From NCBI GenBank assembly GCA_947179485.1, contig OX359246.1, forward strand, positions 49,951,632 through 50,015,631: a stretch of DNA of 64,000 nt. Direction: 5' to 3'. Below, piece by piece: positions 1-64,000 of the stretch. The stretch is from Allacma fusca. Its lineage: Eukaryota; Arthropoda; Collembola; Symphypleona; Sminthuridae. Every line of letters begins with the position of its first letter. Position 1 is the stretch's first letter. Made by a program: the position numbers and the translations under genes. The notes beneath the pieces were generated by a model, which had not been told where the DNA came from, made no database searches, and was given only the letters and a program-made list of their open reading frames with translations.

Positions 1-140
1 GACAAACCGTGAAAGGGATTACCTATATTTGTAAGGGATTACCCAAAGTGTACCGGATTATTTCTATTTTTAAACAGTAGTGAAAGGCCCTAGTCACTTC
101 AGGCCCCTTCACCATTGTATTGGACTGGGTCGGTCAAATA

Positions 141-445
141 AAAAGTGAAGGGCACCCCTATGCTTTAAGCATGTGGAAATGCCCACGAGTAAAAAGTGAA
201 GGGTGTCCCTATTCTTCAGGCATGTGGAAATGTCTACTGGGAAAAGTGAAGGGCGCCACTATGCCTTAAGCATGTGGGAAATTTCCACTGGAAAAGTGAA
301 AGGTGCTCTTATGCCTTAAGCATTTGGGAAATGTCCACTGGAAAGGTGAAGGGCGCCCCTATGCTTTATGCATGTGGAAATGTCCAGTGGGAAAAAGTGA
401 AGGGCGCCCTTATGCCTTATACATAGGGAAATGTCCACTGGACAT
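141..445. repeat. 51-bp tandem repeat, about six copies
   Basis: The motif GTGAAGGGCGCCCCTATGC recurs with starts at about 145, 196, 246, 296, 346 and 397, a period of 50-51 bp. The copies are diverged by several substitutions each, so the array is not recent. The first 130 bases hold a related cluster of GGGATTACC and GTGAAAGGCC words. No coding potential is visible. Confidence 0.8.
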
Positions 446-1733
446 TTCAGGCCGTCTCACCACCGATAAGACGGTATGGTCAATTCAGGCCAAGTCACCA
501 CCTATAAATACTCTACTTCCGATCGAGAAATATTTTACTTACTCGCACAGAACGTTCGAAAAGTCTCCACTACTTATATTTATAGGGTCGAAAAAAATTT
601 AATTCGCCCCAAACGAACATCAAGATCTAAGAAACGACAAATTAGGGGATTGTGTGCCAACTAATAATGAGCTAGTGTCAGGATAATTGCCCGAAATCCA
701 AAATCGGTATTTAAATATGCCGGATAACCCAGACATTTCCTCCCAGAAATCATCTGTGGTCCCACTATACTAAATTCGTGAACTATAATGGCAACTTGAA
801 GGACGTAAACGTTGTTAGAACCAAATTTAAGATTGATGCGAATTCGAATCGAGGATCTAGATGCAAATCATTGACAATCTATGAGGACGAAGCCTAACCG
901 ATGTGTATTTACATTATTCGGGGTACAATTACAATTCACTAAATAAAGATATGAAACAAAACTATTTTCAATCCAAACAAGTATTTAGGACTTGAGTTGT
1001 CATTTTGAAAACTTTTCGAATACAAAAGTGACAACCTTGAGGTCAAATAACTCGGAAAAAATAAGTTGCCATGACTGAACATTTGTATTCTCCGAAAATG
1101 TCTTCTTACAGGAGAAAAATGTAACGTGATGTTTCAGAGAAACAAAGTAAGTAAAAACAACGTCCCAGCCTGTACATACAATGTACACCCCTCAACATTC
1201 GCTCAAATCGTGTTAATAGGTCTTCAATGAGGTGTCCCAACAAGTTAAATTTTCATTAACATATGATATTTTCATCCAGTAAGATCTAAACTGAAGGTGA
1301 TAAATATATTCTCCATCATCGTGCTCATTTTTTTGAGCGCTAATTATTTTTAAAGCGAATCACGTGTAAATCCCTGCTTTAAATTAATTCATATTTGGAA
1401 TAGGAGTAAATCGAGCATTTATGCTACACTTGGACTAACGGAGCAGAATGTTGAAGGTTAAAAAACCAGCACTTAAAGATCAACCCAAGTAGCGCGGAGG
1501 CCCCGCTTTCGAAACTCGCTAAAAGGGACCTGAGCACCCTGGCGACCCTGGTTATACATACGCATACAGTAAGTATACATACCTGAAGAATATTAAAATG
1601 CTGGGCGGGTCTTCTACGATTTGTCAGTCTTTATTAAAAAACAATACAAATATAATATCGAATTTTGAAGCGAACGGCTGTTAACTTTAAAAAATCAGCT
1701 ATTTAGTTTTAAAATACTTACAATAATTAGAGC
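446..1733. other. AT-rich intergenic stretch, nothing recognised
   Basis: Short open frames here (for example about 62 codons at 476-664) show no family resemblance and no compositional support. A few words such as ACGGT/CAGGCC continue from the repeat on the left. I see no gene, RNA or clear transposon end. Confidence 0.4.
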
Positions 1734-1756
1734 CACGGTAGCTGGATTTAAATCAC

Positions 1757-1876
1757 TTGATTTTTTCGATATAAATCATTGATTTTTTCGATATAAATCA
1801 TTGATTTTTTCGATATAAATCATTGATTTTTTCGATATAAATCATTGATTTTTTCGATATAAATCATTGATTTATA
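1757..1876. repeat. 22-bp tandem repeat at the left end of element I
   Basis: GATTTTTTCGATATAAATCATT repeats about 5.3 times without visible change (starts at 1759, 1781 and onward every 22 bp). It looks like a local amplification of the subterminal word of element I. Confidence 0.9.
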
Positions 1877-2491
1877 TCAAAATTGACTCTTCACCTTTCA
1901 CGATTAGGTATAACGTAATTTGGCGTCTCAAAACGTTGTAAAATGGACATTTGCGCTTTTTTATGAATTTTGGACATGAGACCAAATTACATTTGGTCAT
2001 TTTCAGTACAATTTGGGTATGTTGCTTTTGGATTTTCTGGACAAGCTGTCACGGTGCCATAAAAGTTACATACAAGCGAGTTTTGAAATATTATATATTA
2101 CTAGAGCTTCTGCCGGGAATGCTTGTTTTGTCCCACAGAAGATTCTGTCTCGTTCCGAAATCCAGGTACAAATATATGTATCTCGATCCCGTCCCAAAAT
2201 ATCACATGGACAATACTTATGTCCCAAAATTATCCCATCCCGAAAATAAACCACAATCTACAAAAATATCCCAATATCCAATCTTTCTTAATGAGTACCG
2301 TTTTGAAAGTGGCACAATTGTTAGAATTTTGTGCCGACAGATATCCGCATTTGTTTAAACTGAACATTCTCAAATTGCGAATAATTTTTCTGCCCCGACA
2401 GTTTCGACCATCCCGTCAATATGTATATCCAAGCAATAAAAATCCAAATGAGACAGCTGGTATTTGTCCTACACAGCGTTTGACTTCAAAG
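1877..2491. other. word-rich filler inside element I
   Basis: 1930-2045 is rich in AAATTTGG/GGACAT words and 2100-2470 in CCCAAAAT/ATCCC words. Both resemble the subterminal clusters of other elements here, but I could not find matching ends or a target duplication. An open frame of about 135 codons at 1951-2358 has no recognisable protein. Confidence 0.35.
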
Positions 2492-3053
2492 CAAAGGTGG
2501 GCACATATCCTATATATTTATGCATAAATATAAGCAGTTTTTTTATGTATGTTCGCACATTTTCCGAATATTTGTTTGCAATATATGTAGGATGCAAGTT
2601 TCTACTAAAAAATTGTATGATATATGTATGCTGTGAATACTGTGTGTACGAGTACGTATAAAAGGCCGGGAGATTTAGGTATGTATGCACCGTGTATGTT
2701 CAGCGAGCTCCATCTGTATTTTCTTGGCATGATCTGTCTATTGGTGTATTCGCATTTTTGATGTCCTGCTGCAATGCAAACGATTTCTAGACGTTTTGAC
2801 TAAAACCTTCGACACTAAAAATTAATATTTTTAAACTTCACTATCATAAATTGTATTTAGTTTTTATAAAGGTTCATAACGTTCAACATACACTTTTATA
2901 GGCACGTGCACATATATTTATGCATAAATTTATTTATATGCATATATGTATGATCAAATTTTTGGAAAAATTTATGCATGCAAAATGTATGCTCTTTGAA
3001 AACTATAAAATGTATGTATGATTTAGGATAGGCAATTTTTTTGCTCAGCTTTG
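2492..3053. mobile_element. hAT-like non-autonomous element J
   Basis: The ends CAAAGGTGGGCA and CAAAGCTGAGCA (right end read inward) agree at 10 of 12 bases. The flanks are CTTCAAAG (2484-2491) and CTTGAAAG (3054-3061), a 7 of 8 match. The interior is packed with the TATGCATA/ATATGCATATAT word in both orientations. It sits inside element I. The call is weaker than for its neighbours because neither the ends nor the duplication are perfect. Confidence 0.6.
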
Positions 3054-3466
3054 CTTGAAAGACAAAACTCAAAAAAATACTTTTGATATTTGGGATTGAT
3101 CTGCAGCCAGATTTGTATTCCTATTAGTTAGTTGACTTGCTTTTGCAATTTTCTCTCGATATTTGTTACTAATTATCAGAGCTATGCAGTATTTTGTATT
3201 TTGTATTTCAAAGTTGGTAAGCAGTGAGCAAGTATTTTGTATTTAGTATTTTGAGAGCCAGGAAGTACAAAAGTATTTGGCATTTACTTACTCTCAATGA
3301 AATGTGAAATGTATTCCAAATAAAGTATTTTGCTCAAAATACTTTTCGCTGGTATTATTTCTGATTTTGACATTGTATGCAGCTTATACGATGTGCAATA
3401 TCTGCAAATTCCATGTTACACATTAGAAGGACATTCGTTGGAATGAATCCCTTTACTATATCAAAC

Positions 3467-4312
3467 TAGAGCTACGTTTGGGATCGGGATACACCCGGGA
3501 ATTGGGTTCGGGATCGGGAACGGGTTCGAGTTCGGGTGTCTAATTAATGTTCCCAAATACTTTGGGACCAGGTTCAGGAACATGTTCAGCAGACCCGGGA
3601 TTTCGGGATCGGGAACGGGTTTGGGAACGGGTTCAAGCTTGATGAAGGTATTTGTGTTCCCGTCGGGAACCGGGAACATCTTCGTTCCCACACCCGTTAC
3701 ACGCTTCACGTTCCCGGGAACAACGCATCCATCTAGCGGAGAAAAAAATACAAAGCATGCACGGCTTCCCTCGTTAAAGTGTTGAGACGATAATTTTACA
3801 TAAGCGACTTGAGCGGTTTCGCACAAAGTCAGTTGGGATCGCATAGTAGTGATTTCCGCCTACTCTAACTTGCAAGATGAAAGTCCTTGCAAAACTCATA
3901 GTGGAAATCGTTTAAGCAGTCTTCCTGCAGGTTTTTCGGCAACGCAGAACAGACGTTTAGTTTGATGATCATTTTTAATAATGCCTAAATCTATTGTTGC
4001 ATGGTACGCATGCATAGGTATTGCTAAATCAATGAAAATGTGAAGAAAAAATTGATTTACACTAACGGCACTGGTCCCGGGAACGAGTCCGGGTTCAAGG
4101 GATTCGGGATCGCGATTGGGAGCAAATTGTATGTGATTTCGGGTTCGGGATCGGGTTTGAGATAAACGATTCAAGCATATTTAATATCTGGGTTTTTGTG
4201 CACCCGATCCCAGTATTTCGGGAACGGGTTCGGGTGTGAGTCCGAAAATCTTGATTACCCGATTTTCGGAATCGGGTTCGGGTCAAACTTTTCGTTCCTA
4301 CAAGTAGCTCTA
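3467..4312. mobile_element. hAT-like non-autonomous element G (846 bp)
   Basis: The inverted ends TAGAGCTAC are perfect over 9 bases and the duplication TATCAAAC is perfect (3459-3466 and 4313-4320). About 250 bp at each end are written almost entirely in the word TTCGGGA and its complement (GGGATCGGGAACGGG and similar), with opposite orientation preference at the two ends. The middle third is ordinary AT-rich sequence. No transposase is present. Confidence 0.93.
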
Positions 4313-4351
4313 TATCAAACATGTTCAGATTCTCGATACTGCATATCGTCG

Positions 4352-4440
4352 GCTAAATTCTAAAAGGTACCATTTTCATTTGCGAACCCGTTTAAAAAGC
4401 ATAGGTGGTAAAATGAAAATGGTACTTTTTCGAATTTAGC
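4352..4440. repeat. hairpin inside element H (28-bp arms)
   Basis: The arms at 4352-4379 and 4413-4440 are reverse complements at about 25 of 28 positions around a 33-base loop. A second hairpin follows directly. This could be a small MITE, a cruciform or a small-RNA precursor; the sequence does not decide. Confidence 0.8.
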
Positions 4441-4448
4441 CAACGACA

Positions 4449-4524
4449 TCGTCGTTGAAGAGGCGAAATGGTCTACGTGCGCATAATTTTTGCAGCACAG
4501 ACCATTTTGCCTCTTCAACAACGA
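4449..4524. repeat. hairpin of the GAAGAGGCAAAATGG family, copy 1
   Basis: The arms at 4449-4474 and 4499-4524 match at 24 of 26 positions around a 24-base loop. The same arm sequence recurs as a hairpin at 6265-6349, inside an unrelated element, so it is a dispersed family. Confidence 0.85.
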
Positions 4525-5179
4525 TATTTAAGATACACCGAAGGTGAAGGCCCACTCGATTTAATTTTCAGATACTAACTCCTTTTTAGAACAATTATTC
4601 CGAAAATACAGTTAATTACTAACAAATAAAAATTTCAAATTAATCTGTTACTTCATTAACAGTCAAAACGACGTAAAATATAATTATAATGGACTGACCT
4701 ATTCTACACATGTCTAATATGTAGTCTTTGAAGTGACTGTTTTAAAAGTTTTGTGTTCTAGAAGTCAAATAGAGTGAGCATTAGGTAGGTATTTTAGGGA
4801 AAGTATTGTATTTAAAATACAGTATTTTGTATTTGAGTATTTTCAATTTCCTACCATGTATTGTATTTTTATTTTAGCAATGTAACCTGAGGTATTTTAC
4901 TTTGTATTTTGTATTTTCCATATTGTTTTTCAGGTATTTTATTTTGTATTTTGTCATCGAAGACCAAGTATTTTGCATAGCTCTGCTAATTATTCAAATT
5001 TCATTGGTACTAACAATGTACAATATTATTAAGACAATTAAAATCCAAAAATTTGTACGGTGATTCAATCGTACGATAGAATGCTGAATTAAAATCAGAA
5101 AATGTTGATTTAAATCCAAAAAAATCCGATTTAAATCAAATTAATCCGATTTTTTTGATCAAAAAATTCAGCAACCCTG

Positions 5180-5694
5180 ATTAGAGCTAACGTGGAAAAC
5201 ACTGTATAATAAACTTACAATTCGTCTAAAACAGCAGATCTATATAACGCCATTATCTATCAGATTGATGGCCTGCACCTGTGCGGAGAAACCGCCGAAA
5301 AACCAGTAGATATCGAATGTAATGTAGTAATTGAATTGGTTACCATTATAGTACGGCCAAGCATTACACAATCAATTGAGTATGTTTTAGGAGATGGCGC
5401 AAGAACCCTCGAACCCGTGAAAACTGAGAAAGGGAACGAGTTTCTACGCAGGCTGTGCCTGTTCCCAGTGGGAATTGAAACAAAATGATGTTTTTGTTGA
5501 TGTGATGTGGAACAGTGGAAACTTTCCACTCTTGTTCCTGCTCCCAGTGACTGGGTCCATTTGAGAGTGATCTTGTTCCGTTGTTCCTAAACCCAAGAGA
5601 CCGAGGAACAAAATAATTGTGCCCGTACTGGTTCCAGAACCCGTTCCAATTACGATCGCTGAATATGTTGTAAAACCAGTAATTATGTGTGGGT
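5180..5694. other. GTTCC-word cluster without resolved ends
   Basis: The stretch 5400-5660 is dense in GGAAC/GTTCC and CCCAGTGGG words, like the subterminal regions of the hAT-like elements. I could not pair its ends, and K may have interrupted it. Open frames of 60-130 codons overlapping it on both strands are low-complexity by-products. Confidence 0.35.
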
Positions 5695-6536
5695 TAGGGT
5701 TGGCAAGTATCGCCAGTTTGTCAGTATCGGGAATATCGGAATCGGTAGAATGCAATTTTGCGATATTTGCGATAATATCGGGTATCGCCGATACTTTTTG
5801 CTGAAGTGAATTAGCACATGAAGTAAAAAGAGTTAACATCAACGGAACTAGCTATTAGCTTTGTCATTATATGAAAAATCTGAATGTTGTAATCAAGGGG
5901 CGATTACATGGAGAGCGAAGCTAGCATGCAAAATATTGAATTTTATACCTATATTACATCTAAGACAACCATTGTGGCTGTCATATGATGTTACTGAAAT
6001 TTTTAAAATACTTTCTACTTTTCTGGAAGTTTTTCAAACATGTGATTGTATGGCATCTATATAATATATGAGTGTTCAATTTTCTAATTTTTTAAAAATT
6101 CCTTTTTCAAAATTGTGAAAATTTTAAAATGGAGACTCAAGCTGCACATCTAGGGTTTATGTGAGACATTCTACGCTTGTTTAAAAATTGTTAATTGAAA
6201 AGTTCAAAAGTTTTTTCTTCTACAAGGTCTCGAATTGTATTGTTCTAAAAACAAAAGGTAGATAATGTCGTCGATGAAGAGGCAAAATGGTCTAAGTCCT
6301 GTACAAAAGCATGCGTACATACTTCATTTTGCCTCTTCAGCGACGGCATTCTTGCTTATGCACCCTTTTACATGGCTCGCGCAAAAGAAATATGCCAGAA
6401 AGTACTTGGAGTTTAAAATAATTTCCACTGGCGATACCCGATATTCTGGACATGATTGGCGATAAGTATCGCCACTAATATCGCACATATTTTTGGCGAT
6501 ATTTGCGATAATATCGTATCGCACTTGCCAACACTA
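5695..6536. mobile_element. hAT-like non-autonomous element K (842 bp)
   Basis: The ends TAGGGTTGGCAAGT and TAGTGTTGGCAAGT (right end read inward) differ at one base. The flanks GTGTGGGT (5687-5694) and GTGTGGAT (6537-6544) match at 7 of 8. The subterminal word is GCGATA/TATCGC, at 5700-5795 and 6425-6530. The interior carries a copy of the 25-bp-arm hairpin. Its ends and word resemble element L, so the two may share one transposase source. Confidence 0.85.
6265..6349. repeat. hairpin of the GAAGAGGCAAAATGG family, copy 2
   Basis: The arms at 6265-6289 and 6325-6349 are reverse complements at 23 of 25 positions around a 35-base loop. The arm sequence matches that at 4449-4524, but the loops differ, so the arms look more conserved than the loop. 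Confidence 0.82.
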
Positions 6537-7010
6537 GTGTGGATTGCACATACAGTTTAGAAATTAAGGTGCTATCTTTCACATGCTAGGTGTACATAAA
6601 CTCAATGAACATAATTATAACGACCATTGGGATTCTTCCTCGAATTTTGGACACAAACTCCAAGGCAGATTTGCTGGTGTGGAAAAAGTTCCAAATGGTC
6701 AACGATCCTGACAACAATAAATGGTCAACTAAACCGCCGGGGTAAGACGGCCAACTACCTGGGTATCGATATTTTTTGCCAAACTACCAAAACTTTTTGG
6801 TCAACTACCTGGGTAACCAAAACAATTTGGCCAAGTACCTGGGTAGTGGTCGGACCAATTCAGTTTAAATTGCAATTTTACAATTCAATTCAATTCAGTT
6901 CAATTCAATCCAGGGATTTTTCAATTCAATTCGACCGTTTACTGAATCGAATAATTCAATTCACCTGTTGAATCGAATTGTATTGTATTCTTTGAATTCC
7001 AATTCAAAAC

Positions 7011-7856
7011 AATTTCAGGCTAAATCAAAACCGATATTGTAAGGATAAGTTTAGCACCATCTTTGTGTCAATAAAACCAGAAATAAAACGTGTTAATATT
7101 TTTAGGGTGGCGTCAGCCCCCTTATAAGAAAGTGTTGTCCGTGGATGCTTGAGACTGTTTTCCTCCAAACCAATTTTGTTCACACTTTTTGTGAATATTC
7201 TTTAGGCCACTCTCTTGGAGTTCTTTATTAGTTGAAATCGTAATGCCTGTTCGTACGTAAAAAAAATAAAAACGACAAACTGCCCCACCGATTTCAATGG
7301 ATTTTTTTTACACTTACCAGTCAGTACTACTAGCCTAATTTTTTCAAAAATTATCAAAATTCTATTTTTTCAAAATTTTGCATTTTTTAAATGAGCTCAA
7401 CATGATACTATAAAAATCCGTGCACTGCACTGATTTGGGCAAACTTTGTTTGCATGTGCAGGAAAGTGAAACTTGTATTAAAAGATTGGGTAAGGTAGGG
7501 AAATTGATTTTTTCGTTGAAGGTATCATGTCCGTACGTCAATCCATTGGAAAGATATAGCAAATGCAAGATTTTGTATTCAGAAAATAATTTTCTGAGGT
7601 CAAACGGTTGATACCATGTCGCCGAAGTTATCAGAAGGCACAACTAGATTTTATGGCCGATATTTTGGTAAAGGTCACGTGTCCGTATGTCAATTCGTAG
7701 TAAAGATATGGCTACCACAAGATTTTGTAAAGTGACGGACGGACGGACGAAATACACTCGTGCATAAGAAAGTTTCACTTTCTAAAAAGGGTAAGGAGAG
7801 ATGATGGCCTTAGCTGACGTGCCACCCCAGCCACCTTTGCAGTATGCAAATATGCC
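7011..7856. other. interior of element E, non-coding
   Basis: No gene is visible. A weak direct repeat (GTCCGTACGTCAAT followed by AAGATAT) occurs near 7525-7575 and 7679-7730, and GACGGACGGACG lies at 7735-7748. A similar GTACGTCCGTGC stretch occurs inside element C near 8770. Its role is unknown. Confidence 0.4.
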
Positions 7857-8358
7857 CGGTGAACCAGAGATGTCCAAATGAAATTGCCTTCCTTCAAACC
7901 TTCGAAGGCAATTTTTTGAAAAAACTCATTCCTTCATCCTTCTATTAAAGGAAGCCTTCAAAATATTTTGCCTTCCTTCAGCCCTGTTTTACTTATTAAT
8001 TTAATGCCTCCAGCCTTCAGCCTTAAAAAAAATCAGCCTTCCTTCCTATTCAGCCTTCATAACACGAAATACCATAGCAATGCATTTAAACAACCCTTTT
8101 GCAGGTAAAACACCTGAAAATCAGCGATACAATTTACTCAATTGAGTTCGTTTATTAAAATCAGAAGCAATGAAGTAAGTCTGATTGTGCATATAACTGT
8201 ACATCATGCATTTGTAGCGTTTTTAGTACACTCTCATTGTTGTATTTGTAACTATCTATTGTAGTACATTGCAAGCGCGAAGCCTTCTAAGTAGCAGAGG
8301 GCTACTTTACATACTTCCTTCCTTCGCCTTCCGTTTTCTGATAATAATAGGAAGGCTC

Positions 8359-11300
8359 CACTGCTGCCCGCCAAGTTTTAATTCTATTCTATTCTATTCT
8401 GTTTACAACTAATTCTTGTATATTCAAGTCCTATTATATTCTGCTAAAGGTTTGGCGAGGCTATTCAAGTCTATTCCTATTCCAACAAAATTAGATAATT
8501 CCTATTCTATTCAAATTCTATTCATCAGCAATTAAAAACCGTGCGCTGAAAACTAGTGGATAAAACGCGCTGTATAAATATAACTACATTTTCTTTCACA
8601 ATTCCAATTTCCAGGTCCTTGAATTATAACTTGCTATTGACAATGATAATAAAATAACTGATATTTACCAAATTTACGAGCCACTTCCAGGCAGAAGAGA
8701 ATTAAACGGGCGTATAAATAACTACTTGTACTTAACAATTGGCAGTTAACAGGCCTGAATTAATACCCTTGTCTGTACGTCCGTGCGGTATCTCAAAAAC
8801 CGCTGCACGGATTTCAATGAAATTTATATTATAATTTTTTGAAAGAAATTCTGAAATTTAAAAAAAACTCAAAATTCGTCCTACTTCGCGGTAAGGGAGC
8901 GTCTACGAATTACGTCAGCTCGATAGTGGGTCCAACATTTAGTTGAAGTCTGACACGCAGGTGGATGGGTGCTGTATACGAGCGAATGACATTATTACTG
9001 TCATCACTCATCACCCTCATTTTATTACAAGGAGAGAATACGCACAAAAAATAAAATTGTATGGGATGGGATGACACCTCGAGTGTACAAATTAAATCTC
9101 TTTATGAAGTCGCATGTTTTCTCAGCTCGAAAATGTAGTTTCGCATATATTCTACAGTTCACTTGATTTTCGAGTGATTCAAGGAACGGCAATAAATGGC
9201 AACTTCTATCATTCTATGATTAGCATCAATGCCATAATAGAATCAATGCCAGATGTATTAATCGATGCTAGTGCCTGTCAGTAAGCAAACATTTTATGTA
9301 AGAATCAAGATAACGCATTAAAATGTCAAGCGCAAAAAACGATGGTGGATATCAGTGGCAAGTACTTCGTAAACTATGTTTACAACTATAACTAATGTTT
9401 ACAAAAAAGGATGAGTAGTTTTAAGTTTTTATTGATTATTGTAATCCTCTCATCAGTGCATCTCAAAGATGATCTACAAAGATTAACAACGCGACGGGAA
9501 AAAACAGCGACATGTCCATTGTATAAGTTATTACGAATAATAGTAACAATAATTCCTGACCACCTGACCCAGGACAAATCCAAACAGCAACGTATACAAT
9601 TCCGTTCAGTAAACTTGAGTTCGGATTTTAGAATGTCTTGTTATGTTTAATTACACATTAAGTACTTCCTTCAGACTCGTCTGATTTTAATATACGAATC
9701 AATTCACAGCTAAATTCGCTACTTTTAAATTTTGGGGCATTGTTCAATCGTAGCGTGTAAAGGTATGTGATGACATTTAGCAGGGTGTGTGGGTCCAAGT
9801 ATCACTAAATGACCATTTATGATTTGAGGGTGAGTGATTGGGTAATTAATGCATTTTGTGCTGATGTAATATGTAGACGCTCCCTAAGTGACGGCACCCT
9901 ACTCGCATTATCGCGTATCGATGATTTTTACACATGTAATCAAAGGGCTTTGGTTATTTTTTTTGTTTATGGCATTCTCAGATGCTCAGATTTGAATAAG
10001 AATTTCACTGTTTTTACTATTCAATTCTAATCTTGGCATCAGGTGCATATTCTATTCTATTCTAGTCTGGGAGTTTCAAAAATTGAGCTATTCAATTCAT
10101 AGATGGGCAATTTTCTCCCCCTCTGCCTCTTTGCGCGAGGGATAGAATATAGGCTGCTCGCACTCTCTCTCGCCATCAATCGAGCGACACGTTACGGGTT
10201 GTCCTCGTCCTCGCCCTCGTGAGGGGCTACTTTTAAAATACACCCCTCTCCCTCGCACTCGTGAGGGCCCTCGTTATTTTATATTGCACTTAAATAACCC
10301 CCCTACAATTTCCTACAATACTGTGCCTTCAAATAACGTTTTCGCGGACACTTGGTTAAAATATGACAACTTCAATGTGTGTTGACATTCCCCCCCAGTT
10401 CTGAACGTACGGAACTTTTGGATAGCTTAGAAAGTTTATAACAGTTCCTACAAACTAGCGGTCAAAACAATTTTTAAAACAATTTTTGTTGATATAAACT
10501 ACTGTATTCAAAATAGTACCCTTTATTGGTGTTGGTTTTACTCAGGTATTTGGGTACAGGTACGTATTAGGTTTCGTGGTTGACATAATGTAAAAAGTAT
10601 AAAAAACTTGAAAAAGTTACAATGTTTTTTCGATTTGGTCCCGAAAATAACGTAAAACACAAGTTTAAAATTCTAATTCATCGTTAAAAAGTGGCTATCT
10701 TCCTTATATTTTAACTGTCGGCAAAATGAAAAACATTCAGTAGTCAAACTACAATATTTTATTTGACATTTTTGTTTGTCTTTGACAATAATTCTTCATT
10801 ATAATCGAATCAGTAGTTCAGAAAATGACTATTATTGATCAAAACTGTTTTCTACGTCTCCGGTTAATAAAGATTAGTCACAAATAGGTTCCATAACCTC
10901 AGACCAGTAATATTTAATAGTAGGGTCTGAAAACAGCATTAATCAAATATAAAGCCCAGGTCTTGCTACAGAACAATATATGTATGATTTTCGCAAAACG
11001 ATTAAGGTAAGAGAAGGTCATGAGGGCTTACATGTGTACTCTGCCTCCCTCTCTTTCGTTCACATCCTGTTTATAGGTACTCTCCCTCATATTCATGAGG
11101 GCGCCTAAAATCAACGTGTACTCGCCATCACCCTCGCAGTTTGTGAGGGCGAGGACGAGGGAGAGGGCGAGGCATCCCTCAATCCCTCGTGAGGGTGCCC
11201 ATGTATGATTCAATTCTATTCAATTTATTTCTGTATAAACGGCAATTCTATTCAAATTCCTATTTTCCTATTCAAGTCGGAATAGAATAGGGCAGCAGTG
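8359..11300. mobile_element. hAT-like non-autonomous element C (host of A)
   Basis: The inverted ends CACTGCTGCCC are perfect over 11 bases and the duplication GAAGGCTC is perfect (8351-8358 and 11301-11308). The subterminal word is TTCTATTC, at 8380-8530 and 10045-11289 around the inserted element A. Without A it is about 1.82 kb. The stretch 8531-10040 is AT-rich, with several short open frames but no recognisable protein. Confidence 0.95.
10098..11207. mobile_element. hAT-like non-autonomous element A (1110 bp), copy of family A/B
   Basis: The ends CATAGATGGGC and CATACATGGGC (right end read inward) differ at one base. The duplication ATTCAATT is perfect (10090-10097 and 11208-11215), taken from the word array of host C. 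The word is CCCTCG/CGAGGG, at 10110-10280 and 11035-11195. The ends match element B at 52914-54152 in reverse orientation, while the middle differs. It is the innermost member of a five-level nest. Confidence 0.95.
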
Positions 11301-11634
11301 GAAGGCTCTCTTCAGTCTTCCCGAATTAAATCAGCCTTCCCGCCTTCCCTTCCCAACCATCTGGAAAATTGATATTCCACCTTCAATGAAGCCTTCATTG
11401 AAGGCTAGCCTTCGAAGGCTGGACATGTCTGCGGCGAACCAAATGGTTTACAATTCAGTTCAGTTCATATATAGTGAACTGAATTGAATTGAATTGTTTT
11501 TTACTGAACCGAATTGAAACCCAAATTTTAATCCAGTTCAGTGTTCGAGCTGGATTGAATTGTAAATTTTGAATTGAATTGTTCCGACCACTATACCTGG
11601 GTAGCATGAAAATTGTTTACCCAACTGACCATAG

Positions 11635-12252
11635 TGTCACGGTTAGAATCTGACATACATTCCCATAATGTATTTTACATTTAATAAATGGTCCTGAAGG
11701 ACTAGGTTCAAGGTTTATGATTAGAGGTTATGATATTTCCATAATGAATAAGGATATTTCGGATCTTTGTTAATTAGAATAAGGATCTGATTGGATTTGA
11801 GAAATGGCATCAGGTAAGGAAAGCCAATAGTAAGATGCCGTGTTGGAACTGCGATAAGGAGAAAAAGGTAACACTGAGGCTCGACTGTAAAGGAGAGCTA
11901 AGTGGGATTTTGGACTCAGGGCGATTAATACATTCGAAAAGCTCTTGAGAATTTGTATAGAAAAGTTTAGAAGTAATAGAAACATTAAATATTAAATACT
12001 GAAAATATAAATCTACTTCAAAGATACTTTCATATTTTATTCCAATTTTGATAATTGTGCTTTGCTACTCATTTCGTGATGTTACCCGTGTCGCAATAAG
12101 ACAGTACCAATCATATGTGCTTTACATCTGGAGTTACGTGTGACGACTCCCTTGGTTACATAATCTGACTTTACATCTGCATTAATCCTAAGGATCATTC
12201 CTTCATATAAATAACTTTAATTCAAAAGTAACCAAAAAACCAAAATGTCTCA
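11635..12252 (+). repeat. 5' LTR of the gypsy element
   Basis: It starts TGTCACGG and ends TGTCTCA, with TG...CA termini. A TATAAATA-like box lies near 12200 and an AATAAA near 11680. It is nearly identical to 21121-21738. An antisense frame of about 71 codons inside it is a by-product. Confidence 0.97.
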
Positions 12253-12253
12253 C

Positions 12254-12271
12254 TGGTGGAGGTGCGAAACC
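12254..12271 (+). promoter_or_regulatory. Putative primer binding site
   Basis: One base after the 5' LTR the sequence reads TGGTGGAGGTGCGAAACC, starting with the TGG expected to pair with a tRNA CCA end. I could not match it to a specific insect tRNA from memory. Confidence 0.6.
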
Positions 12272-12649
12272 GATTCCCGGGTTTTCTCACGAGGTGAAAA
12301 GTGCAATTTTTAAGAATCCTGAAAAGTTATAATTATATAAAAACTAATCTCACTTCATGGTAGCCATTTTGGACCATGCCGTTTTGATCTTCCACATAAG
12401 CCATCTCTTATCGGCGAACTTGATAAAACCTATTCAGTGATCCTTATCTCGTTTACATAGCGAATCTTAACTCATTACTCTATTGAAATATACGAACCTG
12501 TGTGCAGTGCACGCAGACCGAAATGCCAGCAACTCTTTACCTGTGCGAACATACGAAACTTTGTCTTTTGAATAGTAAAGTGCATTAGTTGCCAAATAAA
12601 CTCAAAATACTTCACTACATTTCTTCCATATTTGGGGTGCTCTAATACC

Positions 12650-14212
12650 ATGGCCGAGACATTAGACACAGCTAATGTTCCAGTGGATGTTCTTACCGGA
12701 GCCGCTGATGAGGACAACACAACGGACACCGCTGAGGAATTACGCTTGGCAGAAGAACAACTTGAATATTACGAAAGCAAACGCGAGGCAGAACAAGACA
12801 ACATTCGTCGTTTACGGGGGAAAATGACATGCAATGTGGACCCACAGACTACAACTGCACAGCCTACAGCACACACATCAACTACAATGGGCCGTAACGA
12901 TCCACCCAAGACGAAAGTTCCGTTTGTACATCGTATGGGATCATCACTATTCGGTAATATTTACACCACGCAGAGGCGACCGTCTAAAGCTCCTGAGGAT
13001 GCGAAACAGTCTTCCACTGACACGCTGACACACATTCAGAGGAATCAGAAACTTTTTAAGGTACTCAAAGAACGTATTTTACCGTATGATGTTAAGGTAG
13101 ACGCGTCAGTTTGGCAAAATAATTTTCAGCAAGAATGCGATGATTTAGAAATAGACAACAATTTCCTAGTACCACTCTTGCATTGTTTCTTCAAAACTTC
13201 CAAATCAAAAATAGTAGTTGCTTGGTTTGAGAGCATGGAAAGTACTATTCAGACCTGGCGTACAGATCTACACTCTATGGAAATCTTGAACAGATTTAGC
13301 GAACAATTTGTAGCTCATTTCAAAAATGATAAAAGAGAGGAAGTCGCACAGAAAGCATGGGACAAATATGTCTTTGATGAGAAGAAACCAATTAGTACTT
13401 TCGTCATCGAAGCATGCGACCTATTATCACAAATTGACGGCACCTTCACTGAACGAAAGAAAATCAGCCACATGATTAGAAAAATTCCTTATGAGTTCGC
13501 GAGATTCATCTTTGATCCAGATCGAGCCAATTTGTCCGTCTTTTCGGCAAGGCTTCAGAGCATTGTTGAGGGAGAATGTGAATTAACACAGAAAAATGCA
13601 AAGGCATCTTTACCAACTGTATCTATTCCATCCACACTTCCTAAGGAAGAAAAGAAAATTGACAAGAAAGCCAATGAGCCTAAAGAGGAAACATCCAAGG
13701 TTCGCCATTTTAAAGAAACTTGTCAATATTGTAACAAAAAGGGGCATACTGCAACAACTTGCTATCAGATTAATAGTAACCCTTATGAAGGAAATTTCAA
13801 CAACAACCGAGGAGGATTTACTCCTAGAGGAGGTTCTTCTCGGGGCAATTTCACTCACCGAGGCCAAGGGCGTGGTGCTAACAGCACCCAACAACATGAA
13901 TCAAGGACGTATTACAACAGTAATCAAAATTTCCAAGGAAATAATTATCGCGGGTTTGATAATCAAACGAGACGAGGTTTCAACAGAGGTTACAATCGTG
14001 GTGGTTACCAAAACAATAATCAGAATTTCTACAACAATAATGGTCGAGGTTATAATCACAACAATAATTTCCCAAGAAACAACCAACAGCACAATTCAAG
14101 CAATGATCGTCAATTGTTGACTTCCGTCCTCGCCCTGATGGGTAATCCAGCTCAGCGCTCTCAGAATTTACAAGAGAATTCTGCGAACACTCATCCCAAT
14201 GCTTTAAATTAA
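12650..14212 (+). CDS. Gag polyprotein of the gypsy element
   Basis: The frame encodes 520 residues from the ATG at 12650, which sits in a good initiation context (ACCATGG). Gag forms the particle that packages element RNA. The N-terminal 65 residues are acidic with a probable coiled coil. A capsid-like central region follows (about residues 130-310). A CCHC zinc knuckle with C358, C361, H366 and C371 (CQYCNKKGHTATTC) then precedes a long Asn/Gly/Arg-rich RGG-type tail likely to bind RNA. The stop TAA at 14210 directly follows a T TTA AAT slippery heptamer, so part of the product should continue into Pol. The open frame extends six codons upstream without an ATG. Confidence 0.95.
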   Translation: MAETLDTANVPVDVLTGAADEDNTTDTAEELRLAEEQLEYYESKREAEQDNIRRLRGKMTCNVDPQTTTAQPTAHTSTTMGRNDPPKTKVPFVHRMGSSLFGNIYTTQRRPSKAPEDAKQSSTDTLTHIQRNQKLFKVLKERILPYDVKVDASVWQNNFQQECDDLEIDNNFLVPLLHCFFKTSKSKIVVAWFESMESTIQTWRTDLHSMEILNRFSEQFVAHFKNDKREEVAQKAWDKYVFDEKKPISTFVIEACDLLSQIDGTFTERKKISHMIRKIPYEFARFIFDPDRANLSVFSARLQSIVEGECELTQKNAKASLPTVSIPSTLPKEEKKIDKKANEPKEETSKVRHFKETCQYCNKKGHTATTCYQINSNPYEGNFNNNRGGFTPRGGSSRGNFTHRGQGRGANSTQQHESRTYYNSNQNFQGNNYRGFDNQTRRGFNRGYNRGGYQNNNQNFYNNNGRGYNHNNNFPRNNQQHNSSNDRQLLTSVLALMGNPAQRSQNLQENSANTHPNALN

Positions 14213-14240
14213 TAAGTCAGTTGTTACGGGACAAACTGAC
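14203..14240 (+). promoter_or_regulatory. Predicted -1 ribosomal frameshift site with stem-loop
   Basis: The heptamer T TTA AAT (14203-14209) lies in the gag frame in the X XXY YYZ pattern and abuts the gag stop. Six bases later a perfect 7-bp stem forms between GTCAGTT (14216-14222) and AACTGAC (14234-14240) with an 11-base loop. Slipping back one base enters the pol frame directly. This spacing and layout are those of known -1 frameshift signals. Its use in vivo is inferred. Confidence 0.8.
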
Positions 14241-17200
14241 GAAGAATTCAACTGTAAATAATGTAAATACTACTCAGACTACAAGCAAGCCTACTTCACA
14301 TAATACAAATATTCAACAACAAAAAAATTCAAGTCTTCCTAAGGAAGTACATATAAAGAAAATTCAACAACATATTCCTAGTGAGGATTCAATGTCCCTC
14401 ACATACACAGCAACTCACTCACAATCATCCTCCGCACTTAGTGCAGATTATCATAATCTTTTAAGAACACAAGCTAATGCTACTGATCTCTTATGGGATT
14501 TACATATTTTTGGCAAACGCAACTTCCACGTTCAAGCTATTATTGATAATGGGGGAGGTATTTCCACCATCTCTAAATCATGCGTATATGAAATACAGAA
14601 GAATAGTCCTGAGGGAATCAAAGTACTTCAACATCAACCTAAAGCTATATGTCAAGTTACGAACAATTCTACTGTTCATTATCATCAAACAGCAATTCTA
14701 CATTATTACATCAATGGCCAACTCCATTCACATAATTTTGTCATCCTTCCCAATGCAAACACAGTATTACTCTTAGGGGGAAATTTTCTCCGTAAACATC
14801 ATGCGACGCTTACATTCGACCCCGATTCGGTAACATTCAACAATAATTTTGAGGAAAAGTTGGAGGGCACTGTTACGGAACGGTCTCAGTGCCTGCCTTC
14901 CGAGTACTCTTCTTCGGAAGATTCACCGTCTCTAACGAGCGCATCTTCACAGTTGCCGAACGTCCGTAGAATGATATGTGTCCGGTCTACTCGTCCTTAC
15001 GAGCTGTTACCTCGCTCGTGGACCAGAGTAGATCTCTTCAACGACAGCAAATACACCGGAAACGTAATAATTTCACCAATTAGAAAACACAGACAAGATT
15101 TATTTTTTGGAGATACTATTTGTCCAATGGACGATGGAAGAACTTACAGTTTAGTTTGGAATCCATCCAAACATACAACAATATTACAACCCTTACGCAG
15201 ATTCGGAAATATTGATCATTTCAACGGAGTTGATGTCACTCCAAACGTTCCTAAGGAAGAAATTCCCAAGACTACTTTCAAGAAACTTTCACCACTTTCA
15301 CTGACGGATTGCAAATTTGGTCCTACACTTACTCCTAACCAGAAACAACAAATCTTATCAACAATCAACAAGTACAGAAACTGCTTTGCAAAAGATGACA
15401 CGGAATTTGGTTGCATTAATTATAAATATGTCACCATTGACACGGGAGATACCAAACCTGTGTATACTCCCCAATATAGATTATCATTTACTGAACAAGA
15501 GCAATTACGCAACTTGGTTAATCAACATATTGAACAAGGTATTGTTTCTCCTTGTGACTCACCATGGAATAATCCTGTACTCCTGGTTAAGAAAGCTGAT
15601 GGTACTCCCAGATACGTACTTGACCTAAGGAAATTTAACCCGAACGTTGTGAAGAATACTTACCCATTACCAATTCCACAAGATCAATTTGACAGACTTT
15701 ATGGCGCAAGATGGTTTATATCTCTAGACGCGATTCAAGGATTTTTGCAACGTATGCTCGACGCTAAATCCAGATTAAAAATGGCATTTACTACTAATGA
15801 TGGAAAGTTCTGTATGAACAGACTTCCTTTTGGATATAGAAATTCACCGGGGGAATTCCAGCAGATGATGGACGATATCTTAGGGGCATTAAGATATTCC
15901 ATTGTACTCGTATACATTGATGACGTTTTAGTATACGCTGGAACCTTTGAGGAGTTATTACGAAGATTTGAACTAGTATTACAACGTGCTAAACTATTTG
16001 GTCTGACTTTTAAACTCAAGAAATGTTGTTTTGGTTTTCAAGAAATTGAATTCCTAGGGTTATTAATCAATGCTGAAGGCAAACAACCTATAGACACCAA
16101 ACTTGAACCCATTATGAACATGGACCCTTCAAAGAGTATTAAATCCCTAAGGAGTTTCTTAGGAATGACCGAATGGTACAGACAATTCATAGCTGATTAT
16201 GCGAAAATAGCCAAACCACTCAATGATTTGAAGAAAGCAGCTGTAAAATTTACCTGGACTGAGGAATGCGACGAAGCCGTAAGAAAATTAAAGAAAGCGC
16301 TTGTATCAGCTCCTGTACTACAATTCTTTAATCCAGATGCAGACTTATACTTATACACAGACGCTAGTGCCTATGGTATTGGCGCTATTTTACATCAAAG
16401 TACAGATGGAAAGAATATCCATCCTATTCACTATGCATCACGGGCATTAACAGAAGCAGAACAGAAATGGGACGCAAGAGAGCGAGAATGTCTAGCTATC
16501 GTTTGGGGACTAGAGAAATTTCGCCAGTATGTGTACGGAAAAATGGTACACATACGAACGGATCACCACAGCTTGCAACATATAATGACTCTCAAAGATC
16601 CTCATAATCGCATAGCCAGATGGACTATGAAACTCGCAGCTCAACCTATGTCAGTTCAACATGTTCCTGGAAATAAGAATGCACACGCAGATTGCTTATC
16701 ACGTGAAATTATTCGCAGACTTTCCAATACCTTACTAGACAGCACACACGTTGAAGTTGGACAAGAAGACAGAGCTATTATGACAACAACAGGTGGAAAT
16801 TCTGAATTATTCCAACAGAAACAGACAGAAGATGAGAAATTACAAACAATAATTAAAAAGCTTATTAAGGAAGGAGATCACCAGAGTGACCCTCCGCATG
16901 TATTTGGTAAAAATTACGCACTTATACATGGACTTCTGTACAGAGTCGACCAAGGTCTCACTGCTAACCCTTGGAGGCTAGTCATTCCCAGATCCCTAAG
17001 GAATGACATAATGCATCTTTTCCACACCGATCCTGAAGGAGGCCATGCTGGCATTTATAAAACTTTCTCAGCTTTATACTCACGATATTATTGGATGAAT
17101 ATGTTCCGCGATGTGCATAAGTACTTACAATCCTGCGAAACATGCCAAATGCATAATCCCAGAAATACTGCAAATATGGGACACAGACACACGATTCCAC

Positions 17201-20200
17201 CACCTTCTAAACCTTTACAACGTATTGCTTTAGATTGGATTGGTCCACTTCCAACATCTCCTAAAGGAAACAAGTATGCACTCATCATGATTGACTGTAC
17301 AACTCGATATGTTTTTGCTGGCGCATCTAGAACTCACACTTCCAATGATTCACTCAGAATTTTAAAAAATGTAATCATTAATAACCATCATTTTCCACGA
17401 GAGGTATTAACAGATGGTGGCCCACACTTTGCTCACGGAGAATTTCCCGAATGGCTGAAAGCTAATGGAATTAAACACCATATTGTCATGCCTAACAGTC
17501 CACAAAGTATGGGTATAGTGGAGCGTCAAAACAAATCATTAAAGACATTTATCAAGAAATATATTGAAAAGGAAACATCATACGCTAAATGGGATTCATT
17601 ACTACCTTTGGCTGTGCGTGCTCATAATTTTCATGTTAATGAAGGCACAAACTACTCACCATACTTTCTTTTTCATGGAAGAGATCCACTCACAAGATTA
17701 GATTTACTTACCCCAGTTTTAATCTCAGACATTACTCTTTCCCCTGAGGAGACAGCAGAGAATCTCAAGAATGCAACTCAAGATGCAATACAAGTCACAA
17801 TTCAAGACCAACAGAAAAGAGACGCAAAATTCAATGCTAACCGCAAAGATCATGTGTACTTAGTTGGAGATTTTATCAAATTGAAGGATCAGAATCCACA
17901 TCAATTGGGACCAAAATGGATTGGCCCATATGAAATTATCAAAGTCATTTCACCACAATCTTTTGAGGTTAAACCAGTACTACTTACCATGGGCAATAAA
18001 ACAAGAAATGTACATATCCATAACATCGCTCCTTATATACAGCCTGAAGCATGGACTGCTGAATTTCCTTTAATTATCCCTGAGGGATTGTCAAATAGAA
18101 ATCTGAGTATCACTGCATCAGCTGGATCTGTTCTTATGGAACAAGACGTATTTCACCAACCCATAAACTATCATCACACTGAAACTACTTTATTTCGTCA
18201 GCCGAATTGTTCTAACTCTACTGATAGTAGTGTAGCCCGAGATCACATTAGTGAGGTGAGGGATAGCCTCATGACCTATCCCACAGCTCCGAATATGTCT
18301 TCCCCTCAACATCATACACGAAGTTCTGCTCAAGAGGAAGTGCACGCCTCAGGAAGTAGAAATCTGAATGCAAGAACTAATACTTCATATTACTCTTCAT
18401 CTTTAGAATCAGCAAGACAGATACATATTCCTCAAAATAATTTCCGACAAAGTATGATAGCGACAAATATAACACCTTTTAATCCAGATACACGCACTGA
18501 TAGAATTTTCTATAGGACACAAGATCAAGAGCTGGCCACTCCTTGTCCTCCTAGGGAAAACATTAATAATATTACAAGATCAAGTGAAACTAACTCAGGT
18601 CCTTACATGAATACTCGCAGTAGACGTCCTGTGAGAGAAATTTTAGAATTACCCGTTACTACGAGACCAAGAAGAAGACTTAATCCAGATACGATTGCTC
18701 CGCCACAGTTGTTCGATAACCGACCTGTCAGAGTCAACGATCCAGATGAATCAACTTCAAGTCCTGTTGTGAATTTTAATATCAATATCAACCCAAATGC
18801 ACAGATAATGAATGAATTTAATGTAAACACAAATGACGAAATCGTTCATAATACTAATAATTATCCTGAAGGAAATGCAAATATGGAAGCTTTAGATAAT
18901 GTTATTCCACAAATTAATGTTGGACTTACTAATATTACACAATCACATCATATTTATACTATGCCTGAACCGTCTCATACTGAAAGAGTTATTATGCAAA
19001 TAGAAGATGTACAATCACAACCAGATTCAGATATTGGAATTCAAGAAATAAATACTAATGAAGATGGAAACTCACACCAAATTGAGAATGACAATACTGA
19101 CCACAGTATAGCAGCTATACAAGAAATTATGGAAGCTCAGAATGACATATATGGTACTTTGCCAATCAGATCTACAGTACAACCACAACAAAGAAACCCT
19201 ATTTTCCCTATCGCTCAAATGGATTTATTCGGAAACTTTCAACGAATTCATCCTGAGGTACAAGATATGGAAAACTTTATTCCAGCGACAGACTTTTTCT
19301 CAAATTACCGTGAACAATCACGTGTTTCTTCTAACAATTCTTCTGAGGGAAGTCACATCAGTTCCGTCGAAAGTGACATTGTAGCTTACAATAATCCAGA
19401 TTCTTCAAGATTTGCTCAAGATCAAATGCTAACGAGAAACGAACCTGCTATTCAAGACGCAATGAATGAATATCTTGCTGCACAAGACCGCTCAAGATTA
19501 TCTATCCTTTCAATTATCAGTGATATACGAGAACATATCTCAGACACTTCAATCTCAAGTGATAGTCAGGAATTTTTAAACTTACCTTCGACTTCAACTC
19601 CCATAAGTACTGCTGCAACATATAGAAATGTTGATCACGAACTCATCCTAGAGGAAAATCATATTCAGCTGTCCACACAACTTGACAGTCTATTTGAATC
19701 CAGTCAATTATCTGATAGTAATGAACACGATGTTATAACCACATGCAAAAGTTATGAACACGAACCCGTTACAATTAACCACTTATATAGATCCTTCCCA
19801 AATATTATTTTTGACAAAATTGAAAAAATATTAATTAAAGAAAGACACAATGTTTTCCTAAAGGAACTGAATTTAAATGCAGACTATTATGAACAATCAC
19901 TTAATATTTTTTCTCCAGTTTTTTCTTCTACCATGGAACTACGCTATTCAAAAATGTTACAGTTGTCAACCCGTGAAAGTGACACTCCTACGCAACAAGT
20001 AGATATGTACACTTCGCAAAGATTAAATCCTGCAATTCCTATTTTTCACCCTACAAATGTTACTCCTGTACACACTTCCGTTAATGACACTCACAAACGT
20101 CCTAAAGTTCCTAAGAGAAAATTAAAAACTCCTAAAGTCACAGTTAATAATTTAATTCCTACAGGAAAAGTTCAAAAAGCTACAACCAAATTACCACAAA

Positions 20201-20703
20201 AAGAAATATCATCTTACCCAACGGTTGATCCAGAAACTGTTCAATACACATACAAAGGTATGGTTAAGAAATGTCGTATTAGAATAGAACCAGAAGCTTG
20301 TAAAGCATTACCAGTCAAAGTCAATGTACATACATTAGAGGAAGTATCTACTGTAAACCCTGTAATTACAATACCTGCTGTTAAAACTCTAGTAGATATC
20401 CGCAAGCGCTTAGACCGTAAAAGAATATTTAGTGCTCCAGTCAGGAACATTGAAGATACACCGCATACAAGTAAGAAGACAGCACATTGCCCATCACAAC
20501 CCGTAGTGTTGGGTGATGGGGAGGTTTTTGAGGCCGCGTTGCCAAGTCAGGAGTCGGAGACTTTGACAAAGAAGAGACGTCTCTCTGCCACAGGAGAATC
20601 GTTAGCTCTTCTCAGGCAAGCCACACGTTTTGATGGAGACGAAGTTTTACAACGTCCAAAGCGTCGTGCTGCAGTCAAGCCACAAGAATTTTACAAAGAA
20701 TAA
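14203..20703 (+). CDS. Pol polyprotein of the gypsy element with long C-terminal tail
   Basis: The frame is open for about 2160 codons and has no early ATG, consistent with entry by -1 frameshift. Residues below are counted from 14221. A retropepsin-like protease has an unusual active-site DNGG (109-112) in place of the common DTG or DSG. Reverse transcriptase carries YIDD at 565-568 and RNase H has D714. Integrase has an HHCC zinc region (about 930-976) and a catalytic triad near D1005, D1065 and E1101 with 35 residues between the last two. A GPY/F module (LGPKWIGPYEII) follows at about 1229. Residues from about 1290 to 2160 are a Ser/Asn/Gln-rich tail with basic clusters (KRPKVPKRK, KKRR, RPKRR) and no known domain. 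The stop is followed by a run of A. Confidence 0.96.
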   Translation, partial: FKLISQLLRDKLTKNSTVNNVNTTQTTSKPTSHNTNIQQQKNSSLPKEVHIKKIQQHIPSEDSMSLTYTATHSQSSSALSADYHNLLRTQANATDLLWDLHIFGKRNFHVQAIIDNGGGISTISKSCVYEIQKNSPEGIKVLQHQPKAICQVTNNSTVHYHQTAILHYYINGQLHSHNFVILPNANTVLLLGGNFLRKHHATLTFDPDSVTFNNNFEEKLEGTVTERSQCLPSEYSSSEDSPSLTSASSQLPNVRRMICVRSTRPYELLPRSWTRVDLFNDSKYTGNVIISPIRKHRQDLFFGDTICPMDDGRTYSLVWNPSKHTTILQPLRRFGNIDHFNGVDVTPNVPKEEIPKTTFKKLSPLSLTDCKFGPTLTPNQKQQILSTINKYRNCFAKDDTEFGCINYKYVTIDTGDTKPVYTPQYRLSFTEQEQLRNLVNQHIEQGIVSPCDSPWNNPVLLVKKADGTPRYVLDLRKFNPNVVKNTYPLPIPQDQFDRLYGARWFISLDAIQGFLQRMLDAKSRLKMAFTTNDGKFCMNRLPFGYRNSPGEFQQMMDDILGALRYSIVLVYIDDVLVYAGTFEELLRRFELVLQRAKLFGLTFKLKKCCFGFQEIEFLGLLINAEGKQPIDTKLEPIMNMDPSKSIKSLRSFLGMTEWYRQFIADYAKIAKPLNDLKKAAVKFTWTEECDEAVRKLKKALVSAPVLQFFNPDADLYLYTDASAYGIGAILHQSTDGKNIHPIHYASRALTEAEQKWDARERECLAIVWGLEKFRQYVYGKMVHIRTDHHSLQHIMTLKDPHNRIARWTMKLAAQPMSVQHVPGNKNAHADCLSREIIRRLSNTLLDSTHVEVGQEDRAIMTTTGGNSELFQQKQTEDEKLQTIIKKLIKEGDHQSDPPHVFGKNYALIHGLLYRVDQGLTANPWRLVIPRSLRNDIMHLFHTDPEGGHAGIYKTFSALYSRYYWMNMFRDVHKYLQSCETCQMHNPRNTANMGHRHTIPPPSKPLQRIALDWIGPLPTSPKGNKYALIMIDCTTRYVFAGASRTHTSNDSLRILKNVIINNHHFPREVLTDGGPHFAHGEFPEWLKANGIKHHIVMPNSPQSMGIVERQNKSLKTFIKKYIEKETSYAKWDSLLPLAVRAHNFHVNEGTNYSPYFLFHGRDPLTRLDLLTPVLISDITLSPEETAENLKNATQDAIQVTIQDQQKRDAKFNANRKDHVYLVGDFIKLKDQNPHQLGPKWIGPYEIIKVISPQSFEVKPVLLTMGNKTRNVHIHNIAPYIQPEAWTAEFPLIIPEGLSNRNLSITASAGSVLMEQDVFHQPINYHHTETTLFRQPNCSNSTDSSVARDHISEVRDSLMTYPTAPNMSSPQHHTRSSAQEEVHASGSRNLNARTNTSYYSSSLESARQIHIPQNNFRQSMIATNITPFNPDTRTDRIFYRTQDQELATPCPPRENINNITRSSETNSGPYMNTRSRRPVREILELPVTTRPRRRLNPDTIAPPQLFDNRPVRVNDPDESTSSPVVNFNININPNAQIMNEFNVNTNDEIVHNTNNYPEGNANMEALDNVIPQINVGLTNITQSHHIYTMPEPSHTERVIMQIEDVQSQPDSDIGIQEINTNEDGNSHQIENDNTDHSIAAIQEIMEAQNDIYGTLPIRSTVQPQQRNPIFPIAQMDLFGNFQRIHPEVQDMENFIPATDFFSNYREQSRVSSNNSSEGSHISSVESDIVAYNNPDSSRFAQDQMLTRNEPAIQDAMNEYLAAQDRSRLSILSIISDIREHISDTSISSDSQEFLNLPSTSTPISTAATYRNVDHELILEENHIQLSTQLDSLFESSQLSDSNEHDVITTCKSYEHEPVTINHLYRSFPNIIFDKIEKILIKERHNVFLKELNLNADYYEQSLNIFSPVFSSTMELRYSKMLQLSTRESDTPTQQVDMYTSQRLNPAIPIFHPTNVTPVHTSVNDTHKRPKVPKRKLKTPKVTVNNLIPTGKVQKATTKLPQKEISSYPTVDPETVQYTYKGMVKKCRIRIEPEACKALPVKVNVHTLEEVSTVNPVITIPAVKTLVDIRKRLDRKRIFSAPVRNIEDTPHTSKKTAHCPSQPVVLGDGEVFEAALPSQESETLTKKRRLSATGESLALLRQATRFDGDEVLQRPKRRAAVKPQEFYKE

Positions 20704-21110
20704 AAAAAAAAAAAAAACTATTCTTTCCTCCAGTTGTCATTTTCATGTAAATTAGGTAACACCTTTGCTTATGTCGTGCTTGTAATAGTTGAAAATATTA
20801 TTTAATTAATACTTATTTAATTAATATACTTAATAATTACTTATTATTACTAAATTTTGTCAAGATTTGTTTTTAAAATCTCTGATTCATAGTTTTAAGT
20901 TTTTTTTTTCTGTTTCGTTTACACTAATTTTTGTTTCTCTCCTAAGGAAATAATTATGATTTACGTTAATTATATCTCTTATTTACATCGACTTATTTAC
21001 TGATCTAAAAATACGAATGAATGTTTGTATACCTACACATTTTTTTTTCTCTTCAATGACCACACTTCTATTTTTGTCACATTGGATTTCGGGGTCGAAA
21101 TCTTCTGTAC

Positions 21111-21120
21111 GTAGGGGGTG
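21111..21120 (+). promoter_or_regulatory. Polypurine tract of the gypsy element
   Basis: GTAGGGGGTG lies immediately before the 3' LTR, where plus-strand DNA priming is expected. It is short and interrupted by T. Confidence 0.65.
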
Positions 21121-21738
21121 TGTCACGGTTAGAATCTGACATACATTCCCATAATGTATTTTACATTTAATAAATGGTCCTGAAGGACTAGGTTCAAGGT
21201 TTATGATTAGAGGTTATGATATTTCCATAATGAATAAGGATATTTCGGATCTTTGTTAATTAGAATAAGGATCTGATTGGATTTGAGAAATGGCATCAGG
21301 TAAGGAAAGCCAATAGTAAGATGCCGTGTTGGAACTGCGATAAGGAGAAAAAGGTAACACTGAGGCTCGACTGTAAAGGAGAGCTAAGTGGGATTTTGGA
21401 CTCAGGGCGATTAATACATTCGAAAAGCTCTTGAGAATTTGTATAGAAAAGTTTAGAAGTAATAGAAACATTAAATATTAAATACTGAAAATATAAATCT
21501 ACTTCAAAGATACTTTCATATTTTATTCCAATTTTGATAATTGTGCTTTGCTACTCATTTCGTGATGTTACCCGTGTCGCAATAAGACAGTACCAATCAT
21601 ATGTGCTTTACATCTGGAGTTACGTGTCACGACTCCCTTGGTTACATAATCTGACTTTACATCTGCATTAATCCTAAGGATCATTCCTTCATATAAATAA
21701 CTTTAATTCAAAAGTAACCAAAAAACCAAAATGTCTCA
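21121..21738 (+). repeat. 3' LTR of the gypsy element
   Basis: The 618 bp match the 5' LTR except for C instead of G at 21628. ATAG follows as the target duplication. Confidence 0.97.
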
Positions 21739-22092
21739 ATAGTTTTTGGTCAACTACCTGGGTAACCAAAACAATTTGGCCAAGTACCTGGGTAGCATGA
21801 AAATTGTTTACCCAACCGACAATAATGTTTGGCCAGCTACCTGGGTAGCGACAAAATTGTTTGCCCAACTACCAAAAATTTTTGGTCAACTCTGGGTATC
21901 GAAAAAAAGTTTTGCCCAACTACCAAAAATTGTTTGCCAACTACCTGGATAGCGAAAAAGATTTTGGTCAAATAACCCGGCAGTGGTTTTGAAAATGGCC
22001 AACTATCCCGCCGTTCAATGTTGCCCAACTACTTTGGCCCATTTTGTCAACGATCCCGGATCGCAGGATCGGGAACTTTTTCCACACCGCTG

Positions 22093-22538
22093 ATTTGCTT
22101 CTCGAGTTTCTTTAACCCTATAATTCCTAAGCTTTTTAGGGTGCTACTATTCCTAAGCCGTGGACAGGCTGGCCACATGTTAAATCAAAGGGCCCGTAAC
22201 AAATTAGGTAGCCTATTTAGGCGGCACAATTTTAACAGCTTTGGGGCTGCAACGGAAGGATAATCGTCGTTAAAATTCATTATTTATGTAAATAATACAT
22301 ATAAAATAAGTATAATATAATATTATTATATTATAAATATACTACATATATATTTTTATTTAGTTTATACATATTATTATTTTAGCGTTCTCCTTTGGTT
22401 GCTATAAATATATATAGATACATATAATTTTAGTTATATATATATATACAATACATACAAACTAAATATAAATATATTATATACATAAAATAATATATAT
22501 TTATGTATTTTTAGTTTTGTATATATATAATACATACA
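22093..22538. other. Right flank of element F, non-coding
   Basis: The stretch 22100-22262 is ordinary sequence with no recognised feature. From 22262 it becomes AT-rich (TATA-type simple sequence) and leads into the 51-bp array. The same stretch recurs at 29587-30025. Confidence 0.5.
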
Positions 22539-22539
22539 A

Positions 22540-23047
22540 ACTAAATATAAATATATAATCTTTTATATATATATATTTATATATATATGTAAACTAAATA
22601 TATAATCTTTTATATATATATATATATTTATATATATATGTAAACTAAATATATAATCTTTTATATATATATATATATTTATATATATATGTAAACTAAA
22701 TATATAATCTTTTATATATATATATATATTTATATATATATGTAAACTAAATATATAATCTTTTATATATATATATATATTTATATATATATGTAAACTA
22801 AATATATAATCTTTTATATATATATATATATTTATATATATATGTAAACTAAATATATAATCTTTTATATATATATATATATTTATATATATATGTAAAC
22901 TAAATATATAATCTTTTATATATATATATATATTTATATATATATGTAAACTAAATATATAATCTTTTATATATATATATATATTTATATATATATGTAA
23001 ACTAAATATATAATCTTTTATATATATATATATATTTATATATATAT
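22540..23047. repeat. 51-bp AT-rich tandem array
   Basis: The unit contains TAAACTAAATATATAATC followed by TA dinucleotides. The GT of each unit falls at 22589, 22640, 22691 and every 51 bp up to 23048, giving nine regular intervals. Units look identical. The array ends exactly at the duplication junction. Confidence 0.95.
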
Positions 23048-26000
23048 GTGACTCACCATGGAATAATCCTGTACTCCTGGTTAAGAAAGCTGATGGTACT
23101 CCCAGATACGTACTTGACCTAAGGAAATTTAACCCGAACGTTGTGAAGAATACTTACCCATTACCAATTCCACAAGATCAATTTGACAGACTTTATGGCG
23201 CAAGATGGTTTATATCTCTAGACGCGATTCAAGGATTTTTGCAACGTATGCTCGACGCTAAATCCAGATTAAAAATGGCATTTACTACTAATGATGGAAA
23301 GTTCTGTATGAACAGACTTCCTTTTGGATATAGAAATTCACCGGGGGAATTCCAGCAGATGATGGACGATATCTTAGGGGCATTAAGATATTCCATTGTA
23401 CTCGTATACATTGATGACGTTTTAGTATACGCTGGAACCTTTGAGGAGTTATTACGAAGATTTGAACTAGTATTACAACGTGCTAAACTATTTGGTCTGA
23501 CTTTTAAACTCAAGAAATGTTGTTTTGGTTTTCAAGAAATTGAATTCCTAGGGTTATTAATCAATGCTGAAGGCAAACAACCTATAGACACCAAACTTGA
23601 ACCCATTATGAACATGGACCCTTCAAAGAGTATTAAATCCCTAAGGAGTTTCTTAGGAATGACCGAATGGTACAGACAATTCATAGCTGATTATGCGAAA
23701 ATAGCCAAACCACTCAATGATTTGAAGAAAGCAGCTGTAAAATTTACCTGGACTGAGGAATGCGACGAAGCCGTAAGAAAATTAAAGAAAGCGCTTGTAT
23801 CAGCTCCTGTACTACAATTCTTTAATCCAGATGCAGACTTATACTTATACACAGACGCTAGTGCCTATGGTATTGGCGCTATTTTACATCAAAGTACAGA
23901 TGGAAAGAATATCCATCCTATTCACTATGCATCACGGGCATTAACAGAAGCAGAACAGAAATGGGACGCAAGAGAGCGAGAATGTCTAGCTATCGTTTGG
24001 GGACTAGAGAAATTTCGCCAGTATGTGTACGGAAAAATGGTACACATACGAACGGATCACCACAGCTTGCAACATATAATGACTCTCAAAGATCCTCATA
24101 ATCGCATAGCCAGATGGACTATGAAACTCGCAGCTCAACCTATGTCAGTTCAACATGTTCCTGGAAATAAGAATGCACACGCAGATTGCTTATCACGTGA
24201 AATTATTCGCAGACTTTCCAATACCTTACTAGACAGCACACACGTTGAAGTTGGACAAGAAGACAGAGCTATTATGACAACAACAGGTGGAAATTCTGAA
24301 TTATTCCAACAGAAACAGACAGAAGATGAGAAATTACAAACAATAATTAAAAAGCTTATTAAGGAAGGAGATCACCAGAGTGACCCTCCGCATGTATTTG
24401 GTAAAAATTACGCACTTATACATGGACTTCTGTACAGAGTCGACCAAGGTCTCACTGCTAACCCTTGGAGGCTAGTCATTCCCAGATCCCTAAGGAATGA
24501 CATAATGCATCTTTTCCACACCGATCCTGAAGGAGGCCATGCTGGCATTTATAAAACTTTCTCAGCTTTATACTCACGATATTATTGGATGAATATGTTC
24601 CGCGATGTGCATAAGTACTTACAATCCTGCGAAACATGCCAAATGCATAATCCCAGAAATACTGCAAATATGGGACACAGACACACGATTCCACCACCTT
24701 CTAAACCTTTACAACGTATTGCTTTAGATTGGATTGGTCCACTTCCAACATCTCCTAAAGGAAACAAGTATGCACTCATCATGATTGACTGTACAACTCG
24801 ATATGTTTTTGCTGGCGCATCTAGAACTCACACTTCCAATGATTCACTCAGAATTTTAAAAAATGTAATCATTAATAACCATCATTTTCCACGAGAGGTA
24901 TTAACAGATGGTGGCCCACACTTTGCTCACGGAGAATTTCCCGAATGGCTGAAAGCTAATGGAATTAAACACCATATTGTCATGCCTAACAGTCCACAAA
25001 GTATGGGTATAGTGGAGCGTCAAAACAAATCATTAAAGACATTTATCAAGAAATATATTGAAAAGGAAACATCATACGCTAAATGGGATTCATTACTACC
25101 TTTGGCTGTGCGTGCTCATAATTTTCATGTTAATGAAGGCACAAACTACTCACCATACTTTCTTTTTCATGGAAGAGATCCACTCACAAGATTAGATTTA
25201 CTTACCCCAGTTTTAATCTCAGACATTACTCTTTCCCCTGAGGAGACAGCAGAGAATCTCAAGAATGCAACTCAAGATGCAATACAAGTCACAATTCAAG
25301 ACCAACAGAAAAGAGACGCAAAATTCAATGCTAACCGCAAAGATCATGTGTACTTAGTTGGAGATTTTATCAAATTGAAGGATCAGAATCCACATCAATT
25401 GGGACCAAAATGGATTGGCCCATATGAAATTATCAAAGTCATTTCACCACAATCTTTTGAGGTTAAACCAGTACTACTTACCATGGGCAATAAAACAAGA
25501 AATGTACATATCCATAACATCGCTCCTTATATACAGCCTGAAGCATGGACTGCTGAATTTCCTTTAATTATCCCTGAGGGATTGTCAAATAGAAATCTGA
25601 GTATCACTGCATCAGCTGGATCTGTTCTTATGGAACAAGACGTATTTCACCAACCCATAAACTATCATCACACTGAAACTACTTTATTTCGTCAGCCGAA
25701 TTGTTCTAACTCTACTGATAGTAGTGTAGCCCGAGATCACATTAGTGAGGTGAGGGATAGCCTCATGACCTATCCCACAGCTCCGAATATGTCTTCCCCT
25801 CAACATCATACACGAAGTTCTGCTCAAGAGGAAGTGCACGCCTCAGGAAGTAGAAATCTGAATGCAAGAACTAATACTTCATATTACTCTTCATCTTTAG
25901 AATCAGCAAGACAGATACATATTCCTCAAAATAATTTCCGACAAAGTATGATAGCGACAAATATAACACCTTTTAATCCAGATACACGCACTGATAGAAT

Positions 26001-28197
26001 TTTCTATAGGACACAAGATCAAGAGCTGGCCACTCCTTGTCCTCCTAGGGAAAACATTAATAATATTACAAGATCAAGTGAAACTAACTCAGGTCCTTAC
26101 ATGAATACTCGCAGTAGACGTCCTGTGAGAGAAATTTTAGAATTACCCGTTACTACGAGACCAAGAAGAAGACTTAATCCAGATACGATTGCTCCGCCAC
26201 AGTTGTTCGATAACCGACCTGTCAGAGTCAACGATCCAGATGAATCAACTTCAAGTCCTGTTGTGAATTTTAATATCAATATCAACCCAAATGCACAGAT
26301 AATGAATGAATTTAATGTAAACACAAATGACGAAATCGTTCATAATACTAATAATTATCCTGAAGGAAATGCAAATATGGAAGCTTTAGATAATGTTATT
26401 CCACAAATTAATGTTGGACTTACTAATATTACACAATCACATCATATTTATACTATGCCTGAACCGTCTCATACTGAAAGAGTTATTATGCAAATAGAAG
26501 ATGTACAATCACAACCAGATTCAGATATTGGAATTCAAGAAATAAATACTAATGAAGATGGAAACTCACACCAAATTGAGAATGACAATACTGACCACAG
26601 TATAGCAGCTATACAAGAAATTATGGAAGCTCAGAATGACATATATGGTACTTTGCCAATCAGATCTACAGTACAACCACAACAAAGAAACCCTATTTTC
26701 CCTATCGCTCAAATGGATTTATTCGGAAACTTTCAACGAATTCATCCTGAGGTACAAGATATGGAAAACTTTATTCCAGCGACAGACTTTTTCTCAAATT
26801 ACCGTGAACAATCACGTGTTTCTTCTAACAATTCTTCTGAGGGAAGTCACATCAGTTCCGTCGAAAGTGACATTGTAGCTTACAATAATCCAGATTCTTC
26901 AAGATTTGCTCAAGATCAAATGCTAACGAGAAACGAACCTGCTATTCAAGACGCAATGAATGAATATCTTGCTGCACAAGACCGCTCAAGATTATCTATC
27001 CTTTCAATTATCAGTGATATACGAGAACATATCTCAGACACTTCAATCTCAAGTGATAGTCAGGAATTTTTAAACTTACCTTCGACTTCAACTCCCATAA
27101 GTACTGCTGCAACATATAGAAATGTTGATCACGAACTCATCCTAGAGGAAAATCATATTCAGCTGTCCACACAACTTGACAGTCTATTTGAATCCAGTCA
27201 ATTATCTGATAGTAATGAACACGATGTTATAACCACATGCAAAAGTTATGAACACGAACCCGTTACAATTAACCACTTATATAGATCCTTCCCAAATATT
27301 ATTTTTGACAAAATTGAAAAAATATTAATTAAAGAAAGACACAATGTTTTCCTAAAGGAACTGAATTTAAATGCAGACTATTATGAACAATCACTTAATA
27401 TTTTTTCTCCAGTTTTTTCTTCTACCATGGAACTACGCTATTCAAAAATGTTACAGTTGTCAACCCGTGAAAGTGACACTCCTACGCAACAAGTAGATAT
27501 GTACACTTCGCAAAGATTAAATCCTGCAATTCCTATTTTTCACCCTACAAATGTTACTCCTGTACACACTTCCGTTAATGACACTCACAAACGTCCTAAA
27601 GTTCCTAAGAGAAAATTAAAAACTCCTAAAGTCACAGTTAATAATTTAATTCCTACAGGAAAAGTTCAAAAAGCTACAACCAAATTACCACAAAAAGAAA
27701 TATCATCTTACCCAACGGTTGATCCAGAAACTGTTCAATACACATACAAAGGTATGGTTAAGAAATGTCGTATTAGAATAGAACCAGAAGCTTGTAAAGC
27801 ATTACCAGTCAAAGTCAATGTACATACATTAGAGGAAGTATCTACTGTAAACCCTGTAATTACAATACCTGCTGTTAAAACTCTAGTAGATATCCGCAAG
27901 CGCTTAGACCGTAAAAGAATATTTAGTGCTCCAGTCAGGAACATTGAAGATACACCGCATACAAGTAAGAAGACAGCACATTGCCCATCACAACCCGTAG
28001 TGTTGGGTGATGGGGAGGTTTTTGAGGCCGCGTTGCCAAGTCAGGAGTCGGAGACTTTGACAAAGAAGAGACGTCTCTCTGCCACAGGAGAATCGTTAGC
28101 TCTTCTCAGGCAAGCCACACGTTTTGATGGAGACGAAGTTTTACAACGTCCAAAGCGTCGTGCTGCAGTCAAGCCACAAGAATTTTACAAAGAATAA
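23047..28197 (+). pseudogene. Pol fragment (part of RT to tail) of the duplicated gypsy copy
   Basis: The frame is open for residues 445-2160 of the Pol described at 14203-20703 and looks identical over that span. RT keeps the YIDD motif but lacks its N-terminal fingers, and there is no gag, frameshift site or start. It cannot act alone; integrase and the tail are intact in sequence. Confidence 0.93.
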
Positions 28198-28614
28198 AAA
28201 AAAAAAAAAAACTATTCTTTCCTCCAGTTGTCATTTTCATGTAAATTAGGTAACACCTTTGCTTATGTCGTGCTTGTAATAGTTGAAAATATTATTTAAT
28301 TAATACTTATTTAATTAATATACTTAATAATTACTTATTATTACTAAATTTTGTCAAGATTTGTTTTTAAAATCTCTGATTCATAGTTTTAAGTTTTTTT
28401 TTTCTGTTTCGTTTACACTAATTTTTGTTTCTCTCCTAAGGAAATAATTATGATTTACGTTAATTATATCTCTTATTTACATCGACTTATTTACTGATCT
28501 AAAAATACGAATGAATGTTTGTATACCTACACATTTTTTTTTCTCTTCAATGACCACACTTCTATTTTTGTCACATTGGATTTCGGGGTCGAAATCTTCT
28601 GTACGTAGGGGGTG

Positions 28615-29232
28615 TGTCACGGTTAGAATCTGACATACATTCCCATAATGTATTTTACATTTAATAAATGGTCCTGAAGGACTAGGTTCAAGGTTTATGA
28701 TTAGAGGTTATGATATTTCCATAATGAATAAGGATATTTCGGATCTTTGTTAATTAGAATAAGGATCTGATTGGATTTGAGAAATGGCATCAGGTAAGGA
28801 AAGCCAATAGTAAGATGCCGTGTTGGAACTGCGATAAGGAGAAAAAGGTAACACTGAGGCTCGACTGTAAAGGAGAGCTAAGTGGGATTTTGGACTCAGG
28901 GCGATTAATACATTCGAAAAGCTCTTGAGAATTTGTATAGAAAAGTTTAGAAGTAATAGAAACATTAAATATTAAATACTGAAAATATAAATCTACTTCA
29001 AAGATACTTTCATATTTTATTCCAATTTTGATAATTGTGCTTTGCTACTCATTTCGTGATGTTACCCGTGTCGCAATAAGACAGTACCAATCATATGTGC
29101 TTTACATCTGGAGTTACGTGTCACGACTCCCTTGGTTACATAATCTGACTTTACATCTGCATTAATCCTAAGGATCATTCCTTCATATAAATAACTTTAA
29201 TTCAAAAGTAACCAAAAAACCAAAATGTCTCA
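28615..29232 (+). repeat. 3' LTR of the duplicated gypsy copy
   Basis: This is the same 618-bp sequence as 21121-21738, followed by the same ATAG and the same element F sequence. It supports duplication of the whole locus. Confidence 0.97.
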
Positions 29233-30025
29233 ATAGTTTTTGGTCAACTACCTGGGTAACCAAAACAATTTGGCCAAGTACCTGGGTAGCATGAAAATTG
29301 TTTACCCAACCGACAATAATGTTTGGCCAGCTACCTGGGTAGCGACAAAATTGTTTGCCCAACTACCAAAAATTTTTGGTCAACTCTGGGTATCGAAAAA
29401 AAGTTTTGCCCAACTACCAAAAATTGTTTGCCAACTACCTGGATAGCGAAAAAGATTTTGGTCAAATAACCCGGCAGTGGTTTTGAAAATGGCCAACTAT
29501 CCCGCCGTTCAATGTTGCCCAACTACTTTGGCCCATTTTGTCAACGATCCCGGATCGCAGGATCGGGAACTTTTTCCACACCGCTGATTTGCTTCTCGAG
29601 TTTCTTTAACCCTATAATTCCTAAGCTTTTTAGGGTGCTACTATTCCTAAGCCGTGGACAGGCTGGCCACATGTTAAATCAAAGGGCCCGTAACAAATTA
29701 GGTAGCCTATTTAGGCGGCACAATTTTAACAGCTTTGGGGCTGCAACGGAAGGATAATCGTCGTTAAAATTCATTATTTATGTAAATAATACATATAAAA
29801 TAAGTATAATATAATATTATTATATTATAAATATACTACATATATATTTTTATTTAGTTTATACATATTATTATTTTAGCGTTCTCCTTTGGTTGCTATA
29901 AATATATATAGATACATATAATTTTAGTTATATATATATATACAATACATACAAACTAAATATAAATATATTATATACATAAAATAATATATATTTATGT
30001 ATTTTTAGTTTTGTATATATATAAT
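29233..30025. repeat. Duplicated right end and flank of element F
   Basis: This is a copy of 21739-22531 with offset 7494. It includes the right end of F (near 29586) and the ATTTGCT flank. It stops abruptly at 30025, where GGTTTAAACC-rich DNA begins. Confidence 0.95.
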
Positions 30026-30430
30026 GATTTAAACCAAGGTTTAAACCACGGTTTAAACCAAACGGTTTTTTAATAAAAACCAATGGTTTAAACCAAACAC
30101 CTAAAAGTTTAATATTTTCAATCCAAAATGCTTATATTTCGTCGTGCGCAAAACTTGTGCAGTTACTGTGATATTGTGTAGTTAACCTTTAGTGAAGTAA
30201 ATAATACTATTAGTTTTTAGTCTTGTACATTTGGAAATTCGGTATCGTTTGTACAATGAAAAATGCCAAACTTGTGTTTATGCTGCAAAGTTATCGTTAA
30301 AATTATATCTAAATTATTAAATATTTAATGCTTTGTGATACTTACTGAGTTTGGGAAACAAGTAAAATTGTTCAAATTCACGTGTTTTTGCGTATTAACG
30401 AATGTTTTGGATTGAAAATTTGTTTAAACC
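30026..30430. other. GGTTTAAACC-word segment between the two duplications
   Basis: The left 80 bases and the last 15 are rich in the palindromic word GGTTTAAACC; the middle is ordinary AT-rich DNA. This is the pattern of a hAT-like element with subterminal words, but no target duplication is present because both borders are rearrangement breakpoints. Confidence 0.5.
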
Positions 30431-30587
30431 AAATTCCGAAATTGGGTAGTTTGATAATTTTCACGTTCAGAATACGAATACGGTTAGCAATTTCATTATT
30501 TTATTCATGACTAGTTTAATCATCATTATGTATGAATTTTCATAATACACTTAAATGCTTCAAATTTATATTATTAAATTGTATTAC

Positions 30588-31310
30588 AGCGAAGGATCGT
30601 AGGGATCTGTTCGTATCGGTATTACTAGAGGCACCGCTCCCGTCTGTGGTTTCCCTGGAGGAAGATTTTGTTGGGCTTCATGCTGTTCCCGAATCTGCCT
30701 TCGCATCTTTTTGCTCCACAGTTCATGGCAGTCTTGCCAAGTTGGTAAATCTGGTGGGACCATTTTGTCCGGATCCACAGTCATCAGCCACTTACTCTGC
30801 AGGGCATCTTCAGCAGAAATCCGCTTGTCAGGATCCAGCTCAAGCATTTTGTCCAACCTATGACAGAAGAGTAGTTCAGAGTTACACGGAACCACATTAC
30901 TATAATAATTACTTCATACATTTTCTTACAAATCTAATGCAGGTAAAGGTAGAAACCCCATGTCTTCTCGAAGACGCCGTCTATAATTGCGTTTAAGTCT
31001 GAATGATGTCCATAGAGGAAGATTTATCACATTAGGCCAGTTGCCAGGTTGGGGCGAGCCACAACGTTTGGAAATCTCTTCCAACTGCATAATCTCTGAA
31101 CTAGCTTGAAACATGGGTCTTTTGAGAAAAAGTTCGCCTAAAATACAACCGCAACTCCATACATCGATTGCTGGGCCGTAGCGTTCTTCTCCTAAGAGTA
31201 ACTCGGGAGGCCTGTACCACAAAGTAATGACTTTGTTTGTGTATGGTCGATCCTTATCTTTGGCATTGTAAAGTCGAGCCAAACCAAAATCCGCCAGTTT
31301 AATTTGTCCC
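30588..31310 (-). pseudogene. CDK12-like exon pair, array copy 1 (leftmost, no terminal exon)
   Basis: Exons 31310-30930 and 30857-30588 repeat the C-lobe exons of the parent gene. The terminal exon that should follow would lie left of 30431 and is absent, so reading through the second exon gives CTG TAA a few bases later. It has no N-lobe exons of its own. Confidence 0.88.
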
Positions 31311-32432
31311 CTAATATGCAAAACGTAAAAATTCAATCTCATTGGATTTTAGTCCATTTGAAGTTCATTCAAAATTCTAAATCAAAACATTTGATTCAAA
31401 ATATACAACTACGAGCAACCTTTGGGATGGCGCCAAAAAGAAGGGTTGCTTTAACTTAAAGTATCTTAACCAATATATTCTTGCTTCAAATTGTATGAAT
31501 TTTAACAAATTTTATTTCATCCAGGTATTTAAGACTAAAAACTGTATTGTAAAACAATTATATAAACCGTCGACTTAAAGACCCTAGCAGGTAGCCGAGA
31601 AGAAAAAAAATAAACTTACTGATGAAATTCAAGTAGATTTGTAGTAAAATGATCTTTATTTACCAAGTTCATAGGACGAACATGGATAAGCATCCGTTTT
31701 CTTTCAAATTACTCACACATACATATAAATAATATATAAAATACTGAAACGGATCCTACTACACGAAGCAACAAGCTACCGAACGAATCAATTTTTGTTA
31801 TGTTGCAGTACAAACCTGTTTTCATTTAATTTACTTCGACACGTAATAATAATTGATAATCATAGTACACTTATTCGTGTAGCTAAATTTAGAACATCTA
31901 AGTGATACATATAACATTCGTTTACTAAACAATGCAGTATGGTTAGAAAATAATGTAGAAAGAAAATAAAGAAAATAAATAACTCCAAAACATGTTGGTT
32001 TGAAAATCAATGCTAATCGCATAACTTTCAGTCGGTTATGCATTCAACTACTAGAAATAGATGTCATTTAGTAATTTTAGTTCTACAGTAAGACCCAAAT
32101 TATTTAGACAATTGCATAACGCAAGTACCAACATGACTGTATAACAATTGATCAAAACACATCCATTTAGTAACAGTCTTGCATTGATGTCATTTCGAAA
32201 AATAACTAAAACTTACATACCTGGTAGCAACGCGGTCTCAAATAAGAAGATTTCCTGTATAAACTTAGAGCAGTTAAGTTCACTTGATATTCGCAATGTT
32301 ACCCCTGTCAATACGGACAAACTACGTCTAAATTCGTGTTAATCGCAGAGAATCTTCATCTTTTAACTGAAGATGCAGAGAGGATATTTAACCCTAATAA
32401 ACAGCATTACTGCATTGAAAAAACTTAAAATA

Positions 32433-33451
32433 TCAACTCAGCGGCGGCTTGATTCGAGTCATTGGACTGTCACCTGCTCCAAAACCGGCTTCTTTCTTCA
32501 TTAATTTCGAAGACCTTAACAAAAGAAAAAAATCATTCTGGTTACTCCAAAAAATGCATTTTGACAAACTGAAATTCCGGAATTGGGTAGTTTGATAATT
32601 TTCACGTTCAGAATACGAATACGGTTAGCAATTTCATTATTTTATTCATGACTAGTTTAATCATCATTATGTATGAATTTTCATAATACACTTAAATGCT
32701 TCAAATTTATATTATTAAATTGTATTACAGCGAAGGATCGTAGGGATCTGTTCGTATCGGTATTACTAGAGGCACCGCTCCCGTCTGTGGTTTCCCTGGA
32801 GGAAGATTTTGTTGGGCTTCATGCTGTTCCCGAATCTGCCTTCGCATCTTTTTGCTCCACAGTTCATGGCAGTCTTGCCAAGTTGGTAAATCTGGTGGGA
32901 CCATTTTGTCCGGATCCACAGTCATCAGCCACTTACTCTGCAGGGCATCTTCAGCAGAAATCCGCTTGTCAGGATCCAGCTCAAGCATTTTGTCCAACCT
33001 ATGACAGAAGAGTAGTTCAGAGTTACACGGAACCACATTACTATAATAATTACTTCATACATTTTCTTACAAATCTAATGCAGGTAAAGGTAGAAACCCC
33101 ATGTCTTCTCGAAGACGCCGTCTATAATTGCGTTTAAGTCTGAATGATGTCCATAGAGGAAGATTTATCACATTAGGCCAGTTGCCAGGTTGGGGCGAGC
33201 CACAACGTTTGGAAATCTCTTCCAACTGCATAATCTCTGAACTAGCTTGAAACATGGGTCTTTTGAGAAAAAGTTCGCCTAAAATACAACCGCAACTCCA
33301 TACATCGATTGCTGGGCCGTAGCGTTCTTCTCCTAAGAGTAACTCGGGAGGCCTGTACCACAAAGTAATGACTTTGTTTGTGTATGGTCGATCCTTATCT
33401 TTGGCATTGTAAAGTCGAGCCAAACCAAAATCCGCCAGTTTAATTTGTCCC
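32433..33451 (-). pseudogene. CDK12-like exon triplet, array copy 2
   Basis: Exons 33451-33071, 32998-32729 and 32514-32433 reproduce the C-lobe, C-lobe plus tail, and terminal exons with their splice sites. No start, ATP-binding loop or catalytic-loop exon is in the unit, so it cannot encode a kinase unless spliced to the upstream gene. Confidence 0.88.
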
Positions 33452-34573
33452 CTAATATGCAAAACGTAAAAATTCAATCTCATTGGATTTTAGTCCATTT
33501 GAAGTTCATTCAAAATTCTAAATCAAAACATTTGATTCAAAATATACAACTACGAGCAACCTTTGGGATGGCGCCAAAAAGAAGGGTTGCTTTAACTTAA
33601 AGTATCTTAACCAATATATTCTTGCTTCAAATTGTATGAATTTTAACAAATTTTATTTCATCCAGGTATTTAAGACTAAAAACTGTATTGTAAAACAATT
33701 ATATAAACCGTCGACTTAAAGACCCTAGCAGGTAGCCGAGAAGAAAAAAAATAAACTTACTGATGAAATTCAAGTAGATTTGTAGTAAAATGATCTTTAT
33801 TTACCAAGTTCATAGGACGAACATGGATAAGCATCCGTTTTCTTTCAAATTACTCACACATACATATAAATAATATATAAAATACTGAAACGGATCCTAC
33901 TACACGAAGCAACAAGCTACCGAACGAATCAATTTTTGTTATGTTGCAGTACAAACCTGTTTTCATTTAATTTACTTCGACACGTAATAATAATTGATAA
34001 TCATAGTACACTTATTCGTGTAGCTAAATTTAGAACATCTAAGTGATACATATAACATTCGTTTACTAAACAATGCAGTATGGTTAGAAAATAATGTAGA
34101 AAGAAAATAAAGAAAATAAATAACTCCAAAACATGTTGGTTTGAAAATCAATGCTAATCGCATAACTTTCAGTCGGTTATGCATTCAACTACTAGAAATA
34201 GATGTCATTTAGTAATTTTAGTTCTACAGTAAGACCCAAATTATTTAGACAATTGCATAACGCAAGTACCAACATGACTGTATAACAATTGATCAAAACA
34301 CATCCATTTAGTAACAGTCTTGCATTGATGTCATTTCGAAAAATAACTAAAACTTACATACCTGGTAGCAACGCGGTCTCAAATAAGAAGATTTCCTGTA
34401 TAAACTTAGAGCAGTTAAGTTCACTTGATATTCGCAATGTTACCCCTGTCAATACGGACAAACTACGTCTAAATTCGTGTTAATCGCAGAGAATCTTCAT
34501 CTTTTAACTGAAGATGCAGAGAGGATATTTAACCCTAATAAACAGCATTACTGCATTGAAAAAACTTAAAATA

Positions 34574-35592
34574 TCAACTCAGCGGCGGCTTGATTCGAGT
34601 CATTGGACTGTCACCTGCTCCAAAACCGGCTTCTTTCTTCATTAATTTCGAAGACCTTAACAAAAGAAAAAAATCATTCTGGTTACTCCAAAAAATGCAT
34701 TTTGACAAACTGAAATTCCGGAATTGGGTAGTTTGATAATTTTCACGTTCAGAATACGAATACGGTTAGCAATTTCATTATTTTATTCATGACTAGTTTA
34801 ATCATCATTATGTATGAATTTTCATAATACACTTAAATGCTTCAAATTTATATTATTAAATTGTATTACAGCGAAGGATCGTAGGGATCTGTTCGTATCG
34901 GTATTACTAGAGGCACCGCTCCCGTCTGTGGTTTCCCTGGAGGAAGATTTTGTTGGGCTTCATGCTGTTCCCGAATCTGCCTTCGCATCTTTTTGCTCCA
35001 CAGTTCATGGCAGTCTTGCCAAGTTGGTAAATCTGGTGGGACCATTTTGTCCGGATCCACAGTCATCAGCCACTTACTCTGCAGGGCATCTTCAGCAGAA
35101 ATCCGCTTGTCAGGATCCAGCTCAAGCATTTTGTCCAACCTATGACAGAAGAGTAGTTCAGAGTTACACGGAACCACATTACTATAATAATTACTTCATA
35201 CATTTTCTTACAAATCTAATGCAGGTAAAGGTAGAAACCCCATGTCTTCTCGAAGACGCCGTCTATAATTGCGTTTAAGTCTGAATGATGTCCATAGAGG
35301 AAGATTTATCACATTAGGCCAGTTGCCAGGTTGGGGCGAGCCACAACGTTTGGAAATCTCTTCCAACTGCATAATCTCTGAACTAGCTTGAAACATGGGT
35401 CTTTTGAGAAAAAGTTCGCCTAAAATACAACCGCAACTCCATACATCGATTGCTGGGCCGTAGCGTTCTTCTCCTAAGAGTAACTCGGGAGGCCTGTACC
35501 ACAAAGTAATGACTTTGTTTGTGTATGGTCGATCCTTATCTTTGGCATTGTAAAGTCGAGCCAAACCAAAATCCGCCAGTTTAATTTGTCCC
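34574..35592 (-). pseudogene. CDK12-like exon triplet, array copy 3
   Basis: Exons 35592-35212, 35139-34870 and 34655-34574 are a further copy with offset 2141 from the previous unit. All splice signals are retained. Confidence 0.88.
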
Positions 35593-36714
35593 CTAATATG
35601 CAAAACGTAAAAATTCAATCTCATTGGATTTTAGTCCATTTGAAGTTCATTCAAAATTCTAAATCAAAACATTTGATTCAAAATATACAACTACGAGCAA
35701 CCTTTGGGATGGCGCCAAAAAGAAGGGTTGCTTTAACTTAAAGTATCTTAACCAATATATTCTTGCTTCAAATTGTATGAATTTTAACAAATTTTATTTC
35801 ATCCAGGTATTTAAGACTAAAAACTGTATTGTAAAACAATTATATAAACCGTCGACTTAAAGACCCTAGCAGGTAGCCGAGAAGAAAAAAAATAAACTTA
35901 CTGATGAAATTCAAGTAGATTTGTAGTAAAATGATCTTTATTTACCAAGTTCATAGGACGAACATGGATAAGCATCCGTTTTCTTTCAAATTACTCACAC
36001 ATACATATAAATAATATATAAAATACTGAAACGGATCCTACTACACGAAGCAACAAGCTACCGAACGAATCAATTTTTGTTATGTTGCAGTACAAACCTG
36101 TTTTCATTTAATTTACTTCGACACGTAATAATAATTGATAATCATAGTACACTTATTCGTGTAGCTAAATTTAGAACATCTAAGTGATACATATAACATT
36201 CGTTTACTAAACAATGCAGTATGGTTAGAAAATAATGTAGAAAGAAAATAAAGAAAATAAATAACTCCAAAACATGTTGGTTTGAAAATCAATGCTAATC
36301 GCATAACTTTCAGTCGGTTATGCATTCAACTACTAGAAATAGATGTCATTTAGTAATTTTAGTTCTACAGTAAGACCCAAATTATTTAGACAATTGCATA
36401 ACGCAAGTACCAACATGACTGTATAACAATTGATCAAAACACATCCATTTAGTAACAGTCTTGCATTGATGTCATTTCGAAAAATAACTAAAACTTACAT
36501 ACCTGGTAGCAACGCGGTCTCAAATAAGAAGATTTCCTGTATAAACTTAGAGCAGTTAAGTTCACTTGATATTCGCAATGTTACCCCTGTCAATACGGAC
36601 AAACTACGTCTAAATTCGTGTTAATCGCAGAGAATCTTCATCTTTTAACTGAAGATGCAGAGAGGATATTTAACCCTAATAAACAGCATTACTGCATTGA
36701 AAAAACTTAAAATA

Positions 36715-37733
36715 TCAACTCAGCGGCGGCTTGATTCGAGTCATTGGACTGTCACCTGCTCCAAAACCGGCTTCTTTCTTCATTAATTTCGAAGACCTTA
36801 ACAAAAGAAAAAAATCATTCTGGTTACTCCAAAAAATGCATTTTGACAAACTGAAATTCCGGAATTGGGTAGTTTGATAATTTTCACGTTCAGAATACGA
36901 ATACGGTTAGCAATTTCATTATTTTATTCATGACTAGTTTAATCATCATTATGTATGAATTTTCATAATACACTTAAATGCTTCAAATTTATATTATTAA
37001 ATTGTATTACAGCGAAGGATCGTAGGGATCTGTTCGTATCGGTATTACTAGAGGCACCGCTCCCGTCTGTGGTTTCCCTGGAGGAAGATTTTGTTGGGCT
37101 TCATGCTGTTCCCGAATCTGCCTTCGCATCTTTTTGCTCCACAGTTCATGGCAGTCTTGCCAAGTTGGTAAATCTGGTGGGACCATTTTGTCCGGATCCA
37201 CAGTCATCAGCCACTTACTCTGCAGGGCATCTTCAGCAGAAATCCGCTTGTCAGGATCCAGCTCAAGCATTTTGTCCAACCTATGACAGAAGAGTAGTTC
37301 AGAGTTACACGGAACCACATTACTATAATAATTACTTCATACATTTTCTTACAAATCTAATGCAGGTAAAGGTAGAAACCCCATGTCTTCTCGAAGACGC
37401 CGTCTATAATTGCGTTTAAGTCTGAATGATGTCCATAGAGGAAGATTTATCACATTAGGCCAGTTGCCAGGTTGGGGCGAGCCACAACGTTTGGAAATCT
37501 CTTCCAACTGCATAATCTCTGAACTAGCTTGAAACATGGGTCTTTTGAGAAAAAGTTCGCCTAAAATACAACCGCAACTCCATACATCGATTGCTGGGCC
37601 GTAGCGTTCTTCTCCTAAGAGTAACTCGGGAGGCCTGTACCACAAAGTAATGACTTTGTTTGTGTATGGTCGATCCTTATCTTTGGCATTGTAAAGTCGA
37701 GCCAAACCAAAATCCGCCAGTTTAATTTGTCCC
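36715..37733 (-). pseudogene. CDK12-like exon triplet, array copy 4
   Basis: Exons 37733-37353, 37280-37011 and 36796-36715 are a further copy with splice signals retained. Confidence 0.88.
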
Positions 37734-38855
37734 CTAATATGCAAAACGTAAAAATTCAATCTCATTGGATTTTAGTCCATTTGAAGTTCATTCAAAATTC
37801 TAAATCAAAACATTTGATTCAAAATATACAACTACGAGCAACCTTTGGGATGGCGCCAAAAAGAAGGGTTGCTTTAACTTAAAGTATCTTAACCAATATA
37901 TTCTTGCTTCAAATTGTATGAATTTTAACAAATTTTATTTCATCCAGGTATTTAAGACTAAAAACTGTATTGTAAAACAATTATATAAACCGTCGACTTA
38001 AAGACCCTAGCAGGTAGCCGAGAAGAAAAAAAATAAACTTACTGATGAAATTCAAGTAGATTTGTAGTAAAATGATCTTTATTTACCAAGTTCATAGGAC
38101 GAACATGGATAAGCATCCGTTTTCTTTCAAATTACTCACACATACATATAAATAATATATAAAATACTGAAACGGATCCTACTACACGAAGCAACAAGCT
38201 ACCGAACGAATCAATTTTTGTTATGTTGCAGTACAAACCTGTTTTCATTTAATTTACTTCGACACGTAATAATAATTGATAATCATAGTACACTTATTCG
38301 TGTAGCTAAATTTAGAACATCTAAGTGATACATATAACATTCGTTTACTAAACAATGCAGTATGGTTAGAAAATAATGTAGAAAGAAAATAAAGAAAATA
38401 AATAACTCCAAAACATGTTGGTTTGAAAATCAATGCTAATCGCATAACTTTCAGTCGGTTATGCATTCAACTACTAGAAATAGATGTCATTTAGTAATTT
38501 TAGTTCTACAGTAAGACCCAAATTATTTAGACAATTGCATAACGCAAGTACCAACATGACTGTATAACAATTGATCAAAACACATCCATTTAGTAACAGT
38601 CTTGCATTGATGTCATTTCGAAAAATAACTAAAACTTACATACCTGGTAGCAACGCGGTCTCAAATAAGAAGATTTCCTGTATAAACTTAGAGCAGTTAA
38701 GTTCACTTGATATTCGCAATGTTACCCCTGTCAATACGGACAAACTACGTCTAAATTCGTGTTAATCGCAGAGAATCTTCATCTTTTAACTGAAGATGCA
38801 GAGAGGATATTTAACCCTAATAAACAGCATTACTGCATTGAAAAAACTTAAAATA

Positions 38856-39874
38856 TCAACTCAGCGGCGGCTTGATTCGAGTCATTGGACTGTCACCTGC
38901 TCCAAAACCGGCTTCTTTCTTCATTAATTTCGAAGACCTTAACAAAAGAAAAAAATCATTCTGGTTACTCCAAAAAATGCATTTTGACAAACTGAAATTC
39001 CGGAATTGGGTAGTTTGATAATTTTCACGTTCAGAATACGAATACGGTTAGCAATTTCATTATTTTATTCATGACTAGTTTAATCATCATTATGTATGAA
39101 TTTTCATAATACACTTAAATGCTTCAAATTTATATTATTAAATTGTATTACAGCGAAGGATCGTAGGGATCTGTTCGTATCGGTATTACTAGAGGCACCG
39201 CTCCCGTCTGTGGTTTCCCTGGAGGAAGATTTTGTTGGGCTTCATGCTGTTCCCGAATCTGCCTTCGCATCTTTTTGCTCCACAGTTCATGGCAGTCTTG
39301 CCAAGTTGGTAAATCTGGTGGGACCATTTTGTCCGGATCCACAGTCATCAGCCACTTACTCTGCAGGGCATCTTCAGCAGAAATCCGCTTGTCAGGATCC
39401 AGCTCAAGCATTTTGTCCAACCTATGACAGAAGAGTAGTTCAGAGTTACACGGAACCACATTACTATAATAATTACTTCATACATTTTCTTACAAATCTA
39501 ATGCAGGTAAAGGTAGAAACCCCATGTCTTCTCGAAGACGCCGTCTATAATTGCGTTTAAGTCTGAATGATGTCCATAGAGGAAGATTTATCACATTAGG
39601 CCAGTTGCCAGGTTGGGGCGAGCCACAACGTTTGGAAATCTCTTCCAACTGCATAATCTCTGAACTAGCTTGAAACATGGGTCTTTTGAGAAAAAGTTCG
39701 CCTAAAATACAACCGCAACTCCATACATCGATTGCTGGGCCGTAGCGTTCTTCTCCTAAGAGTAACTCGGGAGGCCTGTACCACAAAGTAATGACTTTGT
39801 TTGTGTATGGTCGATCCTTATCTTTGGCATTGTAAAGTCGAGCCAAACCAAAATCCGCCAGTTTAATTTGTCCC
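38856..39874 (-). pseudogene. CDK12-like exon triplet, array copy 5
   Basis: Exons 39874-39494, 39421-39152 and 38937-38856 form the copy next to the parent gene. A transcript that missed the parent poly(A) site could reach these exons, so exon repetition in mRNA is conceivable. Confidence 0.88.
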
Positions 39875-40996
39875 CTAATATGCAAAACGTAAAAATTCAA
39901 TCTCATTGGATTTTAGTCCATTTGAAGTTCATTCAAAATTCTAAATCAAAACATTTGATTCAAAATATACAACTACGAGCAACCTTTGGGATGGCGCCAA
40001 AAAGAAGGGTTGCTTTAACTTAAAGTATCTTAACCAATATATTCTTGCTTCAAATTGTATGAATTTTAACAAATTTTATTTCATCCAGGTATTTAAGACT
40101 AAAAACTGTATTGTAAAACAATTATATAAACCGTCGACTTAAAGACCCTAGCAGGTAGCCGAGAAGAAAAAAAATAAACTTACTGATGAAATTCAAGTAG
40201 ATTTGTAGTAAAATGATCTTTATTTACCAAGTTCATAGGACGAACATGGATAAGCATCCGTTTTCTTTCAAATTACTCACACATACATATAAATAATATA
40301 TAAAATACTGAAACGGATCCTACTACACGAAGCAACAAGCTACCGAACGAATCAATTTTTGTTATGTTGCAGTACAAACCTGTTTTCATTTAATTTACTT
40401 CGACACGTAATAATAATTGATAATCATAGTACACTTATTCGTGTAGCTAAATTTAGAACATCTAAGTGATACATATAACATTCGTTTACTAAACAATGCA
40501 GTATGGTTAGAAAATAATGTAGAAAGAAAATAAAGAAAATAAATAACTCCAAAACATGTTGGTTTGAAAATCAATGCTAATCGCATAACTTTCAGTCGGT
40601 TATGCATTCAACTACTAGAAATAGATGTCATTTAGTAATTTTAGTTCTACAGTAAGACCCAAATTATTTAGACAATTGCATAACGCAAGTACCAACATGA
40701 CTGTATAACAATTGATCAAAACACATCCATTTAGTAACAGTCTTGCATTGATGTCATTTCGAAAAATAACTAAAACTTACATACCTGGTAGCAACGCGGT
40801 CTCAAATAAGAAGATTTCCTGTATAAACTTAGAGCAGTTAAGTTCACTTGATATTCGCAATGTTACCCCTGTCAATACGGACAAACTACGTCTAAATTCG
40901 TGTTAATCGCAGAGAATCTTCATCTTTTAACTGAAGATGCAGAGAGGATATTTAACCCTAATAAACAGCATTACTGCATTGAAAAAACTTAAAATA

Positions 40997-41078
40997 TCAA
41001 CTCAGCGGCGGCTTGATTCGAGTCATTGGACTGTCACCTGCTCCAAAACCGGCTTCTTTCTTCATTAATTTCGAAGAC
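40997..41078 (-). CDS. CDK12-like terminal coding exon
   Basis: The acceptor is a strong pyrimidine tract (TTTTTTTCTTTTGTTAAG) and the 82 bases continue the frame as [20 protein letters not shown] and IKPPLS, then TGA at 40997. No AATAAA is close by; one lies about 780 bases downstream near 40220. The exon was identified only by phase and splice signals. Confidence 0.7.
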
Positions 41079-44000
41079 CTTAACAAAAGAAAAAAATCAT
41101 TCTGGTTACTCCAAAAAATGCATTTTGACAAACTGAAATTCCGGAATTGGGTAGTTTGATAATTTTCACGTTCAGAATACGAATACGGTTAGCAATTTCA
41201 TTATTTTATTCATGACTAGTTTAATCATCATTATGTATGAATTTTCATAATACACTTAAATGCTTCAAATTTATATTATTAAATTGTATTACAGCGAAGG
41301 ATCGTAGGGATCTGTTCGTATCGGTATTACTAGAGGCACCGCTCCCGTCTGTGGTTTCCCTGGAGGAAGATTTTGTTGGGCTTCATGCTGTTCCCGAATC
41401 TGCCTTCGCATCTTTTTGCTCCACAGTTCATGGCAGTCTTGCCAAGTTGGTAAATCTGGTGGGACCATTTTGTCCGGATCCACAGTCATCAGCCACTTAC
41501 TCTGCAGGGCATCTTCAGCAGAAATCCGCTTGTCAGGATCCAGCTCAAGCATTTTGTCCAACCTATGACAGAAGAGTAGTTCAGAGTTACACGGAACCAC
41601 ATTACTATAATAATTACTTCATACATTTTCTTACAAATCTAATGCAGGTAAAGGTAGAAACCCCATGTCTTCTCGAAGACGCCGTCTATAATTGCGTTTA
41701 AGTCTGAATGATGTCCATAGAGGAAGATTTATCACATTAGGCCAGTTGCCAGGTTGGGGCGAGCCACAACGTTTGGAAATCTCTTCCAACTGCATAATCT
41801 CTGAACTAGCTTGAAACATGGGTCTTTTGAGAAAAAGTTCGCCTAAAATACAACCGCAACTCCATACATCGATTGCTGGGCCGTAGCGTTCTTCTCCTAA
41901 GAGTAACTCGGGAGGCCTGTACCACAAAGTAATGACTTTGTTTGTGTATGGTCGATCCTTATCTTTGGCATTGTAAAGTCGAGCCAAACCAAAATCCGCC
42001 AGTTTAATTTGTCCCCTAATATGCAAAACGTAAAAATTCAATCTCATTGGATTTTAGTCCATTTGAAGTTCATTCAAAATTCTAAATCAAAACATTTGAT
42101 TCAAAATATACAACTACGAGCAACCTTTGGGATGGCGCCAAAAAGAAGGGTTGCTTTAACTTAAAGTATCTTAACCAATATATTCTTGCTTCAAATTGTA
42201 TGAATTTTAACAAATTTTATTTCATCCAGGTATTTAAGACTAAAAACTGTATTGTAAAACAATTATATAAACCGTCGACTTAAAGACCCTAGCAGGTAGG
42301 CCGGATTCATGATTCAGCCTTAGCTGGATAATTATTAACTGGGTAATAAAAAGGGTGGAATTAAGGAATTAAATTTATGCCCGAATTAATTTTTTTTGAT
42401 TGATACTCCAGATAGTTTTGCCATTACGTGATTGGGATCATGTTGATTAAAAAACTTAAAAACCATAAACTATAGTTGTAAGTTTGTTTTGCGGCTGTAC
42501 CAGGAACCAAAATAACCCAAGACAATAACTTTACTTCAGTATTTCCAGAAAAATTAAAGTAATTACTTGTTGTTCATGAGAATATTACTGCACTTAATAT
42601 CTCTATGAAGGAAATTCTTCTTGTGACAGTAACTTAATCCCTCCAAAAGTTGACGCATAATACTTCCGTTATGATCCTCCGTGAAGTTAACTAGACGTGA
42701 CTCCAGCAAACCCATCAAGTCGTGGTCCATATACTCAAATACTAAATAAAAACTACCACGATCCTAATAGCGCAACATAATTACACACATTAGTTCTGCA
42801 GCTTCTTTATTTTTAGGGTTTTTACATGAGTTTCTTCAACATTTCTTACTTTACGGAAGTCTAAAGCATCCTGTTTGTCAGTAATGATTTCTTTCAAATT
42901 AACAATATTTTGGTGCTGCAGCTGTCTCAAAATTTTGATTTCACGAACAGCTGTGATTGGAAAACCTTCTTTTTCATTCTCCAGGCGTACTTTCTTGAGC
43001 GCCACCATTTTACCTAAATTCGTACAAAGGTATTACTATAGGTAATGCTACAGTTAGTACCACTGAAATTTACATTTTTACAAAAATGTACTGACAAACC
43101 CGAAATGTTGTCTCTAGCTTTGTAGACTTGTCCATATGTGCCTTCACCAATCTGAGTTATCATTTCAAACGAATCGATACAACGTTCCCCCCATTCGGGC
43201 AATTCCAGACGTTTATTTACAATTTTAGGTTTAAGTGGGTTCCGGCGTGGAACAGAAATCTCGGTAGGTTTAAGGGTTTGAACCGGTTCAGATGCTACTG
43301 TTTGTTTAAAAAGATCCTAATCAATTCTTGTGATATAAATGTGATAACATAATACCCAGTTGATCCACCTTAAGCGTGACGCAAGCTGATATGAAATCGG
43401 ACGTGTTAGTGTGTATATCGCCCACTGTGCAGCATGTGTGCGTTGGTTTTTTTGGATGTAATAATTGTTACCGAGTATGAGAGACGGATCGGGGAGTAAG
43501 AATTTTACCATCAGTTCTTGAGATTTTGAGGACGGGCCGGGGGGTCAAAATTTTCCGATTTTTCCAAGGGGGGTCAAAAGTAACTTTTGTATACCCTTTG
43601 TACATGTATGTGTACTAGTGAATGTCTCTACCATGGGCATTAGCATGAGACTTTAACATTGAAAGTGGCAGTTGGAAAAATTTTGTTTTAAAGGAAGCGG
43701 CAATTGGCCTATAGTGGCGGTTGGCCTAACCTCGCTGAACGAAGGACACCAGGCAACTCAATTTTTTGTAGGGGCAGATTAGAAGAAAACTAAAAAACCG
43801 ATTGTTTTTGAAGAGATCGGGTCATCCGTTTGAACTCCGAAAATTAAATAACATAATGTATAAATACATGCAAGTACATATGTATGTATAGAAACCGGGA
43901 TGTTGAGCTTGCGCCATCCATAATTGTATTTGTTGCTTACAATTAATTTCCTTTCATGTAGATATCGTACGAACTTGCACATGAGTAGTTTGAGTATGAG

Positions 44001-47000
44001 TGCTAAAGTTACGATTACAGTTAAACGCTGGAATTTAATTAACCTTTAGAACAATGTAATACTAACAGTGCAAAAGGATGTGTATCGTGTATGAGTTCAT
44101 TCACAAACGGTTTAGATCTGATTATTAGTGATTACTATGTATATACTTTTATAGCCAGATTTTGTGCAGCATAACATTTGCACAGCGCCTGGTCTTATTA
44201 AAGTTTCAAGAATTTGTGTATACATTGCCTAGCCATCTACACAAAGAAAATGGTGTTAAATCGTTGACTAATAGTTAACGCTCACTGGTATATTTATGAA
44301 CATTTTAAGGTATTTACAGGGGCACGTATAGTTAACAGCTTATGCTGTTGTGTATCTCTGCGCCTCTTATTGTTAGTGACTAAGCCTAGGCATGAGCGGA
44401 ACGATATAACGATACGATATATCGGTCCATATCATACATTTTTAAGCAACGATATGTCACGATATTTATCGCAATTTAAAAGCGATACACCGGTTAATTT
44501 TAATATCGTACTAGGCATGAGCGGAACGATATAACGATACGATATATCGGTCCATATCGTACATTTTTAAGCAACGATATGTCCCGATATTTCTCGCAAT
44601 TTTAAAGCGATATATCGGTTAATTTTAATATCGTACACAGGAAGTTTAATTTTCAAAAATGCCACCCTGTGTCCCTCTTACTAGTTTTTTAAGTAAAGGA
44701 ATCAATCTATCAAGGAATGTGAAACGTTACAAATGTCATTTAAAACGTCTGTGCAAAACGGGTAAAACTCGAGCATTTTAAAAATACTTGTCCGAATTCG
44801 AAGTTAGAACTGTAGTAATAAAAAAAACAAAATCCTTGTTTGTAGTAAACAAGCATTTTCAAACTTAGGTTGCTTGAGCTGGCCGATAGTGCTTGGACAT
44901 ATTCAATTCTGTGTCGGAAAATTGTGATTCAATTCAAGACGAAACTGAACCGATTGGTTCAGTTTGAATTGAACGGAATCATTTTACTTAAATTATTGAA
45001 GTTCAAACGATCCACCGTTTACAAGCTCTCCAGTTCCTAATATGAAAAAATCTAGGGCATGTCATAAGTGAAGTATTACAGGTCTTACAGTTCAATCTTT
45101 CAAGGAATTTGATTTTACAGGCTGTTTTAGGGAGAATAAATTACAAATATTGAATATTCTGCAAAACTACATTAAATCTGATAGAGTTTCATCAAAATTA
45201 GTATATTGTTTTAAATTTAATCAAATACCGATATATCGTTCATGGATATCGGTATCGTGATTTTTCTTGTTAACGATACCGATATTAACGATATTTTAAA
45301 ATTGAACGATACGCTCATGCCTACATCGTACATAGGAGGTTCAATTTTCGAAAATGCCACAATGTACCCCTCTTACTACTTGTTTTGTAAGTAACGCGAT
45401 CAAGGAACGTGAAACGTTAAAACTGTCACTAAAATGTCTGTGTATAACGGATAAAATTCGAGCATGTTTAAAATACTTTTCCGAATTCGGAATTAGGAAT
45501 GTAGTAATACCTATTAGCAAGCATTTTCAAACTTAGTTTGCTTAAACTAGCTGACAGTGTTCGGACAAATTCAATTCTTAGTCAGAAATTGTCGATTCAA
45601 TTCAAGATGAAACTGAACCGATTGGTGCAGTTCATAAGTGTGAATTGACGCAATCATTTTTCTTAAATTTAAGTTCAAACGGTTTAACTTCATTCTGGAG
45701 TGCGCTTGGAAAATACTACCGTCTTTTCTAGAAACTGTATTGTTAGGTGCAGAAACCGCTGGTTTTTGATTCAGTTCAATTCAATTCAAAAGTTTGAACT
45801 GAACTGAATTGAATTGTTTTTACTGAATTTAATCGAAAATCTCATTTCAACTCAGTTCAGAATTAAACTGAACTGGAAAAAAACTTAACTGAATTGAACC
45901 GTTCCGATCAGTATTACGTGCTTAGTAGGCATGAGCGTATCGTTCAATTTTAAAATATCGTTAATATCGGTATCGTTAACAAGAAAATTCACGATACCGA
46001 TATCCATGAACGATATATCGGTATTTGGTTAAATTTAAAATAACATACTAATTTTGATGAAATCCTATCAAATTGAACGTGGTTTCGCAGAATATTCAAT
46101 ATTTGTAATTTATTCTTTGACAAAACAGCCTCTAAAATCTAATTCCTCGAAAGATTGAACTATAAGATCTGTTATAATTCAATTATGGCTTGCCCCGGAT
46201 TTTTTAATAGGAACATCCCAGGTATTTCAAATACAATTAAACGTACAATTACAAACTAAACGGATTACAAGATTCTAAAAAGTAGTTCACGTACTTAGTA
46301 GTAACTGCAATGGGGTAGTAAAGTTTTACACTGTAAGGGCCGAATTAAAAATAGTGAGTTGCAAGAAACGATAATAACTTGCCACTAGTATTAGGGATGG
46401 CAAATACGATATTGGCGAGACGATAATATCGCAAATATCGCCAAATTTACTTGCGATACTGATGGCGATACTTATCGTAAACATCATCGATAATATCGGC
46501 ATATCGGTATCGCGTTTATATCCGAATGGGGCTAATGGCAACAACTTGAAGGTACTTTTGTAAGCTCAGGAGGAAAGGGATGTTTCAAGGAGCGGTCCCT
46601 GCTTAAACATTTTATAATTAACTAGTGCCATTTTATTACATATCGTAGTCTGCGCACATTCTCTATGATTTCATCCAGCTTTTTGCATTGTAATTCATGA
46701 GCCACGTTCTGTCTCCAGCCATATCTTTACAGTCTAAGTGCATAAGGAATTTCTAATCGTAAAAATTGGAAGTGACATTTATTATTGATTTTAATTGCGT
46801 TTGCAATTCCCCTTGTGTCACATAATAATAATATATCTCACTCTCACAAAATTAATTCCAACCTAATCTGGAATTTCTATAATAATAACTGATATCTTTG
46901 GGCGTGGACTGCCGTGTAACTAATAAGTTATTAGTTTCTAGTTGGGTAATTGTAATTCAGAAGGATATTCTACACGTGTTAATTAAACAAGCTTAAATTT

Positions 47001-50000
47001 CTGAAACTTTTGTTCTATCAGGCAATTAGCTATAAGACATTTTTGGCCGGATTTATTAATCAACCATTGTTGGCATAATTTTTGGTCATAAATTAGTGCC
47101 ACTGTCATCATGTTATCAAAATAAATATCATTGGTTATGTTCACGTTCTTTGTGGTAGAATTCAAGTGCTAGCTAGAATATTGGCGATATATCGGCGATA
47201 TACGATATATCGCCATTTGCAATTTTACCGATACGGATATTTGCGATATGAGTCAAGTGGCGATATTTGCCATCCCTAATACTGACCACAGATGGTACCT
47301 TTCAGGCAAAGATTTTTGATGTAACTGCAACGGCTACAGCGTTCCAGTGTTTTAACTATGTTTAAAGGAAACCGTAAAGGAGCTTTGCAGTATTTTTGCA
47401 ATAGAAAGCTCATCAAGTATTACTAATACATATCTTATCTTAACCATAGTAAGAACAAAATGTACACAACACTTGTCCGATTTCATTTTCGACTTGTATC
47501 ACTCTTCTCAACATTCGCTGTAGATTGTGTTAGAACTAAATAGTTAATTCATGTATGAGAGTAAACGGAGCTATAAACACATTGTTGTATGGATTAGCAC
47601 GGGTCTCTCGTTATTAATATTCCTGCGCTTATCAAGAAAATACCCCATAGGAGATGAGATACCTCTCAAGTGGCACAGGATAAATTAAAATTACTATTTT
47701 TAAAGAGAGTGTGGTACATCATGGCAAAACAGTAGAGTAACATAAAACACGACTTACACGGTGGCATTGGAAGATCCTTAGTTATACTCAGTTTGTGTTT
47801 TTTGCAAGTATGATCCGAATCTAACGAGTGAGGACTTAATTGAACAGGAATAGAATGCCTTGGATCTTTGGAAGTATTCACATGAGGGGCGTTACGGATC
47901 AAAGGTGTTTCAATACCTGGAGGAAGGGGTAGTGTCACGACGTTTTGATTCTTTTCAGTTTCTACAGTTGCTAGTTTTTGCAGGATAGGGGTTCTTGAAA
48001 TCGCATCGCCATCCACGACGTCGACTGACAGAGGCGGTGGCAACGGTGGAGTGTGAGATTCTTCATCTAGGTCAAGTGCTACAATTTCTCCGTCGGAAAT
48101 ATCCACATCATGGATGCAAACTACCGGACTACGAGATAGATTTTGGGCCTTTACTACGGAACCCTGTTTTTGACGTACTAATTGGGCAAAAAAACTGGTA
48201 GCGGACATTTTCTCATCGGTTGTCTCCTTCTTTGCCGAGGCATCCTGTACTACACGGGGACTATTCTTGGGTGAAATTGACTTTGTAGCCTTATCTGCTA
48301 TAAACGCCGAACTGCTAAAAACATCAAAACAAGTTCAAACAGTATCCACATATAATTTACTCAAAGCTACTTATGCTGAAATAATCTTGAGCTATCTAAA
48401 CACAGTGGACGTTACCCAGGAGATGATTCGGATTCCATCTTTCGCTTCCTCTTCGAAATTAATTTACTCTGGGAAGGACTGTTGCTGGCAAGATTATCGC
48501 CACCCGTAGACTCCGGAAGCGATTTCTTGTGCCTGTAAACAGGAAGTTTACGGAACGAATTAAAACCACATATTTTTTTCTCGTTAGTACCATCAAAACT
48601 CCAAACGTGAAATAGGAGAGATAGTTATGCTTACAAATTTATTTCCTCTTCGTATTACTGATTATTTTATGGGCTAAATTAGGACGAACATACTAATCAC
48701 AGCGCGGGTGACATATTAGTAAGTCACAGGACTGTATACATACACGATTAATTTAGTCAAGCCAATTCCAGTGCATCGCATGGGTACAAAAATGCAGCAC
48801 ATGGGCCCAAAATGTGTTACATTTACAACAAGTACCCAGTCATGAAACGTGGGTACATAGGCCTATAAAATTTTAAGTGTAACTTAACTTACCCAAAACA
48901 TATCCAAAAAAGTACTTGTACCTGATATTTTCTCAGCGGGACCTTAACGTATACCCAGGCACATTTAAAAACATGACAGAAACAGAATAATTTATTTAGT
49001 TTAGAATTTATTAACACACCATTACCAACCCTAATTTCAAGGTGCTTTTGAAGTAATATCAGTTCAAATTAGAATTAGTACTTCCACAGCTAGTGGCTTT
49101 GCAATACAATCCCTCTTTGCTGATACCTTTAAAAACCTCTACTGCTGCTTCGACATCACCACCGTGTTTCGAACGCGGTAAAATGTTTGGTTTTATTAAC
49201 TGCTCGTAGAATTTCCCTTTGATTAAACCAAAAATAAATGATTTCTTCACTTTTATTTAATGGCAATCCAGACAATAACTGATGACTTCATGAGCTGCAA
49301 ACTGAATACTAGCACCCACCAGAGAACTTTCGCTGAATTTCCTGCCTCAGGCTTTACTTCAATTAAATCTTTCAACATAACGCGGAAGTTAAAAAATAAG
49401 GCTCTTCCTAGGAAGTTCTCGACTTAGTAACCAAATTTTGAATTCATTTACCCAACAAACCAAAGATGCTAAACTGATTTTGCCTCTCCTACATCCTACC
49501 TATACATTCAGTTTAGGAGGGGCCTTCCTTCTGGCCTATTTGTGCAATTGCTAGGCCTATATCCTTGCCTACAAGTAGGCATTTGCCGCTGCCTACATTT
49601 CTGCCTATATAGGGTAACGGAAAGTGTTAGCCCCTTCATACATGGGTCCCTATACTGTAGAATTAAATTCTATTTTGATTAAAATTCATAATTACATTTT
49701 GCAGTCTTTATTTTAGCAAATTTATTATGGACATATACCATTAGTTTAAAAAACAATTAGGCTATCCCTCATATGTAACAATTATTCAGCAAACACTCAC
49801 AATTGTTTGTTACTTTCTTATGTACCATATTTTTAAACAAACTGATTGTGAGTATTTCTTCAAAATTAATGTTACTCATGCATTATGTGCATTATGTGGT
49901 CGTAATGCACGTTACAGTAAGTATATAAGCATCGAGCAATCACATACAATATATGTATATGTACTTAGTTATGTATGGATATTATTTTGAATGGGAAATC

Positions 50001-50960
50001 TCACATGTCCCTACAGTAGCCTGATATTCCAACGTAGCCAACGTTCAAAAATCGTTTTGGTTAGCATTGAGATAACTTATTCCATAATGAGAAAATAGTT
50101 ATGTATATATGTACATCCTACATATTTGCCTTCATACAAGCGCGTTTTCGTGCGGCCTACTATATGCCTATATGACCGCGTGTATGCAGGCGTGCATTCC
50201 TATTTTATAGGCATTTTTTCTGCGAAAACCAGTGCACCCTATTTTGCCTATAATTTTTTCTGCAAATAGCTCGCACCCTATAAATAGGCCTACATGTAGG
50301 ATAGGCTAGCATCTTTGCAACAAACTCCTTTTGGGTGCTAAAATGTCAAACCCATTTTGAACCTGTATCTGCACTTAAATACTCTGGTACTAGCTGTACC
50401 CGTGCAATGCACCTATCAATTAGTAATCAAAACTCCTACTGCTTATCCTGTTCCTTCCGCTTCTTTTTCTTGAACTTCCGTTCTTCATCTTCTTCCACCT
50501 GATTGCTGGCCTTCCGTTTATGAGATTCAACATGAATACTAAAACTTTCGTATGCTTTCGGAGGCAAGGGTGGAGTGTGAGGAGAATAGCTCGGAGATTT
50601 GCCAATAGTTCCACTTTTGACAGACTCTAAATCAAAAGATGACGGTTTCGATGGGATTCTTTCATCTTCCTCGTCACTTTTGATCTCGCCAGCTTCTGGT
50701 TCAGATAACGTTCCCGAAGAAACGTCACTGAGGGCTTCATATTCATCTCTGCGAAGGTTGGACCGGTGCGGACGTGAGTGAACATGTTTGCTAACAGGCC
50801 GAACCTCATTGAATCTATTCATTTCTCTGCTTCGCTCTAATCTGTACGAATACTGAGACCGGTGTCGATGTTGTGGCATCCTCTCACGCATTTGATTGTG
50901 AGAATGGTTTCCGTCAGATTGCCTGTATTGCTCGTTTCGCATATTGGAAGGAAATAATTC
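40997..50960 (-). CDS. Cyclin-dependent kinase 12/13 orthologue (N-terminus incomplete)
   Basis: Nine exons join in phase: 50960-50440, 48532-48416, 48314-47758, 43297-43100, 43013-42850, 42763-42567, 42015-41635, 41562-41293 and 41078-40997, giving about 828 residues. CDK12 with cyclin K phosphorylates the RNA polymerase II C-terminal domain in the nucleus. Diagnostic features are the charged, Pro-rich N-terminal region, GEGTYG loop, VALKK lysine, PITAVRE helix (PITAIRE in vertebrate CDK12), [13 protein letters not shown] and the DCHELWSKK extension typical of CDK12/13. The start codon lies on an unseen exon upstream of 50961. The 3' exons are amplified in the neighbouring array. Vertebrate family members are longer, with more N-terminal and C-terminal low-complexity sequence. 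Confidence 0.93.
41293..41562 (-). CDS. CDK12-like exon: end of kinase domain and C-terminal extension
   Basis: It encodes [36 protein letters not shown] and a short tail to [12 protein letters not shown]. The donor GTAATA overlaps an in-frame TAA, so failure to splice ends the protein here with almost no change. Confidence 0.92.
41635..42015 (-). CDS. CDK12-like exon: activation segment and C-lobe (parent copy)
   Basis: It encodes [20 protein letters not shown], the T-loop [18 protein letters not shown] and [13 protein letters not shown], ending in PALDL. The DFG motif and activation-loop Thr are intact. This is the most upstream of six copies of the exon. Confidence 0.95.
42567..42763 (-). 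CDS. CDK12-like exon: hinge and catalytic loop
   Basis: It encodes [20 protein letters not shown] through [18 protein letters not shown]. The HRD catalytic motif is intact. It is not preceded by an ATG and is visible only through splice sites (CTATTAG and GTAATTAC). It is present once, outside the array. Confidence 0.93.
42850..43013 (-). CDS. CDK12-like exon: lysine and PITAVRE helix
   Basis: It encodes [31 protein letters not shown] and [10 protein letters not shown], followed by donor GTAAGA. The VALKK lysine should bind ATP phosphates, and PITAVRE is the cyclin-binding helix. The preceding intron is only 86 bp. Confidence 0.95.
43100..43297 (-). CDS. CDK12-like exon: start of kinase domain
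   Basis: The 198 bases encode a basic linker ([14 protein letters not shown]), then [14 protein letters not shown] and the ATP-binding loop [14 protein letters not shown]. The acceptor is AAACAAACAG and the donor is GTTTGT. It is separated from the previous exon by a 4.5-kb intron filled with elements L and M. Confidence 0.93.
43298..44386. other. Intron of the CDK12-like gene, right part
   Basis: The stretch holds repeat debris: GGGTCAAAA words near 43530-43580, GCGGTTGGCCTA words near 43670-43735, and a segment at 44155-44255 whose reverse complement recurs at 54236-54340. No coding sequence is recognised. Confidence 0.45.
44155..44255. repeat. Dispersed repeat R, copy 1
   Basis: The segment around AAGTTTCAAGAATTTGTGTA and TTGCCTAGCCATC is the reverse complement of 54236-54340, with scattered differences. 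Its boundaries and class are unknown. Confidence 0.7.
44387..45323. mobile_element. hAT-like element M (GCGATA/TATCG family) with duplicated left end
   Basis: The ends TAGGCATGAGCG are perfect over 12 bases when the right end is read inward. The left 125 bp are present twice in tandem (44387-44511 and 44512-44636). The subterminal word is CGATATATCGGT. The interior carries a decayed E-family left end near 44886 (TAGTGCTTGGACATATTC). No matching target duplication is seen, so the locus was rearranged after insertion. Confidence 0.75.
45055..46190. repeat. Imperfect inverted repeat of M-family right ends
   Basis: The segment 45055-45323 is matched in reverse complement by 45926-46190, with many small differences, around a 600-bp spacer. 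The spacer (45324-45925) begins as a second copy of the M body (compare 44632 onward) and ends with CAATTCA-word sequence of an E-family relative near 45760-45915. Confidence 0.8.
46392..47278. mobile_element. hAT-like non-autonomous element L (887 bp)
   Basis: The inverted ends TAGGGATGGCAAATA are perfect over at least 14 bases. The subterminal word GCGATA/TATCGCC occurs at 46400-46510 and 47175-47275. Ends, word and size resemble element K. No flanking 8-bp duplication is evident. It lies in an intron of the CDK12-like gene. Confidence 0.8.
47279..47757. other. Intron sequence between element L and the Pro-rich exon
   Basis: The sequence is ordinary AT-rich. I see nothing beyond the splice donor of the exon at its right edge. 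Confidence 0.4.
47758..48314 (-). CDS. CDK12-like exon: acidic and proline-rich region
   Basis: The 557 bases between TTTTTAG and GTAAGT encode [18 protein letters not shown], then [15 protein letters not shown], the acidic [14 protein letters not shown] stretch and TPPLPPPL and [11 protein letters not shown]. The Pro-rich modules are like those before the kinase domain in CDK12/13. Confidence 0.85.
48416..48532 (-). CDS. CDK12-like exon: short basic linker
   Basis: The acceptor TTTACAG and donor GTAACG bound 117 bases encoding [17 protein letters not shown] and a KRKRK cluster, a probable nuclear localisation signal. The phase fits both neighbours (two bases carried in and out). It is too short to be found as an open frame and was identified by phase and splice sites. 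Confidence 0.75.
48769..50414. mobile_element. hAT-like element N1 in a CDK12 intron (host of O)
   Basis: The left end CAGTGCATCGCATGGGTAC and the right end read inward (GTGCATTGCACGGGTAC after two bases) agree at 14 of 17. The word is GGGTAC/GTACCC, at 48780-48960 and 50335-50405. The flanks share only about 5 of 8 bases. Its right end lies 25 bp from the splice donor of the N-terminal exon. The left-end sequence recurs at 53311. Confidence 0.65.
49461..50317. mobile_element. hAT-like non-autonomous element O (857 bp)
   Basis: The inverted ends CAAAGATGCTA are perfect over 11 bases and the duplication CAACAAAC is perfect (49453-49460 and 50318-50325). The word is TAGGCCTA/GCCTACAT, at 49490-49620 and 50105-50305. 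It is inserted into N1, within the first recognised CDK12 intron. Confidence 0.95.
50440..50960 (-). CDS. CDK12-like exon: charged N-terminal region
   Basis: The acceptor is TTTGTTTCAG before 50960 and the donor is GTAGGA after 50440. It begins [11 protein letters not shown] and contains Arg/Ser/His-rich sequence, an acidic [16 protein letters not shown] stretch, [15 protein letters not shown] and a Lys-rich end. This matches the low-complexity N-terminal region of CDK12-type kinases. The first recognisable Met is the seventh residue, so an upstream exon is likely. Confidence 0.82.
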
Positions 50961-52913
50961 CTGAAACAAACCCCCAAATAAACCAATTAAAATGCAAGCA
51001 AGTAATTTGCTCACGTAAAAGTTTGTACTATTTCCACATTCTTTAATAAATATGTAGAAACATCAAGAAGCGAAAAATTTTCCACGATAGAATTTTTTAT
51101 ATCAACCTTCCATAATAAAACATGAAAATGTACTTAAGTTACTCAAAATAGGAAGGAAGGTAAAAAATCTTAACTACCTCTTTTGGCTTTAAATAGTTGG
51201 CATACAGGGTAAGGGTAAGAACATGACGAATCTTCAGAAAGAAGAAGAAAATCAGTTCAGAAAAGTATACTTTCGGAGACATGAGTGGTCGAAGGTCATG
51301 TTCACCACTAGATAGAAATGAGTTCAATCAGCACTTATCGTACATACATTCAACTATTGAACTCAAAGGAACAAGTAAAATGAAAGTTGCATGGTCACTA
51401 TTTGAAAAACAGATTAAGGATCTGAAAGAATATCTTTTCGGAGATATGGAAGTCCAAGTTATATCTGTGGTAGCCTAACCTAACAGCTAACCAACAAGAA
51501 GGAACAAGTGCAGTTTACTAGACCTTCCCCGGTTTCATGAAACTTGGTGTACAAAATAAATTCATTTTAGTGCTCATGTGAACCTCCTGTCTGCAGTTAC
51601 ATTTTCATACTGGTGACTGTATCCTTTGATCTTCAAAATTTTTTATACTACGTCACCGAGTCGTGATCAAATCACTGAATTTACCTGTTCACCAAATTCA
51701 TGAAATCGGAGAAGGGCTAGTAATTTGCACTAATACCGTTTTAAATTGGCACAACCTCACCAACAAGAATCGAATTTCAATAAGGTGTGGTAAGTAACTA
51801 AACATGTAGTATCGGAACACAGAAGGTCTGCATTGTCTTGACCTTTGATGTCTCTGAAATCAGCAGCGTCGAATAATAACTAATTATTAAAAACAACAAA
51901 AATATTATAACCTTAATCTACTCCTCAAAAGCGACTGTGTATTACCAAAATTGGTGTTTGAGGGGTAAACTTGATTAATGCCAAAGCGACACCCCTGAAT
52001 AAAGGAGACTTTGAACTCTCATATCTCCGAAGTTTCTCCTCTAAAATGCTTCCAGTCATGATCTATTTAACGGACTTACCCAGTACACCAATTTTCATTA
52101 AAATGTAATAATGGTTGGTAAACTTGAATTGATTCCATTATGTAAATTTGTAGCTATACAGCGGAGCCTCCAAAACTTTTTGAAATCAGTGCAAGGAAAA
52201 GCTGAAGTATATTAATGAGGTGTGAAAAGTGTAGAAATATTTTCTGCACACGCCATTAACTAACGAACTTCTGCCCTAAAAAGACGTAGTTAAATTAGTT
52301 ACAACCAGAATATACGCGTGGTCTGAGATTAAGTATCGTTACGTTAGAACTTCTATTACTAAAAGCAAGGCTGGACGTACCCCCGTATCACGTATTGGCC
52401 TGTATACAGTTTAGTGGAGCTCAGCAGTTTACTTATCAATTTCCTGCACTTAGTTGTTTTCAGCGGAACCACCGACCATTCATTTTAATGAGATGTTTAA
52501 AACAAGCCAACTCCCGATCCCCAAGTCCACACTGTCGAAAGTCGAATCACACCCGCTTCTTTCCTTTATTTCTCCTTCTACCGTCGATGAAGATCGACTG
52601 TCGACAGTGGCGACGTGCCCACGCCAACTGCATTATACGCTCTACTTACATATGTATATATATGCGGAAAACTTAGGTTTCCTTTCTTTGGCTTAGATAT
52701 TTTGGTATTTATGTATGAAACTACTGTATGTACCAGCAACAGCAACCATCAATGCCATCAAATTTATGTAGCACACTTGCATAGGTATATTTTCACAAAA
52801 CCATTGTGTACGCTGGAGTTGGAGGTTGGAGCAAGAGCTTGGCAACAGTGGCAACTGGCAGCTGCAGAAGACAATTTTTTGGCTCCGTAGTAAAAATTCT
52901 AGTACCCTCAGAC
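50961..52913. other. Upstream region or intron of the CDK12-like gene
   Basis: A splice acceptor at 50961-50970 shows that the transcript extends to the right. I could not find the first exon or a promoter. Short frames of about 60-90 codons show no family resemblance. Clusters of GTCGAC/TGGCGACGTG words near 52575-52625 look like transposon debris. Confidence 0.4.
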
Positions 52914-54152
52914 CATACATGGGCACCTCACGACGGATTGAGGGATGCCTCGCCCTCTCCCTCGTCCTCGCCCTCACAAAATGCGAGGGTGAGGGTGAGT
53001 ACACGTTGAATTCATGAAAATGAGGGAGAGGACCAATGGAGAGGATGTGAACGAAAGAGAGAGAGGCAGAGTGCACATATAATCCCTCACGATTTTGTCT
53101 TACCGGAACCTTTATCAAATTAGGAGAGAAAATCTTACATACATTTTTCTGTGTCAAGGCAATCCCATAGCGCCAGCTTCATTCACAGTAATCTAACAAG
53201 TAAACGTCGCAGATTTTCCAAAAACTTCATTGGCCTGTGTAAGCTTTTAGGCTTCACTTTTGCACGTCAAGGGCGTGAACCAAAGTTGGATTCTTTTGCT
53301 GATTTCGAATCAGTGCCTCACATGGGTACAAAAATGTTGTACCTTAATTTGGGTACATAAATGTTGACCTGTACCTGAATACAGTTTCTTTTTTCCTGAA
53401 CCTGTACCTGTTCCCAAACTAAATCGGGAGTACCTATACCTGAAAAGTACCTACATCCAAAATGTACTCAAAAAGGTTTTTGTACCCGGGAATATATTAA
53501 GAGTACCTGGGACAACCAGGGTATATTCAAACGATTGGGCTAAATTAAAGAATGTAAAATGAAACTATAGATGACTATGAATGCTATGAGATATATCAGT
53601 ATTTAAAGTTTAATTTTATTCAAGGTCACTGGGGCCAGAAACAAGACGCAAATTCAAAATTATTCACTATTTCTAAATTAACTATTATTTACAACCTCGC
53701 CAATTAACAAAATATTTTGCTATCGTTTGTTGTGGCTTGAATGGGCTTTTCAGGGTTTCAGAGTGCTACTTAATACACCAGGATTGCGAACAGGACCGAA
53801 CAAGACACTAACAATAAGCAAAGTTGCAGCAACTCTGCTTCCAAAGCGAAATTTAACAATGAGAAGGGTACATTTTGAAGCTGTTGTATTTTTAACGAGT
53901 ATCCGTGAACATTTTTTTTGAAAGCATAGAGAATGTAGAAAATTGTATTAGGGTTTATTTACGTATAACATAAAATAACGAGGGCACTCACGAGGGCGAG
54001 GGAGAGGGGCGAACTTTAAAATTAGCCCCTCACGAGGGTGAGGGCGAGAACAATCCGCAACGTGTCGCTGGATTGATGACGAGGGAGTGCTTGCAGACTA
54101 TGATCTATCCCTCGCACAAAGAGGCAGAGGGAGACAAACAGGCCCATCTATG
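52914..54152. mobile_element. hAT-like element B (1239 bp), inverted relative of A
   Basis: The ends CATACATGGGC and CATAGATGGGC (right end read inward) are those of element A in reverse. The duplication CCTCAGAC is perfect (52906-52913 and 54153-54160). CCCTCG/CGAGGG clusters lie at 52925-53090 and 53975-54130 and align with those of A. The middle differs from A and includes a GGGTAC-rich segment from 53311. Confidence 0.95.
53311..53540. mobile_element. N-family fragment (N2) inside element B
   Basis: It begins CAGTGCCTCACATGGGTAC, close to the left end of N1 at 48769, and continues with GTACCTG/GGGTAC words. I did not find its right end or a target duplication. Confidence 0.55.
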
Positions 54153-54160
54153 CCTCAGAC

Positions 54161-55531
54161 AACCAACCGCCGGCACCTATGAAATCAGTTACTCGCAATC
54201 AGCGATACGCTCATTGTAACATCATTTTCTTCTTGCAGATGGCTAGGCAATCCATACACAAATTCTTGAAACTTTAAACACACAAATGCATCTCACACAT
54301 GCAAATCTTATTCTTCACAAAATCTAGCTAAAAAAGTGTATACACACTAACCATCACATCTATACATAAAAAAATGAGGTTTTAAAAAAACCAAAACGAA
54401 GATGCTTTTACGACTAAAAAGTGAAAAACTAGCATTATTTGGTATGGGAGGAATTAGGGCAATAATGAACGAAACAAAGCATCTCGGGTGCAAACACACA
54501 CGTATACATAATAATAAGATGCAATCTTCGAATTTGCGAGAAGTTGTCGCACTAAGCCAGAAGTACAGCCATAACTATTTAAACAATTTAGAAACGGCAA
54601 CATTTACCTGATTAATAGATTTGGCATTCCTTTTATGATTGTCCTATTGCAATGTATTTCGTTAAATCCATTATTACACCATTTGCCCAACTTCAATTAA
54701 ATTTTATAGATACTGCACTAATAATGCATCATTTTTCCTCCTAGATATAATAAAACGACTCTTTTCCCCACAGCAAAAATTGTATATGCAGTTATTCTTG
54801 GGCATTTTTAATATTTAATATAATACGACCACTGCTAGATTTGTTTTCATTATAAATTCACTGATATGATTAAAACCGGTATTTACTAAGAGTCCAAACT
54901 GTTACCAATTTTATGTGCACATAATTTCTTCTGAAATTCGTACCTTTCACTACTTCAATATGAAAACGTTTATGCAATCTATATGGATACATTACACATG
55001 ATTGCGCGCATAGGATAACCCTCAATAGGGCCAATAGGTGGTCTCAGCAGTTTTCAACTAGTATTTGTACTATGTGCTGGAGGTCTAGTAGGATATTTAT
55101 GTACATATGCCAAGAATGGCAATGGTTCAGCCAATATTTTACTTTGTATGTTTCTGAGGTAATATTACAACAACAGATTGTATCGAATAAACTTAACAAT
55201 ATTCGTATTTGCATCCGAGAAATCAGGACTTTATGTCTACTCATCAGGTCATCAGGTGTGCCTATCTCAAATCAGGACAGTCCTGATGAAATCAGGACTG
55301 ATGGACACCCTACTTAAGACCAAGCACAAGAATAAACTGAAGGATGAAACCCGTAATGCTAAAACTACAGTCCTTCAGTTGCTTCGGAATCAAGCTTTAC
55401 ATAAATTATGCATAAACTTGTATTCAATCACATCGAATCATAGGCTTTTGAAATAATGTTTTTATATCAATGCGGTGAGTAGAATTTCACAATAATATCT
55501 GGTAAAAAACGAAATACACTTATATTTACAG
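54161..55531. other. Repeat debris left of the hAT transposase relic
   Basis: Repeat R copy 2 lies at 54236-54340. At 55230-55310 the palindromic word ATCAGGACTGTCCTGAT recurs several times between AGGTGTGCC and GGACACCCT, possibly a tiny TIR element. No gene is seen. Confidence 0.45.
54236..54340. repeat. Dispersed repeat R, copy 2
   Basis: This is the reverse complement of 44155-44255 with scattered changes. It contains GATGGCTAGGCAATCC and CACAAATTCTTGAAAC. The class is unknown. Confidence 0.7.
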
Positions 55532-57650
55532 GCTTTCGATCCAGCAAAATTCAGGAGTTACCTTATCAAGTGGATCGTAATAACGAATCAACCCTTCCTT
55601 GAAGCTGAGTCAAAGGAATTTCAAGAGCTGTTATTGTATTTGAATTCACGGGCTACTCTACATAGTTCCAGGACTGTCACCCGGGACTTGATGTATGCTT
55701 ATAAGAAAGAAAGGTTGAACAAAAAAGCTGTATTCCAGGTAGCATCTTATCTTACCAACTTTATCTTGTTGGAATTTTGATTTACATATATCTAAAATAT
55801 ATTGCCTGGGAAAGCACGCTTGGTTGCACAAAAAATTTACTCCTAGCTGGCAAAACCACGCAAGTTAAAAGTATTGAATACGGTAATTGTTTAAACAAAT
55901 GTTCTTCATATATAACGTAATTTACTTTTACTCTAGCTCAACATGTGTCAGGCCCTACTTTAAAATTAAATAACACACAAGAAAATGTATTTAACACGAT
56001 TTATATTTTAACAGGTATGGAGTTTTGACAGTAAAACCGCGCGAAGTAGGTTTTTTGCGCATGTGTGCCAAGATCTTCGCCCAACCCGAGGATGAAGGTT
56101 CATATTCAGGTAAAGACATTTCCTTTTGCGGAATTGGGAATGATCGTGTCCCAGATTATGACGTTAATGCGGAAAAATATTTAAGGTTATGTTCACCGAG
56201 AAAACCTCAATAAAATATGCGATCAACTGTGTCTTAAAAGACGATGTGAAGCATATATGGAATTTATCTTTTGATTTGATTAATCGTGGAGGGCTGAGTT
56301 TTACTTTCCCGGCCACAAAACTACCTACCACCAACCTACCACCAAGCCTAGATCTGTTGGTGGTAGGTTATGGGGGTAAGGAATTGGTAGGGTATGGTGG
56401 TAGGATCAGTAGGCAGGGTATTTTGGTAGGATCAGTAGGCAGGGTATTTTGGTAGGGTATCCTGGTAGGGTAAGTTGGTAGGGTATTATGGTAGGGTATT
56501 ATGGTATGGTATGTTGGTACTGTAAGTTGGTAGGGTATAATGGTAGGGTATGTTGGTAGGGTATGTTGGTTGGGTATGTTGGTTGGGTATGTTGATAGGG
56601 TATGTTGGTAGGGGATGTTGGTATGGTCGGGTGGTAGGATATGGTGGTAGGTTTTGGTGGTAGGTTGGTGGTAGGTTGTGGTGGTAGTTTGGTGGTTGGT
56701 TAGTGGTAGGTTGTGGTGGTAGTTTGGTGGTTGGTTAGTGGTAGGTGGTAGTTTGGTGGTAGGTTGGTGGAAATAACACATGTATTACAGCGTTTCTTTG
56801 AGAGGTGGTAGGTTGGTGGTATGTAGTTTTGTGGCCGGGAAAGTAAAACTCAGCCATCGTGGAGAACTGAATTCCTTGTGCGCAAGTGAAAAGAGCTTGG
56901 AAATATTTATGAAAACCGAGGCACAGTGGAAGGATTTGCATCTGCTAATATCAATACTACGGGAATTGTAAAGTGACATATTGAAATACAAATGTATGAT
57001 GCAAGCATATCTCTAATTATTCCATTGTATAACTGGCTCATAGATTCTTTGAACAACTTTAAAGAAGATCACCCGGGATCACTAAAGTATTCCGCTAAAC
57101 AGGACCAAGATACACTGGAAAAATAGCATCCTGATATTGATACCTCCAACTGTTTATTGCCACAGCAATTGACCCGAAGAACAAAATCAAATATTTCAGG
57201 AATCATGGATAGGAAAACAGAAAAATAAAAAACAAAGATATAGTAAGTTCCGCTTACATAGCTCAGCAAATTGGAGATGCGCGTGCAGATCCACAACGTA
57301 ATGTAGAAGATGATTTCGAATCTCACATACTTAGCAAAATTAGCCCCCGGAACGGATCGGATTTTGTAAAATGCTTCCGGGATGAATGCAAAATTTATAC
57401 AAATTTAAGCGAATGGTGTATGGTTAATTCACCGAAGTATCCGATCCTATCCAAAATGGCGAAAAACTACTCGTCTATTAAGTCTACGTTAGTTCAAGTG
57501 GCGAGAAAATACTGAAGCCGACTTACCCTGTCCTACCAGAGACCGTCTTGCTGCTGTTACTAGACCTGCATGTATGACTCTCTGGTGTAAGAATCAGTCT
57601 GATGTTAATGTAGTAGGCCTGGCTGATGTGGAAAAATGTGAGATAGATAA
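55532..57650 (+). pseudogene. hAT-superfamily transposase relic, interrupted by element P
   Basis: The N-terminal part (55532-55738) reads FDPAKFRSYLIKWIVITNQP, LLLYLNSRATLHSSRT and DLMYAYKKERLNKKA, as in hAT transposases. It is flanked by TATTTACAG and CAG/GTAGCA, so it resembles an exon. After a gap, 56193-56291 and 56865-57055 give the middle and SLIIPLYNWLIDSLNNF, then FIATAIDPKNKIKYF near 57150. Near 57415 EWCMVNSPKYPILSKMAKNY matches the hAT C-terminal dimerisation region. Stops and frameshifts break it and the 564-bp element P splits it. It cannot make an active enzyme, but a family like this could have mobilised the short elements in the window. Confidence 0.8.
56292..56855. mobile_element. 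TIR element P with 49-bp ends and 9-bp target duplication
   Basis: The inverted ends start GGCTGAGTTTTACTTTCCCG and match at 48 of 49 positions. The duplication ATCGTGGAG is perfect over 9 bases (56283-56291 and 56856-56864). A 9-bp duplication and long TIRs suggest a Mutator-like element and not hAT. The interior (56340-56830) is built from GGTAGGGTATGTTGGTAGG-type words, G-rich on the plus strand. Long open frames across it on the minus strand are repeat artefacts. Confidence 0.92.
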
Positions 57651-57739
57651 TGAATGTGCTGTTATGACTTGCAAAGCAAAACGAGAAAGGCAATAAATTT
57701 TATTTCAAAGCATGTTTTCTTGAAATATAAATCAAAATG

Positions 57740-57935
57740 CCTTGGTACACGTGGTTAACTACTTGGGATATCCGCGGATTAAATAAGAATTATTTCACCC
57801 GATCCGAAAATTTCGGGTCGGATACTGGAAGGATAAATTTGTTATCCGTAACAGTCACATCAAATATAACAAAATTTTGTATCCGAAAGATATCTGATAC
57901 AGATACGTCAGAATCCGACTCGTGCATACCCTTAA
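57740..57935. repeat. ATCCGGAT-word cluster
   Basis: Words GATATCCGCGGAT, GATCCGAAAATTTCGGGTC and ATCCGAAAGATAT crowd this segment between GGTACACG and CGTGCATACC. It may be a very short TIR element, but no target duplication was found. Confidence 0.45.
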
Positions 57936-58245
57936 AATAGCCAAGCAATTCAAAGACTTCATTCCCTCACTGACTGCTGAGCAGAATGGCTGTCTCTCAC
58001 TGAGGTTCCTGGCTAACTTAAAAGCTACGAATGACTTCATTCCAACTGTATTGCTGCTGGGTATCCTGACACCCTTACGTCACGGCCTTGTAATGTAAGA
58101 CCCACCTGTAGCACCGCTGGAACTGTGCAATTCGACTGGCATCAGCCCCCACAATCCGTTTTTTTGCGTAATTCTGGCTAGACATTGGTATTAGGGTATC
58201 CGCAGTTATAACTAATTAATTATTGCTAATATTGCTTGTTGTGTA

Positions 58246-60035
58246 ATGTGTAAGCTTAAGACCAGAAAGTCGGTGCTTACTCTCCGTTGCTCTATGTGCT
58301 CTTGTACTCACCACAGAAAATGTATAAATATGAGCTTATCAGTTTATATAAGTATCGCCTTGGATCTCTGGCATTGTTTCTCATGTGTGAGTAGAGATAC
58401 GAATGTATGTTCCACCTTAATTAATATTGATCCAAACATATCTGCATCTGTAGACGAGCCTGGTACTGTTAGTGCACAGTGCTCTCAACGTAAATTGGTA
58501 AAGTTCTTGCTCCTCAATATTAATAATTTTGTACTTCATAAACTTGAGGAGGTAAAGACTACGTTGTTCAAAAAAAAACAATTGATGTATTTGCGGGTGT
58601 TGAGACATTTTTCACACCCGAAATCGCTCTCCCAATTTACTCTATACAAGGACACAATATAGTAACCAAGAACCGTATACACAAAAAAGGCGTCGGACTT
58701 TGGTTATATTTACATAAGAGAATGAGGTATAACATTTTAGAAATGAATATTGAAATGTACAACTATGAGGTTGAGTACCCTGCATGTAAAATAGGCATAA
58801 ATGAATTCCAGTCTACCATTATTCTGGTTATCTATCGACCACCAGGAGCTTCTGGTTTTCTTATTTTTACATGCGTTTTTTAAATATATGTCACAAATTA
58901 AACTGCCCTACATGATCGTTGGTGATATAAATATAGATTTATCCAGTACGACTCAAGATACAGTGAAACTGATCTCTAGCTTGCATAATTATAAGCAATT
59001 CATTAATGTGCAGACTCGTAGAGTATTGGGCAAGAGATCGTCTAGTACATTTCTAGTACCTTGTCTGTCTCTGGAAATCAGTGCTTCTGCACTGCGATGA
59101 TTTGCAGGTCTGGCTAAATAAACTTAATGTATGGATTCAGGAAAGTGTTCTCACTATTAGAACAGCCAAGACAATGTATGTGGTATATCATAAGTCATGT
59201 AACATAGACACTGATTGTATTTTATCTATGAATGATAAACCATTGCAGCGAGTTTGGTGTTTTAAGTATCTGGGAATCCTAATAGATGAGAAACTTAGTT
59301 TTAAAGACCATGGCGACCTTGACCTTAAACAAATCTCAAAAATTATGGGTGCTGTGTACAGAGTTCCCCGACTCTTAAATGACAGCAAACGAATGCTTGT
59401 CAATTCCTTTGTGTTCTCCCATATAGACTATTGTTTATTAGTGTGGGGAGGTACTTGCAAGTCTAGGATGGATGCTATCCAGCAAAAGCTGGATAAGTTT
59501 CTCCGGTGTCTTCATGCAAAAAACCTTCACGTGTGCCTTACACTCTAGCTGATATATGAAACTTATAACATTCTGTCTATATCTGAACGATTGATGTTCT
59601 ATGGTAATAAGTTTATGTATTCCCTGATACACTATGGACACTGTGTAAATTACATTAATGGTATTATATTCTTCAAGATTTCCACTGGCCGCCTGCGTTC
59701 TGCGAATAATATTGTACTATTCCATCCATTAAATAAACTAAAAATTGGAGAAAAAATGTTATTCACTTATGCGTGAGGCTTTGGAATGGTCTCCCAAGTC
59801 TGCTCAAAGTGCGTGAATGCCTACTTACAACTTTCAACAAATCGCTTATCAAGCATATTGTTGTACTGCGTAATGCTAATACACTTTAAAAAATTATTAT
59901 TAATTCCTAATGAATCGGATCTCTTGTAGTGACTGTATTTCTACTGTATGGATTGGACATTTTGTGTCTGGGGTGAAAACTAATATTTATATTGACTCTT
60001 TTTGACGCAGTGAATAAAGTATAATAATAATAAGA
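58246..60035 (+). mobile_element. CR1/Jockey-type non-LTR retrotransposon relic
   Basis: In order: a Cys/His-rich PHD-like finger (58246-58400, RCSMCSCTHHRKC and WHCFSC), endonuclease pieces in shifted frames (ETFFTPE near 58600, VIYRPPG near 58830, MIVGDINIDL near 58910), then the C-terminal part of RT (59081-59548: KYLGILIDEKLSFKDH, HIDYCLLVWGG) and the tail SERLMFYGNKFMYSLIHYG (59587-59776). The RT core including the catalytic YADD-type motif is missing, so there was an internal deletion near 59080. It ends with a short ATAATAATAA repeat, a common LINE tail. Confidence 0.85.
59081..59548 (+). pseudogene. C-terminal part of LINE reverse transcriptase
   Basis: The 155-codon frame carries the thumb region of CR1/Jockey reverse transcriptases: KTMYVVYHKS, then FKYLGILIDEKLSF and FVFSHIDYCLLVWGG. 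It starts directly after endonuclease-derived sequence, without fingers or palm. It is not functional. Confidence 0.85.
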
Positions 60036-60860
60036 CTGCAAATATAACGTGTGTAGTAACAAACTAATCAACTGATGCCAATTAGGTCAGTGCAGTTTGT
60101 TTGCATTTTAAGTTGTTAGACCATCCAAAATCAGCTATTTTGACTGTTTAAATAAATTTTAGGGTAACGTTTATCTTTATTTCCTAACTATCGTATCATG
60201 TGCGTAAGAAGAAAATCTTCATAAAAATCCAGAGGAACTAATGATAGAATCGAGTGTGATACGTCGTTTGAACCGTCGTGGTAGCGCAAGGTGTTCCCGT
60301 ATCTTACATATAGGCGTATTTGTAGGTTATTTGTAGGGTGTCAGGGTTTTATTGAAAAGGCTGATGCGCAAAATACACACTTAAAATCTGGATGTATATA
60401 CAATATAATATATATAATACTAGTGTTAGAACCGTAAAGTGCAGCCACCTATACTCACGTCGACGTGATTCTTCACATCGGGGAGAATTTGAATAGTATG
60501 ATTGTGAGCGGTGATTGAATTTTATGGTGTTACTACAGTTTCTAATCTGTTCTCTTATTATTACCATATAGCTCAGTAAGTTAATAATTCTGTTGATATT
60601 GTTGAGTCATCAAGTTCATCATGTAACAGTGCTTATTTGGATTGATTGGTAATCGATGTGTGTAATGTTCTCGTAGCGTACTAGTGACCTAAATTTATTG
60701 GTTAAGAAAATTGTACCTAGGATTATTATGGGACAAGAAAATCTGAGTGATTATTCGCCCTTCTCGCCTTTTGCGTATCGGTTTGTAATTTATTTTGCTC
60801 TAATATAAATGCAAGACGACTTGAGAATTTTGTATTTGGTGAATCCACGGCTTATTTGGT
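60036..60860. other. Left flank or possible LTR region of the BEL/Pao element
   Basis: No gene is seen. Part of this stretch should be the 5' LTR and leader of the BEL/Pao element, but the 3' LTR lies outside the window so the limits cannot be set. Confidence 0.4.
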
Positions 60861-60909
60861 TTTCCTAATTTCATATAATATAGAACCCGTTCCCAGTCGG
60901 AACATTTAT

Positions 60910-62154
60910 AGACGCAGCCTGCAGGATAGTGTTAGTTTGAACACTTTTCATATGAAAATCAGGAAAAATCTCCGGAAAACTCGTGAACCCCTTCGAGCAG
61001 GTTTTACTCGGATATCGCAAGAATTGGAGGAAGAATTAGGGAAGGAAGCTCCCGACTTAATCATTCTCCAGCAAATCCTAGCAAAATTGGAAAATCATCG
61101 ATCCAGACTCTTGGATTTTGATACAAGAATACAAGGAGTCATATTCTAAGCAGATGATTTGACTGATGAAGAAGCTAGTCAAGAATATGAAGCCCAATCG
61201 GATTATCAGGATCGTTTTCTGGAACTTGAAGTTCGCTACAAGAATTGCTTTCGACACGACGTAGATCGCGTCGACGCGAGTAGTGGTAGTGTGTACCAAA
61301 CTGTACGTGAAAGTGCCATTTCTATTCAATTGCACCTACCCAAGCTTGAACTAACGAAGTTTTCTGGAGACGCCAAGGAGTGGTTGGGGTTATGGAGTCA
61401 GTTTAAGAAGATTCACTCTGATGTCAAGATGGCTCCAGAGGACAAGTTTCAATACCTCATCCAATCTATGAGAGAAGGTTCTAAGGCTAGAGAAGTCGTC
61501 GACAGTTTTCCGTTGAGCGGTAGTAATTACCCAAAAGTAATTGATTACCTCAAGGAGCGTTTTGGTCGTGACGACATTCTACTGGAAGTTCGTTCGTGAA
61601 CTCTTAAGGTTAGTGCTTAAAACCGCTGGAATTCAAGTGATGTCATATCCATGTCTTCCATTTATGGCAAGTTGGAGACTCAGCTTCGTGCGTTAGAATC
61701 CCTTGGAGTAACTCAAGACAAGTATGCAGCTATGTTGTATCCGTTGGTCGAGTCGTTGAGTCGTGAGGAAGTACTCCGCACATGGGACCGCAATCGTCGC
61801 ATCGATGCGAATAATGAAGGTCGCTTAGAGGGTCTTATAAAGTTCCTGAAGAGTGAAGTTGATGGTGAAACACGAATTGCAATGGCGAAGGTTGGTCTTA
61901 GGTTAGAAGAACCGAAGACAAACAAGCCGAAGTCGAAAAAACAAAGTCAAGAAGAAACTCCTACTGCTGCAGGTTTATTTACTGGTGGCATGAAGCCTGA
62001 AGTCAATAAATGTGGTTTCTGTGATAAAGGTCATTGCAGTCAAGAATGTTTCAAGGCAGCCAAGATTACTCTTGACGACAAGAATAAGGTAATCAAAGAG
62101 AAAAAAACTCTGCTTTGTTTGCTTAAAATCAGGTTATACATCAGCAAATTGTAA
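60910..62154 (+). pseudogene. BEL/Pao Gag region, broken
   Basis: Three frame pieces belong together. 60910-61149 has KIRKNLRKTREPLRAGFTRI. 61159-61599 has LPKLELTKFSGDAKEW and FKKIHSDVKMAPEDKFQYL, the DUF1759 hallmark. 61651-62154 has LESLGVTQDKYAAMLYPLVE and a zinc knuckle CGFCDKGHCSQEC. Stops separate them. Confidence 0.9.
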
Positions 62155-62282
62155 GTCGAAACATCGGTGTCAGATATGTTCGAAGATGTGTCCTGAACTT
62201 TCCAAAGTCCAAAGAAGATACAGCTAGTTCTGAGAACAAGAGTGAAGTCATTATAAGTGCTTCCTGTGATCCTAAGATTCTT

Positions 62283-62760
62283 TTGCAGACATTGATTATT
62301 AAGGTCAGAATTGGGAAGAAGGAGAGGTTGATTCGTGCATTGATCGATCAAGGTTCTCAACGGTCCCATATACTGTCTGATCTGGCAAAGGAATTGGGTT
62401 TGAATTCTTCCAGTCGAATGGAATTAAATAATTCTTTATTTGGAGGGTCGGAAACGGGACCTATCGAACATTCACTTTACAGTTTTGAACCAGTAAGTAA
62501 AGATGATTCTTTTTCTTGCGAGATTAGTGCCTTGGATCATCAAGAAATTTGTGGTAAGATTCCGAAGCTTTCGAACAAATGGTTGTCCAAGAATTGAATC
62601 AGAAAGTTATTTGGATATTACATGCCGAATCCAAGGACACCAAGATCCAGCTGTTATTGGGCGCGGATGTTGTGGGCAAGTTGTTTACTGGAAAACTTCA
62701 TGCATTGAAGTCTGGTCCGGTAGCTTTTGAGACATAGCTGAGTTGGGTTATTATGGGGGA
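62283..62760 (+). pseudogene. BEL/Pao aspartic protease region, broken
   Basis: ALIDQGSQRSHILSDLAKEL at about 62336 carries the DxGS-type catalytic motif of the DUF1758 family. After a frame break near 62597, IQLLLGADVVGKLFTG continues the same domain. A stop near 62735 ends it. Confidence 0.9.
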
Positions 62761-64000
62761 GCAGTTCGTGCCGACTCGAGAGAAGCAATCGACTACCTTA
62801 GTTTCCTCGATTTGTAATTTAGATACTAACGTGTCGAATCTGTGGAAGCTGGATGTTCTGGGGATTACTGATCCATGTGAAGTGAGAACCAAAGGTGAAG
62901 AGCAAGAATTCATCCTGACAAGATTTGAAGATTCTCTTCGAAGAGAAAATGATGGAAGGTATGTTGTTGGTCTTCCTTGGCTCACCGATCAAGTTGATCT
63001 TCCGTCTAACGAAGAACTAGCTACACGACGGTTGTATTCTACAACAAAGAAGTTAAAATCCATAGGTAAGTTGGAAGCATATCAAAACGTCTTTATGGAC
63101 TGGGTAGAAAGAGGGATCATTGAGGAAGTGCCGACCGACGAATTGAATGATTTTAGGCACTAACTGCCCCACCGACTCGTCCTCAAGGAGAGTAGTGCAA
63201 CCACGAAGATCCGCCCTGTGTTTGATGCTTCAGCGAAGTTGAAGAACAAGCCATCCCTAAATGACTGCCTGAAGAAGGGTGTAAATATGTTGGAGTTAAT
63301 CCCTACCATCCTTTTGAGGTTCAGGTTAAGAAGCTTTGGGATTATTTCAGATATTGAAAACGCGTTCTTGCAGCTATCCGTTGCTTCTGTCGACAGGAAT
63401 TTTCTCAGATTTCTATAGTGGGAGCCTGGCTTTGAGAGGATTAGAAAGTATCGTCATCGTCGAGTTGTATTTGGTGTTTCTTCAAGTCCTTTTCTTCTGG
63501 CAGTTACCCTGAACAAACACTTATGTGAGGTTAGTGAAAATGAAAAAAACTATTGCTAACAAACTCTTAGACTCCCTTTATGTTGACAACTGTGTGACCA
63601 GCGTGAATACTAAAGATGAACTAAATGCATTCATTTGTGAATCTGTGAGACTTCTTTCGAAAGGACATTTCAACCTTAGAGATTGGAGGTGGAACCAAGA
63701 CGATTTGGCAAGCTCCACTACTAATTTCGATGTATCGGTGTTGGGATTGTCTTGTACTGATACTCTTACTGTTGTTGTGGACAATGTAGTTTGTGTCGAC
63801 AAAAGGGTGACCAAAAGAGTCATTTTGTCCTGTGCTCATCGTGTCCTCGATCTTATTGGTTTCACGTGCCCAGTCACTGTAGTTCCGAAGTCACTACTTC
63901 AAAAGTCATGGTCACTCAAAGTGGGATGGGACGACGAGCTGCCTGAGGAGATCACTAAGGAGTTTCATCGATGGTCAGAACAAGTTGCTGAGTTGAAGAA
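62753..64000 (+). pseudogene. BEL/Pao linker and reverse transcriptase, broken and incomplete
   Basis: 62753-63163 has LWKLDVLGITDP and YVVGLPWL, the usual linker before RT. From 63170 the frame gives LVLKESSATTKIRPVFDASA, LLRFRLRSFGIISDIENAFL, then FGVSSSPFLLAVTLNKHL and SLYVDNCVTSVNTKDELNAF. YVDN in place of YVDD is usual in this clade. The region runs past the right edge. Confidence 0.92.

Follow-up and report, generated by a model that had tools for sequence, protein, structure and literature searches.

Clusters of nested transposable elements are an already known pattern. Such clusters have been resolved by REANNOTATE, which converts containment into insertion order and uses LTR identity to date a retrotransposon and to bound the age of its hosts (PMC2672092). 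The locus described here, part of a stretch of 64,000 nucleotides (the window) of a eukaryotic chromosome, is a good example of the pattern and is read by the same containment logic; it differs in consisting mostly of short elements with 8-bp duplications, and its order was checked by empty sites. We regard it as a case in which dating by nesting can be followed cleanly and checked.

Most of the elements resemble described groups. The hAT superfamily and its MITEs have 8-bp duplications and short inverted ends (PMC3942097), and A, C, D, E, and F are alike in both respects. Each of these five is flanked by an 8-bp target duplication; 11 of 12 end bases match as terminal inverted repeats in each of A, C, D, and E, and F has 19-base inverted ends in other copies that are worn in the window. 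D starts with CAGAG, which is typical of hAT, and P and other superfamilies also produce 8-bp duplications. We tentatively liken B to PIF/Harbinger, a label taken from its short inverted ends and 3-bp TWA duplication (TAA on both sides, single in short C copies). The Ty3/gypsy element resembles Metaviridae in its order of protease, RT, RNase H, and integrase, with RT and RNase H preceding integrase in one pol frame, and in its paired TG..CA LTRs with a short fixed duplication of 4 bp; it differs in that about 850 codons beyond the integrase had no Pfam match at 0.01.

The nested transposon insertions at 6674-22089 are confirmed as real (Table 1). Their ends, duplications, containment, and empty sites are observed directly and therefore give the order F, E, D, C, A. 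F would have inserted first, leaving an 8-bp duplication, and E would then have entered an internal repeat of F. H and D probably came next, both into E, after which a C copy already carrying B would have landed in D, and A in C. The Ty3/gypsy element with both LTRs would have integrated independently into F, 41 bp beyond E's end. No open frame longer than 116 codons (stop to stop) was found overlapping 6674-11630; with inverted ends but lacking any long open frame, the small elements presumably depended for their movement on transposases supplied from elsewhere, enzymes that we infer, as we do all insertion times. We are nearly certain that successive transposon landings in one spot are the best explanation of the locus. 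The first-pass annotation had described a nest of six members, with A in C, C in D, D in E, E in F, and the Ty3/gypsy element also in F. Recurrent edges, duplications, and empty sites uphold that arrangement, and all six members stand; the true count is eight, as B and H had been overlooked.

Table 1. Features of the nest and its vicinity (window positions).
Feature	Position	Strand	Ends	Duplication	Remarks
A	10098-11207	.	CATAGATGGGCA/CATACATGGGCA	ATTCAATT 10090-10097/11208-11215	
B	8895-9884	.	GGGAGCGTCTAC	TAA 8892-8894/9885-9887	inside C
C	8359-11300	.	CACTGCTGCCC	GAAGGCTC 8351-8358/11301-11308	
D	7865-11431	.	CAGAGATGTCCA/CAGACATGTCCA	CGGTGAAC 7857-7864 / CGGCGAAC 11432-11439	
E	6844-11593	.	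TAGTGGTCGGA	TACCTGGG 6836-6843/11594-11601	
F	6674-22089	.	CGGGTGTGGAAAAAGTTCC in other copies; here worn, left end CTGGTGTGG, right end one base short	CAGATTTG 6666-6673 / CTGATTTG 22090-22097	outermost, oldest member
G	5695-6536				outside F; GTGTGGGT/GTGTGGAT; found by inverted-end scan
H	7417-7783	.		AAAAA 7412-7416/7784-7788	insertion in E
Ty3/gypsy LTR retrotransposon	11635-21738	+	LTRs 11635-12252, 21121-21738	ATAG 11631-11634/21739-21742	
gag-position ORF	12650-14209	+			520 codons
pol ORF	14221-20703	+			weak protease match, RT, RNase H, integrase, then ~850 codons
F repeat unit	21737-21824	+			in-window unoccupied site for E

Edges, duplications, and empty sites

Other copies were sought in the window's own assembly (393 Mb, 91 contigs), where the window occupies 49951632-50015631 of contig C8, with edge-straddling queries; 40 of 220 to 1263 candidates were scored in each search, and copy numbers are accordingly lower bounds. 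The edges of A, C, D, E, F, and the Ty3/gypsy element recur, with the element side matching: other copies of all six exist, and nearly all stop at the same bases. Among the 40 scored, 38 of 39 other matches to the left edge of C begin at 8357-8359 (one at 8343), and all 39 to that of D begin at 7858-7865; at the right edge of F, all 38 stop at 22088-22095, with 33 at 22088 itself. The left edge of A is likewise shared by 38 of 39 other matches, which begin at 10090-10098 (one at 10012). For E, all 39 other copies among the 40 scored run from 11432-11434, which is D's edge, to 11592-11599; a different part of the query is matched by one additional piece of 67 bases. Of the other LTR matches listed, 22 of 23 end at 21738-21741 and one at 21750.

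The 8-bp duplications of A, C, D, and E that had been reported are all present in the window, and the same length is seen in many fetched copies. The duplication is exact in 6 of 7 copies of A, 7 of 11 copies of E (one more has a mismatch, in a G run), 14 of 29 D loci (4 more have at most two mismatches), and 9 of 13 long C copies. A clean duplication was lacking in 1 of 7 fetched copies of A, 3 of 11 of E, 11 of 29 of D, 4 of 13 of long C, and 9 of 13 of F, the F cases being mostly stretches that contain no left end. Short forms of C gave an exact duplication at 8 of 29 loci and at most two mismatches at 1 more, many stretches falling short of the right end. A second A copy in the window, at about 52.9-54.2 kb, has GTCTGAGG on both sides.

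The duplication of F had been given as ATTTGCT, which was misframed. Other F copies carry CG outside GGTGTGG, ruling this reading out, and F is therefore bounded by the pair CAGATTTG/CTGATTTG, which holds a mismatch, next to worn terminal bases. Among 13 F stretches, an exact 8-bp duplication was seen in two (L097 and L103), one mismatch in another (L094), 7 of 8 bases in a fourth (L096), and no clear duplication in a fifth (L106); the other 8 lack a left end. Among the closest F matches, twelve lie inside a larger repeat, with one and the same flank in all 12 stretches, and give no view of F's free end.

Empty sites that hold the duplication only once, proposed in the first-pass annotation as a check, were found for A in C, C in D, D in E, E in F, and the Ty3/gypsy element in F. 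For A, 21 of 42 C stretches align well, with a single ATTCAATT in 18, one base different in 2, and a gap in 1; alignments were poor over the site in 21 of 42 stretches for A and in 11 of 29 for D. Of the 29 D loci compared at C's site, 18 contain GAAGGCTT once; a further 3 show a 19-base gap in a poor alignment, and the remaining 8 give no alignment there. Both duplication copies at C in the nest end in C, not in the T of the empty sites, which suggests that the host D copy probably already bore this change when C landed. At D's site, 11 of 12 E loci span the position with one copy, reading CGGCGAAC in 7, TGGCGAAC in 3, and TGGAGAAC in 1; with CGGCGAAC prevailing, the left copy CGGTGAAC is probably the mutated one.

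E entered one of F's internal repeats, which are about 50 bp long (TACCTGGGTAG...). Its duplication would be weak if taken alone, because TACCTGGG is part of F's own repeat; the case for E rests on its ends, its copies elsewhere, and its empty site, a neighboring F repeat that equals the joined E flanks at 84 of 88 positions. H is missing from two E copies (L067 and L048), and a search of ten others (L107-L116) gave no match to H; a second H copy, in L014, is likewise flanked by AAAAA.

Chance repeats, composites, and clustering

We scanned 4000-24000 for 12-bp inverted ends with 8-bp repeats, the ends lying 150-6000 bases apart, a spacing that puts F out of reach. The scan gave 47 matches, 41 of them in an AT-rich minisatellite and 6 elsewhere, namely A, C, D, E, G, and an AATT-rich match that looks like chance. 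Three matches (A, C, and E) had at most one mismatch in total, compared with none in 8 shuffles, which gave 0 to 9 weaker matches each. Of 391,659 random 8-mer pairs from 5-24 kb, 28 matched exactly and 323 had one mismatch or none. It could be argued that the duplications arose by chance and that the blocks are rearranged fragments, with no insertions at all, given 11 occurrences of TACCTGGG and 15 of ATTCAATT within the window. This is hardly credible, as the shuffles fall short of the scan result, other copies have matching edges, and empty sites were found.

Insertions could also be real without separate landings here, if some elements arrived as ready-made composites. This does apply to B, which sits at the identical base in long C copies elsewhere and thus came with C; six short C copies inspected at B's site have a single TAA. 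For the other elements, 21 C copies that align over A's site lack A, 18 D copies lack C, and 11 E copies lack D, which makes the proposal very improbable and favors successive landings. The composite of C and B illustrates how a transposon that has acquired another can nonetheless spread. A larger form of C is also present (L070, L071, and L075); the copy in L075 has short frames only, of at most 93 codons.

The first-pass annotation considered so many families in a short interval unusual. This was not borne out: 13 of 78 non-self loci scanned, representing 65 places (13 were fetched twice), hold at least two of A, C, D, E, and G, with B inside C excluded from the count. One of these 13 qualifies through G alone, and two are the same place.

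Containment and divergence as measures of age

The insertion order F, E, D, C, A, previously deduced from nesting, is supported by containment and empty sites. Family divergence, which had been suggested as a test of that order, agrees for E, D, and C, and places A out of order. Differences found in no other sampled copy (private differences) number 10/736 in E, 8/617 in D, and 10/1813 in C, those of E and D being similar and that of C lower, as expected from the order. A has 42/1108, judged against nine sampled copies, where about 6 would be expected at C's rate; they are spread along the element and comprise 19 transitions and 23 transversions. Divergence from the majority of other copies is 4.3% for A, 0.8% for long C, and 2.5% for D. 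Other A copies have 1 to 43 private differences and a median of 3.4% from the majority, and the nest's A is not exceptional among them. The best other match to A's left part, among 40 scored of 495 candidates, has 96% identity over 203 bases. We rejected divergence as a test of insertion order, with A at 42/1108 inside a host C at 10/1813. A candidate for the reverse arrangement, a C copy inside an A copy at L033 (C's end abuts A at base 5), went unconfirmed, a search of L129 having failed to turn up its far side.

Because C encloses A, A must have acquired most of its differences before it landed, provided that C's own record is intact. The explanation is either that an old copy was moved by cut-and-paste or that A's source lineage lies outside the nine copies sampled; C may also have undergone gene conversion. 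Tentatively, and at somewhat less than an even chance, we propose that cut-and-paste carried A whole into a young C, A being an old copy that had diverged beforehand. On that reading, family divergence is no guide to how long a DNA transposon has resided at its site, the host C serves as an internal clock that measures the size of the dating error, and B, riding inside the amplifying C, is a second such case. The dating shortcut of family divergence can mislead, as the small element that is youngest by containment has the most private differences.

The Ty3/gypsy element and the repeated right half

The Ty3/gypsy element followed F, as had been claimed, and nesting does not place it relative to E, D, C, and A. 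Its 4-bp duplication holds up and is also exact in 6 of 6 other LTR pairs. When its flanks are joined with two copies of ATAG, they differ from the next repeat unit of F by exactly a 4-base gap. The 618-bp LTRs differ at 1 of 618 positions, and such near-identity suggests that the insertion was late. A profile scan of the pol ORF in five pieces, from 14437 on, matched RVT_1 (4.8e-23), RT_RNaseH (3.2e-36), Integrase_H2C2 (1.4e-20), and rve (2.8e-13), with a protease match (0.004) below Pfam's cut-off. The gag-position ORF had no Pfam match at 0.01.

The segment 15553-22531 recurs at 23047-30025 (6979 bp) and is followed by a 2.1-kb array. It includes flanking DNA past F, and this flank matched only these two places among 40 scored; the repeat could be a tandem duplication of recent date or a fault of the assembly. 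An assembly artefact in this part of the layout is a serious possibility, if slightly the less probable side of the question, given 100% identity over the whole length and a junction at the end of the AT-rich minisatellite. Such an artefact would start inside the Ty3/gypsy pol and touch the 3' half of that element and F's right end, leaving A to E unaffected, and the first copy has matched duplications on both sides. As a separate observation, an exon adjoining the nest matches CDK12.

Elements related to the nest

Element G lies a short way outside the nest of insertions, and a second copy of the family of A, the innermost small element, also lies in the window.

Additional elements in the window
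Feature	Position	Strand	Ends	Flanks
Element G	5695-6536		TAGGGTTGGCAA/TAGTGTTGGCAA	8-bp duplication GTGTGGGT/GTGTGGAT
Second A-family copy	~52900-54160	minus		GTCTGAGG on both sides

Elsewhere in the genome, sequence from the end of F, the outermost nest element, is contained in a larger repeat (stretches L082-L093), with the flank CGGTTGGGGTCACACT common to all of them (12/12). Copies of C in stretches L034 and L035 carry ~980 bp without a match to B at the position that B occupies within C. In the Ty3/gypsy element, the pol frame past the integrase (18160-20700, ~850 codons) gave no Pfam match at 0.01.

Duplicated and tandem sequence

The 6979 bp at 15553-22531 recur as a direct duplication at 23047-30025 with 100% identity, and the junction coincides with the end of an AT-rich minisatellite (22548-23049; 51-bp unit). 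At 30431-42303, a 2141-bp unit holding two CDK12-like kinase exons is repeated in tandem (~5.5 copies, 99.8-99.98% identical), reflecting either a real amplification or an assembly error.
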